The position numbers were made by a program, and so were the translations under genes. 40,349 nt of DNA, from positions 1 through 40,349 of the forward strand of contig CALQBK020000022.1 in the NCBI GenBank assembly GCA_943328795.2. The letters run 5' to 3'. The stretch is from Bifidobacterium breve. GTDB lineage: Bacteria; Myxococcota_A; UBA796; SXON01. The notes beneath the pieces are model-generated. The model had not been told where the DNA came from, made no database searches, and saw nothing but the letters and a program-made list of their open reading frames with translations. Below are positions 1 through 40,349 of the stretch, piece by piece; within the stretch, counting starts at the first letter, position 1; the number at the start of each line of letters is the position of its first letter.

Positions 1-546
1 CACCAGCAGCGCGACGACTGCGCCAGCCGACCGACTGCCGAGCACGCCGAGGGCGATCGGGATCGCCAGCGCGCTCCGCCGTTGCAGCGCGACGCCGAGC
101 GGGGGCAGGAGCGCGTAGGCCAGCGTGAGGTGGTGTGAGAACGGGCCGTGCGCCTCCCGGAACAGGCCCTCGACCGCGCCCCACCCGCCGACGAGCCCGG
201 CGACGACGAGCCCGGGCCGGGTGTCGGGGCGGGTCGCCTGCGCGAGCAGCACCGGGAGCGTGAGCAGCGGAACGACCGGCCAGGCGTGCCCGAGGCCCTC
301 GTGGAGGTTCCCGGAGATCGGCACCAGGACGAGCCACAGCGCGATGTACGCCCAGGTCGCGCCGCCGCCGACCGGCCGGAGGCGCGCGCCGCGGAGCCAG
401 GCCGCGGCGGCCACCACGGCCCCGAGGCCCACGGAGACCTCCGACGCGAAGGTCCCGAGGGCCGCGGCAGGCAGCGCAACAGCGAGGGCGACCGCGGCTG
501 CGCGGTTGACCGCACGCTCGGTCCGGCCGCCCGGGGCTTCGTTCAC
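1..546 (-). CDS. O-antigen ligase-like polytopic membrane protein, 3' part beyond the window edge
   Basis: The frame is open for 182 codons from a GTG at 546 to base 1, so the C-terminus lies outside the window. The GTG overlaps the stop codon of the hotdog gene as GTGA, which indicates translational coupling and decides the start. The visible protein is almost entirely Ala/Leu/Val/Gly-rich hydrophobic helices, with a short loop containing SGNLHEGLGHAWP and later FSHHLTLAYALLPPL. A polytopic protein with a His-containing loop before further helices and a following SRSAGA stretch is reminiscent of O-antigen ligase/polymerase (WaaL/Wzy-type) proteins. That match is by pattern only and the diagnostic large periplasmic loop is not visible, so the function is tentative while the membrane location is firm. 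Confidence 0.5.
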   Translation of the reverse strand, partial: MNEAPGGRTERAVNRAAAVALAVALPAAALGTFASEVSVGLGAVVAAAAWLRGARLRPVGGGATWAYIALWLVLVPISGNLHEGLGHAWPVVPLLTLPVLLAQATRPDTRPGLVVAGLVGGWGAVEGLFREAHGPFSHHLTLAYALLPPLGVALQRRSALAIPIALGVLGSRSAGAVVALLV

Positions 547-1025
547 GTCGTGGTCTCGGCCAGCTCCCCGGGCATCCAGATCGCGGACTGCTCGCTCACG
601 TAGATGGGGACCCGGTCGCCGCTGGGCGCCTCTTGCCAGAACTCGAACGCGTACTCGGTGAACACGCGCCCGCGGAGCCGGCGCACGCGGTTGACCTTGA
701 GCTCCGCCCACATCGCGGGGCCGATCCGGCCGAGCCCCGGGAAGCGGGCCGACTTGATGTGGGTCCCGTACCCGACGTGGTCACGCAGGCCGAGCCCGTA
801 GACGGCGTGCAAGCTCCCCAGCGTCCCGGTGAGCTGCACCATCACTGCGCCCGGGACGTGTTTGGGGTGGCCGCGCCGCACGACCTGGGCGTCCACGAAC
901 GGGCCGAGGCGCGTGGTGTCCGTGCGCACGCGCACGCAGTCCGCGTCGAGTTGTTCCACTGCGTCGGCGAACCAGGCGTCCGGGGCGTACAGGCAGTGCT
1001 CAGCAAAGTCGGTCGGCAGGGTCAT
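543..1025 (-). CDS. Hotdog-fold protein, DUF4442/thioesterase-like
   Basis: The protein is 160 residues from the ATG at 1025 (sequence MTLPTDFAEH). A longer GTG start at 1094 is possible but adds a low-complexity Ala/Arg stretch. The pattern HPKHVPGAVMVQLTGTLGSL, followed by a long strand-rich half (THIKSARFPGLGRIG, then AELKVNRVRRLRGRVFTEYAFEF), is typical of single-hotdog acyl-CoA/ACP thioesterases or acyl-binding proteins of the DUF4442 type. No signal peptide is visible, so it should be cytoplasmic. Its stop overlaps the GTG of the downstream membrane protein, so the two form a small operon diverging from the kinase-like gene at 1127. A role in lipid or acyl-thioester metabolism is an inference from the fold. 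Confidence 0.6.
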   Translation of the reverse strand: MTLPTDFAEHCLYAPDAWFADAVEQLDADCVRVRTDTTRLGPFVDAQVVRRGHPKHVPGAVMVQLTGTLGSLHAVYGLGLRDHVGYGTHIKSARFPGLGRIGPAMWAELKVNRVRRLRGRVFTEYAFEFWQEAPSGDRVPIYVSEQSAIWMPGELAETTT

Positions 1026-1034
1026 GGGCGCGCG

Positions 1035-1041
1035 GGTATCC
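1035..1041 (-). promoter_or_regulatory. GGATACC box just upstream of the hotdog gene start
   Basis: On the minus strand GGATACC lies about 10 bases before the ATG at 1025. Similar GGATA boxes precede several other probable operon-leading genes in this window (see 23170, 28155, 33998). It may be a -10 element giving a short leader; no convincing -35 is seen. Confidence 0.25.
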
Positions 1042-1126
1042 AGGCCGCGGGCGACGGCAGCGAGAAAAGTTTCGCGGGCGGCCGCCCGTGACAAGCCTGT
1101 GAAACCACGGGGGTAGAACCGTCGGG

Positions 1127-2110
1127 ATGGCGCACCCCTCCACCCTCCACGCAGGCCCGCCCCCGGCCGGGGACTCGGTCCCAGGCGCGCGCGAGCTCGC
1201 GGCCGAGCTCCACAACCTGCTCGACCGAATCGAGCCCGCCGGCTGGTCGGAGGACCGTGCGCGCGAGCTGCGCGCCCGCGTCTCGTCGATCCAGGGTCAC
1301 CTGGCCGCGCTGCTGGAGTGTGCCCCCGCCGCGGGCTGCGCGCCGGCGCTCGCGGCGCTGGACAGCCGCATCGGCGAGGCCCTCCCGCGGGACGACACGT
1401 CGTCGTTCGCGGCGTCCGCGTGGGTCCGCTTCTCGCACGAGGTGCACCCGGCCTACGAAGCGCTCCTCCGCGCCGTGGCGCCCGACGCCGCGGGCGGGCG
1501 CTCGCTGCGCCCCACCAACTACGCGCGCAACGTGTTCCACATGATCGGCGCCACCAGCGTGCTCTTCTTGCTGAGCATCATGCCCGGCCGCCCGTGGATC
1601 ATCGGCGCGGCGCTGTCCATCACCATCCCCGCCTGGATCGTCGAGTACCTGCGGCGCTCGCGGCCGCGGTTCAACGACTGGATGATGTGGGTCTTCGGCC
1701 CCGTCGCGCACGCGCACGAGCGCTTCCGGGCGAACTCCGCGAGCTGGTACGCGACGGCGATGACCATCTTGGCGTTCACGGCGCCGACCCCCGCCGCGAT
1801 GATGGGCGTCGCGGTGCTCGGCTTCGGTGACCCGTTCGCGGCCATCGTCGGCCGCCGGCTCGGGCGCACCCCGATCCGCGATGGGCGCACGCTCGAGGGA
1901 TCGCTCGCGTTCGTCGCGTTTGGCTGGGCGGCGGGCGTAGCCGCGCTCGCCGCGTTCGCGCCGGGGGTCGAGGATCGCGTGGTGGTGGCCCTCGTCGCGG
2001 CCGTGTTCGGCGCCCTGGCCGAGCTCTTCAGCTACGGCCTGGACGACAACCTCACGATCCCACTCGGCGCCGCGCTGGGGGCGTCGATCGTCATGGGGAT
2101 CGGCGCGTAG
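1127..2110 (+). CDS. Dolichol/phytol kinase-like (CTP-dependent lipid kinase family) membrane protein
   Basis: 327 residues. The first 125 or so are soluble and helical. The rest is a bundle of hydrophobic segments carrying GFGDPFAAIVGRRLGRTPI, then DGRTLEGSLAF, then YGLDDNLTIPLGAAL. GD-A-A-VGR, the K/RTLEGS motif and DN-T-P are the hallmark motifs of the SEC59/DGK1/VTE5 family of CTP-dependent polyprenol, phytol or diacylglycerol kinases, which phosphorylate lipid alcohols in the membrane. The ATG at 1127 is preceded by GGGGGTAGAACCGTCGGG, which may hold a -10 element. The soluble N-terminal extension is unusual for the family. The lipid substrate cannot be read from the sequence. It is transcribed away from the hotdog/ligase pair, so a shared envelope-lipid role is possible. 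Confidence 0.75.
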   Translation: MAHPSTLHAGPPPAGDSVPGARELAAELHNLLDRIEPAGWSEDRARELRARVSSIQGHLAALLECAPAAGCAPALAALDSRIGEALPRDDTSSFAASAWVRFSHEVHPAYEALLRAVAPDAAGGRSLRPTNYARNVFHMIGATSVLFLLSIMPGRPWIIGAALSITIPAWIVEYLRRSRPRFNDWMMWVFGPVAHAHERFRANSASWYATAMTILAFTAPTPAAMMGVAVLGFGDPFAAIVGRRLGRTPIRDGRTLEGSLAFVAFGWAAGVAALAAFAPGVEDRVVVALVAAVFGALAELFSYGLDDNLTIPLGAALGASIVMGIGA

Positions 2111-2152
2111 GCCGGGGCGCAGCAGCCGGCTCGCGGGGATAGAGACCGTGCC

Positions 2153-3160
2153 GTGAACATCTTCCTCGTCCCGTACACGTGGCACCGCCACCTCGCGCTG
2201 GGTTGGGTCTGCGCGGCCGCCGCGCTGGTGGCCTGGTGGGTGGTGTTGTTCGTGGCGACGGTCTCGCCGTTCTGGAACATCGACTGGGACGGCCCGGTGT
2301 TCCTCGGGTGCGTCGGGGGGGCGATCTCGGGGGCGTCCGTGTTGGCGGAGCAGACGCTGTTCCGGAAGGCGGTCTGGCGCCGGTTGCTGCTGCCGGTGCT
2401 GGCCGCTGCGCTCTCGTTCGGGGTCATCCTCGGCGGGTTCTGGATGTGGACGCGCGTCATCGGCCCGTTGCTGTTCTCGGCGGACGGGCAGCTCGACCTG
2501 GCGGACAGCTCGCTCGTCGCGCTTCGCTACCGCCTGCCGGCGTGGATGGGCGCAGGCGTCGGCGTCGCGTTCGGGCCCACGGTGCTCCGGCGAGGCCGGG
2601 GGATCCTCACGCACATGTCCGGCGGCGCGGCGTCGGGGCTCATCGCCGGCTGCACCTGGTACCTGTTCGGGTACACGAAGTCCGCGCTCGGGTACTCCGA
2701 CTTGTACGTGGCCAGCGCGTTCGGCGCGATGGCGATGGGGCTCTCGTTCGGCTGGCTCGCGTGGGGCATCCCCGACTCGTTGTACGCCGGCTGGCTGCGG
2801 ATCGTCACCGACAACCGGCACGCCCGCCGCATCCCGATCGACGGGCTCGACGGCCGGGGCCGCGAGCGCTTCGTCGGCCACTTCCCGGTGGGGCTCGACT
2901 TGTTCCTGCCGGCGGAGGACGGCGTGCTCGAGCTGCACGTGTCCGTGATGGTGAACGCAAAGCAGCAGTACCGGGCGCGCGGGCTCACGCTCGCGCCGAC
3001 GACCGTCCGGCGGTTCCTCGAGCGGGTCGACTTGCGCTACGACCCGAAGCGCCCCGCGCCGCTCGAGACCGAGCTGTCGAGCGGCGATCGCATCTTGTGC
3101 GGGCCCGCCGACAACCCCTCCGTGCTCGAGTTCCTGATGCTGCCGAAGGAGGAGCGGTGA
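2153..3160 (+). CDS. Unknown membrane protein with C-terminal soluble domain, coupled to the VWA gene
   Basis: 335 residues from a GTG start (protein begins MNIFLVPYTW). About six hydrophobic segments lie between residues 15 and 210. They are followed by a soluble C-terminal domain of about 120 residues containing GLDLFLPAEDGVLELHVSV and LSSGDRILCGPADNP. The strand-rich C-terminal half, with short turns and an inward-facing GD-I-CG motif, resembles an FHA-like or other small beta domain, but the FHA residues are not clear and no name is given. The last four bases overlap the GTG start of the VWA lipoprotein, so the two proteins are probably made together and may form one membrane complex. I do not recognise the family. 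Confidence 0.55.
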   Translation: MNIFLVPYTWHRHLALGWVCAAAALVAWWVVLFVATVSPFWNIDWDGPVFLGCVGGAISGASVLAEQTLFRKAVWRRLLLPVLAAALSFGVILGGFWMWTRVIGPLLFSADGQLDLADSSLVALRYRLPAWMGAGVGVAFGPTVLRRGRGILTHMSGGAASGLIAGCTWYLFGYTKSALGYSDLYVASAFGAMAMGLSFGWLAWGIPDSLYAGWLRIVTDNRHARRIPIDGLDGRGRERFVGHFPVGLDLFLPAEDGVLELHVSVMVNAKQQYRARGLTLAPTTVRRFLERVDLRYDPKRPAPLETELSSGDRILCGPADNPSVLEFLMLPKEER

Positions 3161-4593
3161 CGCGCCTGCTCCTGGCTCTGCTTCTCCTGGCCGGCTGTGC
3201 CGAGTCGCCGCTGGTCGCGCTCCCGGCCACCACCACGCGCGTGGCGGCCCCCGTCAGCGCGAACGAGGGCCAGCAAGAGCTCGTGATGCACATCTTCGCG
3301 GACCGGGACGAGTGCATGGGCGCCGTGGACGCGAAGGACGTGGACCTCTGCATGCCCTACGTCGACCGCTCGACCGGCCAGGTTCGGGTCGCGTTCCAGA
3401 TGCGGGTGGACGGGGAGAAGTGGGCGATCCCGCTGCCGGAGGACGGCATCGACATCTTCCACAAGAAGCACGAGGTGAAGGCCGGCGGGATGAAGGAGTT
3501 CCAGGTCGTCCCGCACGACCCGCAGCGCAGCCCGCAGCTGTTCGTGCTCCTGATCGACGGCTCCGGCTCGATGGCCATCGTCGACGACGCGACGGGCAAG
3601 AGCCGGATGGAGAAGCTCAAGGCGGCGCTGCTGGACCCGGACGTCGTCGAGTCGTTCTTCCCGTCCGAGACCTCCACGGCGGTCGTCCCGCTCGTGTTCG
3701 CGGGCGCGGGGCCGCCGACCCCGCTCGGTGGGAAGTGGGTCGTGCAGAACAAGAAGGAGTACCGCCAGCTCGTGCGGGACGTGCTCCAGGTCGGCGCCGG
3801 GTACACGTACCTGTACAACGCGGTGGACTACGGCACGTCGACGCTGTTGGAGCAGGCGGAGATCAAGGCGGCGATTGAAAACAAGAAGATGCAGCCGACG
3901 CTGATCGTGCTGACCGACGGGTTCAACAACGAGCGCCCGGACGACACCTGCGGCGCCAACGCCCCCCGGCTCGAGGCCTTGCTGAAGCGCCTCGACGGGG
4001 TGCGGCGCGGCGAGACCGTGAACATCACCTCCCGGCCGGTCGTGTACACCGTCGGCCTCGGCGTGAAGGCCTGGCGCAACCTGCTGCTGCCCGAGGGCAC
4101 CGACGTGCGGCCGAAGGACCTGTGCCGGGCGACCGCGGACCAGCTCATCAACGGCGGCGTCGAGAACCGCGGCGTGGACAACGCGGCGCTCGGCTGGATC
4201 GCCCGGACCGGCGGGGGCTTGAGCTACACGAAGCGCGACCCCGCCGGCCTCGCCGAGGCGTTCAAGGCCGCCGCGGCGCTGCGCTATGCGTGGTTCGAGG
4301 TCCGCTACAAGGTCGATCCCTACTACCTGCGGCGCACGTTCGAGACGAAGGTCCGCCTCACGTCGCTGTTCCGCACCGAGGCCGCGATCCAGTTCTACCC
4401 GTCGGGCTGGTTGGATGCGCCCCCCGGCGCGCTGGACCCCGATGGGTGGGCTCGTCCCCCGAGCTTCTTGTCCTCGCTCGGCCTCGTGATGCCCGCGCTC
4501 GCGCTGTTCGCCACGCTCGGGTACCTGCCGAGCGCCTGGTTCAACATGAAGCGCACGCTGTTCGGCCGGATGGTGCGCCGCAAGCGCAAGTAG
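3157..4593 (+). CDS. von Willebrand factor A domain lipoprotein with C-terminal membrane helix
   Basis: 478 residues from a GTG that overlaps the upstream stop (GTGA). The N-terminus MTRLLLALLLLAGC is a lipoprotein signal with the lipobox Cys at 14. The VWA domain begins near residue 127: LLIDGSGSM supplies the DxSxS metal-site motif (D134, S136, S138), a later threonine lies in the AGYTYLYNA region, and the TDGFNNERPDD segment supplies the third loop. A hydrophobic helix at about 436-460 precedes a basic tail ending in RKRK, so the protein may be held in the membrane at both ends. VWA domains bind metal ions and protein partners; the translationally coupled membrane protein upstream is the obvious candidate. 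No substrate or pathway can be assigned. Confidence 0.75.
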   Translation: MTRLLLALLLLAGCAESPLVALPATTTRVAAPVSANEGQQELVMHIFADRDECMGAVDAKDVDLCMPYVDRSTGQVRVAFQMRVDGEKWAIPLPEDGIDIFHKKHEVKAGGMKEFQVVPHDPQRSPQLFVLLIDGSGSMAIVDDATGKSRMEKLKAALLDPDVVESFFPSETSTAVVPLVFAGAGPPTPLGGKWVVQNKKEYRQLVRDVLQVGAGYTYLYNAVDYGTSTLLEQAEIKAAIENKKMQPTLIVLTDGFNNERPDDTCGANAPRLEALLKRLDGVRRGETVNITSRPVVYTVGLGVKAWRNLLLPEGTDVRPKDLCRATADQLINGGVENRGVDNAALGWIARTGGGLSYTKRDPAGLAEAFKAAAALRYAWFEVRYKVDPYYLRRTFETKVRLTSLFRTEAAIQFYPSGWLDAPPGALDPDGWARPPSFLSSLGLVMPALALFATLGYLPSAWFNMKRTLFGRMVRRKRK

Positions 4594-4613
4594 CCGAACC
4601 CGCGACCCGGCTA
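4591..4613. terminator. Hairpin between convergent genes, built on both stop codons
   Basis: TAGCCG at 4591-4596 and CGGCTA at 4608-4613 form a perfect 6-bp inverted repeat with an 11-base loop, and each arm contains the TAG stop of one of the two convergent genes. It could act as a weak bidirectional terminator, but there is no T tract, so the role is uncertain. Confidence 0.25.
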
Positions 4614-5771
4614 GCCCACGAGCCGCGGCCGTGCTGCGCGCACGGCCTCGAGATCGCGGAACAGCGCGAGCTCGGCGTCGGCGACGTCCTCGAGCATCGG
4701 CTGGAGCGCGGACCAGTCGCCCGCGTCTTCCCCGCTCTTCCCGCGCTTCCCCCGGGCGAGCCGGCTCGCGTGCAGGGCGAACACGCGCCACTTGTCGCCC
4801 GCCGCTGTCGTCGGGGCCGACATCGCCGCGAGCTCGGGCCAGCTGAGCTGGGTCCCTGCCTGCTGCAGGTACGCCGCGTAGATGAAGCGGAAGCCGGCGC
4901 CGCCGGTGCCGATCTCCTCTTGCATGCGCACGACCCCGGCCAGCCACTCGCGGGCCTTGTCGTTGCCGAGGCGCGTCGGCCACGCCGCGATCTCGCGCCC
5001 CAGGTGCCGGATCCCGCGCACGCCGAGCCAAGGCAGCACCGCCGGGAACTTCAGCATGTGGTGGCAGACCTCCTTCACGCTCTTGTCGACCGCGGCGCGG
5101 AGGTCGGCCTGGGCGACCGCGGGGTCCACCGCCTGCGCGCGGAAGCCGGTCGGGTAGTAGAGCAGGCCGCGGGGCAACAGCGCGTGGGTCCCGGAGAACC
5201 GCGCCCGGCGCAGCGCGTCGACCGGGCACTCGAACAGGCACTCCATCACCGGGTCGCTGACGATGTACACGGCGTCCGGCCCCGACCCGCGGCGCTCCAG
5301 GACGAGCAGGTTGTGCCCGTTGAAGTGCACGCGCATCGGCCGCGGGATGTAGGGCAACCAGTAGATGTTCACCTGGAGCCCGACGCGCTTGCCCTCGGCC
5401 AGCAGCGCGTCCAGGCGCGCCATGCCCTTCTCCGGGGAGCGGAACGTCTCCCGCGCGTACGTGACGCCCAGCCGGGAGCAAGCGTTCTTGAAAATGCGCC
5501 CGGGGAACGAGCGGAACGTCGTGAGCGGGTGGCCCATCACGCGCACGAAGGAGAAGTGCGAGAAGAAGAGCCCGCTGCCGATCCCGAACACCATCGGCTC
5601 GGTGATGGCGAAGCCGGCGTTCTGGAACATCGAGGCGGTCACGCCGCTCTCGCAGTGGCCCGCGTGCAGGTGCCGGAAGCCGCTCACGGCGTCGATGGAC
5701 AGCGCGGTGCCGACTTGCACGGGGCCGGAGCCGCTCGCCCCGGGGGAGAGCGCCGTGGGCTCGCTGCTCAC
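4611..5771 (-). CDS. BtrH-like acyltransferase (BtrH N-terminal/DUF4872 type)
   Basis: 386 residues from a GTG overlapping the upstream stop as GTGA. Residues 31-42 read GFRHLHAGHCES, with Cys40 as a likely nucleophile. His149/His153 (VHFNGHNLLV) and Asp173 (VSDPVME) could complete a papain-like triad, as in BtrH, which transfers an aminoacyl chain from an acyl carrier protein to ribostamycin. The C-terminal 190 residues are helical and contain a YLQQAG-type segment seen in DUF4872 proteins. It is the last gene of the operon, next to DarA/DarB-like and ACP genes and far from any aminoglycoside gene. It therefore probably moves an acyl group from the operon's ACP onto another substrate, such as the resorcinol. 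The reaction is inferred; the family assignment is fairly secure. Confidence 0.7.
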   Translation of the reverse strand: MSSEPTALSPGASGSGPVQVGTALSIDAVSGFRHLHAGHCESGVTASMFQNAGFAITEPMVFGIGSGLFFSHFSFVRVMGHPLTTFRSFPGRIFKNACSRLGVTYARETFRSPEKGMARLDALLAEGKRVGLQVNIYWLPYIPRPMRVHFNGHNLLVLERRGSGPDAVYIVSDPVMECLFECPVDALRRARFSGTHALLPRGLLYYPTGFRAQAVDPAVAQADLRAAVDKSVKEVCHHMLKFPAVLPWLGVRGIRHLGREIAAWPTRLGNDKAREWLAGVVRMQEEIGTGGAGFRFIYAAYLQQAGTQLSWPELAAMSAPTTAAGDKWRVFALHASRLARGKRGKSGEDAGDWSALQPMLEDVADAELALFRDLEAVRAARPRLVG

Positions 5772-6181
5772 GGGGTGTCCGGCGCGTCGGGGACCAGGCG
5801 CAGCTTCGCGACGGGGATGTTGAGCGCGTCGGCGTACGGCGCGAGTGCTTCGTCCGAGAGGCCAGCGAACACGGCGGGCTTGAGGTGGCGGCGCACCTGC
5901 CAGCCCCACTTGTTGGTCTCGTTCGCGAGCTGCCCCGCGTCCATCTGCACCACGGCCATGTGGTACCCGAGCGGGCTCGTGCGACCGGCGCGGGCGTCCT
6001 CCCAGGCGCGCGTGATCTGCGCGACCGTGATCGCGGTCGAGACTTGCGTCACGGTGGTCTCGACCTCCCACCCGATCGTGGGCACGCCGACGTACTGCCC
6101 GTCCGCGCCGACCGCGTAGTTCAGCTTCTCGTGGCCGGCCAGGCAAGCGCCGGGGTCCTGGGGCACGTCCTGGATCTTCAT
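5768..6181 (-). CDS. Conserved-looking small cytoplasmic protein of unknown function
   Basis: 137 residues from the ATG at 6181, one base after the DarB-like stop, with a GTGA overlap into the BtrH-like gene. It has no signal peptide or membrane segment. Visible blocks are PGACLAGHEKLNYAVG near the N-terminus, GWEVET in the middle, SPLGYHM, and a C-terminal WQVRRHLKPAVFAGLS followed by YADALNIPVAKLRLVP. I do not recognise the family. Its fixed position between DarB-like and BtrH-like genes suggests an accessory role, for example binding or positioning a carrier-bound intermediate, but nothing in the sequence proves this. Base composition matches its neighbours. Confidence 0.55.
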   Translation of the reverse strand: MKIQDVPQDPGACLAGHEKLNYAVGADGQYVGVPTIGWEVETTVTQVSTAITVAQITRAWEDARAGRTSPLGYHMAVVQMDAGQLANETNKWGWQVRRHLKPAVFAGLSDEALAPYADALNIPVAKLRLVPDAPDTP

Positions 6182-6182
6182 C

Positions 6183-7331
6183 CTAGACGGCCCGCAGGAG
6201 CGCCCAGCCGCAGGAGAAGCGGCCGCTCTCGGGGACGAGGAGCACGACGCCGTCGCCCTTTTGCAAGCGCCCGCTCGCGAGGAAGTCGTCGAGCATGATG
6301 AGGCTCGACGCGCACCCCGTGTTGCCGCGCTGAACCAAGTTCGAGCACCAGCGCTCGTACGGGATCTCAAAACCCGCCTGGACGAGCGCGTCGTGGGTCT
6401 TGTCCCGGAAGAACTCGGATGAGTAGTGCGGCAAGAACCAGGTGGCGTCGTCCGCCGTGAACCGGTGCTTCTTGCGCACCACGTCCAGGGCGCGCGCGCA
6501 GGTGTTCACGATGTGCTTGCCGAGGAGCTTCACGTCCTGGTGGATGTTGAGCACGCCGCCCCGGATGCCGGCCTCCATCGACTCGCCGTCCCGCCACCCG
6601 ACCAGGCCGCCGGACGGCGTCGGGTCTCCCCCCATGTACATGCAGACGGGCAGCTCGTTCGCGAAGGACACGAGCTCCACGAACTCGACCTTGAGCGAGA
6701 GGCCAGTCTCCCGCGGGCGGTCTTGCACGACGCACGCGCCGGCGCCGTCCGACAGCATCCACCGCAGGAATTCCTGGTTGAACCCGAGGTACGGGTCCTC
6801 CTCCTCCGCCAGCGTGCGCGCGGCCAGCTCGGCCCGGAACGCGCCGCTGCGCAGCACCATCGAGGTCCGCTCGGCGCCGGACACCACGGCGTTCCGCGCG
6901 CCCCCCGCCTTCACCGCGAGCGTCGCGTACTTCAACGCCGAGATCCCGGCCGAGCACACGCCGTGCAAGCTCGCGATCTCGCAGGGCGCCGCGCCAAGCT
7001 CCCCGTGCACCATCGACGCGTGGCCGGGCATCAGGTGCTCGGGGATGCTCGTCGCGCACGCGAGCAGGTCGATGTCGTCGAGCCCGAGCCCCCGCGCGCC
7101 CATTGCGGCGCGGATGGCCTCCGCCGCCAGCCCGGCGGTGGTGTGCGTAGGCAAGCCGGTGGCCGGGTCGATCGCGTAGTGGCGGTGCAGGATCCCGTTG
7201 TTCTTCAGGATCCGGCTCTTGAGCCGGGACGGGTCGTTTCCGACGCGCCCGAGCACCTGCTCGATCGCGTCATTGCCGATCGCCGGACCTGGCAGGACGG
7301 AGCTCGTTGCGGTGATGAAGGCGTCGGGCAT
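6183..7331 (-). CDS. DarB-like ketosynthase (KAS III type) of dialkylresorcinol synthesis
   Basis: 382 residues. The N-terminal half carries LKSRILKNNGILHRHYAID, the K-NNGI-RYY block typical of DarB-type enzymes rather than FabH. The thiolase-fold active site is complete: Cys126 in HGVCSAGIS, His in WFLPHYSSEFF and Asn in RGNTGCASS (the FabH motif is usually GNTSAAS). DarB homologues join two beta-keto/unsaturated acyl thioesters head to head to form a cyclohexanedione, the precursor of the resorcinol ring. It is followed one base later by the small unknown gene and preceded by DarA, the usual partner. The start at 7331 gives a normal N-terminal strand. Confidence in the family is high; substrate chain lengths are unknown. 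Confidence 0.8.
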   Translation of the reverse strand: MPDAFITATSSVLPGPAIGNDAIEQVLGRVGNDPSRLKSRILKNNGILHRHYAIDPATGLPTHTTAGLAAEAIRAAMGARGLGLDDIDLLACATSIPEHLMPGHASMVHGELGAAPCEIASLHGVCSAGISALKYATLAVKAGGARNAVVSGAERTSMVLRSGAFRAELAARTLAEEEDPYLGFNQEFLRWMLSDGAGACVVQDRPRETGLSLKVEFVELVSFANELPVCMYMGGDPTPSGGLVGWRDGESMEAGIRGGVLNIHQDVKLLGKHIVNTCARALDVVRKKHRFTADDATWFLPHYSSEFFRDKTHDALVQAGFEIPYERWCSNLVQRGNTGCASSLIMLDDFLASGRLQKGDGVVLLVPESGRFSCGWALLRAV

Positions 7332-7372
7332 CGGGGTGTGAGGCAGGAGGAACGTGGAGGCGGAGCGCGCGA

Positions 7373-8278
7373 TCAGGCCACGGGGAGCCGGGCGAGACGA
7401 TCGAGCCAGGGGTCCACCCAGCGACGGAACAGCACCTCGACTATCACGAAGGGCACGAAGAGCCCGATCACCGAGCTCAAGATGAAGCACAGGAGCGCGA
7501 CCGCCGAGAGGTCGCGCGCGAGGGTGCCGGGCCGCGTGACGGCGCCGATGATCGTCGCGAAGACGGGGAAGAGCCGCCCTACGACCTGCTCGCCGGCGGC
7601 GTGGGGGTAGCTGACGGTGGCGGTCACTTGGTCCGCGAGCAAGGCGGCGGGGGCCGCGCCCCGGGGCTCGGCGCCGAGGCGCTCTGCCGCGACGCGGCCG
7701 AGCTCGGCAAGGCGCGTGAACGTCTCGGACCCGAGGCCGGCGGCCGGGAGCGCCTTGATAGCGTCGCGCTTCCCGGTCAACATCCACGCGAGGGTCGTGA
7801 AATAGCTCGCGAAGACGGACCCGCTGTGGGTAGCGACGACGCGGTCGGTCACCATCCCGCCTTGCGCCTGGACCAGCTTCACGAGGCGCCGCCAGCCTGT
7901 CACCCACATGTTGCGGCACGAGATGAGCGTCAGCACGCGCTGTCCGACGAACAGCCCGCGGTCCGGTCCGGTCAGCAGCGCGGCGAACGGCTGCGACGGG
8001 GACAGGAACCACACCTGCGCGGCGAGCACTACGAGGTCCCAGTCCCCCGGCGGGAGCGCCAGCCGCTGGATCGGCGCCGGGCGCCCCAGGACGGTCTCGG
8101 GGAACTCGCCGAAGAAGGTGTTGACCTTCCACGGGAACGGGAACGGCGTGACGGGCTCGAGCGCGACGTAGTGCACCTCGTGCCCGGCGTCGGCGAACGG
8201 CTTGGCGAAGCTCTCCGCGACGGTCTTGAGCTGGCCGCTCTGCGACCACCAGATCACGAGGACGCGTCGTGGGGTCAT
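7373..8278 (-). CDS. DarA-like flavodoxin-fold protein of dialkylresorcinol synthesis
   Basis: 301 residues; its ATG overlaps the stop of the permease-LolA gene as ATGA. The N-terminus VLVIWWSQSGQLKTVAESF has the S-Q-(S/T)-GQL phosphate-binding loop of a flavodoxin/quinone-reductase fold, followed by VVLAAQVWFLSPSQPF and LISCRNMWVTGW. One or two hydrophobic helices near residues 255-285 end the protein and should anchor it in the inner membrane. DarA homologues accompany DarB in dialkylresorcinol and flexirubin clusters and are assigned to the condensing or aromatising step; I am not certain which. A flavin-dependent oxidation of the cyclohexanedione to the resorcinol would fit the fold. Confidence 0.7.
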   Translation of the reverse strand: MTPRRVLVIWWSQSGQLKTVAESFAKPFADAGHEVHYVALEPVTPFPFPWKVNTFFGEFPETVLGRPAPIQRLALPPGDWDLVVLAAQVWFLSPSQPFAALLTGPDRGLFVGQRVLTLISCRNMWVTGWRRLVKLVQAQGGMVTDRVVATHSGSVFASYFTTLAWMLTGKRDAIKALPAAGLGSETFTRLAELGRVAAERLGAEPRGAAPAALLADQVTATVSYPHAAGEQVVGRLFPVFATIIGAVTRPGTLARDLSAVALLCFILSSVIGLFVPFVIVEVLFRRWVDPWLDRLARLPVA

Positions 8279-10200
8279 GGCGAGGGCTCCAGCAGGGAGA
8301 TGGCGGTGGCGAGCAGGGTGTCGGGCGTGACGCCGAGGGGCGTCTTGGTGCAGGCGGCGGTGCCGAGCGAGAGGACGGTGGCGCCTGCGTGGCTGGCGTC
8401 CGCGACGGACACGCTGGATAGCCGGCCGCCGGCGAAGGTGTAGGTGGCCGAGCGGACGAGGTTGCCCGACGGCCCGTAGAAACGCGCGCCCGAGAGGAGC
8501 CCGGTGGCCGCGACGTCGAACTCGGCGCGGGCGAACGCGAGGCCCGAGCCGGGCGTCGCGGTGGCCGTGATGACGCCCGGCTGGCCCGGTGCAGGGGTGG
8601 TCGCGACGGTCCAGCCCGAGGCGAGCCGGGGGTCGATCACGTCCGCGATCGAGAGCTGGCCAAGCAGGCGCTGCGCTAGGCCGACGCGCATCGGCTTGCC
8701 CATCGTCTCGGTCTGGAACCAGGTCGCGCCGCCCGTCTCCAGCACCGCCTGGCGGTGGCCGACGAGCAGCGTGGTGCTGACCGCGAGCGTGTCCGCCCCC
8801 TGGGTGACCACCCGCCAGCCGATGCTCGACTGGGTGTCCTTCACCGCGACGTCGACGGTGCAGCGCTGGTCAGCTGGGGGCGGCGGGCCGAACGCGCTGG
8901 TGAGCGCTCCGGACTCGGCGGCGCGCGCCGGCGACGGCCCGGCCGCGATCGCGAGCAGCACGGCGAGGCCGACCAGGCCGCGCGAGAGCTCGCCGCGGGT
9001 CGCGCGCCACGCGGGGATGGCCGACGCGGTGACAGCGGCCACGAACGTCGCGCTGAGCACCACCACGAACCCGAGCGCGTCGAGCTGGATCCGCGCCGGG
9101 TAGCCCTGGCTGAACCCGGGCGGCGGGGGCATCGGGATCCCGCCCAGCATCGTGACCAGCTGCGAGAACAGCAGCGCGCCGACCCCGCCGAGCGCGCAGC
9201 CGAGCGCCCCGTAGAGCGCGCCCTCCGCCAAGAAGATGCTCGCGACTTGCCGCCGGGTGAGCCCGACGACCCGCAACATGGCGATCTCCGCGCGCCGCTC
9301 GGCGACGACGGCGGCGAGGGCGTGGGACAACGAGAGCACGGTCACGATCACCATCAACGCCTGGAACACGCCAAAGATGCGATCGTAGAGCGCCTTCACC
9401 GCGATGTAGTAGTCGGCGCGCTGGTACCAGGGGCGCGCGTCCAGGCCCGCGAACGCCGGCTCGGCCAGCACCCGGCGCGTCGCGGCCAGCACGGCGTCGG
9501 TGTCCGCCGTGTCGGTGAGCGCGAGCACGAGCAGGTCCGCGGTGGTGCCGTCGGCCAGCGAGAGCGCGGTGTCAAGCGGGAGCACGGCGTACGCGCGGTC
9601 CAGGTCCTGGGCGCCGGTCATCGTGGTGCCGAGCACCTGGAGGTCCATCGCGTTGGTGAGCCCCTGGTCGGTCGTCACCATCGCGGTGACGGTGCTGCCG
9701 GGCTGCACGCCGAGTCGGGCTGCGAGCGGGGCGCCGAGCAAGAGCCCGAGGGGCTTTGCGGGGTCCAACAGCGTGCCGGCGACCGAGTGGGCGAGCGGCG
9801 CGATCTTCGACTCCGCCGCGGGCTCGGTGCCCTGCCCCATGAAGATCCCGGAGCGCCCGTCGACGATGAGCATGCCGACTACGTTTCGGCGTACGGCGCT
9901 CGCCAACAGGCGGTCGTGGATCTCGGGATTGGCGGCGAGCGCGTCGCGCAGGGCGTCGAGCTTCGCGCGCTCGGTGCGGTGCTGCTCGGGGGCGGGGGCG
10001 TCGAACCACGCGGCGTCCGCGACCTGCACGTGCCCGTTGCCGCCGCGGGCGAACGCCTCGGACAGCCCCCAGTACGTGTCGTGGGTGAAGCCGTAGAAGG
10101 TGAGCCCGCCGACCACCGCGTTCGCGAGGCCGAGCGCGGTGAGCAGCGTGCGCTTCGGGCTCCGCGCGAGGCTCTTCCAGGCGAGGCGCAGCGCGTTCAT
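8275..10200 (-). CDS. FtsX/MacB-type ABC permease fused to a LolA-like periplasmic domain
   Basis: 641 residues from the ATG at 10200 (MNALRLAWKSLARSPKR, a standard FtsX-type N-terminus). Residues 1-407 are a four-helix MacB/LolC-type permease with a periplasmic domain after helix 1 and the usual end IPAWRATRGEL. With no stop or frame change, residues 408-427 form a further hydrophobic segment ending PSPARAAES, which looks like a Sec signal with an Ala-x-Ala site. About 210 residues resembling outer-membrane lipoprotein-sorting (LolA-like) proteins follow, including GGATWFQTETMGKPMRVG. Separate LolA-like and permease genes are common in aryl-polyene clusters; here they are one polypeptide. 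The likely role is lifting a lipid-like product from the inner membrane and passing it on in the periplasm. Cleavage at the internal signal is possible. Confidence 0.75.
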   Translation of the reverse strand: MNALRLAWKSLARSPKRTLLTALGLANAVVGGLTFYGFTHDTYWGLSEAFARGGNGHVQVADAAWFDAPAPEQHRTERAKLDALRDALAANPEIHDRLLASAVRRNVVGMLIVDGRSGIFMGQGTEPAAESKIAPLAHSVAGTLLDPAKPLGLLLGAPLAARLGVQPGSTVTAMVTTDQGLTNAMDLQVLGTTMTGAQDLDRAYAVLPLDTALSLADGTTADLLVLALTDTADTDAVLAATRRVLAEPAFAGLDARPWYQRADYYIAVKALYDRIFGVFQALMVIVTVLSLSHALAAVVAERRAEIAMLRVVGLTRRQVASIFLAEGALYGALGCALGGVGALLFSQLVTMLGGIPMPPPPGFSQGYPARIQLDALGFVVVLSATFVAAVTASAIPAWRATRGELSRGLVGLAVLLAIAAGPSPARAAESGALTSAFGPPPPADQRCTVDVAVKDTQSSIGWRVVTQGADTLAVSTTLLVGHRQAVLETGGATWFQTETMGKPMRVGLAQRLLGQLSIADVIDPRLASGWTVATTPAPGQPGVITATATPGSGLAFARAEFDVAATGLLSGARFYGPSGNLVRSATYTFAGGRLSSVSVADASHAGATVLSLGTAACTKTPLGVTPDTLLATAISLLEPSP

Positions 10201-10267
10201 CCCGCCACCCCGCGCGCCAAGAATGTAACGAAGCTCAGAGACTGAGATTCGTTGCATCGCGGGGGGT

Positions 10268-10900
10268 TCACGCGATCCTCCCACCCGAGAGGCGCAGGAG
10301 GTGGTCTGCGCGCGCGGCGACGTTGGGGTCGTGCGTCGCGACGAGCAGCGCGGCGCCGGACGCGCGGGCCTCGGCGAACAGCACGTCGAGCACCTGCTCG
10401 CCGGTCACGCTGTCGAGCGCGGCGGTGGGCTCGTCGGCGAACACGACGGCCGGCCGGTTCACGAGCGCGCGGGCGATCGCGACGCGCTGGCGCTCGCCGC
10501 CGGACAACGTGCGCACGTCGCGGTCCGCCCGCGCCGAGAGCCCGACGCGCGCGAGCAGGTCGAGGGCCCGGGCCCGCGCGTCCGCCCGGCGCACCCCGGC
10601 GTACTCGGCCGGCAGCATGACGTTCTCGAGCGGGGTGAGCGACACCACCATCGGGTAGGTCTGGTGCACGAACCCGAGCCGCCGGAGCCGAAAGTTGCTC
10701 CGCGCGTCATCCCCCAGCCCGGAGCCGTCCGCGGCCGAGAGGCAGGTGGCGTCGAGCCAGACGGACCCGGACGACGGGGGGTCGAGCAGCGCCGCGACGT
10801 GGAGCAGCGTGGACTTGCCCGAGCCGGACGGGCCCATGATCGCGGTCGCTTCCCCCGCCGCGAACGTGGCGTCCACGTGCGCGAGCGCGGGCACCTGCAC
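10268..10900 (-). CDS. LolD/MacB-type ABC ATPase; 5' end probably frameshifted
   Basis: At least 210 residues: Walker A GPSGSGKST, a modified Q-loop FVHQTYPMV, signature [15 protein letters not shown], Walker B VVFADEPTAALD and switch His in VATHDPN. The family is lipoprotein/MacB-type ATPases, and the permease-LolA gene follows directly. The only in-frame usual start is the GTG at 10900, but the frame continues upstream to a TGA at 10958-10960 with a convincing first strand (RIFSLRAISRTW). That strand would be lost from the GTG start. An ATG at 10961 lies one frame off, so a single-base insertion between about 10940 and 10961, or a sequencing error, is the simplest explanation. The family call is secure; the start is not. 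Confidence 0.75.
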   Translation of the reverse strand: MQVPALAHVDATFAAGEATAIMGPSGSGKSTLLHVAALLDPPSSGSVWLDATCLSAADGSGLGDDARSNFRLRRLGFVHQTYPMVVSLTPLENVMLPAEYAGVRRADARARALDLLARVGLSARADRDVRTLSGGERQRVAIARALVNRPAVVFADEPTAALDSVTGEQVLDVLFAEARASGAALLVATHDPNVAARADHLLRLSGGRIA

Positions 10901-10992
10901 GGCGTCGAGCAGCCAGGTCCGGGAGATGGCGCGGAGGGAGAAGATCCGGCGCGGGTATCATGGAGCGGCTGGGTCGCGCCTGCTCCCGGGCG

Positions 10993-11850
10993 CTACCCGC
11001 TGCGGCGGATCGTCACCCGCGCGGCCGTGCCCTGCGCCGTGCGGTGGACGTGGGAGAACGCCGGGGTGCTCACCCGCTCGGTGCCGTCGAGCACCTCGAC
11101 GACCCGCAGCGCCGCGGCCGTGGACATCAGCCGGGTCTCGGCTGGCGCGACGTTCGGCCCGCGCAGCCCGGCGAGCCGCCACCCGGGCAGCACGGTCGCG
11201 TCGCTCGGCGCGCCGGCCACCAGCGTGTCGACGTCCGCGGCGCCGATCCACACCTCTTCGATAAGCGTCGACCGCCCAGGGCAACGCGCCACCTCGCCGA
11301 GCAGCAGCCAGCCGGACCCCATCGCGCACCGGCCCTCGAGCCCGACGGCGTCGAGCCGGGCGAGGTGCTCGGCCTCCCGCGCGGGGTCCAGCACGTCGAT
11401 CCCGCCGACGAGCGCGAGGTTCACGAGCCCGTCCTGCAGCGCCAGCACGGCCTCCAGCAGCGCGGCCTCGAACGAGAGCTCCTCCTGGGAGACCGTGACG
11501 TTCGCGCCGTCGAGGCTGCACGACCGCGCGACGTAGAACGCAGCGGCGTTGCCGACAGACCCCGCGAACGCCATCGGGCTGCACCACGGGCGCTCGGCGT
11601 GCAGGATCCCCTCGCCGAGCGGCACGGCGGCCTCGGTGTTGCCGAGCCCCGTGCCCATGAACACGCCGACGTTCGCGTGCTTGAGCGCGAGCGGGTCCGC
11701 CGCGGCCAGGCACGACTGTGCGCCGACCTGCGCGAGCTTCACGTAGTTCCCGATGCGCCGGAAGCCCTTGCCGAACGTCGCGAGGTGGCGGGCCTCGACG
11801 TCGTCGCTCGTCTTGGCCCACGCGAGGATCGAGACGGAGGGGCTACGCAT
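10993..11850 (-). CDS. Ketosynthase-like chain-length-factor protein lacking catalytic residues
   Basis: 285 residues, shorter than a full ketosynthase (about 400). The start at 11850 overlaps the ketosynthase stop by 8 bases. The thiolase-fold landmarks MGTGLGNTEAAVP, SPMAFAGSVGNAAAFY and ALVGGIDVL are clear. Where an active enzyme has TAC-S, this protein has VTVSQEELSFEAA, so the nucleophilic Cys is replaced by Glu (around residue 124), and neither active-site His motif is present. Such Cys-less partners form heterodimers with a ketosynthase and help set chain length, as in type II PKS and aryl-polyene systems. The coupled gene order (ketosynthase, then this) fits a heterodimer. A self-standing enzymatic role is unlikely. 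Confidence 0.7.
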   Translation of the reverse strand: MRSPSVSILAWAKTSDDVEARHLATFGKGFRRIGNYVKLAQVGAQSCLAAADPLALKHANVGVFMGTGLGNTEAAVPLGEGILHAERPWCSPMAFAGSVGNAAAFYVARSCSLDGANVTVSQEELSFEAALLEAVLALQDGLVNLALVGGIDVLDPAREAEHLARLDAVGLEGRCAMGSGWLLLGEVARCPGRSTLIEEVWIGAADVDTLVAGAPSDATVLPGWRLAGLRGPNVAPAETRLMSTAAALRVVEVLDGTERVSTPAFSHVHRTAQGTAARVTIRRSG

Positions 11851-12985
11851 CGCGCACCGCGAAGGCGACGCACGAGCCGCCGAAGCCGAAGGAGTTGAAC
11901 ACGTGCACGCCGCGGGGCGCGACCCGCACGGCCGTCGCGGGGATGACGCCGATGTCGGGGTCCGGCTCGCCAAACCCCGTCGACGCAGGCAAGAACCCCG
12001 CGTCCAGGCAGCCGAGCCAGAGCGCGGCCTCGATCGCCCCGGCCGCGCCGAGCGTGTGCCCGATCGCGCCCTTCAACGACGCGAACGGCGGGCGGCCGCC
12101 CGTGAACGCCCGGGCGATGCCTCGGCCCTCCGCCAGGTCGTTGTCCACCGTGCCGGTGCCGTGCGCCTTCACGCTCACCACCTGCTCGGGGTTGACCTTC
12201 GAGTGGGCGAGCGCCCCGCGGATGACGGCCTCGACGGTGGAGCCGTCCGTGGCCGAGCCGGTCAGGTTCGACACGTCGATGCGGTTGGCGCTGCCGAGCA
12301 GGTGGAACGCGCCCGCCGCGCCGCGGTCGATCACGAGCACGCCGCAGCCCTCGCCGAGCTGCAAGCCGGCGCGCCGCACGTCGAACGGCCGGCAGGGGTT
12401 CGGGTCGCACAACAGCAGGCTGCGAAAGCCGTAGACCGTCATGTTCGCGAGCAGGTCGAAGCCGACGACCACCGCGCGGTCGCACGTGCCGCCCCGCAGG
12501 TGGCTCGCCGCGGCGGCGACCGCGGCCGCGCTCGACGTGCAGGCCATCGAGAACGTCGCGACGGGCCCGGTCGCCCCGACTTGGAGCGCGACGGCCTCGG
12601 CGACCTCGCCGACCCCGCGCCGCCCGAACCAGGGCGACGCGGCGGGGTTGGTCAGCCGCTCGTGGTACAGCGCGATGTCCGCGTCGACGAAGAAGCCGCC
12701 GGTGGTCCCGACGAACACGCCCGTCACCCCGTCGCTCGGCCCAGCCTTGCGCACGGCCTCCTCGACCGCGAGCGTCACCATCGTGCGCGCGCGCTCGTCG
12801 AGCGGGCAGTCGAGCGGCGCCTCGCCCGCGTAGGGTCGGCCCCCGTTCACGTCGACCAGGTGGGCGGACCGCGTGGTCGGCCCGAGGCCGCGGCGCCCTT
12901 CTCGGAGCGCGCGAACGGCGTCCGCGGTGGTGAGCCCGAGGGCCGAGACCGCGCCCCAGCCGGTGATCGCGAGCGGCGCGGTCAT
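11843..12985 (-). CDS. Beta-ketoacyl-ACP synthase (KAS I/II type)
   Basis: 380 residues. The catalytic triad is complete: Cys149 in FSMACTSSAA, His275 in KAHGTGTVDND and His310 in KGAIGHTLGAAG, with the C-terminal NSFGFGGS loop. It elongates ACP-bound acyl chains by decarboxylative condensation with malonyl-ACP in the cytoplasm. Its ATG overlaps the stop of the halogenase-like gene (ATGA) and its stop overlaps the Cys-less partner gene, so a ketosynthase/chain-length-factor pair is the natural reading. The sequence is closer to stand-alone FabF or aryl-polyene ketosynthases than to modular PKS, with no extra domains. No ketoreductase lies nearby. Confidence 0.85.
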   Translation of the reverse strand: MTAPLAITGWGAVSALGLTTADAVRALREGRRGLGPTTRSAHLVDVNGGRPYAGEAPLDCPLDERARTMVTLAVEEAVRKAGPSDGVTGVFVGTTGGFFVDADIALYHERLTNPAASPWFGRRGVGEVAEAVALQVGATGPVATFSMACTSSAAAVAAAASHLRGGTCDRAVVVGFDLLANMTVYGFRSLLLCDPNPCRPFDVRRAGLQLGEGCGVLVIDRGAAGAFHLLGSANRIDVSNLTGSATDGSTVEAVIRGALAHSKVNPEQVVSVKAHGTGTVDNDLAEGRGIARAFTGGRPPFASLKGAIGHTLGAAGAIEAALWLGCLDAGFLPASTGFGEPDPDIGVIPATAVRVAPRGVHVFNSFGFGGSCVAFAVRDA

Positions 12986-14664
12986 CCGGCGTCGGGCCCC
13001 GGGGCGGGCCGCCGCTGGAGCACGGGCAGCACGGTGTCCAAGATGGTGACCGGGCGCTCGCCGAGCGCCGCCAGCACGGGGCTCTCGATGCCCGGCACGT
13101 CACGCTGCGCCTCGCCGAAGATCTCGGAAGCGAGCTGGTCCAAGCTCGCGAGGCCCGTCCCGAGGCGCGCCAGGAACTGGTCCCGGTCCAGCGGGTCCTT
13201 CAGGCCGCGGTTGAGCTCCCGCATGAAGGGCATCCCCGCCATGTTCACGAACACCGGCGCCACCTTGATCCCCGCCTTGTGCCACTCGCGGAACAGCTGC
13301 TGCACGGCCAGGTTGATGTCCCCGGCCCGGTCGAGCTCCGCCTTGCGCTCGGAGAACAGCATCATGTCCGTGAGCCGGCCGTGGAAGAAGAACGCCGCGG
13401 GCATCACCCAGTAGTACGCGAAGTCCCAGATGATCTTGAGCGTCATCACCTTCGCGTTGCCGTTCATGTGCATCTGGCCCTCGTAGAGGGTCAGGTGGCT
13501 GTCGTAGAAGTTGAAGAAGATGCGGTTGTACACGTTCGCCCGGGCCCCGATGCGCTCGCCCGCGAGGTCGCGGACCACGAGGTCGGTGATCAGCGTGTTG
13601 CTGATGCCGATGTAGTCGCTGCCCGGCGAGTAGAACGGGTCCAAGAACGCGCCGGCTTCCCCGGTGAGCGCCCAGCGGTTGTTGTCGTAGAGCTGCGTGC
13701 AGCTGTAGCTGAAGTCCTTGAGCGCCAAGAAGTCCTGGAGCTGGGCGCCGTCGGCGATCACCTGGTCCAGGTAGGCCGCGGCCTGGGGCTCGAACTTCCG
13801 GATCCAGGCCATCGACTTTTCGTACGAGGCGATGGTGCCGAACGGGTGCAGATCGGCGTCCACGACGATGCCGACGCTGTGGCTGCCGGACGCGAGGGGG
13901 ATGAACCAGAGCCAGTAGCCGGCGCCGCAGAAGTGCACGGTCGAGAGCCACCGCTGGCGCTTCCCGCCGATGCGGTTGGTCCACCCAGGGTCGTCCGAGA
14001 AGTCGTCGACCTTGAGCCGCTTGTCGTAGCGCCACCACGTCGCGTTCGCGTCGTGCCCGTTCTTCTTCTGGAGCCCGAGCTTACGCTTGAGCAGGCTCGA
14101 CCGGCCGGAGGCGTCCACCACCCACCGCGCGTCGACCCTCACGGTGTCGCCCTCGGCCGCGCCGGGGGGGCTGAACGTGACGCTGTGCGTGCCCGCGCGC
14201 TCGGCGAGCGTGACCTCGCGGACCACCGCGCCGTGCACGAAGTGCGCGCCGGCGGCGAGCGCCTCGACGCCAAGGTGGTTCTCGAACCGCCCGCGGTCGA
14301 TCTGGAAGCTCTCGGTCTCGAAGAACGTGTTCCCGCCGAGCTCGGTGCGGGTGGTGATGTCCATCGGGTCGTCGGCGTCGAAGAAGTACCGCAAGCCGAG
14401 CTTCGGGAGCTGGTCCTTGCGAAAGTGCTCGAGTTGGCCGAGCACGCGCGTGAAGTAGTGGGCGCCGATCTCGACCGACGACTCGCCGACCTTGTGGGCG
14501 GCCTCGTCCACCGGGTGCGCCTTCTTCTCGATCACGAGGATCCGCGTCTCGGGCCGTTGCTGGAGGAGCTGCAGCGCGAGCGTGAGGCCGGCGAGCCCGC
14601 CGCCGAGCACGACGACATCGTAGGCGGGGAGGAGGTCCGCGCGCGCGGTGATCGCGGGCGTCAC
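12982..14664 (-). CDS. FAD-dependent halogenase-like oxidoreductase
   Basis: 560 residues from a GTG overlapping the ACP stop (GTGA). It has the FAD-binding GGGLAG (21-26), VVDASGRSS (182-190) and GEAGAFLDP (335-343). The YWLWFIP stretch at 250-256 matches the WxWxIP motif of flavin-dependent halogenases, and Lys88 (LPKLGLRYF) sits where the catalytic lysine of tryptophan halogenases is expected after the GES/GEA motif. The tryptophan-halogenase glutamate after the DP motif is absent (FYSPGSDY instead), a pattern closer to phenol/pyrrole-type enzymes. In an aryl-polyene/resorcinol operon it could halogenate the aromatic ring; chlorinated flexirubins and brominated xanthomonadins are known. 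A plain oxidoreductase acting on an ACP-bound substrate is the alternative. Confidence 0.65.
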   Translation of the reverse strand: MTPAITARADLLPAYDVVVLGGGLAGLTLALQLLQQRPETRILVIEKKAHPVDEAAHKVGESSVEIGAHYFTRVLGQLEHFRKDQLPKLGLRYFFDADDPMDITTRTELGGNTFFETESFQIDRGRFENHLGVEALAAGAHFVHGAVVREVTLAERAGTHSVTFSPPGAAEGDTVRVDARWVVDASGRSSLLKRKLGLQKKNGHDANATWWRYDKRLKVDDFSDDPGWTNRIGGKRQRWLSTVHFCGAGYWLWFIPLASGSHSVGIVVDADLHPFGTIASYEKSMAWIRKFEPQAAAYLDQVIADGAQLQDFLALKDFSYSCTQLYDNNRWALTGEAGAFLDPFYSPGSDYIGISNTLITDLVVRDLAGERIGARANVYNRIFFNFYDSHLTLYEGQMHMNGNAKVMTLKIIWDFAYYWVMPAAFFFHGRLTDMMLFSERKAELDRAGDINLAVQQLFREWHKAGIKVAPVFVNMAGMPFMRELNRGLKDPLDRDQFLARLGTGLASLDQLASEIFGEAQRDVPGIESPVLAALGERPVTILDTVLPVLQRRPAPGPDAG

Positions 14665-14963
14665 TCGCCGATCTCCCAGCCTTTCTCCTTCGCGATGTGC
14701 GCTGCCAGCGACGAGACCGACCGGAACGCAGCCTTGGCGGCGGACAGGTCCTCGATGCGGACACCGTACTCCTTGTCGATCGCGGCGCTGATCTCGATCG
14801 CGTCGAGGCTGCCGAGGTCGAACTTGCCCCCGCCGCGGATCAGGCGCTCCTCGTCGTCGATGTCGCCAGGCTCGATGTCCTGGAGGTCGCACACGTCGAC
14901 GATGATCTGCTTGAGCCGGCTCTTGAGCTCGGCCAGGGAAGGGGCTGGGGAGGCGGGTGGCAT
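14661..14963 (-). CDS. Acyl carrier protein
   Basis: 100 residues, acidic, starting at the ATG at 14963. The phosphopantetheine site is Ser52 in FDLGSLDAIEISAAID, the DSL-like motif of ACPs (Asp replaced by Gly directly before the Ser). Helices before and after match a standard four-helix ACP. It carries the growing acyl chain for the downstream ketosynthase pair and is probably also the donor for the dehydratase and the BtrH-like acyltransferase. It overlaps the halogenase-like gene by four bases, so that enzyme may act on ACP-bound substrates. A phosphopantetheinyl transferase must be supplied from elsewhere in the genome. Confidence 0.85.
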   Translation of the reverse strand: MPPASPAPSLAELKSRLKQIIVDVCDLQDIEPGDIDDEERLIRGGGKFDLGSLDAIEISAAIDKEYGVRIEDLSAAKAAFRSVSSLAAHIAKEKGWEIGE

Positions 14964-14974
14964 GGCGGACGGGC

Positions 14975-15742
14975 TTAATGCGATCCGGCGTCCCGCGTCC
15001 CGGCGATTCTCTGCTGGACGACGCGCGCTACGAACAGGGGGTTGCCGACCAGGAACCGCTTCCAGAGCCGGCGGGGGTCCACCAACAGCCGCGCCAGCCA
15101 CTCCTGGTTGGTGTACAGGAGCTCCGGGCCCCGGCTCACCTCGCCGGACACGAAGTCGGCTGTCGCGCCGACGCACCACGTGACCGGCGCGTCGATCCGC
15201 GCCCGGTTCGCCGCGACCCAGCGCTCCTGGATGGGCGTGCCCATGCCGACGAGGACCACGTCGGGCCGCGCCGCGTTGAGCCGGGCGAGCAGGTCGTCGT
15301 GCCCGGGGCCCTGGCTCGGGTGGTACCCGTGGTCGGTGAACACGAACTGGACGCCGGGGTGCTGGGCCTCGAGCGCGCGCGCCGCGCGGTCGGTCACCCC
15401 GGGCTTCCCGGCGATCCACGCGAGCCGCCAGCCCCGGCCCGCCGCGTGCACCGCGAGGTCGTGGATCCAGTCCGCGCCGGTCATCCGCCCGGGCAACGCG
15501 CGCCCGAGGATCCGCGCGCCGAGCACGACGCCGCTGCCGTCCGCGAAGCACACGTCCGAGGCGTTCAAGAAGCCCCGCAGCGCGGGGTCGCTCGCCGCGG
15601 TGTTCAACACGTGCACGTTCACGTAGGAGACCGTCGCCTGGCCCCGGGCGTCCACGAGCCCGCTGACGCGCTCGAGCAGGGTGTCGAGCGTCAGGGCGTC
15701 GACGCCGACCCCGAGGAGCTGCACGGGCCGCTGCGCGCTCAC
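14975..15742 (-). CDS. WecG/TagA/CpsF-family glycosyltransferase (GT26)
   Basis: 255 residues from a GTG overlapping the dehydratase stop. Family motifs in order are VNVHVLNTA, DGSGVVLGARILGRALPGRMTG, VLVGMGTPIQERW, and the C-terminal RGPELLYTNQEWLARLLVDP followed by RLWKRFLVGN. These enzymes transfer N-acetylmannosamine(uronate)-type sugars to lipid carriers at the inner face of the membrane. There is no membrane helix; the basic, aromatic C-terminus should bind the membrane. Inside a lipid-pigment operon it may glycosylate the product or a lipid anchor, which would be an unusual use for this family. It could instead be an unrelated envelope-sugar gene captured in the operon. Confidence 0.8.
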   Translation of the reverse strand: MSAQRPVQLLGVGVDALTLDTLLERVSGLVDARGQATVSYVNVHVLNTAASDPALRGFLNASDVCFADGSGVVLGARILGRALPGRMTGADWIHDLAVHAAGRGWRLAWIAGKPGVTDRAARALEAQHPGVQFVFTDHGYHPSQGPGHDDLLARLNAARPDVVLVGMGTPIQERWVAANRARIDAPVTWCVGATADFVSGEVSRGPELLYTNQEWLARLLVDPRRLWKRFLVGNPLFVARVVQQRIAGTRDAGSH

Positions 15743-16143
15743 GCACCCTCCGCCGGTGGGTCGAACAGCGCGGCCGTCAGGCGCGCCCGGCACACCAGCG
15801 CGCCGCGGTGGTGGACCTCGCCGCGCGCCTCGGTGATCTTGAGCCGGCGCTCGACCACCTCGACGGTGAATGTGAGCGTACACGGCGGGGACGCCGCGGC
15901 CGGGAACTCCGCGGCGGGGACGCCGAGCAGCACGGCAGCGCCGGTCTCCCCGTGCAGGCTGCCGAGGCACGCCATCGCCTGCGCGAGCCCCTCGACGAGC
16001 TGCATCCGCGGGACGGTGGCGGGCCAGCCCGACGCGTCGAAGTCTCCCTCGGCGGTCAGCGTCCCGCCGTCGAAGGCGACGAGCCGGTCGAGCAGGAGCT
16101 GGGGTCGGCGGTGCGGGATCAGCGAGTCGGGGGACGGCAGCAC
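15739..16143 (-). CDS. ApeP-like 3-hydroxyacyl-ACP dehydratase (hotdog)
   Basis: 134 residues from a GTG start. LIPHRRPQLLLDRL places a catalytic His at 11, and LVEGLAQAMACLGSLHG supplies Glu51, as in the ApeP/ApeI-type thioester dehydratases that create the conjugated double bonds of aryl polyenes. A single hotdog domain without signal peptide fits a cytoplasmic dimer. It lies directly before the glycosyltransferase and after the hydrolase, with the ACP and ketosynthase genes just downstream. The first reduction of the cycle (ketoreductase) is missing from the window. The dehydratase call is good; membership of the aryl-polyene subgroup rests on pattern and context. Confidence 0.75.
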   Translation of the reverse strand: MLPSPDSLIPHRRPQLLLDRLVAFDGGTLTAEGDFDASGWPATVPRMQLVEGLAQAMACLGSLHGETGAAVLLGVPAAEFPAAASPPCTLTFTVEVVERRLKITEARGEVHHRGALVCRARLTAALFDPPAEGA

Positions 16144-16152
16144 GGGCGGGGT

Positions 16153-17475
16153 TTAACCCAGGCCGTGGCGCTCGCGGCCGGCGTCCGTGGCCGCCGCGAC
16201 GTCGCCGATCGCGGGCAACCCGAGGTCCCACTCGCCAGCGCAGAAGCGTCGGAGCTGCGCGTAGACGTCGGGGTGGACCTGGATCTCGTGGTGGCGCACC
16301 CCGCCGAAGCGCGCGGTCTGGACCGGGAAGCGGCCCGTCGCGGGGCCCTCGGCGCTGGGGACCTGGACGAGGAGGTCGCCGAACGCGCGGGCCAACGGGT
16401 GGTCCGGGTCGCGGGTGAGCGAGCCGGCGATGAACGCCCACGCGACGTGACGCGGGACGGGGATGTGCAGCGCGTCGCCGTTGTCGAGGGAGATGGGCTC
16501 GGTGACGCGGGCGTGGCCGAGGTCCTGGATGCCGCTGCTGCGCGCGCGGAGGATCGCCGCCGGGATGCGGGTGCCGGGGAGGTCGACGGCGCCGAGCGCG
16601 TCTGCCACCGCGACGCCGAGGCGCTCGAGCGGGGCGCCCTGGTGCGGGGTCCCGAGGCACGCGACGCGGGTGAGCTTGGCGAGCCAGCTGCCGCCCTCGG
16701 CCTGGGCGACGTGCACGGCGCTGCGGCACACGAGGCCGCCCATGCTGTGGCCCACCAGCACGAGCTCGTCGATGCCGCCGGGCCAGGTCGTGACGAGGCG
16801 GTCGAGGGCCGCCGCGAGGTCGCGGCCGTTGTCGGCGACGGGGCGGCCGGTGTTGTAGCGAACGAACACGGGGGTGAACCCGAGGTCGCGCTCGAGCAGC
16901 GTGCCGAAGTTGGCGGCGGGGTCGCCGAGGAACCGGCCGGACTCGAGGCACCAGGACCACTCGGTGGTGGCGAGCCCGTGCACCCACACGGCAACGCCGC
17001 GCGTGCCGGGCAGGTTGGCGATGCGCTCGGGGGTGAGCTCGTGGTCCCGGTGGCGCAGCGAGAGCCCGAGCCCGAGCCCGTTCTTGCGGCGGTGCAGGTG
17101 GTCGCCGACGACCCCGTTGACCGCGCCCACGAGCGCGTCCCCGACCCACCCCGCGGTGCCCATCGCGTCGGACCGCATCGACACCGGGCTGTCCGGCTCC
17201 GAAGCGCTCGGCGTGCCGAGCCCCGCGTCCAGCAGGACGTCGCTCGCGGCCTCCACGAGGCGGTTCACCCCCTTCACGGTGCCCAGGACGCCGTCCGTCG
17301 CCAGCTTCCGCACCGTGTTCGCCGCGCGCGCCTGGGGCCCGAGCCCGGTCAGCGACGCCACGCGCACGGTGGTCCGCCCGGTGGAGTCGTGGCCTTCACC
17401 GACGAGGTCCGTCGTCGCGCTCACCGCGTCGTGCACCAGGGCCTTGAGCCCTCGCCAAGCCGAGTAGGTCCGCAT
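16153..17475 (-). CDS. Alpha/beta-hydrolase, PGAP1/lipase-like
   Basis: 440 residues. The N-terminal 155 residues are amphipathic helices rich in Ala and Val with no obvious signal peptide. The hydrolase domain begins at residue 160: GVAVWVHGLATTEWSW provides the oxyanion HG, ELVLVGHSMGGLVCRSA the nucleophile Ser244, and CLGTPHQGAPLERLG a motif common in PGAP1-like esterases and lipases; the His is probably in GGVRHHEIQ. It lies 14 bases after the second permease stop and 9 before the dehydratase start, so it belongs to the operon. It may trim, release or hydrolyse an ester of the product, or protect against a mis-esterified form. The substrate is unknown. Confidence 0.7.
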   Translation of the reverse strand: MRTYSAWRGLKALVHDAVSATTDLVGEGHDSTGRTTVRVASLTGLGPQARAANTVRKLATDGVLGTVKGVNRLVEAASDVLLDAGLGTPSASEPDSPVSMRSDAMGTAGWVGDALVGAVNGVVGDHLHRRKNGLGLGLSLRHRDHELTPERIANLPGTRGVAVWVHGLATTEWSWCLESGRFLGDPAANFGTLLERDLGFTPVFVRYNTGRPVADNGRDLAAALDRLVTTWPGGIDELVLVGHSMGGLVCRSAVHVAQAEGGSWLAKLTRVACLGTPHQGAPLERLGVAVADALGAVDLPGTRIPAAILRARSSGIQDLGHARVTEPISLDNGDALHIPVPRHVAWAFIAGSLTRDPDHPLARAFGDLLVQVPSAEGPATGRFPVQTARFGGVRHHEIQVHPDVYAQLRRFCAGEWDLGLPAIGDVAAATDAGRERHGLG

Positions 17476-17489
17476 TGATCCTCCGAAGT

Positions 17490-18743
17490 TCAATCCGAGC
17501 GCAAGGCTTCGACAGGGTCGAGCTGGGACGCGCGCCAGGCCGGGTAGATCCCGAACGTCAGCCCGATGACCGACGAGAACAGGAGCCCGAGCCCGACGGA
17601 CCAGCCCTCCACCTGGAACGGCCACGGCGCCACCCACTTGGTGAGCGCCCAGGAGCTGATCGCCAGCAGCACGAGCGCGCCGAGCAGGCCGATCGCCGCG
17701 CCGACGAGGGTGATCATCACCGTCTCCGAGATGAACTGCTGCAGGATGTCGCCCCGCGTGGCGCCGACAGCGCGGCGCAGGCCGATCTCGCGCGTGCGCT
17801 CGACGACCGTCACCAGCATGATGTTCATGATGTTGATCCCGCCGACGATCATCGAGAACACCGTCGTCAAGTACAGCAGCGCCTGGATCGTGTTCATGAT
17901 CAGGGCCTCGGTGCCCGAGTCGTCGCTGACCCCCTCGAACCGGTAGCTCTTCACGCTGCGGTCGCGCATCAGGATCGCGTCGAGCACCCCGCGCGTCGCC
18001 AGCACGTAGTCCTTCAACAGCCCGTTGAGCTGCACCGGCGGGGCGACCTTGACGACGATGTTCGTCGGCCGCCGGGACGGGTCGAAGTTGAGCTGGTACG
18101 TCCGCTCTGGGAACAAGAGCCGCTGGTTCCAGCTCCACGGCCCGCCCGGCCCCATGTCCGCCTTCTCTGCGAGGACCCCGACGACCACGTACGGGCGCCC
18201 CTCGACCCGGACGACGTCCCCGGGCGCGGCCGTGCCGTCGAGCGCCTTCGCGCCGACCACGATCACCCGCCGGGCGTCGGCGAAGTCGCTCTCCGAGAAC
18301 GCCCGGCCCTTCGCGATGCCGAGGTTGTAGACGGCGAGCGTCTCGGCGCCGATGCCGATGGTGAACGGCGTGTAGTCCTTCTCCTTCCAGCGGGCCTTGC
18401 GGTCCTGCATCCCGTACGTCGCCGTCACGCTCGACCCCTCCGGCAGCATCGTCGAGCGCGCGATCGCCTCCTGGTCGGTGTGCCGCAAGCGCTCGGCGTC
18501 CGGGTGGTTCTGCAGCGAGTCCCAGTCGTTCTGCACCGTGATCACGTCGTCGCCGGTGGCCTCGGCGCTCGACGCTTGGAGCGTCGCTTGGCCGACCTCG
18601 AGCAAGCTCGCCATCACCACGAGGCTGCCGACGCCGACGACGATGCCCGAGACGGTGAGCATGAAGCGCACCTTCTGCGTGCGAAACAGGTCGAGCGTCG
18701 CAGAGAGCGACGTGGCGACTGAGGCGAACAGGGTGCTCACCAT
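17490..18743 (-). CDS. MacB-type ABC permease
   Basis: 417 residues. It has an N-terminal helix (MLTVSGIVVGVGSLVVMASL), a periplasmic MacB-PCD domain, then three C-terminal helices with INIMNIMLVTVVERTREIGL and the closing YPAWRASQLDPVEALR. This is the standard four-helix architecture of MacB/LolC-type mechanotransmission permeases. Its ATG shares one base with the stop of the other permease (TGATG), so the two are co-translated and probably form a heterodimer on the upstream ATPase. With the MacA-like adaptor and TolC it makes a tripartite exporter that should move product or lipid from the periplasm or inner membrane across the outer membrane. No ATPase domain is fused, unlike E. coli MacB. 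Confidence 0.85.
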   Translation of the reverse strand: MVSTLFASVATSLSATLDLFRTQKVRFMLTVSGIVVGVGSLVVMASLLEVGQATLQASSAEATGDDVITVQNDWDSLQNHPDAERLRHTDQEAIARSTMLPEGSSVTATYGMQDRKARWKEKDYTPFTIGIGAETLAVYNLGIAKGRAFSESDFADARRVIVVGAKALDGTAAPGDVVRVEGRPYVVVGVLAEKADMGPGGPWSWNQRLLFPERTYQLNFDPSRRPTNIVVKVAPPVQLNGLLKDYVLATRGVLDAILMRDRSVKSYRFEGVSDDSGTEALIMNTIQALLYLTTVFSMIVGGINIMNIMLVTVVERTREIGLRRAVGATRGDILQQFISETVMITLVGAAIGLLGALVLLAISSWALTKWVAPWPFQVEGWSVGLGLLFSSVIGLTFGIYPAWRASQLDPVEALRSD

Positions 18744-19978
18744 CAGCGCCTCAGGCACTCCACGACGTCGAGCCGGGCGGCGCGCCAGGCGGGCACGGCG
18801 CCGAACAAGAGCCCGATGCCGCTCGTGACCCCGAGCGAGAGGCCGACGCCCATGACGCTGTACATGCCTTGCCAGCTCGGCAGCGAGCTGCGGATCAGCG
18901 TGTTGGTGCCGAGCGTGACGAGGAGCCCGAGGACCACGCCCGCGATGCCCCCCGTCAGGGACAACGTCGACGCCTCGATCAGGAACTGCCAGAGGATGTC
19001 GGTGCGCGAGGCGCCGAGCGCCTTTCGGATCCCGATCTCCCGCACGCGCTCCGTCACCGAGACGAGCATGATGTTCATCACGCCGATGCCGCCGGCGAAC
19101 AGCGAGATGCTCGCGATCAACGCCACGATCATGTCCAGCACGTTGAAGAACGTGTAGAACTGCTTCAAGAACCCGGAGAAGTCCAGCGACTGGAAGTCCT
19201 CCACCCCGCGGTGGTTGTTCAACAGCGCGGCGTTGGCCATCGCGACGGTCGTGGCGTTGTACTTGGCGTCCTCGGTCAGCCCGACGAAGAACCGCGCTTG
19301 CTCGGGCCGCCCGTCCCGCTTCTCGGCCGTGAGGAGCGGCACGAACACGCTCGTCTCCCACGAGAACCCAAAGTGGATCCCCATCATCTCGCGCACCTCC
19401 AGGACCCCGGCGACGATGTAGGGCTTCTTGCCGACGAAGATCGTCTGGCCGACGGCCTCGTCGAGGCTCTTGCCGGGGAACAGGGTCGTCGCGAGCGGCG
19501 CGGTGATCACCGCGACGCGGTGCCGCTGCACCCCGTCCTCCTCGGTCAGCGGCCGCCCCTGGGCCACCTTCCAGTTCAGGATCTCGAGCACACCGACGCC
19601 GACGCCGACGATGTCCGCAGTCGAACGGTTGTCCGCGGTCGCCCACACGGCCTCGGAGCCGTAGGTCGCCTCGCTCGCGACGTCCTTCAAGTAGGGCACC
19701 TCCTTCAACGACGCGAGGTCGATGTCCGTGAACCCGCGGTCGTACACCGCGCGGTCGCGCGCCGACGCCGTCTCCCCCTCGGAAGGGATCCACAGCACCA
19801 TCTGCATCCCGCCGATCTGCTCGATCTCGGCGGAGAGCGTCTTCTGGCCGGACTGGGCGAGCGACAACATCACGACGATGGAGAACGCGCCGATGGTCAC
19901 CGAGAGCATCGTCAAGATCGTCCGGAACGCGTTGCCACGCAGGGTGCGGAGCGCGAGGAGGGCGGTCTCGAGGATCAC
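18743..19978 (-). CDS. MacB-type ABC permease (partner of the following permease)
   Basis: 411 residues. It has the same four-helix plan as its partner: N-terminal ILTMLSVTIGAFSIVVMLSL, a MacB-PCD periplasmic region, and C-terminal GIGVMNIMLVSVTERVREIG with PAWRAARLDVVECLRR. It differs enough from the neighbouring permease to be an old duplication. The gene lies 22 bases after the MacA-like adaptor stop. Two distinct permeases point to a heterodimeric exporter rather than the homodimer of E. coli MacB. The MacB-like periplasmic domain should dock with the adaptor. Confidence 0.85.
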   Translation of the reverse strand: MILETALLALRTLRGNAFRTILTMLSVTIGAFSIVVMLSLAQSGQKTLSAEIEQIGGMQMVLWIPSEGETASARDRAVYDRGFTDIDLASLKEVPYLKDVASEATYGSEAVWATADNRSTADIVGVGVGVLEILNWKVAQGRPLTEEDGVQRHRVAVITAPLATTLFPGKSLDEAVGQTIFVGKKPYIVAGVLEVREMMGIHFGFSWETSVFVPLLTAEKRDGRPEQARFFVGLTEDAKYNATTVAMANAALLNNHRGVEDFQSLDFSGFLKQFYTFFNVLDMIVALIASISLFAGGIGVMNIMLVSVTERVREIGIRKALGASRTDILWQFLIEASTLSLTGGIAGVVLGLLVTLGTNTLIRSSLPSWQGMYSVMGVGLSLGVTSGIGLLFGAVPAWRAARLDVVECLRR

Positions 19979-20000
19979 GTGCGGTTGGCCTCTGCGCGCA

Positions 20001-21122
20001 TCAGTCGATCTTCGCGCTCATGTCCTTGATGTCGGCCTGGGCGTAGAACTCGTCGCCCTCCTTGGCCCCCGTCAACACCTCGACCTCGCGGTCGCTGCGG
20101 TGCCCGATCGTGATCTCGGTCTTCTCCTTCACCTTGCCCTCTTTGCCGTCCGCCGCCGGGTGCACCAAGTACACGTAGGACTTCCCCTCCTCCTCGAACA
20201 CCATCTCCGCGGGCAGCTTCACGACCTGGGGCCAGGTGCCGATCTGGATCCGGACCTCGGCGGTCATGCCCGGCTTGATCTCGACCTTCGCCGTGGACGG
20301 GTCGACCTCCACCTTCACGGTGAAGACGTCGATGCCGCGGGTGAGGTCCGTGTGGCCGGCGGCCGCGATCTGCGTGACCTTCCCCGGCACCTCTTCGCCC
20401 GGGTACGCGTCGAGCAGGATCCGCGCGGGCTGGTCGAGGTGGACCTTCGCCACGTCGACCTGGTTCAGGTCGATCTCGAGCAGGAGCTTGTCCATCTGCG
20501 CGATGGTGAGCTGCGCCTCGCCGTTCACCGTCGCCGTGACGCCCGCGGTGACGACCTCGCCCGGCTCCACGTTGCGCACGATCACGACGCCGTCGATCGG
20601 TGCCGTGATCTTCGTGTAGTTGAGCTGGTCCTGCGCCGACTGCAGCTGCACCTTCTGCCCGTCGATGTTCACCTTCGCGAGCTCGACCTGGCGGCGCGCG
20701 ACGTCGTACTCGGCGGCGGAGATGCCACGGGTCGCGAGGGCCTGCTCCTTGCGCTGGCGGTCCACCTCCGCGTTCTCGGCCTCGAGCTGCGCCTGCTTGA
20801 GCGCCACGCGGGCGAGCGCGACGTTCCGGCCGTACTCGGTGTCCAGGATCTCGTAGAGCAAGTCGCCCTTCTTGACGACTTGGCCCTCCTGCACCTGCAC
20901 GGCGAGCACCTCGCCGGACACCTTCGACTTGATGTCGACGTCGAACCGGGGCGTGATCTTGCCGGCCTCGCTCACCTCGTCCACGAGGTCGCCCTTCGTG
21001 ACCGGGCGGACGAGGTTGTCGTCGAGCTTCTCGTCGCCGCCGCCGGTGAGCCCGGAGCACGCGAGGAGGGGGCGGGCGAACGCGAGCGCGATTGCGGCGC
21101 GCTCGAGCCGGGAGAGGGTCAT
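20001..21122 (-). CDS. MacA/HlyD-type periplasmic adaptor lipoprotein
   Basis: 373 residues; the ATG overlaps the TolC stop (ATGA). The N-terminus ends in LLACSG with the lipobox Cys at 22, so the protein is probably a lipoprotein anchored in the inner membrane rather than held by a helix. It has the biotinyl-lipoyl-like start (SEAGKITPRFDVDIKSKVSG), a coiled-coil hairpin rich in Arg/Lys/Glu around residues 105-175, then LNYTKITAPIDGVVIVRNVEPG and the beta-barrel portion. It bridges the MacB-type permeases and the TolC protein. The Arg/Glu-rich coiled coil is standard. Membership of the exporter is secure from gene order. Confidence 0.85.
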   Translation of the reverse strand: MTLSRLERAAIALAFARPLLACSGLTGGGDEKLDDNLVRPVTKGDLVDEVSEAGKITPRFDVDIKSKVSGEVLAVQVQEGQVVKKGDLLYEILDTEYGRNVALARVALKQAQLEAENAEVDRQRKEQALATRGISAAEYDVARRQVELAKVNIDGQKVQLQSAQDQLNYTKITAPIDGVVIVRNVEPGEVVTAGVTATVNGEAQLTIAQMDKLLLEIDLNQVDVAKVHLDQPARILLDAYPGEEVPGKVTQIAAAGHTDLTRGIDVFTVKVEVDPSTAKVEIKPGMTAEVRIQIGTWPQVVKLPAEMVFEEEGKSYVYLVHPAADGKEGKVKEKTEITIGHRSDREVEVLTGAKEGDEFYAQADIKDMSAKID

Positions 21123-22417
21123 GGGGTCCCCGAGGGTGTGAGGGCTTCGCCGGAGAGCCAGCGCAGGTCGTACTCTGCGGTCGCGAGCTGCACGCGCAGG
21201 CTCGCGCCCTGGGTGCGCGCTTGACGGAAGCTCGCCTGGGCGTTGAAGAGGTCCAAGATCGTGGCAGAGCCTTGGCCGTAGAGCCCCTGCACGATCTGCA
21301 GGTTGTCCCGTGCTAGCGCCACTTGTGCGTCGACGAGCGGCGCGCGCTCCCGCAGCTGCCGCACGTTCGACGCCGCGCGTCGGAGCTCGGCGGCGAGGCT
21401 GTCGCGCGTGCTCTCGGTGCTCGCGTCCACCTGCTGGGCTTGCAGCTTGGCGACGGCGACGGCGTCCCGCGTCTGGAACAGGTCGAAGATGTCCCACGAC
21501 AACGAGAGGCCGACGCTCGCGTCGAGCGAGGGCCCGAGGTCGTCGGGGTCGAACGTCGTGGAGCCGGTCACCCCCGACGCGCTCCCGGAGCCGCCGGCGG
21601 TGGCCGTGACCGACAGGGTCGGCAGCGCCCCCGCGCGCGCGCTGGTCACGGCGTCGGCGGCTTGTCGCGCCTCCTGCGCCTTCCGGGCGAGCTCGGGGCG
21701 GTCGGGCACGGTGTCGGGGATGGAGACCGCGGCGTCGCTCGGGGCCGGCGGCGGGTCGGCCAAGACCAGCGCGTCGTCGCCGTAGTGCAACAGGCGGAGC
21801 AGCTCCTGCTGCGCGTCGTAGAGCGCGGCCTTCTCCTCGACGAGCGTCTCCTGCTGGGCGTACAGGTCGACCTTCGAGCGGTTGACGTCGATGCCGGCAG
21901 CGAGCCCGGCGTCCGCCTTCGCGACGATGATGTCGAGCGCCTGCTGGGTGAGGTCGAGCCCCTCCTGCGCGGCCTCGATCTGCAGCTCGTAGCCCTTGAT
22001 GTTCCAGTACGCGGTGTACGCCGAGCGCTGCAGTGAGCGCGCAGTGATCAGCCGGTCCAGCGACGCCATCTCGGCCCCGGCGTCGGCGGCGTCGACCGAG
22101 GCTCGGACGGCGCCGCCCGCGTAGAGCGGCACGGCGAGGTTCGCGTGCGTGTCCCAGCTCGCGTCGGTCCCCGCGTAGGCGTCTTGCTTCCAGGGCTTCG
22201 CGACCCCGGCGTCCCCGCCGCCTGTCGCGACCACCGTCGCGCTGAAACGGTCGAGCCGGGCGCGGCGCGCTTCAATCGCGGCGATGTCGCGCGCGAGGTC
22301 CGCGCTCTGCAGGTCGGGGTTGCGCTCGACGACGAGGCGCAGCGTGTCCGCTAGCGTGAGGGTGCGCGTCTCGCCCGCGAACGCGGTCCCGGCGAGCAGG
22401 AAGAGCAAGGCGATCAC
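21119..22417 (-). CDS. TolC-family outer-membrane efflux protein
   Basis: 432 residues from a GTG overlapping the ATPase stop. [20 protein letters not shown] is a Sec signal peptide, and [22 protein letters not shown] is the standard TolC opening. Two long helical repeats follow, each containing the Asn/Ala-rich coiled-coil pattern ([12 protein letters not shown] in the first, [19 protein letters not shown] in the second). The protein should form a trimeric outer-membrane channel. It is coupled to the adaptor and ATPase, giving a complete MacAB-TolC-like set at the 5' end of the operon. The identification as TolC family is firm; the exported substrate is inferred from the rest of the operon. 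Confidence 0.85.
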
Positions 22418-23157
22418 GAGACCTCCGCGTGTTCGGCGGCCCGTCGACCCGCGAGGACCTCGGCGGGCGGCCCGTCGGCCACGATCTGCCCGTCGCGCAC
22501 CCACACCATGCGCTGCGCACGCGCCGCGACGGCGGCCTCGTGGGTGACCAGCGCGATAGTCAGCCCGGTCGCGTGCAGCGTGTCGAGCAGCGCGAGGATC
22601 TGCTTCGTGGTCTCGCTGTCGAGCGCGCCCGTCGGCTCGTCCGCGAGCAAGAGCCGCGGCCGGGTGACCAGCGCGCGGGCGATGGCGACGCGCTGCTGTT
22701 GCCCGCCCGAGAGCTGGGCCGGGCGGTGGGTCGTCCGCTCGGAGAGGCCGACCTGGGCCAGGGCCTCCAGCGCGCGCGCCCGGCGCTCCTTGGTCGGCAC
22801 CCGGCTGTACACCAACGGCACCTCCACGTTCTCCACCGCGTTGAGCCGCGGGAGCAGGTTGAAGCTCTGGAACACGAACCCGATCTTGCGGTTCCGCAGG
22901 CTCGAGAGCTTGGCGTCTGTCATCGCGGAGACCAGCTCCCCGTCGAGCCAGTACTCGCCGCGCGTCGGGCGGTCGAGCGCGCCGAGGATGTTCATCAGCG
23001 TCGACTTCCCCGACCCGGACGTGCCCATGATCGCGCAGGACTCGCCGTCGACGACCTGCAGCGACAGGTCGTTCAACGCGTAGAGCTCCTGTTCTCCAGA
23101 CGTGTAGATCTTGAACAGGTGCTCGGCGGAGATGAGCGGGCGGGCGGGCTCGGGCAT
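22414..23157 (-). CDS. MacB/LolD-type ABC ATPase, probable first gene of the operon
   Basis: 247 residues from the ATG at 23157; an in-frame ATG at 23190 would add 11 residues. Complete motifs: Walker [11 protein letters not shown]-loop [12 protein letters not shown], signature [15 protein letters not shown], Walker [14 protein letters not shown]-loop VTHEAAV. The N-terminus [22 protein letters not shown] is normal for the family. It should energise the two permeases encoded downstream. The GTGA overlap with TolC and the 63-base gap behind it make it the likely first gene of the 18-gene operon. It is a different protein from the LolD-like ATPase at 10268. Confidence 0.85.
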
Positions 23158-23169
23158 GGCGACGCGTGC

Positions 23170-23176
23170 GTATCCC
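23170..23176 (-). promoter_or_regulatory. GGGATAC box upstream of the operon start
   Basis: On the minus strand CGGGATAC lies about 13 bases before the ATG at 23157, in the only gap upstream of the long operon. It matches the other GGATA boxes in the window and may be a -10 element with a short leader. No good -35 is visible. Confidence 0.3.
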
Positions 23177-23220
23177 GGGCGCTTTCGCACACCGGGGTCT
23201 GCGGGTCCCGAGTTGTCTGG

Positions 23221-24422
23221 CTACTCCGTCGGCGCAAGCACCCGGCGCACCTCTTCAAAGCTCGTCTCGCCGGCGAGCGCGCGCGCGATGCCGGCCTGCC
23301 AAAGCCAGACGACGCCCATGTCGTCGCACGCTTGCTTGATGGCGGTCTCGCCGCCGCCGGCCCGGAGCACCGCGCGGACCGCCGCGTTGAGCTGCAGCAC
23401 CTCGTACACGGCCACGCGGCCGCGGTAGCCGGTCTCGCCGCACTGCCGACAGCCGACGGCCACTCGGTGGTGCGCGGTCGTCACTTGCTCGGGCGAGAGG
23501 TCGAACTCCACGACCAGGTCCCCGTCGAGCGTCGCCGGCTTCGCGCAGTGGGAGCACAGCCGGCGGAGCAGGCGCTGGGCCATCACCAGCTGCAGCGAGC
23601 TCGCGAGCAGGTACGTCTCAAGGCCCATGTCCACGAGCCGGGCGAACGTCTCGACGATGCCGTTCGTGTGCAGCGTTGACAAGACCATGTGGCCGGTCAG
23701 CGACGCCCGCATCGCGATCGACGAGACCTCGGCGTCGCGCATCTCCCCGACGAACACGACGTCCGGGTCCTGCCGGAGCACCGAGCGCAACGCGGCAGGG
23801 AACGTGAGCCCGGCCTTCTCCTGGATCTGCACGTGGTTCGCGCCGGGGATCGCGGACTCGACGGGGTCCTCGAGGGTGACGATGTTGATGTCGGGGTCGT
23901 TGATGTCGTTGATCGCGGTTCGAGCCCCTCCGTCGGGGCGCCCGGGCCGCCCGGCTGCAACGCCGCGCGGTCCAAGTTCGTGTCTGCGCCGATCTGGTCC
24001 ATGAGCATCGCCGAGGCGTAGCGGGTGCTGATGAACCGCCGAAACGTGGTCTCCGTGACCAGCCGCGGCTCGACCCGCGCGAGCCGCGTGCGCTGCAGCA
24101 GCTCGTCAATGACCGCGATGTTGCTCGGATCCGTCATGCCGACGACGAGCGTCTTGTTCTTCACCGACAGCGGGATCACCTCGTGGCGCCGGATGACGGA
24201 CTCGGGGACGAGGCGCAGCACCTCGGGCGCCGGGTTGATCGACTCTACGTCGCACGTCTCGAGCCCGAGCTGCTGGCCGAGGCTCGACTCCAGGTGCTTC
24301 TCGGTGATGAAGCCAAGGGTGATGAGGATCGACCCGAGGCGCCCGCCGTGCGTCTTCTGGTGCGCCAGCGCGTGGGTGAGCTGGTCGGCGGTGAGGAGCC
24401 CTGCCTCGATCATCAGGTCCAT
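23221..24422 (-). pseudogene. pilB: pilB/gspE-like assembly ATPase with internal deletion and frameshift
   Basis: Reading from the ATG at 24422 (GGAGG ribosome site 6 bases upstream), about 170 residues form a normal MshEN-type N-terminal region (EAGLLTADQLTHAL, LETCDVESINPAPEVLRLVP, then MDQIGADTNLDRAAL). The frame then changes near 23925 and the second half runs in another frame: INDINDPDINIVTLEDPVES, KAGLTFPAALRSVLRQDPD, the His box TGHMVLSTLHTNG and a zinc motif (CSHC, CRQC). An intact family member has about 170 more residues at this point, including the DASDIH segment and the Walker A GPTGSGKTTTLY; both are absent. The frame +1 continues to 23697 and gives nonsense. It is a disabled gene or an assembly collapse of about 510 bases. 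Confidence 0.8.
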
Positions 24423-24559
24423 GTGCGCCCCTCCGCCTAGGACTGCCCGCGATGTCGACCGAACACCACGCCTCCGCCCCGCCCCAACGCCGCAAGCGCC
24501 GCCTCGGTACCAGGTGCGGCGGCGCCGATGCGGCCGCTCGGCACACCTCGGCCCGCCCG

Positions 24560-25549
24560 TCACGGCACCAGCTGGTGGCTCACGAGGAACTGGGTGACGC
24601 CCTGCGCGATCTTCGCGTTGCCGGCTGCGTTTGCGTGCCCGCGGTCCTGCGGGAAGTACAGCGTCTCGCGCGCCGTGTACTCCTCGAATTCGGGCTGCGG
24701 GTCGTAGACCGGCACGTCGAGGCTCGTGGCCGCGGCATGGAGGATGCGCCGGTGCGAGCCGGTGTAGCCCTCGCGCTCGAGCGGGTAGCCGAACAGCATG
24801 AACTTCGCGCCGACGGCGTCCGCGTTCGCCTTGAAGGCCCGGATGTTGTCCACGTACTCCTCGCGCGAGACGCGGTAGACGCCGCCGTCGCCGGGCTGGT
24901 CCTTCGCCTCGGTCTTGTAGGCCGCGACCAGGTCCTTGAGCACCGTGTAGAGGTGCAGCTGGTAGAGCAGGTGCTCCTTCAAGAAGTCCTGGTTCGCCTG
25001 CAGCAGCGCTTGCGAGCTGTCGGAGTACCCGACCGAGCGGCTGTCTTGGACGATGTAGCCAAAAATCACCAGGTCCGGCTTGTAGGCCGCGAGCGTCTTG
25101 TTCCAGAGCCACAGCCCCTGGAAGCTCGAATAGCCCGGCTGGCCCCCGTTGATGACCTCGACCTTGTGCCCGTCTGCCGCCAGCATCTGCTCGAGCTGGT
25201 ACGGATAGGACTCCTCGTCGTTGACGCCCCAGCCAAAGGTGGTCGAGCAACCGAGCGTCATCACCCGGAACGCCCCCACGGGCTTCTCCTGCGGGTGGAG
25301 CGGTGCGCGCAGCCCGTTCGCGTCCGTCGAGACCCGGAACGTGCCGCCGGTCTCCTTGTGGCTCAGCCCCTCCAGGTGCTGGTTCGCAGGCTGCACCCAG
25401 TAGATCTGGGAGTGGGTGAACTCTTTCGAGGTGTCCTTCTTCGGGAGCCCAGCCATCCGCAGCGCCACCTCGCTACCGCCGGCAAACAGCAAGAGCGTGA
25501 AGCCGACGAAGGCGAGCCTCCGGACGACGGAGCGGCCGCCCTGGGCCAT
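24560..25549 (-). CDS. SGNH/GDSL-like hydrolase, membrane-anchored or secreted
   Basis: 329 residues. A basic N-terminus and hydrophobic helix (residues 10-32) form a signal anchor. Block I of the SGNH fold is GCSTTFGWGV with Cys101 where GDS enzymes have Asp; the nucleophile Ser102 is kept. A Gly-rich loop is seen in NGGQPGYSSFQG, an Asn/Asp-type block III in FGYIVQDSR, and DRGHANAAGN near the C-terminus supplies the catalytic Asp/His. Homologues act on acetyl or acyl esters of polysaccharides or lipids in the envelope. The ATG directly follows the TAG of the lectin-like gene (TAGATG), so the pair is translationally coupled. The Asp-to-Cys change could be neutral, since Ser, His and the oxyanion groups remain. 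Confidence 0.7.
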   Translation of the reverse strand: MAQGGRSVVRRLAFVGFTLLLFAGGSEVALRMAGLPKKDTSKEFTHSQIYWVQPANQHLEGLSHKETGGTFRVSTDANGLRAPLHPQEKPVGAFRVMTLGCSTTFGWGVNDEESYPYQLEQMLAADGHKVEVINGGQPGYSSFQGLWLWNKTLAAYKPDLVIFGYIVQDSRSVGYSDSSQALLQANQDFLKEHLLYQLHLYTVLKDLVAAYKTEAKDQPGDGGVYRVSREEYVDNIRAFKANADAVGAKFMLFGYPLEREGYTGSHRRILHAAATSLDVPVYDPQPEFEEYTARETLYFPQDRGHANAAGNAKIAQGVTQFLVSHQLVP

Positions 25550-26386
25550 CTACTGCAAGCCGCCGGCGGGCTCGATGGTCACGGCCGCGTGGTCGTCGAT
25601 GCGGCCGTTCGAGTACCACTTGTTGTCGTACCAGGTGGTGTCGTTGATGGTGTACATCAGCACGCCCGGCTCGGGGGCCTGGAACGTGAGCTCCGCCCCG
25701 ATCGGGAACAGGAGCTCCACGCCGGACTCGCCGGTGAACTTGCCGACCAGCTTGCCGACCGTGCAGCCCTCGATGTTGCACGGCCAGTCGTTACCGATGG
25801 CCGCCTCCTTCGAGCCCTCGATGGTCATCCACTCGCCCTTGTCGCTCACCCGGTACCGGTCGCTGGTGGTGCCGAAGACGTGGGCGACGTCGCCCTTGCA
25901 CATGGAGACCGGCCGCTGCCAGCCGGTGCCGATGTCCAGGTAGTCGAACGTGGTGTACGCGAGGGGCTTGTTGCACTCCCCTACGTTCAGGGCGCCGTTC
26001 AGGCTGCCCATCCAGCTCGCCCAGGCGCCGGTGTCGCCCGACACCATCGCGGCCTTGCAGAGCTCGAGGTTCTTGGTCGCCACCGCCTCGATCTTCACGG
26101 GGAGGCCGAGGAGCGTGGTCTCCACGTCGTCCACGACGTTGGAGTCGAAGTTCACCCCGTCGTCCCGCCCGCCGGTCCACTGGGTCTTCATCGCCGCGAG
26201 GGCGTCGGCGCGGCCGGCGCGACGGTCCCCTTCGCCCAGGGCCGCCCAGTCCTTCGGGTAGTAGCAATCGCCCTTCCAACCTTCCTCGTGGTGCCAGCCG
26301 ACGATCGCGGCCGGGGGCGCCTTCGGCGCCTTCTTGGCGTGGGCGAGACCCGAGGTGAGAGTGGCGACGACGAGGGCGCTGAGCAT
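25550..26386 (-). CDS. Secreted protein with PA-IL (LecA)-like C-terminal domain
   Basis: 278 residues from the ATG at 26386; GGAG lies 8 bases upstream, which decides against the in-frame TTG at 26398. MLSALVVATLTSGLAHAKK is a Sec signal with AHA cleavage. Cys residues at several points (DCYYPKDW, LCKAAM, GECNKPL, SMCKGDV, WPCNIEGC) suggest disulfides. The last 80 residues (GKLVGKFTGESGVELLFP, PGVLMYTINDTTWYDN, then VTIEP) share the layout of LecA/PA-IL-type galactose-binding modules: GALV-G-I, G-G-F-aP-G-L-L-ND and DN. The residues binding calcium cannot be assigned safely. The gene leads a two-gene unit with the SGNH hydrolase, which suggests binding and trimming of a surface sugar or lipid. 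Confidence 0.6.
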   Translation of the reverse strand: MLSALVVATLTSGLAHAKKAPKAPPAAIVGWHHEEGWKGDCYYPKDWAALGEGDRRAGRADALAAMKTQWTGGRDDGVNFDSNVVDDVETTLLGLPVKIEAVATKNLELCKAAMVSGDTGAWASWMGSLNGALNVGECNKPLAYTTFDYLDIGTGWQRPVSMCKGDVAHVFGTTSDRYRVSDKGEWMTIEGSKEAAIGNDWPCNIEGCTVGKLVGKFTGESGVELLFPIGAELTFQAPEPGVLMYTINDTTWYDNKWYSNGRIDDHAAVTIEPAGGLQ

Positions 26387-26408
26387 GTTGGACTCCAAAA
26401 TCCGTGCG

Positions 26409-26414
26409 ATAGTA
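26409..26414 (-). promoter_or_regulatory. Possible -10 element upstream of the lectin-like gene
   Basis: The 53-base gap is the most AT-rich stretch near these genes. On the minus strand TACTAT (in GGTTACTATCGC) lies about 23 bases before the ATG at 26386 and fits a -10 hexamer in four of six positions. No good -35 is visible. Confidence 0.3.
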
Positions 26415-26439
26415 ACCGCGGGGGTCGGGTTTTATTCGG

Positions 26440-27450
26440 TCAGCGGCCCTGCGTGCCGCAATCGACCATGGTGACGTCGTACGCGATCGTCGTCGACGTG
26501 CCGCTCACCGCGACGTGGTAGGTCTTCCCGGCCGCGCTCCGCCAGCCTTCAGGCGTGAACGTGATCGCGTAGTTACTCCCGTAGTAGGCCTCGAGTTGCG
26601 TGATGGTCACTGGCTTGTCGACGCCACCTTCCGTCACGGTCACCGACGCGCGTGCGAGGTCGATGGTGTCGGACTGCAGGCTCCAGCCGACCGCGTCCAC
26701 GCTCTCGTTCCCGCTGCCGATCGCGTCGATCGGGAACGACCCCGGCGCGGGCCACGCGGTCCACGGGGTGCTGTCGGTGCCGGACCCGTAGAGCACCCAC
26801 ATGCACGAGAACGCGTCGGTCGACCCGACCCCGATCGGGCCGAGCCCGTTGGACAGGATCCAGCGGCGGTGCCCGAGCGTGGTCTCGTTCCCGAAGTCCT
26901 CCATGTACAAGTCGACGGCGTAGACCGCGGGGGCCGTCGCGATGTTGGACTGCCCGGCGGCCGAGGCGCCGTCGGCGTCGTAGCACTCCCAGGTCGAGTC
27001 CGGGTAGTGCGAGAGCGACCCGTGGGCGTCCTCCATCAGCGCGCACTGCTGGGAGGCCGCGTTCCTGTCGTCGTCCATGTCGACGGCGGGGAGGTCCGCG
27101 AGCCAGCGGTACAGGTTCACCTGGGTGAGCGTGTGCGCCCGCCACGACGCGGTCATGTCGCCGGCGTCGCAGGTGCGCGTGTCGCCGCTCCAGCTCCCCT
27201 CGGTCGCGCTCGCCCTGTCCGCGGTCCACCGCGCACACATCGTGGCGTCGGCGTCCGCGTCCGTGTCGGTGTCCGTGTCGGTGTCGGTGTCGGTGTCGGT
27301 GTCGCTATCGGTGTCCGCGTCGGCGTCCGCGTCCGAGTCGGCGGTGTCGTCCTTCGGCGGGCGCGGCTGGCGGTCCGCACCCGAGTCGTCGGGGCCAGAG
27401 CAGGCGACCAGGGGGGCGAGCGGGAGGCTGGCGAGGAGGAAGCGGCGCAT
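26440..27450 (-). CDS. CAP (SCP/PR-1)-domain lipoprotein with Asp-Thr/Asp-Ala linker
   Basis: 336 residues. MRRFLLASLPLAPLVACSG is a lipoprotein signal with lipobox VAC. Residues about 36-68 are an acidic tract of DA, DS and DT dipeptides, a spacer typical of surface-exposed lipoproteins of Deltaproteobacteria/Myxococcota. The CAP domain follows: TLTQVNLYRWLADLPAVDMD, the loop HGSLSHYPDSTWECY and the diagnostic GHRRWILSNGLGPIGVGS. A C-terminal 80 residues (VSVTEGGVDKPVTITQ, TFTPEGWRSAAG) look like a separate beta domain. It should sit on the outer membrane. CAP proteins bind lipids or sugars or cut proteins, and no function can be chosen here. Confidence 0.75.
   Translation of the reverse strand: MRRFLLASLPLAPLVACSGPDDSGADRQPRPPKDDTADSDADADADTDSDTDTDTDTDTDTDTDADADATMCARWTADRASATEGSWSGDTRTCDAGDMTASWRAHTLTQVNLYRWLADLPAVDMDDDRNAASQQCALMEDAHGSLSHYPDSTWECYDADGASAAGQSNIATAPAVYAVDLYMEDFGNETTLGHRRWILSNGLGPIGVGSTDAFSCMWVLYGSGTDSTPWTAWPAPGSFPIDAIGSGNESVDAVGWSLQSDTIDLARASVTVTEGGVDKPVTITQLEAYYGSNYAITFTPEGWRSAAGKTYHVAVSGTSTTIAYDVTMVDCGTQGR
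27245..27340 (-). repeat. Hexanucleotide tandem repeat encoding the DT/DA/DS spacer
   Basis: Sixteen 6-base units (mainly GTGTCG, with GCGTCC and similar variants) lie in frame in the lipoprotein gene; on the plus strand a run of five identical GTGTCG units sits between 27275 and 27304. Since the unit is a multiple of three, slippage would change the spacer length without a frameshift. Confidence 0.85.
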
Positions 27451-27468
27451 GGGTGGGCGCTATCACGC

Positions 27469-28146
27469 CTAGTCGGTGAGCCCGAGCCGCTCGGCGATCG
27501 CCGCCGCTTCCAAGTCGAAGAGCGCGCCTTGGTCGCCCAGGCCCCCGGGCAAGCGGCCGAGGAGCTCCTCCCAGACGAGGCCGTGCAGGGAGAGCCACGT
27601 GGAGTAGGCGGTGGCGACCATCGGGATGGGCAAGGCGCGCGCGAGGGTGCCGAGCCGGCGGATCGCGTCGGGGTCCGAGTACGCCCGCGGGAGCCGCAGC
27701 CGGCCGGTGGCCTCGGCACGGGTCAGGAGGTCGACGAAGATGTGCAGGCTCTTCAGCGCGGCCGCGGCGACGACCTCGATCGGCGCGCGGTGACCGGGGA
27801 AGATCGCGCCGTGGATGAGGATGTACTCCTGCGGCCGGTCGATCGCCCAGCGGCGGTAAGCGCGCGCCAGCGTGATGAAGCGCAGGTCGAGCGCGCCCGG
27901 GGCGTCCTTGCCGGCGTGCTCGAGCGCGAGCCCCAGCTCTTCGTACGCGTCCGCCACGAGGCTGGTGACGAGCGCGTCGCGCCCGTCGAAGTAGCGGTAG
28001 AGCGCCGGGGTCGTCACGCCGATCGCCCGGGCGATCGCGCCGAGCGACAGCGCCGCGGCGCCGTGGTCGCGGATGTGGTCGCGCGCGGCGGACTTGATGG
28101 CGACGACCATCTCGGCGTGGCGGGTGTCGACTCGGGGAACTGGCAT
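27469..28146 (-). CDS. TetR/AcrR-family transcriptional regulator
   Basis: 225 residues from the ATG at 28146. The helix-turn-helix is at about residues 30-55 (AALSLGAIARAIGVTTPALY, then RYFDGRDALV), the classic TetR layout. A helical ligand-binding C-terminal domain of the TetR_C type (PQEYILIHGAIFPGHRAP) follows. The gene lies 35 bases downstream of the MobA-like gene on the same strand and just upstream of the CAP lipoprotein gene. The regulated genes are not evident; the adjacent MobA-like gene or the lipoprotein are natural candidates. No binding site is obvious. Confidence 0.85.
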   Translation of the reverse strand: MPVPRVDTRHAEMVVAIKSAARDHIRDHGAAALSLGAIARAIGVTTPALYRYFDGRDALVTSLVADAYEELGLALEHAGKDAPGALDLRFITLARAYRRWAIDRPQEYILIHGAIFPGHRAPIEVVAAAALKSLHIFVDLLTRAEATGRLRLPRAYSDPDAIRRLGTLARALPIPMVATAYSTWLSLHGLVWEELLGRLPGGLGDQGALFDLEAAAIAERLGLTD

Positions 28147-28154
28147 TCGGAGGC

Positions 28155-28160
28155 GTATCC
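28155..28160 (-). promoter_or_regulatory. GGATAC box upstream of the TetR gene
   Basis: On the minus strand GCTGGATACGCCTCCGAATG places GGATAC 8 bases before the ATG at 28146, in the 35-base gap to the MobA-like gene. It resembles the boxes at 1035, 23170 and 33998. No -35 is evident. Confidence 0.25.
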
Positions 28161-28181
28161 AGCGCGGCGCCTGGGCGTAAG

Positions 28182-28748
28182 TCAACAGGGCGGGCGGAAA
28201 CGGGCATCTTGCCACGCGCGCCAGTCGCCTGGGGTGTTCAGGTTGAGCAAGCAGTCGCGGTCGTCGATCTCGACGAGCGGTGCACTGGCGAGGCGCACGT
28301 CCAGCCGCTCCCCGGGCAGCAGCGGTGACGCGAGGCGCGCCGGGTGCCCCGGGACGCCCTCGAACGCGACCGTCGCGTCGCCCCCCACGGCGAGCAGCGC
28401 CGCGATCGTCGACGCGCGCGCCGGCGGGACGTCCACCGGCGTGACGATCGCGGGCCCAGCGCTGTGTGCGAGCCGGAGCGAGTCCGCCAGCGTGGTGCTC
28501 GCCCACGCGGTGTTCACGACGAACCGCACCCGCCCCCCGGTCCCCACCCCCCCGCCGAGGGCGGCGCGGTACGCCGCTTCGTGGCTCCCGAGCACGATCG
28601 TCACGCACAGCCCAGCGTCGAGGAAGCCGCGCGCGTGGCACCCGGCCAGCGGCACCCCGTCCACCAAGAGCAGCCCCTTCGGCTCGCCCATCCGCGTGCT
28701 GCCGCCGGCGGCGAGGACGATGGCCTGGCAGGAGAGGTCGGGAGGCAT
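28182..28748 (-). CDS. MobA-like NTP transferase (nucleotidyltransferase family)
   Basis: 188 residues from the ATG at 28748. The N-terminal signature LAAGGSTRMGEPKGLLLVDG is the nucleotide-binding loop (LAAG-S-RMG-PK-LL) of MobA/MocA/GlmU-type nucleotidyltransferases. A second block, IVTPVDVPPARASTIAALL, carries the Asp pair for metal binding. A short variant (188 residues) fits the MobA/MocA group that modifies the molybdenum cofactor, although no other cofactor gene is close. The gene is divergent from the Crp/Fnr gene across a 70-base gap. Confidence 0.75.
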   Translation of the reverse strand: MPPDLSCQAIVLAAGGSTRMGEPKGLLLVDGVPLAGCHARGFLDAGLCVTIVLGSHEAAYRAALGGGVGTGGRVRFVVNTAWASTTLADSLRLAHSAGPAIVTPVDVPPARASTIAALLAVGGDATVAFEGVPGHPARLASPLLPGERLDVRLASAPLVEIDDRDCLLNLNTPGDWRAWQDARFRPPC

Positions 28749-28818
28749 GTGTCCAGAAAGGGGCTTAGGATCGCGAGGACCCGCGTATCCCGCCCCCGCC
28801 CGTCCCCGAGACCCGCCG

Positions 28819-29508
28819 ATGATCAAAACGAAAGGCTGGTACATCCGCCAGAATCCGATTCTCTCGTCGCTGCCGGAGCGCGAGATGGAGCTGCTCGACC
28901 AAGTGTCGGACGCCCACGAGCTCCGGCGCCGGGCGCCGGTCTGGGCCCCCGGCGCGCACGCTGGCCACATCTACTTGGTCCGCACCGGGATCGTGAAGAT
29001 CTACAAGGTGAACGACGAGGGGCGGGAGCTCACGCTCCACTTCCTCACGAAAGATCACCTGTTCGGCGAGCTGTCCATCGTGTCCGCCGCGCCGCACGAC
29101 ACCGCCGCGGAGGCCTACGAGGACACCTCGTTGCTCTCGATCCCAAAGGACGAGTTCATGCGCATCATGATGCGCAACGCCGGGCTCGCCGTGGAGATGA
29201 TGCGCCTCGTCGGGGACCGTCGCCGCCAGCTCGAGAACCGGGTGGAGAGCCTGTTGTTCCGCAGCGCGCACGCGCGGCTCGCGGCGCTGTTCCTGGAGCT
29301 CTCCGGCCCGTTCGGCGTACGCGACAGCCGCGGTGTGATCATCAACTTGAAGCTCACGCACAAGGAGATCGCGAGCCTCATCGGCGCGACGCGGGAGACC
29401 GTGAGCTTCGCGATCCTCGACATGCGCCGGGATGGCCTCATCCTCACCGAGGGCAAGCGCGTGATCGTCATCGACGAGGTGGGCTTGAAGCGGTTGAAGG
29501 AAGCGTAG
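28819..29508 (+). CDS. Crp/Fnr-family transcriptional regulator
   Basis: 229 residues. A cNMP-binding-like domain occupies residues 15-130 (HIYLVRTGIVKIYKVNDEGR, LFGELSIVSAAPHDTAAEAY) and a winged HTH occupies about 175-210 (THKEIASLIGATRETVSFA). In E. coli Crp the FGEL/phosphate cassette contains an Arg that binds the cyclic phosphate; here that stretch reads APHDTAAEA, without the Arg, so cAMP binding in the usual way is doubtful. No Cys residues like those of Fnr are present either. The stop is directly followed by the ATG of the large unknown protein (TAGATG), so the two are co-translated and probably work together. Confidence 0.85.
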   Translation: MIKTKGWYIRQNPILSSLPEREMELLDQVSDAHELRRRAPVWAPGAHAGHIYLVRTGIVKIYKVNDEGRELTLHFLTKDHLFGELSIVSAAPHDTAAEAYEDTSLLSIPKDEFMRIMMRNAGLAVEMMRLVGDRRRQLENRVESLLFRSAHARLAALFLELSGPFGVRDSRGVIINLKLTHKEIASLIGATRETVSFAILDMRRDGLILTEGKRVIVIDEVGLKRLKEA

Positions 29509-32169
29509 ATGGACCTCGACATACTCGGTCGACTGGTCTGGGAGAGGCGCCGGCCCGCCCGGGGGATGGACCCCGGCCACGCGGCGGTGATGCAGTTGCC
29601 GGAGGTCTGCGACGGCTTGCCGGCGATCACGGCGGTCGAGTCCGGCGGGGCCGTGTACTCGGCGTGCGGGCCGTCGATCGAGGGGCCGCTGCGTCGCGCG
29701 TTCGAGCGAGCGCTGCGGGAGGCGGAGGCGCCCGCGGGGGCGGGGTCGGCTGACGGGGACGAGCTCTCGACGGTGTTGACAGAGCTGATCGCGGAGGGAC
29801 TGGCCGTGTCCCCGGGGGCGGGGATCGTGCCGCTGCTCGAGGTGGTGCGGCAATTGACCGCGCTGCTGTCGGCGCCGCCGCCGGAGCTGGCGGTTCGCGT
29901 GGCCGCGGTGCGGGCGATGCCCCCGGGCGACCAGGGCGCGTTCCTGGCGCGCCTCGCGGCCCGGATGCAGGTGCGGATCTCCGCGGCGCTCGCGCGGCTG
30001 GGCACGACGGGCGTGCGGATCCCAGCCCTCGCGCAGGCGGTCACGGGCTCGCGCTTCGCGATGCTGTTCGAGCGTGGGGCGCTCGACATCGAGGCCAGCC
30101 TGCCGCTGCTGGCGGCCGTCCACGAGCAAGGCATCCCGCCGGAGACCGTGGCCGCGGGTGCTGTCGCGCTGCGGACCGCGATCGCCGGGGTCGTCGAGCG
30201 TCGAAACGCCGGGCGCGGGAGCCCGGACGACCTCGGGTTCGTGTTGCGCCACATCCCGCCGGACCTCGCCGAGCGCGGGGTCGGGGAGGTCGCGCGGACC
30301 CTGTTGCTCGACCCCGACGCCCTCGCGTGGGTGCTCCCGCAGCTCGGCCGCTTCACCGACGCAAAGGCCCTCGTCCGAGCGGGGGTGACCCAACCCCTCG
30401 CGCGCGATCTCGTGAAGCCGGAGCACGGGTTGGCGCTCGCGTCGGCGCTCGGCGAGGTGCTGCGGGAGCTCCGCCGGTGGGACGTGATCTCCGCGCTGGC
30501 CGCGGCGATCGCGCCGGTAGGGGACGCGGACGGGCGGGCCGATCGGGCGTTGGTCGTGCCCCACGCGCCGGTCCACGCGGTCGTCGTGGCGGTCGGGCTG
30601 GGCCGGCTCCGGCAGCGCGGCGCAGCGGAAGGCGGGCGGCACGTCGAGCGGATCTGGTTGGAGGCGCTTCACTCCGCCCCGGGGGCCATCCACGCTGACC
30701 TGGGCCACTGCGCGCTCGTGGTGTTCCTGGACGCCCTGTCGGCGTTTCGGTTCGCGCTCCGGTTGGGCTCCCGCTTTGGCTCGTCTCCGCCCGCGGTGGG
30801 CGTCGGCGTCGGCGAGATCACGGGAGGGACGGACGGCGAGGTCGTGCGGCTGGGCGGGCCCGCGGTCGAGGCCGCGCTGCAGTGGCTCTCCCTGGGCCCG
30901 TTGCCGCCCCGCTCCGGGTGGGACGGCATCCAGGCGCTCGGGCTCGCCGGCGGCCGGCTCTGCGGGAGCGGTGTTGGGGTGGACGCCGCTGCCGCCGACG
31001 CGATCGAGGGAGCCCGGCACGTCGCCGGCCTCGTCGGCCCCCGCGACGCCGCACCCGGCGGGGACGCGCGGATGCCGAGGAGCTTGGACACGTTCCGCGT
31101 GTTCGAATTCGACGACGAGGTCGTCGCGATGGTGCGCGTGAGCGGGGTCAGCGGCGGCTTCGAGGCCGTGCGCTTCTCGTTGCCCGACTGGGTCGCGTTG
31201 CTCGACCGGGACTCGGCCGCGGCGCTGCCCTCCCAGGCGCCGATCACGGCCGTGCAACGGCAGCCGGCGTTCCGGGCGCCCGCGTCCGAGCGCATCGAGA
31301 TGCCCGACCCGCAGCCCCCGGGGCTTTCGATCGCGACGCAGCTCGGGTCGCCGATCACGGTCATCGAGCCCGCGCCCCCGCCGGTGGCGTTCGACCCGTT
31401 CGCCTCTCCCGCGCTCGCCCCGGCGCCCAGCGGCGCGCTCCCCGCGTTCGACGACCCCTTTGCCGCGAACGCCGGCGCCAGCCGCCCGCTGGTCTTCGAC
31501 GTCGGTGACGACGACTTCGCCCCCCGGCTGGGGCACCCTGTCCCGGAGCCGCTCCCGGCGCCCGTTGCGAAGCACCCCGGCGACGAGGCTGACCTCGAGG
31601 CCGACTTGGCAGCGAGCTCCGACGAAGGAGCGGGCGACTTCACCAGTTTCTTCCTCCCTGGCGTCGGCAACTCGGGGCCAGTCGTCACGCCTGGGCCCGA
31701 GATCGACGTCGAGGACGACCCGAGCGTCCTGACCGCGGACGTGGCGTTCACGCCCCCGTCGCCCGTCCAGCCTGCGAGGCCCAACTCGATCCCGCCGGGG
31801 GCGACGCGCCCGAAGGGCATCAAGGCCGGCGGGGGAGGTGCAGAGGGCGAAGGCGAGCTCCAGCCCCGCGTGCGCCGCGCACCGCGGGTCGAGTCCGAGA
31901 TGGACTTCAACTTCTTGCTCAAGGGCTACTGCGCGTTCGTCGAGGGCAACCAGCTCGTGTTCGGCCGCCCGTACGGCGCGCGGGTCGTCGACCGCCACGC
32001 CTATGCCCACCACGGGGACCCGGACGAGGCGTACCGGGCGTTCCTGCAGGACAAGATCGCGGAGGGGTTCGCCCCGCGCACCGAGCTCGTCGGAGACCTG
32101 CCGCGGGGGGTGACGCTCGCGCCGATCGAGCTGGACCGGCTCGCGCGGGTCGGGCGCCTGCTGTCGTAG
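29509..32169 (+). CDS. Large cytoplasmic protein with degenerate nucleotide-cyclase-like segment
   Basis: 886 residues, no signal peptide or membrane helix. The N-terminal 340 are Ala/Leu-rich helices. Residues about 345-460 (HAVVVAVGLG, HADLGHCALVVFLDALSAFR, AVGVGVGEITGGTDGEVVRL, GPAVEAALQWL) follow the order of a class III nucleotide cyclase (GD-AL...F-D...A-R-A...GIG-GEV...GG-AVN-AARL), but the first metal Asp and other catalytic residues are not clear. Residues about 590-790 are a Pro/Ala/Asp-rich disordered linker, and the last 90 (MDFNFLLKGYCAFVEGNQLV) are a separate small domain. It is translated immediately after the Crp/Fnr gene. I do not recognise the full family; an inactive cyclase-like sensor is a hypothesis. 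Confidence 0.6.
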   Translation: MDLDILGRLVWERRRPARGMDPGHAAVMQLPEVCDGLPAITAVESGGAVYSACGPSIEGPLRRAFERALREAEAPAGAGSADGDELSTVLTELIAEGLAVSPGAGIVPLLEVVRQLTALLSAPPPELAVRVAAVRAMPPGDQGAFLARLAARMQVRISAALARLGTTGVRIPALAQAVTGSRFAMLFERGALDIEASLPLLAAVHEQGIPPETVAAGAVALRTAIAGVVERRNAGRGSPDDLGFVLRHIPPDLAERGVGEVARTLLLDPDALAWVLPQLGRFTDAKALVRAGVTQPLARDLVKPEHGLALASALGEVLRELRRWDVISALAAAIAPVGDADGRADRALVVPHAPVHAVVVAVGLGRLRQRGAAEGGRHVERIWLEALHSAPGAIHADLGHCALVVFLDALSAFRFALRLGSRFGSSPPAVGVGVGEITGGTDGEVVRLGGPAVEAALQWLSLGPLPPRSGWDGIQALGLAGGRLCGSGVGVDAAAADAIEGARHVAGLVGPRDAAPGGDARMPRSLDTFRVFEFDDEVVAMVRVSGVSGGFEAVRFSLPDWVALLDRDSAAALPSQAPITAVQRQPAFRAPASERIEMPDPQPPGLSIATQLGSPITVIEPAPPPVAFDPFASPALAPAPSGALPAFDDPFAANAGASRPLVFDVGDDDFAPRLGHPVPEPLPAPVAKHPGDEADLEADLAASSDEGAGDFTSFFLPGVGNSGPVVTPGPEIDVEDDPSVLTADVAFTPPSPVQPARPNSIPPGATRPKGIKAGGGGAEGEGELQPRVRRAPRVESEMDFNFLLKGYCAFVEGNQLVFGRPYGARVVDRHAYAHHGDPDEAYRAFLQDKIAEGFAPRTELVGDLPRGVTLAPIELDRLARVGRLLS

Positions 32170-32225
32170 CGAGCGTCGGCATCGGCGGCCCGGCTTGGAC
32201 GCCGCTTCCCGCAGTTGTCGGAGTT

Positions 32226-32244
32226 CGCCAGGGCCGGCCTGGCG
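32226..32244 (+). terminator. Short GC hairpin downstream of the large unknown gene
   Basis: CGCCAGG at 32226-32232 pairs with CCTGGCG at 32238-32244 around a 5-base loop, in the 163-base gap before DUF507. No T tract follows, so it is only a possible terminator or processing hairpin. The rest of the gap shows nothing else clear apart from GGGGTAGACCGTC before the next gene. Confidence 0.25.
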
Positions 32245-32332
32245 GGTGGCGGTGCAGGGGGAGGCGGGGTAGACCGTCTCCCTCTTCCTTTCCCCTGCAG
32301 TGAGCGGCGGCGTTCTCGCCCAAGGTCTTCCG

Positions 32333-32851
32333 ATGAAACTCTACCGTGCACGTGTCTCCGCAATCGCCCACGGAGTGCTCGAGCGCCTCGTCAACGAGGG
32401 TGACATCGAGGTGGACGCCGAGAGCCGCGTCGAGGCCGAGCAGGACCTCGTGGCGATCATGGACAGCTACCTCAAGCGCGACCAGGACCTGCGCGAGAGC
32501 GTGCGGGCGGAGATGGAGCGGAAGAACGTCCCGTACGACCAGTACAACAAGACGCGCGGGGACGTTGCCTCCACCTGGGGTCACCCCACGGGCAACGAGG
32601 TCGAGAAGTACCTGTCCCGCCAGTTCATCGAGAACTTCATGCTGTCGCCGCACGTCGTCGAAGTGTTCGGCGAGGACCGCGAGATGTTCCGCAAGATCAT
32701 CGACACCATCAAGCGGTTCGACGTGGACGAGAACGCGCTGCGGGCCGAGGCCGAAGATCGGATCAAGAACGTGGCGGAGGGCTCCGTGGAGCGGCAGGAC
32801 GCGCTCAACCGCGCGCTGCGCGAGGTCCGGAAGAAGCACGGCCTGCTCTGA
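32333..32851 (+). CDS. DUF507 family protein
   Basis: 172 residues from the ATG at 32333 (MKLYRARVSAIAHGVLERLV); an upstream in-frame GTG at 32300 would add 11 residues and is less like the family. The N-terminus followed by NEGDIEVDAESRVEAEQDL is typical of DUF507, a cytoplasmic helical family found mainly in Deltaproteobacteria and relatives, with charged central and C-terminal regions. The function of the family is unknown. It is followed 42 bases later by the FAD oxidoreductase on the same strand. Confidence 0.8.
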   Translation: MKLYRARVSAIAHGVLERLVNEGDIEVDAESRVEAEQDLVAIMDSYLKRDQDLRESVRAEMERKNVPYDQYNKTRGDVASTWGHPTGNEVEKYLSRQFIENFMLSPHVVEVFGEDREMFRKIIDTIKRFDVDENALRAEAEDRIKNVAEGSVERQDALNRALREVRKKHGLL

Positions 32852-32893
32852 GATCAGCCGGCCCGTGACGCGCTGCACGCCAGGGTCCGCCCG

Positions 32894-33973
32894 GTGAGCA
32901 TGCGCCTCGTTATCGTCGGCGGTGGCCCGGCCGGCCTGGCGGCCGCGATCGAGGCGCGGCTCGCTGGCGTTGACGCTGTCGTGGTCGAGCGTTGCGCGGG
33001 CCCCGTCGACAAGGCCTGCGGCGAGGGGCTGATGCCGGCGGGGGTCTCGCACCTCCACAGGCTCGGGGTCGAGGTCCCAGCATGGGCGACGCACCCTTTC
33101 CGGGGGGTGCGGTACATCGATGCCACCTCCGGGCGACGGGTCGTCGCCGAGGCCGGGTTCGGGTCGGGGACGGGGCTGGGGATCCGGCGCACCGGGCTCT
33201 CGGAGGCGCTCCGGGCGCGGGCCTCGGCGCTGGGCGTCGAGCTGCGCGAGCGGACCGAGGCGCTGTCGCTCCACGCGGACGACGGGGGCGTCACGCTGGA
33301 GACCAGCGCGGGCCCGGTGCGCGGCGACTACCTGGTCGGCGCGGACGGGCTGCACTCGCAGGTCCGGAAGTGGGCGGGGATCGGGGCTGTCACGGGCCCG
33401 CGGCGCCGCCTGGGGATCCGGCGGCACTACACCGTGCGTCCGTGGAGCGACTACGTCGAGGTGTGGTGGGCGGACGACGTCGAGGCGTACGTGACGCCCG
33501 TCGGCCCCGAGCGCGTGGGTGTCGCGTTCCTCTGGAGCGGCCGGCGGGGACGGGGGGACCTGGAGACCTTCCTGGGCCGGTTCCCCGAGCTCGCCGAGCG
33601 CCTCGGGCCGGCCGAGAGCACCGTGCGAGGCGCGGGGCCCTTCGACGTCCGCGTCGCGACCCAGGCGGCCGGCCGCGTGCTCTTGCTCGGGGACGCAGCT
33701 GGCTACGTCGACGCGCTCACGGGCGAGGGCCTCGCGCTCGGTTTTGAGCAGGCCCAGGCGCTCGTCGGCCTCTGCGTCTCGGGCAAGGCGAAGGAGTGGC
33801 CCGCGCGCTGGTCCGCGCTGACGCGTCGCCACCGCTGGTTCACGCGTGCGCTCCTGCAGCTGGCGGATCGCCCGTGGCTGCGCCGCGCCGTTGTCCGTGG
33901 GCTCGCCGCGAACCCCTGGGCGTTCCGCCTCGCGCTGAACCAGGGGGCCGGCCGCCTGGCCCTCCGCGGCTGA
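32894..33973 (+). CDS. FAD-dependent oxidoreductase (geranylgeranyl-reductase/monooxygenase-like)
   Basis: 359 residues from a GTG at 32894 (a second start, ATG at 32900, is equally good). RLVIVGGGPAGLAAAIEARL is the N-terminal FAD-binding strand-turn-helix, DKACGEGLMP the CGEG motif typical of this group, YLVGADGLHSQVRKWAG the DG motif, and LLLGDAAGYVDALTGEGLAL the second FAD motif. Enzymes with a CGEGLMP motif reduce or hydroxylate lipid-like substrates; some occur beside type III polyketide synthases. No such synthase is seen here. The C-terminal 80 residues have several Trp/Arg-rich helices. It is not part of the long operon and lies 9 kb from it. Confidence 0.7.
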   Translation: MSMRLVIVGGGPAGLAAAIEARLAGVDAVVVERCAGPVDKACGEGLMPAGVSHLHRLGVEVPAWATHPFRGVRYIDATSGRRVVAEAGFGSGTGLGIRRTGLSEALRARASALGVELRERTEALSLHADDGGVTLETSAGPVRGDYLVGADGLHSQVRKWAGIGAVTGPRRRLGIRRHYTVRPWSDYVEVWWADDVEAYVTPVGPERVGVAFLWSGRRGRGDLETFLGRFPELAERLGPAESTVRGAGPFDVRVATQAAGRVLLLGDAAGYVDALTGEGLALGFEQAQALVGLCVSGKAKEWPARWSALTRRHRWFTRALLQLADRPWLRRAVVRGLAANPWAFRLALNQGAGRLALRG

Positions 33974-33997
33974 CCCCCGGGACGGTCGTTTGGCGCT

Positions 33998-34004
33998 GGG
34001 ATAC
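33998..34004 (+). promoter_or_regulatory. GGGATAC box upstream of the dehydrogenase gene
   Basis: GGGATACG lies 22 bases before the ATG at 34026 in the 52-base gap after the FAD gene. It matches the boxes at 1035, 23170 and 28155. A -10 role is possible; no clear -35 is visible. Confidence 0.25.
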
Positions 34005-34025
34005 GACGGGGGCCCCGGAGCGCCC

Positions 34026-35081
34026 ATGACCACCCCCTCCCGCCCCCCCAACATCGCCGTCCTCCCCGGGGACGGCATCGGCTCCGAGGTCCTCGACCAG
34101 GGCCTGCGCGTGCTGCACGCTGTCGCGCCCGACGTCACCTACGAGCACTTCGACTTCGGCGCGGAGCGGTACCTCCGGGACGGCACCACCCTGCCGGACG
34201 CAGCGCTCGACCGGTTTCGCAACGAGTTCGACTGCATCTACCTGGGCGCGCTGGGCGACCCGCGAGTGCCGAGCAACGTCCACGCGAAGGACATCCTGCT
34301 CGGGTCGCGGTTCAAGCTCGACCTCTACATCAACTTCCGCCCGGTCCGCCTGCTCGACGCACGCTACTGCCCGTTGAAGGACAAGCGGCCGGAGGACGTC
34401 GACTTCGTCGTGTTCCGCGAGAACACCGAGGGGCTGTACACCGGCATCGGCGGGCAGTTCAAGCGCGGAACGGCCGACGAGATCGCGATCGAGCAGGAGA
34501 TCAACACGCGGCTCGGGGTCGAGCGGATCATCCGCGCGGCGTTCGAGTGGGCGCGCGCGAACGGCAAGACGCGGGTGTGCATGAGCGACAAGGCGAACGC
34601 CATGCGCCACGGCCACGATCTGTGGCAGCGCGTGTTCAAGCTCGTGGCGGCCGAGTACCCCGAGATCACCTCGTCGCACCTGTACGTCGACGTGCTGACC
34701 ATGCGGATGGTCCAGACCCCCGAGGACTTCGAGGTCATCGTGACCAACAACCTGTTCGGCGACATCGTGACGGACCTCGGCGCGGCGATCCAGGGCGGCA
34801 TCGGGCTCGCCGCGAGCGGGAACTTGCACCCGGGCCGGGTCGGGCTGTACGAGCCGGTGCACGGCAGCGCGCCGGACATCGCGGGCAAGGGCATCGCGAA
34901 CCCGTTCGCGGCGATATTGACAGCCGGGATGATGCTCGGCCAGCTCGGCCGTGCGCAGGATGAGCGCGCGATCGGGGACGCCGTCGGGCGCTGCCTCGTC
35001 GCCGGGCGCGTCACGAAGGAGCTCGGGGGCACGCTCACCACCGCGGACGCGGGCACCGCCGTGTTGGACGCGATGCGGTGA
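34026..35081 (+). CDS. Isocitrate/isopropylmalate dehydrogenase family enzyme
   Basis: 351 residues. AVLPGDGIGSEV opens the domain, FRENTEGLYTG is the substrate-loop segment, and NLFGDIVTDLGAAIQGGIGLA is the metal/NAD-side motif. EPVHGSAPDIAGKGIANP is invariant in the family. LeuB enzymes usually have RELTGGIYFG at the loop, whereas RENTEG is found in tartrate- and homoisocitrate-type members, so the substrate (3-isopropylmalate, homoisocitrate, tartrate or isocitrate) cannot be fixed. The gene ends in a 4-base overlap with the MAPEG gene. No leuA, leuC or leuD is visible nearby, which weakens a leucine-synthesis reading. Confidence 0.7.
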   Translation: MTTPSRPPNIAVLPGDGIGSEVLDQGLRVLHAVAPDVTYEHFDFGAERYLRDGTTLPDAALDRFRNEFDCIYLGALGDPRVPSNVHAKDILLGSRFKLDLYINFRPVRLLDARYCPLKDKRPEDVDFVVFRENTEGLYTGIGGQFKRGTADEIAIEQEINTRLGVERIIRAAFEWARANGKTRVCMSDKANAMRHGHDLWQRVFKLVAAEYPEITSSHLYVDVLTMRMVQTPEDFEVIVTNNLFGDIVTDLGAAIQGGIGLAASGNLHPGRVGLYEPVHGSAPDIAGKGIANPFAAILTAGMMLGQLGRAQDERAIGDAVGRCLVAGRVTKELGGTLTTADAGTAVLDAMR

Positions 35082-35491
35082 CTACGCCACTCTACTGCCT
35101 CACCGGGTTCGCGACCTGGACGATCCTCCTGGTGCTGGTGGGCATCGGTCCGTACCGCGTCAGCAACGTGCTGTTGGGCCGGGCGAAGCCGGGGTCGTTC
35201 CCGGCTGCGGTCCCGCACGGGCCCGACTGGTACCAGCGCTTGATGCGGGCGCACGGCAATTGCGTCGAGAACTTGCCCGTCTTCGCGACGCTGGTGCTGG
35301 TCGGGCACCTCGCGGACCTGCGCACCGGGACGTTCGCTGTCCTCTGCCAGGTGGTGCTCGGCGCGCGGCTCTGCCAGAGCGTCGCGCACATCTCGAGCGG
35401 GCGTCACCGGGTGATCAACGTCCGGTTCGGGTTCTTCCTCACCCAGGTCCTGTGCTTCGTCGCGATGGCGGGGTTGATCCTGCGGAGCTGA
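35078..35491 (+). CDS. MAPEG-family membrane protein
   Basis: 137 residues from a GTG that overlaps the upstream stop by 4 bases. It has four hydrophobic segments, and RLMRAHGNCVENLPVFATLV is the MAPEG signature (RA-H-N--EN-P). The family includes membrane glutathione transferases and leukotriene synthase-like proteins; bacterial members are of unknown or detoxifying role. It is coupled to the dehydrogenase gene, and the pair may form a small metabolic operon, but no joint role is evident. Confidence 0.8.
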   Translation: MTTPLYCLTGFATWTILLVLVGIGPYRVSNVLLGRAKPGSFPAAVPHGPDWYQRLMRAHGNCVENLPVFATLVLVGHLADLRTGTFAVLCQVVLGARLCQSVAHISSGRHRVINVRFGFFLTQVLCFVAMAGLILRS

Positions 35492-35494
35492 TCG

Positions 35495-37588
35495 TCAGCC
35501 GGGCGGCGGGTCCTTGCGACCGGCGGAGACGGCGGTGATCAGCTCCCGCAGCCGCCCGAGCGTCACCGGCTTCGTGATGTAGCCGTCCATCCCCGCTTCG
35601 AGCGCCTCCTCCATCGACTCCCGCGAGGCTGCCCCCGAGAGCCCGTAGAGGGGGAGCCGTTGGCCGTGGCGGGCCCGCAGCTGGCGCGCCAGCTCGAACC
35701 CGTCCATGTCGGGCATGTGGACGTCCATCAGCACCATCGAGAAGGGGCGTGCGGCGGCGCGCTCGAGCGCGGCGGGGGCGCTGCTTACAGGTTCTACGTC
35801 GCAGCCGATGTGGGTGAGCATCGCGACGATCACCTCGGAGACGGGTTGGTCGTCGTCGACTACGAGGATGGTCCCGGGGAACGCCCGAGGCGTGGTCACG
35901 GCAGGCGCAGGCGCCTCCACCCGCGCGGCGCGGGGGAACGGGAGGTCCACTTGGAACGTGCTCCCAAAGCCGAGCGTCGACGTGACCTGGATGGACCCGC
36001 CGAGGGCCTCGACCAAGCGGGCGGCGATCGAGAGGCCGAGGCCGGTCCCGCCGAAGCGCCGGGTGGTGGACGAGTCCGCCTGCACGAACGGGCGGAACAG
36101 CAGCGGGAGGACGTCGGCGGCGATCCCGATCCCGGTGTCCTTGACCGAGAACCGGAGGCCGGTCGTCGAGCGCGCGACGGCGATGCGCACGGAGCCCGAC
36201 GGCGTGAACTTGATCGCGTTCGAAACGAGGTTCAGCAGCACCTGGCGGGTCCGCCCCGCGTCGCCTTTGCCGGTGTCCGGGACGTCCGGGGCGACGCTCA
36301 CCTCCAACAGCAGCCCCTTCGCCTTGGCACGCAGGCGGACGATCTGGACGACCTGGTCGACGACGCTCCGGGGCGCGTACTCCTGGTGCTCGATCTCGAG
36401 CCGGCCGGCCTCGATCGATGCGATGTCCAGCACGTCGTTGACGATACCGAGCAGGATCCGGGCGCTGGCGTCGGCCGTGCGCAGCAGGTGGGCCTGCTCG
36501 GCGTCGATCGAGCTCTCGAGCAGGAGCTCGATCGCGCCGAGCGTGGCTGCCAGCGGCGCGCGGATCTCGTGGCTGATGACGGCGACGAACTCGGACTTGG
36601 CGCGCGAGGCATCCTCGGCGGCCGCGGCCGCGCGCCTGAGCGCCTCGTTCTCGCGCTTGGTCGCCTCCGCGAGCCGGCTGGCCTCTGCGAGGTCCATCCG
36701 CGCGCGCAGGTCGGCGACGTGCCGGGCGACCTCGTCGGCGCGCAGCGCCTCGCGCTGCCGCGCGAGCTCGCGCCCGAGCGCGTAGGCACGTTCCCAGTCG
36801 CCCCGCGCGGCGGCGAGCTGCGCCGACAGGTCGAGCAAGTCCGCCGTGTGCTTGCGGAGGCCGAGCTTGGTCGCCAGCGTGCCGCCGAGCTCGATCTCCG
36901 ACTCCGCGCGCGCGTGGTCGCCCCGCCCGAGCGCAAGTCGAGCGAGCGAGACCCGCGAGCCCACGACGCCCCGGTCCAAGCCGGCGCGCTCACGCACCTC
37001 GAGCGCCGCACACGCTTGCCTCCACGCGTCGTCCTTCGCCCCCAGCGCCTCGTGAGAGTCGGCGAGGTTAGCGAGGATGTTGGCGGTGAACGCAGCGTCG
37101 CCGGTGGTCGTCACCAGCTCCAACGCGCGGGTGTAGAGCGCGATCGCGGCCGTCGCGTCGCCGTCGTCGTCCGCCACGAGCCCCAGGCTGTTCAGCACGT
37201 TCCCGTGGGCCCGGGCGTCGCCGGTGGCGCTGAAGAACGCGAGCGCGGCCTCGAAGTCGGCGCGAGCGCGCGGCAGGTCGCCGATGCGCCAGTGCACGAG
37301 CCCGAGGTTGTTGCGGGTCCGGGCGACGCCAGCGGCGTCCGCCGCCGCCTCGTAGCGCAGGAGCGCAGCCCCGAAGCGGTCGGCGGCCTGTCGGTACGCG
37401 GCGCGCTCCAGGTGGACGATGCCCTCTAGGTTGTCCGCGTCCGCGAGCCCCAGCGCGTCCGCGAGCGCCGCGAACTGACGGCGGGCCTCCGCGACGTCCA
37501 AGAGGGTCTGCTCGTAGTGCCCCTGCCGGCAAGCCTCCCGCGCCTTCGCTACGAGAGCGGCTGCGAGGGCTGCGTCCGGCGGCTCCAT
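35495..37588 (-). CDS. Cytoplasmic TPR-hybrid sensor histidine kinase
   Basis: 697 residues from the ATG at 37588 (a GTG at 37597 is possible). Residues 20-290 are about six TPR-like helix pairs (LEGIVHLERAAYRQAADRFG, ARTRNNLGLVHWRIGDLPRA and similar). A coiled segment leads to the HisKA dimerisation helix with His340 (FVAVISHEIRAPLAATLG). The ATPase domain has the N-box LLNLVSNAIKFTPSG, G1 KDTGIGIAADV and G2 FGGTGLGLSIAARL. A C-terminal receiver has Asp622 (VLMDVHMPDMDG) and Lys in YITKPVTL. No membrane helix is visible. Such TPR-HK-receiver proteins relay an internal signal to an unlinked Hpt/response regulator. It is divergent from pilC, so it may help control the pilus genes. Confidence 0.85.
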   Translation of the reverse strand: MEPPDAALAAALVAKAREACRQGHYEQTLLDVAEARRQFAALADALGLADADNLEGIVHLERAAYRQAADRFGAALLRYEAAADAAGVARTRNNLGLVHWRIGDLPRARADFEAALAFFSATGDARAHGNVLNSLGLVADDDGDATAAIALYTRALELVTTTGDAAFTANILANLADSHEALGAKDDAWRQACAALEVRERAGLDRGVVGSRVSLARLALGRGDHARAESEIELGGTLATKLGLRKHTADLLDLSAQLAAARGDWERAYALGRELARQREALRADEVARHVADLRARMDLAEASRLAEATKRENEALRRAAAAAEDASRAKSEFVAVISHEIRAPLAATLGAIELLLESSIDAEQAHLLRTADASARILLGIVNDVLDIASIEAGRLEIEHQEYAPRSVVDQVVQIVRLRAKAKGLLLEVSVAPDVPDTGKGDAGRTRQVLLNLVSNAIKFTPSGSVRIAVARSTTGLRFSVKDTGIGIAADVLPLLFRPFVQADSSTTRRFGGTGLGLSIAARLVEALGGSIQVTSTLGFGSTFQVDLPFPRAARVEAPAPAVTTPRAFPGTILVVDDDQPVSEVIVAMLTHIGCDVEPVSSAPAALERAAARPFSMVLMDVHMPDMDGFELARQLRARHGQRLPLYGLSGAASRESMEEALEAGMDGYITKPVTLGRLRELITAVSAGRKDPPPG

Positions 37589-37655
37589 TTCGTTCACCGT
37601 GTCCAGTGTAACGGGACGCCGCCCCGGGGGTGGCGATGCGGGCCGGACCGTTTCC

Positions 37656-37664
37656 TGGTATGCT
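37656..37664 (+). promoter_or_regulatory. Possible extended -10 upstream of pilC
   Basis: TGGTATGCT in the 130-base gap between the divergent kinase and pilC genes resembles an extended -10 (TGN-TATAAT-like), 55 bases before the pilC ATG. A -35 is not evident and a sigma-54 site (TGGCAC-N-TTGC) is not seen. Confidence 0.3.
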
Positions 37665-37718
37665 CGACGGGTACGCCCCTTCCCCCGCGGGACGGGGAGC
37701 GTCCGCAAGGAGCGTGTC

Positions 37719-38933
37719 ATGGCAGTGTTCAAGTACGAAGGTCGAACGGCGAGCGGCGAAACCCGCAACGGCACCATCGAAGCCAAGGACCAGGCCGCGG
37801 CTCGAGCGAGCTTGCGCGAGCAGCGCATCACCGCGCAGACCTTGACCGAGTCGAAGGGCATGAGCGCCCCGTTGAAGCTGCCGGCGTTCTTCGCTCCGTC
37901 CATCACCACCCGCGACCTCGTGATCTTCACGCGGCAGTTCGCGACGATGATCGACTCGGGGCTACCGCTGGTGCAGTGCTTGGACATCCAGTCGTCGCAG
38001 GCCGAGAACCCGACGCTGCGCAACCAGCTCAAGGTGATCAAGGACAAGGTGGAGTCCGGGTCGACGTTCGCGGAGGCGCTGAAGACCTTCCCAAAGACGT
38101 TCGACGACCTGTTCGTCAACCTCGTCGCCGCAGGCGAAGTCGGCGGCATGCTCGACACGATCATGAACCGCTTGGCGCAGTACCTAGAGAAGAGCCAGAA
38201 GCTCGTCCGCCAGGTGAAGGGCGCGATGACGTACCCGATCATCGTCATCTGCGTGGCCGTGGTTGTCGTGACCATCCTGTTGCTCAAGGTCGTCCCCACG
38301 TTCGAGGACATGTTCTCGGACTTCGGTGCGTCTTTGCCAGCCCCGACGCTCATCGTGCTCGGGCTGTCGAAGTGGCTGCAGGCGAACTTCTTGTACGCCG
38401 TCGCCGGCATCGCGGCAGTGATCTACGGCGTCCAGCGGTGGTACCAGACCGCTAGCGGTCGCCTGATCATGGATCGCGGGCTCTTGATGCTGCCGGTGTT
38501 CGGCGACCTGCTCAAGAAGGTCGCGGTCGCGCGCTTCTGTCGGACCTTGTCCACGATGTTGTCCTCGGGCGTCCCCATCATCGAGGCGCTCGGCATCTGT
38601 GGCCGCACGGCGGGCAACAAGATCGTCGAGAACGCGATCACCTCGGTCACGGTCAGCATCTCCGAAGGTCGCACCATCGCCGAGCCGCTCGCCGAGTCGA
38701 AGGTGTTCCCGCAGATGGTGTGCCAGATGATCAGCGTCGGCGAGGCCACGGGCGCGCTCGACACGATGCTCGGCAAGATCGCGGACTTCTACGACGAGGA
38801 GGTCGACGTGAGCGTCGAGGCCCTGACGTCGATGATGGAGCCGTTGATCATGGCGGGCATGGGCGTCATCGTCGGCGGCCTGGTCATCGCGATGTACATG
38901 CCGATCTTCGAGATGGCCTCGCACATCAACTAA
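37719..38933 (+). CDS. pilC: Type IV pilus inner-membrane platform protein PilC
   Basis: 404 residues with a good ribosome site (AAGGAG, 7 bases before ATG). MAVFKYEGRTASGETRNGTI is the standard PilC/GspF opening. Two homologous T2SSF domains follow, RDLVIFTRQFATMIDSGLPL and ARFCRTLSTMLSSGVPIIEA, each ending in a hydrophobic helix (MTYPIIVICVAVVVVTILLL; then MMEPLIMAGMGVIVGGLVIAMYMPIF). The length is normal for the family. PilC holds the assembly platform in the inner membrane and contacts the PilB ATPase. The nearest PilB-like gene in the window, at 23221, is broken. PilS follows with a 6-base gap, giving the usual pilC-pilS order, without pilT or pilB in between. Confidence 0.9.
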   Translation: MAVFKYEGRTASGETRNGTIEAKDQAAARASLREQRITAQTLTESKGMSAPLKLPAFFAPSITTRDLVIFTRQFATMIDSGLPLVQCLDIQSSQAENPTLRNQLKVIKDKVESGSTFAEALKTFPKTFDDLFVNLVAAGEVGGMLDTIMNRLAQYLEKSQKLVRQVKGAMTYPIIVICVAVVVVTILLLKVVPTFEDMFSDFGASLPAPTLIVLGLSKWLQANFLYAVAGIAAVIYGVQRWYQTASGRLIMDRGLLMLPVFGDLLKKVAVARFCRTLSTMLSSGVPIIEALGICGRTAGNKIVENAITSVTVSISEGRTIAEPLAESKVFPQMVCQMISVGEATGALDTMLGKIADFYDEEVDVSVEALTSMMEPLIMAGMGVIVGGLVIAMYMPIFEMASHIN

Positions 38934-38939
38934 GCGTAC

Positions 38940-40349
38940 GTGCGCCTCCCGCGGGTCGAGCTGCAGCAGCTCGCGCTGTACACGCTGCAGCGCGCGATGG
39001 TCGGCGTTCTTTTGTTGGCGGGTACGGCGCTCGCGGTCCGCGGCGGGCATGGATCGAGGGACGTACCGGTAAGCCCGTGGGTCTGGGTGCTCTCGCTGCT
39101 CACCGTCGCCGCCGCGGCGTGGTGGGCCCGCAACCAGCCGGGCTCGCGCCCCCGTGCCCAGGTCGTGCTCCAGCTGGTCATCGACAGCGTGCTCACGTCC
39201 GTGGTCTGCATCGTCACCGGGGGGGTGCACGCCCCGTTCGTGTTCCTGTACGTCCCGTCGATCGCGGCCGGGGCGTTCCAGCAGCAGCGGGCGGGCGCGT
39301 TGGTGGGCGCGTCGCTCGCGAGCGCGGGCGTGATCGCGGTCGCCGCGCTCACGCCCCCGACCCCCGAGGAGTCGCCGGACAGCCTGTACACGCAGACGAT
39401 GTTCTTGATCTTCGCGTTCTTCCTGGTCGCCACGCTGACCGGTCAGCTCGCGGAGCTGGCGGAGCGCACGGGGCTGGCGTTGCTGGCCGAGCGCCGGAGC
39501 TCCGCGATGTTGGCGAGCGAACACGAGATGGTGCTCGACCGCGTGCGCGCGGCGGTGCTGACCCTGGACCACCTCGAGCGCATCGTCACGATGAACCCCG
39601 CCGCCCTGAGGCTGCTCGGGGACGTCGCGGGGTTCGCCATCACCGACGTGCTCCGGGGGTCGCTGGCTGTCGGCACCTGGGAAGAGGCCCGCGACGCTGG
39701 CCGGCGCTGGCTTTGCTGCGCGGATCCCTTGCCGGACGGCGGGCGCGTGGTCGTCATCGAGGACGTGACCGAGATCCAACGCATGCGGGAGGTCAGCGCG
39801 CGGGACGAGCGCCTCGTGGGCGTGGGTCGGCTAGCGGCGAGCATGGCGCACGAGATCCGCAACCCGCTCGCGAGCCTGACGGGGAGCCTGCAGCTGGTGG
39901 CCGAGGACCGGCCGGACCGGCTCCTCGACATCGCGCTACGCGAGGCGCAGCGGCTCAACCGCCTGGTGGAGGAGTTCCTCTCCGTCTCTCGAAACCAGCC
40001 GGTGGACCCGAAGCTGACCGACCTGGAGGTCCTGGTCGAGGAGGTGATCGGGACCTTCGCGCGCGACGCGCGGTTCCGAGAGACGGTGCGGGTGACCTTC
40101 GAGGGGGGGCCGGCCAAGGCGGAGGTCGATCCCGATCGGCTCCGGCAGGTGCTCTGGAACTTGGTCGTGAACGGCGCCCAGGCGATGCCGCGCGGCGGGG
40201 ACATCCGGGTCTCGCTCGAGGAGCGTGCCGAGTACGAGCAGGGCCCGGAAGGGGTGGAGCTCCGGGTGATCGACCAGGGCCCGGGCATCGCCGAGGCCGA
40301 CCGTGGGCGGATCTTCGACCCCTTCTTCACGACGCGCTCGGGCGGGAGC
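38940..40349 (+). CDS. pilS: PilS-like sensor histidine kinase, 3' end beyond the window
   Basis: 470 codons from a GTG at 38940 to the window end; the protein is cut just after FDPFFTTRSGGS, so the last ATP-binding segment is missing. About six hydrophobic segments occupy residues 15-170 (VVCIVTGGVHAPFVFLYVPS, QTMFLIFAFFLVATLTGQ). A PAS-like domain follows with RAAVLTLDHLERIVTMNPAA, then HisKA with His304 (LAASMAHEIRNPLASLTGSL), the N-box VLWNLVVNGAQAMP and DQGPGIAEAD. HEIRNPL is the PilS/NtrB-type H-box. It should phosphorylate a PilR-type sigma-54 regulator expected just downstream, outside the window. Spacing shows cotranscription with pilC. Confidence 0.85.
   Translation, partial: MRLPRVELQQLALYTLQRAMVGVLLLAGTALAVRGGHGSRDVPVSPWVWVLSLLTVAAAAWWARNQPGSRPRAQVVLQLVIDSVLTSVVCIVTGGVHAPFVFLYVPSIAAGAFQQQRAGALVGASLASAGVIAVAALTPPTPEESPDSLYTQTMFLIFAFFLVATLTGQLAELAERTGLALLAERRSSAMLASEHEMVLDRVRAAVLTLDHLERIVTMNPAALRLLGDVAGFAITDVLRGSLAVGTWEEARDAGRRWLCCADPLPDGGRVVVIEDVTEIQRMREVSARDERLVGVGRLAASMAHEIRNPLASLTGSLQLVAEDRPDRLLDIALREAQRLNRLVEEFLSVSRNQPVDPKLTDLEVLVEEVIGTFARDARFRETVRVTFEGGPAKAEVDPDRLRQVLWNLVVNGAQAMPRGGDIRVSLEERAEYEQGPEGVELRVIDQGPGIAEADRGRIFDPFFTTRSGGS

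Follow-up and report, generated by a model that had tools for sequence, protein, structure and literature searches.

A DarH-family, BtrH-type protein beside resorcinol genes is a candidate carrier-protein-dependent acyltransferase for polyene chains

Azoarcus BH72 makes arcuflavin, a polyene–resorcinol hybrid with a predicted ester bond. In its dar cluster, described in 2014, a gene for a 'BtrH-like peptidase' (darE, azo0290) adjoins darD, darB and darA, and genes for an ABC transporter, an acyl carrier protein (ACP) and a ketosynthase (KS) belong to the same cluster (PMC3949708). In C. pinensis, the ester step has been assigned on paper to FlxW (PMC3992019). BtrH itself, the butirosin protein whose BtrH_N domain names the Pfam family, acts on an aminoglycoside (PMC10318531). 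CcbD works by a ping-pong mechanism, in which an acyl group passes from a carrier protein to a catalytic cysteine and then to the acceptor (PMC12945683), and for CtaG a transfer of hydroxybenzoate between carrier-bound substrates has been proposed (PMC6772006). For DarH, literature searches for DarH and DarB returned no functional study.

The window analysed here, a stretch of 40,349 nucleotides, carries a dar-type operon (ACP, FAD enzyme, KS, KS-like protein, ABC ATPase, permease, DarA, DarB, DarG, DarH) that is closed by a BtrH-type gene. This gene starts with GTG at 5771, its stop codon ends at 4611, and its product has 386 aa. An earlier reading of the sequence alone had its coordinates right; the gene runs on the minus strand, and the plus-strand frame over 4611-5771 is a spurious high-GC open reading frame. 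The product matches Pfam BtrH_N (PF14399; 141 bits against a gathering score of 29.7, residues 39-173) and DUF4872 (PF16169; 138 bits, residues 185-374), and it passes the curated cut-off of 300 bits for the NCBIfam equivalog NF053550, 'BtrH-related acyltransferase DarH', with 364.2 bits. Together with an intact triad, these matches agree with the proposed BtrH-type acyltransferase, and the product of 4611..5771 is, as predicted from its sequence, a cysteine-dependent enzyme that belongs to the known DarH family. The step that it is proposed to supply is not an unnamed one, as NCBIfam already includes DarH and the 2014 Azoarcus table already lists a BtrH-like gene in the BH72 dar cluster, so that the gene itself is no new discovery. 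The 'darH' of that table is a different gene, encoding a PilT-domain protein. The genes of the operon and those just upstream are:

4611..5771, minus strand: DarH, BtrH_N + DUF4872 acyltransferase (predicted), Cys40-His153-Asp173 (Pfam; NF053550, 364 bits; triad alignment; AlphaFold; Foldseek)
5768..6181, minus strand: DarG family, 137 aa, 4-base overlap with the darH start (NF053536, 137 bits, cut-off 70)
6183..7331, minus strand: DarB, StlD/DarB-family ketosynthase III (NF005293, 472 bits, cut-off 450)
7373..8278, minus strand: DarA-like partner of DarB (34% identity to the protein adjoining DarB in genome G054)
8275..10200, minus strand: ABC transporter permease (FtsX/LolCE type), extended by ~210 aa at its C-terminus
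10268..10900, minus strand: ABC transporter ATPase, LolD-like
10993..11850, minus strand: ketosynthase-like protein, possibly a chain-length-factor-like partner
11843..12985, minus strand: ketosynthase (best NCBIfam match PRK09185, below cut-off)
12982..14664, minus strand: FAD-dependent enzyme, halogenase/geranylgeranyl-reductase-like
14661..14963, minus strand: acyl carrier protein, the proposed acyl donor (PP-binding, 23.6 bits)
14975..15742, minus strand: WecG/TagA glycosyltransferase
15739..16143, minus strand: FabZ-like dehydratase (genome G004 has a homologue; FabZ match of 40 bits, under the cut-off)

Both proteins that mark a dialkylresorcinol (DAR) operon are encoded here, DarB by its family match and DarA by homology to the DarB neighbour of G054 only, as the DarA-like protein matched no Pfam or NCBIfam model. 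Against the stricter DarB model NF053539, the DarB of the window scores 408 bits, below the cut-off of 550. The adjacency of DarH to DarA/DarB-like genes thus stood as the sequence-only reading had described it, and no aminoglycoside genes were seen; the ACP gene lies in the same co-directional run but ~9 kb upstream rather than adjoining. A carrier protein is thus encoded nearby, as would be expected for a condensing enzyme of the CtaG/CcbD type. The WecG/TagA glycosyltransferase is probably accessory, because it was not found in the G004 operon. The ~210-aa extension of the permease has no Pfam or NCBIfam match, and the permease of the same module in genome G031 has a similar length (646 aa). 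Further along the window (17490-23157, minus strand) lie genes that, on sequence, resemble a tripartite efflux system: two MacB-type permeases, an adaptor, a TolC-like protein and an ABC ATPase.

This arrangement is like that of Azoarcus BH72 in that the BtrH-like gene stands beside a conserved hypothetical gene, DarB and DarA, with ABC transporter, ACP and KS genes in the cluster. It differs in that Azoarcus belongs to another phylum and the operon of the window has an FAD enzyme and a KS-like partner; Azoarcus darE is equated with DarH here by domain name and gene order. BtrH shares with DarH the BtrH_N domain, but differs in acting on an aminoglycoside.

Among aligned relatives, the residues of the proposed triad are largely kept (Cys40 in 30/33, His153 in 32/33 and Asp173 in 31/34), and no DarG-linked relative whose N-terminus is intact has lost any of the three. 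The triad of the sequence-only reading thereby gains support, and loss of the cysteine in homologues from this type of operon, which would have spoken against it, was not seen. The AlphaFold model of DarH (pLDDT 87, pTM 0.87) was compared with the PDB by Foldseek, and the best matches, each at probability 1.0, were AziU3 (7wuw, E 3e-9), CtaG C11A/H128A/D144N variants (9qv series, E ~1e-6) and CcbD with its carrier protein (9dkr). TM scores of ~0.46-0.59 by query length indicate the same fold as CtaG and CcbD, at only 8-16% identity in the structural alignments. In a profile alignment, His153 and Asp173 fell on a His and an Asp of CtaG at chain positions 134 and 150, with the cysteine outside the alignment. 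As these positions have the same 16-residue spacing as H128 and D144, we took them to be those residues with a six-residue numbering offset, so that DarH His153 and Asp173 probably match residues mutated in the CtaG crystals. CtaG, from closthioamide biosynthesis, and the lincosamide condensing enzymes CcbD/LmbD resemble DarH in fold; their Cys-His-Asp/Glu triad has a probable counterpart in DarH, which, like them, would take an acyl group from a carrier protein, and by analogy a natural inference is that Cys40 forms an acyl-enzyme from acyl-ACP. They differ in acylating an amine to give an amide bond, whereas DarH is proposed to acylate a hydroxyl. AziU3, the top PDB match to DarH by sequence as well as fold, forms aziridines with its partner AziU2 and carries out no acyl transfer. 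As AziU3 warns, the BtrH fold alone does not fix the reaction.

Because a single-protein scan of genome contigs gave one locus only, G004's own operon, we surveyed DarH by genome search within one phylum (379 genomes, several of them incomplete assemblies; the window's genome, G000, is 86% complete). Absences are approximate, as assemblies are incomplete and, in genome G001, a portion of the window's operon runs out close to the end of a contig. DarH scored over its cut-off in 8 of the 379 genomes, namely G000, G004, G031 and five of family f17. DarG lies directly upstream in all 13 DarH-like loci with at least 200 bits and intact upstream DNA, and DarA/DarB adjoin DarG–DarH only in G000 and G004. 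Six of the eight genomes with DarH over the cut-off are without both DarA and DarB: G031 and the f17 genomes with DarG–DarH have no DarB-level match and no detectable DarA, and DarA homologues were confined to G000, G004 and G054 in a search of 15 genomes. In the tree, the DarG-linked proteins group together (100/99), and the window's DarH pairs with that of G004 and then with that of G031 (100/100). DarG–DarH with an ABC transporter and an ACP is thus a module separable from DarA/DarB. Specificity of DarH for resorcinol operons was rejected on the strength of the G031 and f17 loci.

The f17 genomes do have a ketosynthase III, remote from DarB (81–112 bits against the DarB model). We did not accept it as a DarB substitute, because its gene maps to another locus, where ACP, KS, malonyltransferase-like and enoyl-hydratase-like genes occur and DarA is missing. 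This locus (L156:6856-15490 and L157) is conserved in f17 genomes with DarH or a DarH-like protein, and the enzyme could make another acceptor. Elsewhere in f17 (L070:9533-17838 and L071), DarG–DarH is followed by an ABC-2 transporter, an ACP and two ketosynthase-type genes, with a B12/radical-SAM protein and an O-methyltransferase also in the module and DarA/DarB absent. A divergent module of ACP, DarG-like, DarH-like and methyltransferase/ABC-permease genes occurs at L079:9185-14199, L080, L082 and L083, its DarG-like protein giving a weak HTH_26 match. In a plasmid collection, tblastn found only distant BtrH-domain proteins (<30% identity), including some of ~28% identity on 45 Acinetobacter plasmids (hits H10-H20).

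On another contig, the window's own genome carries a polyene-type cluster (G000:C1:12392-23300), recognised by gene content, not by product. It contains an ACP, a GT2–acyltransferase fusion, an LPLAT–methyltransferase fusion, a ketosynthase, a ketosynthase-like partner and a fusion of an MMPL-like exporter with a C45 acyltransferase and TPRs, and it resembles the gene set reported as conserved in polyene clusters (PMC3949708). In the exporter fusion (L121:3661-7713, on contig C1), a single chain of 1350 aa combines an MMPL/HpnN-like exporter with a C45 autoproteolytic acyltransferase domain and TPRs. Of 58 related genomes, 18 have a high-scoring GT2–acyltransferase fusion, and the three DarH genomes in this set are all among the 18. 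PF13723, a ketosynthase-like domain that is a marker and not proof of a polyene, occurs in 119/379 genomes and in all eight with DarH over the cut-off (hypergeometric p 8e-5, a nominal value uncorrected for relatedness; these genomes, drawn from few families, are not independent). Within f17, the polyene ketosynthase-like partner is present in seven genomes with DarH or a DarH-like protein, among them G151, whose DarH-like protein is divergent and falls outside the DarH clade, and G207, whose DarH is cut by a contig end; it is found in 0/3 genomes without. Genome G054 has DarA–DarB and lacks DarH and both polyene markers, being the only sampled DarA–DarB genome without PF13723. Two further genomes, G002 and G003, have homologues of the polyene cluster and no DarH. 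The polyene link of the sequence-only reading is therefore upheld by the cluster in the genome and the co-occurrence with polyene markers. As related genomes without resorcinol genes still carry DarH, its link appears to be with the polyene half of the pathway; most simply, DarH would act on the polyene donor, with the resorcinol as acceptor where one is made. Of the sequence-only reading, acyl transfer is thus supported, and the connection to the resorcinol in part.

Together, the domains, conserved triad, fold match, operon and co-occurrence suggest, with a probability of roughly 60%, that DarH is a carrier-protein-dependent acyltransferase that moves a polyene from ACP to a dialkylresorcinol here and to another acceptor elsewhere. 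The ACP-held polyene acyl chain would be loaded onto Cys40, and His153 and Asp173 would activate an acceptor hydroxyl, which would receive the acyl group. Here, the dialkylresorcinol from DarA and DarB would most likely serve as acceptor, giving an ester like those of flexirubin or arcuflavin, which the operon's LolCDE-like ABC transporter may carry outward. The resorcinol cannot be the universal acceptor, because DarH occurs without DarA/DarB, and in such relatives the acceptor would have to differ. The ester reading is weakened by CtaG and CcbD, which acylate amines, whereas an ester needs O-acylation.

The same separability from DarA/DarB would also be expected if DarH used the ACP/KS pair of the operon itself as its acyl source (a short or unusual chain, for example) and a lipid or sugar as acceptor, the resorcinol being exported free or esterified by another enzyme. 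The DarG–DarH–ABC–ACP–KS modules of G031 and f17 fit this, and so does the proposal of FlxW for the ester bond in C. pinensis, which counts against DarH as the ester-forming enzyme. However, DarA-DarB-DarG-DarH are contiguous here and in G004, the Azoarcus table puts the BtrH-like gene beside darD, darB and darA, and extracts of Azoarcus showed no detectable free DAR (PMC3949708); we consider this explanation unlikely. Less probable again is that another acyltransferase of the polyene cluster makes the ester, with DarH an accessory, for example in chain release or proofreading. Candidate domains for this are present in the genome's own cluster (the C45 domain on the MMPL exporter, the LPLAT-methyltransferase fusion and the GT2-LpxL-like fusion), but G002 and G003 have cluster homologues without DarH, and the acyltransferases there are therefore not tied to resorcinol. 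That AziU3, a maker of aziridines, is the top match in the PDB by structure and sequence counts against acyl transfer as the best explanation, and DarH might keep the BtrH fold yet catalyse another reaction, such as cyclisation or thioester hydrolysis. This we regard as very improbable, since the DarG-linked clade keeps the whole Cys-His-Asp triad and the remaining good fold matches are carrier-protein-dependent condensing enzymes.

Overall, on present evidence DarH is a stronger candidate than FlxW for the enzyme that links polyene acid and dialkylresorcinol in pigments of the flexirubin type. More tentatively, DarG–DarH may be a general module that moves polyene acyl chains from ACP to lineage-specific acceptors, in which case G031 and the f17 genomes would make undescribed polyene esters. 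DarG–DarH modules free of DarA/DarB offer a direct route to ask whether the polyene donor, and not the resorcinol acceptor, defines the enzyme.
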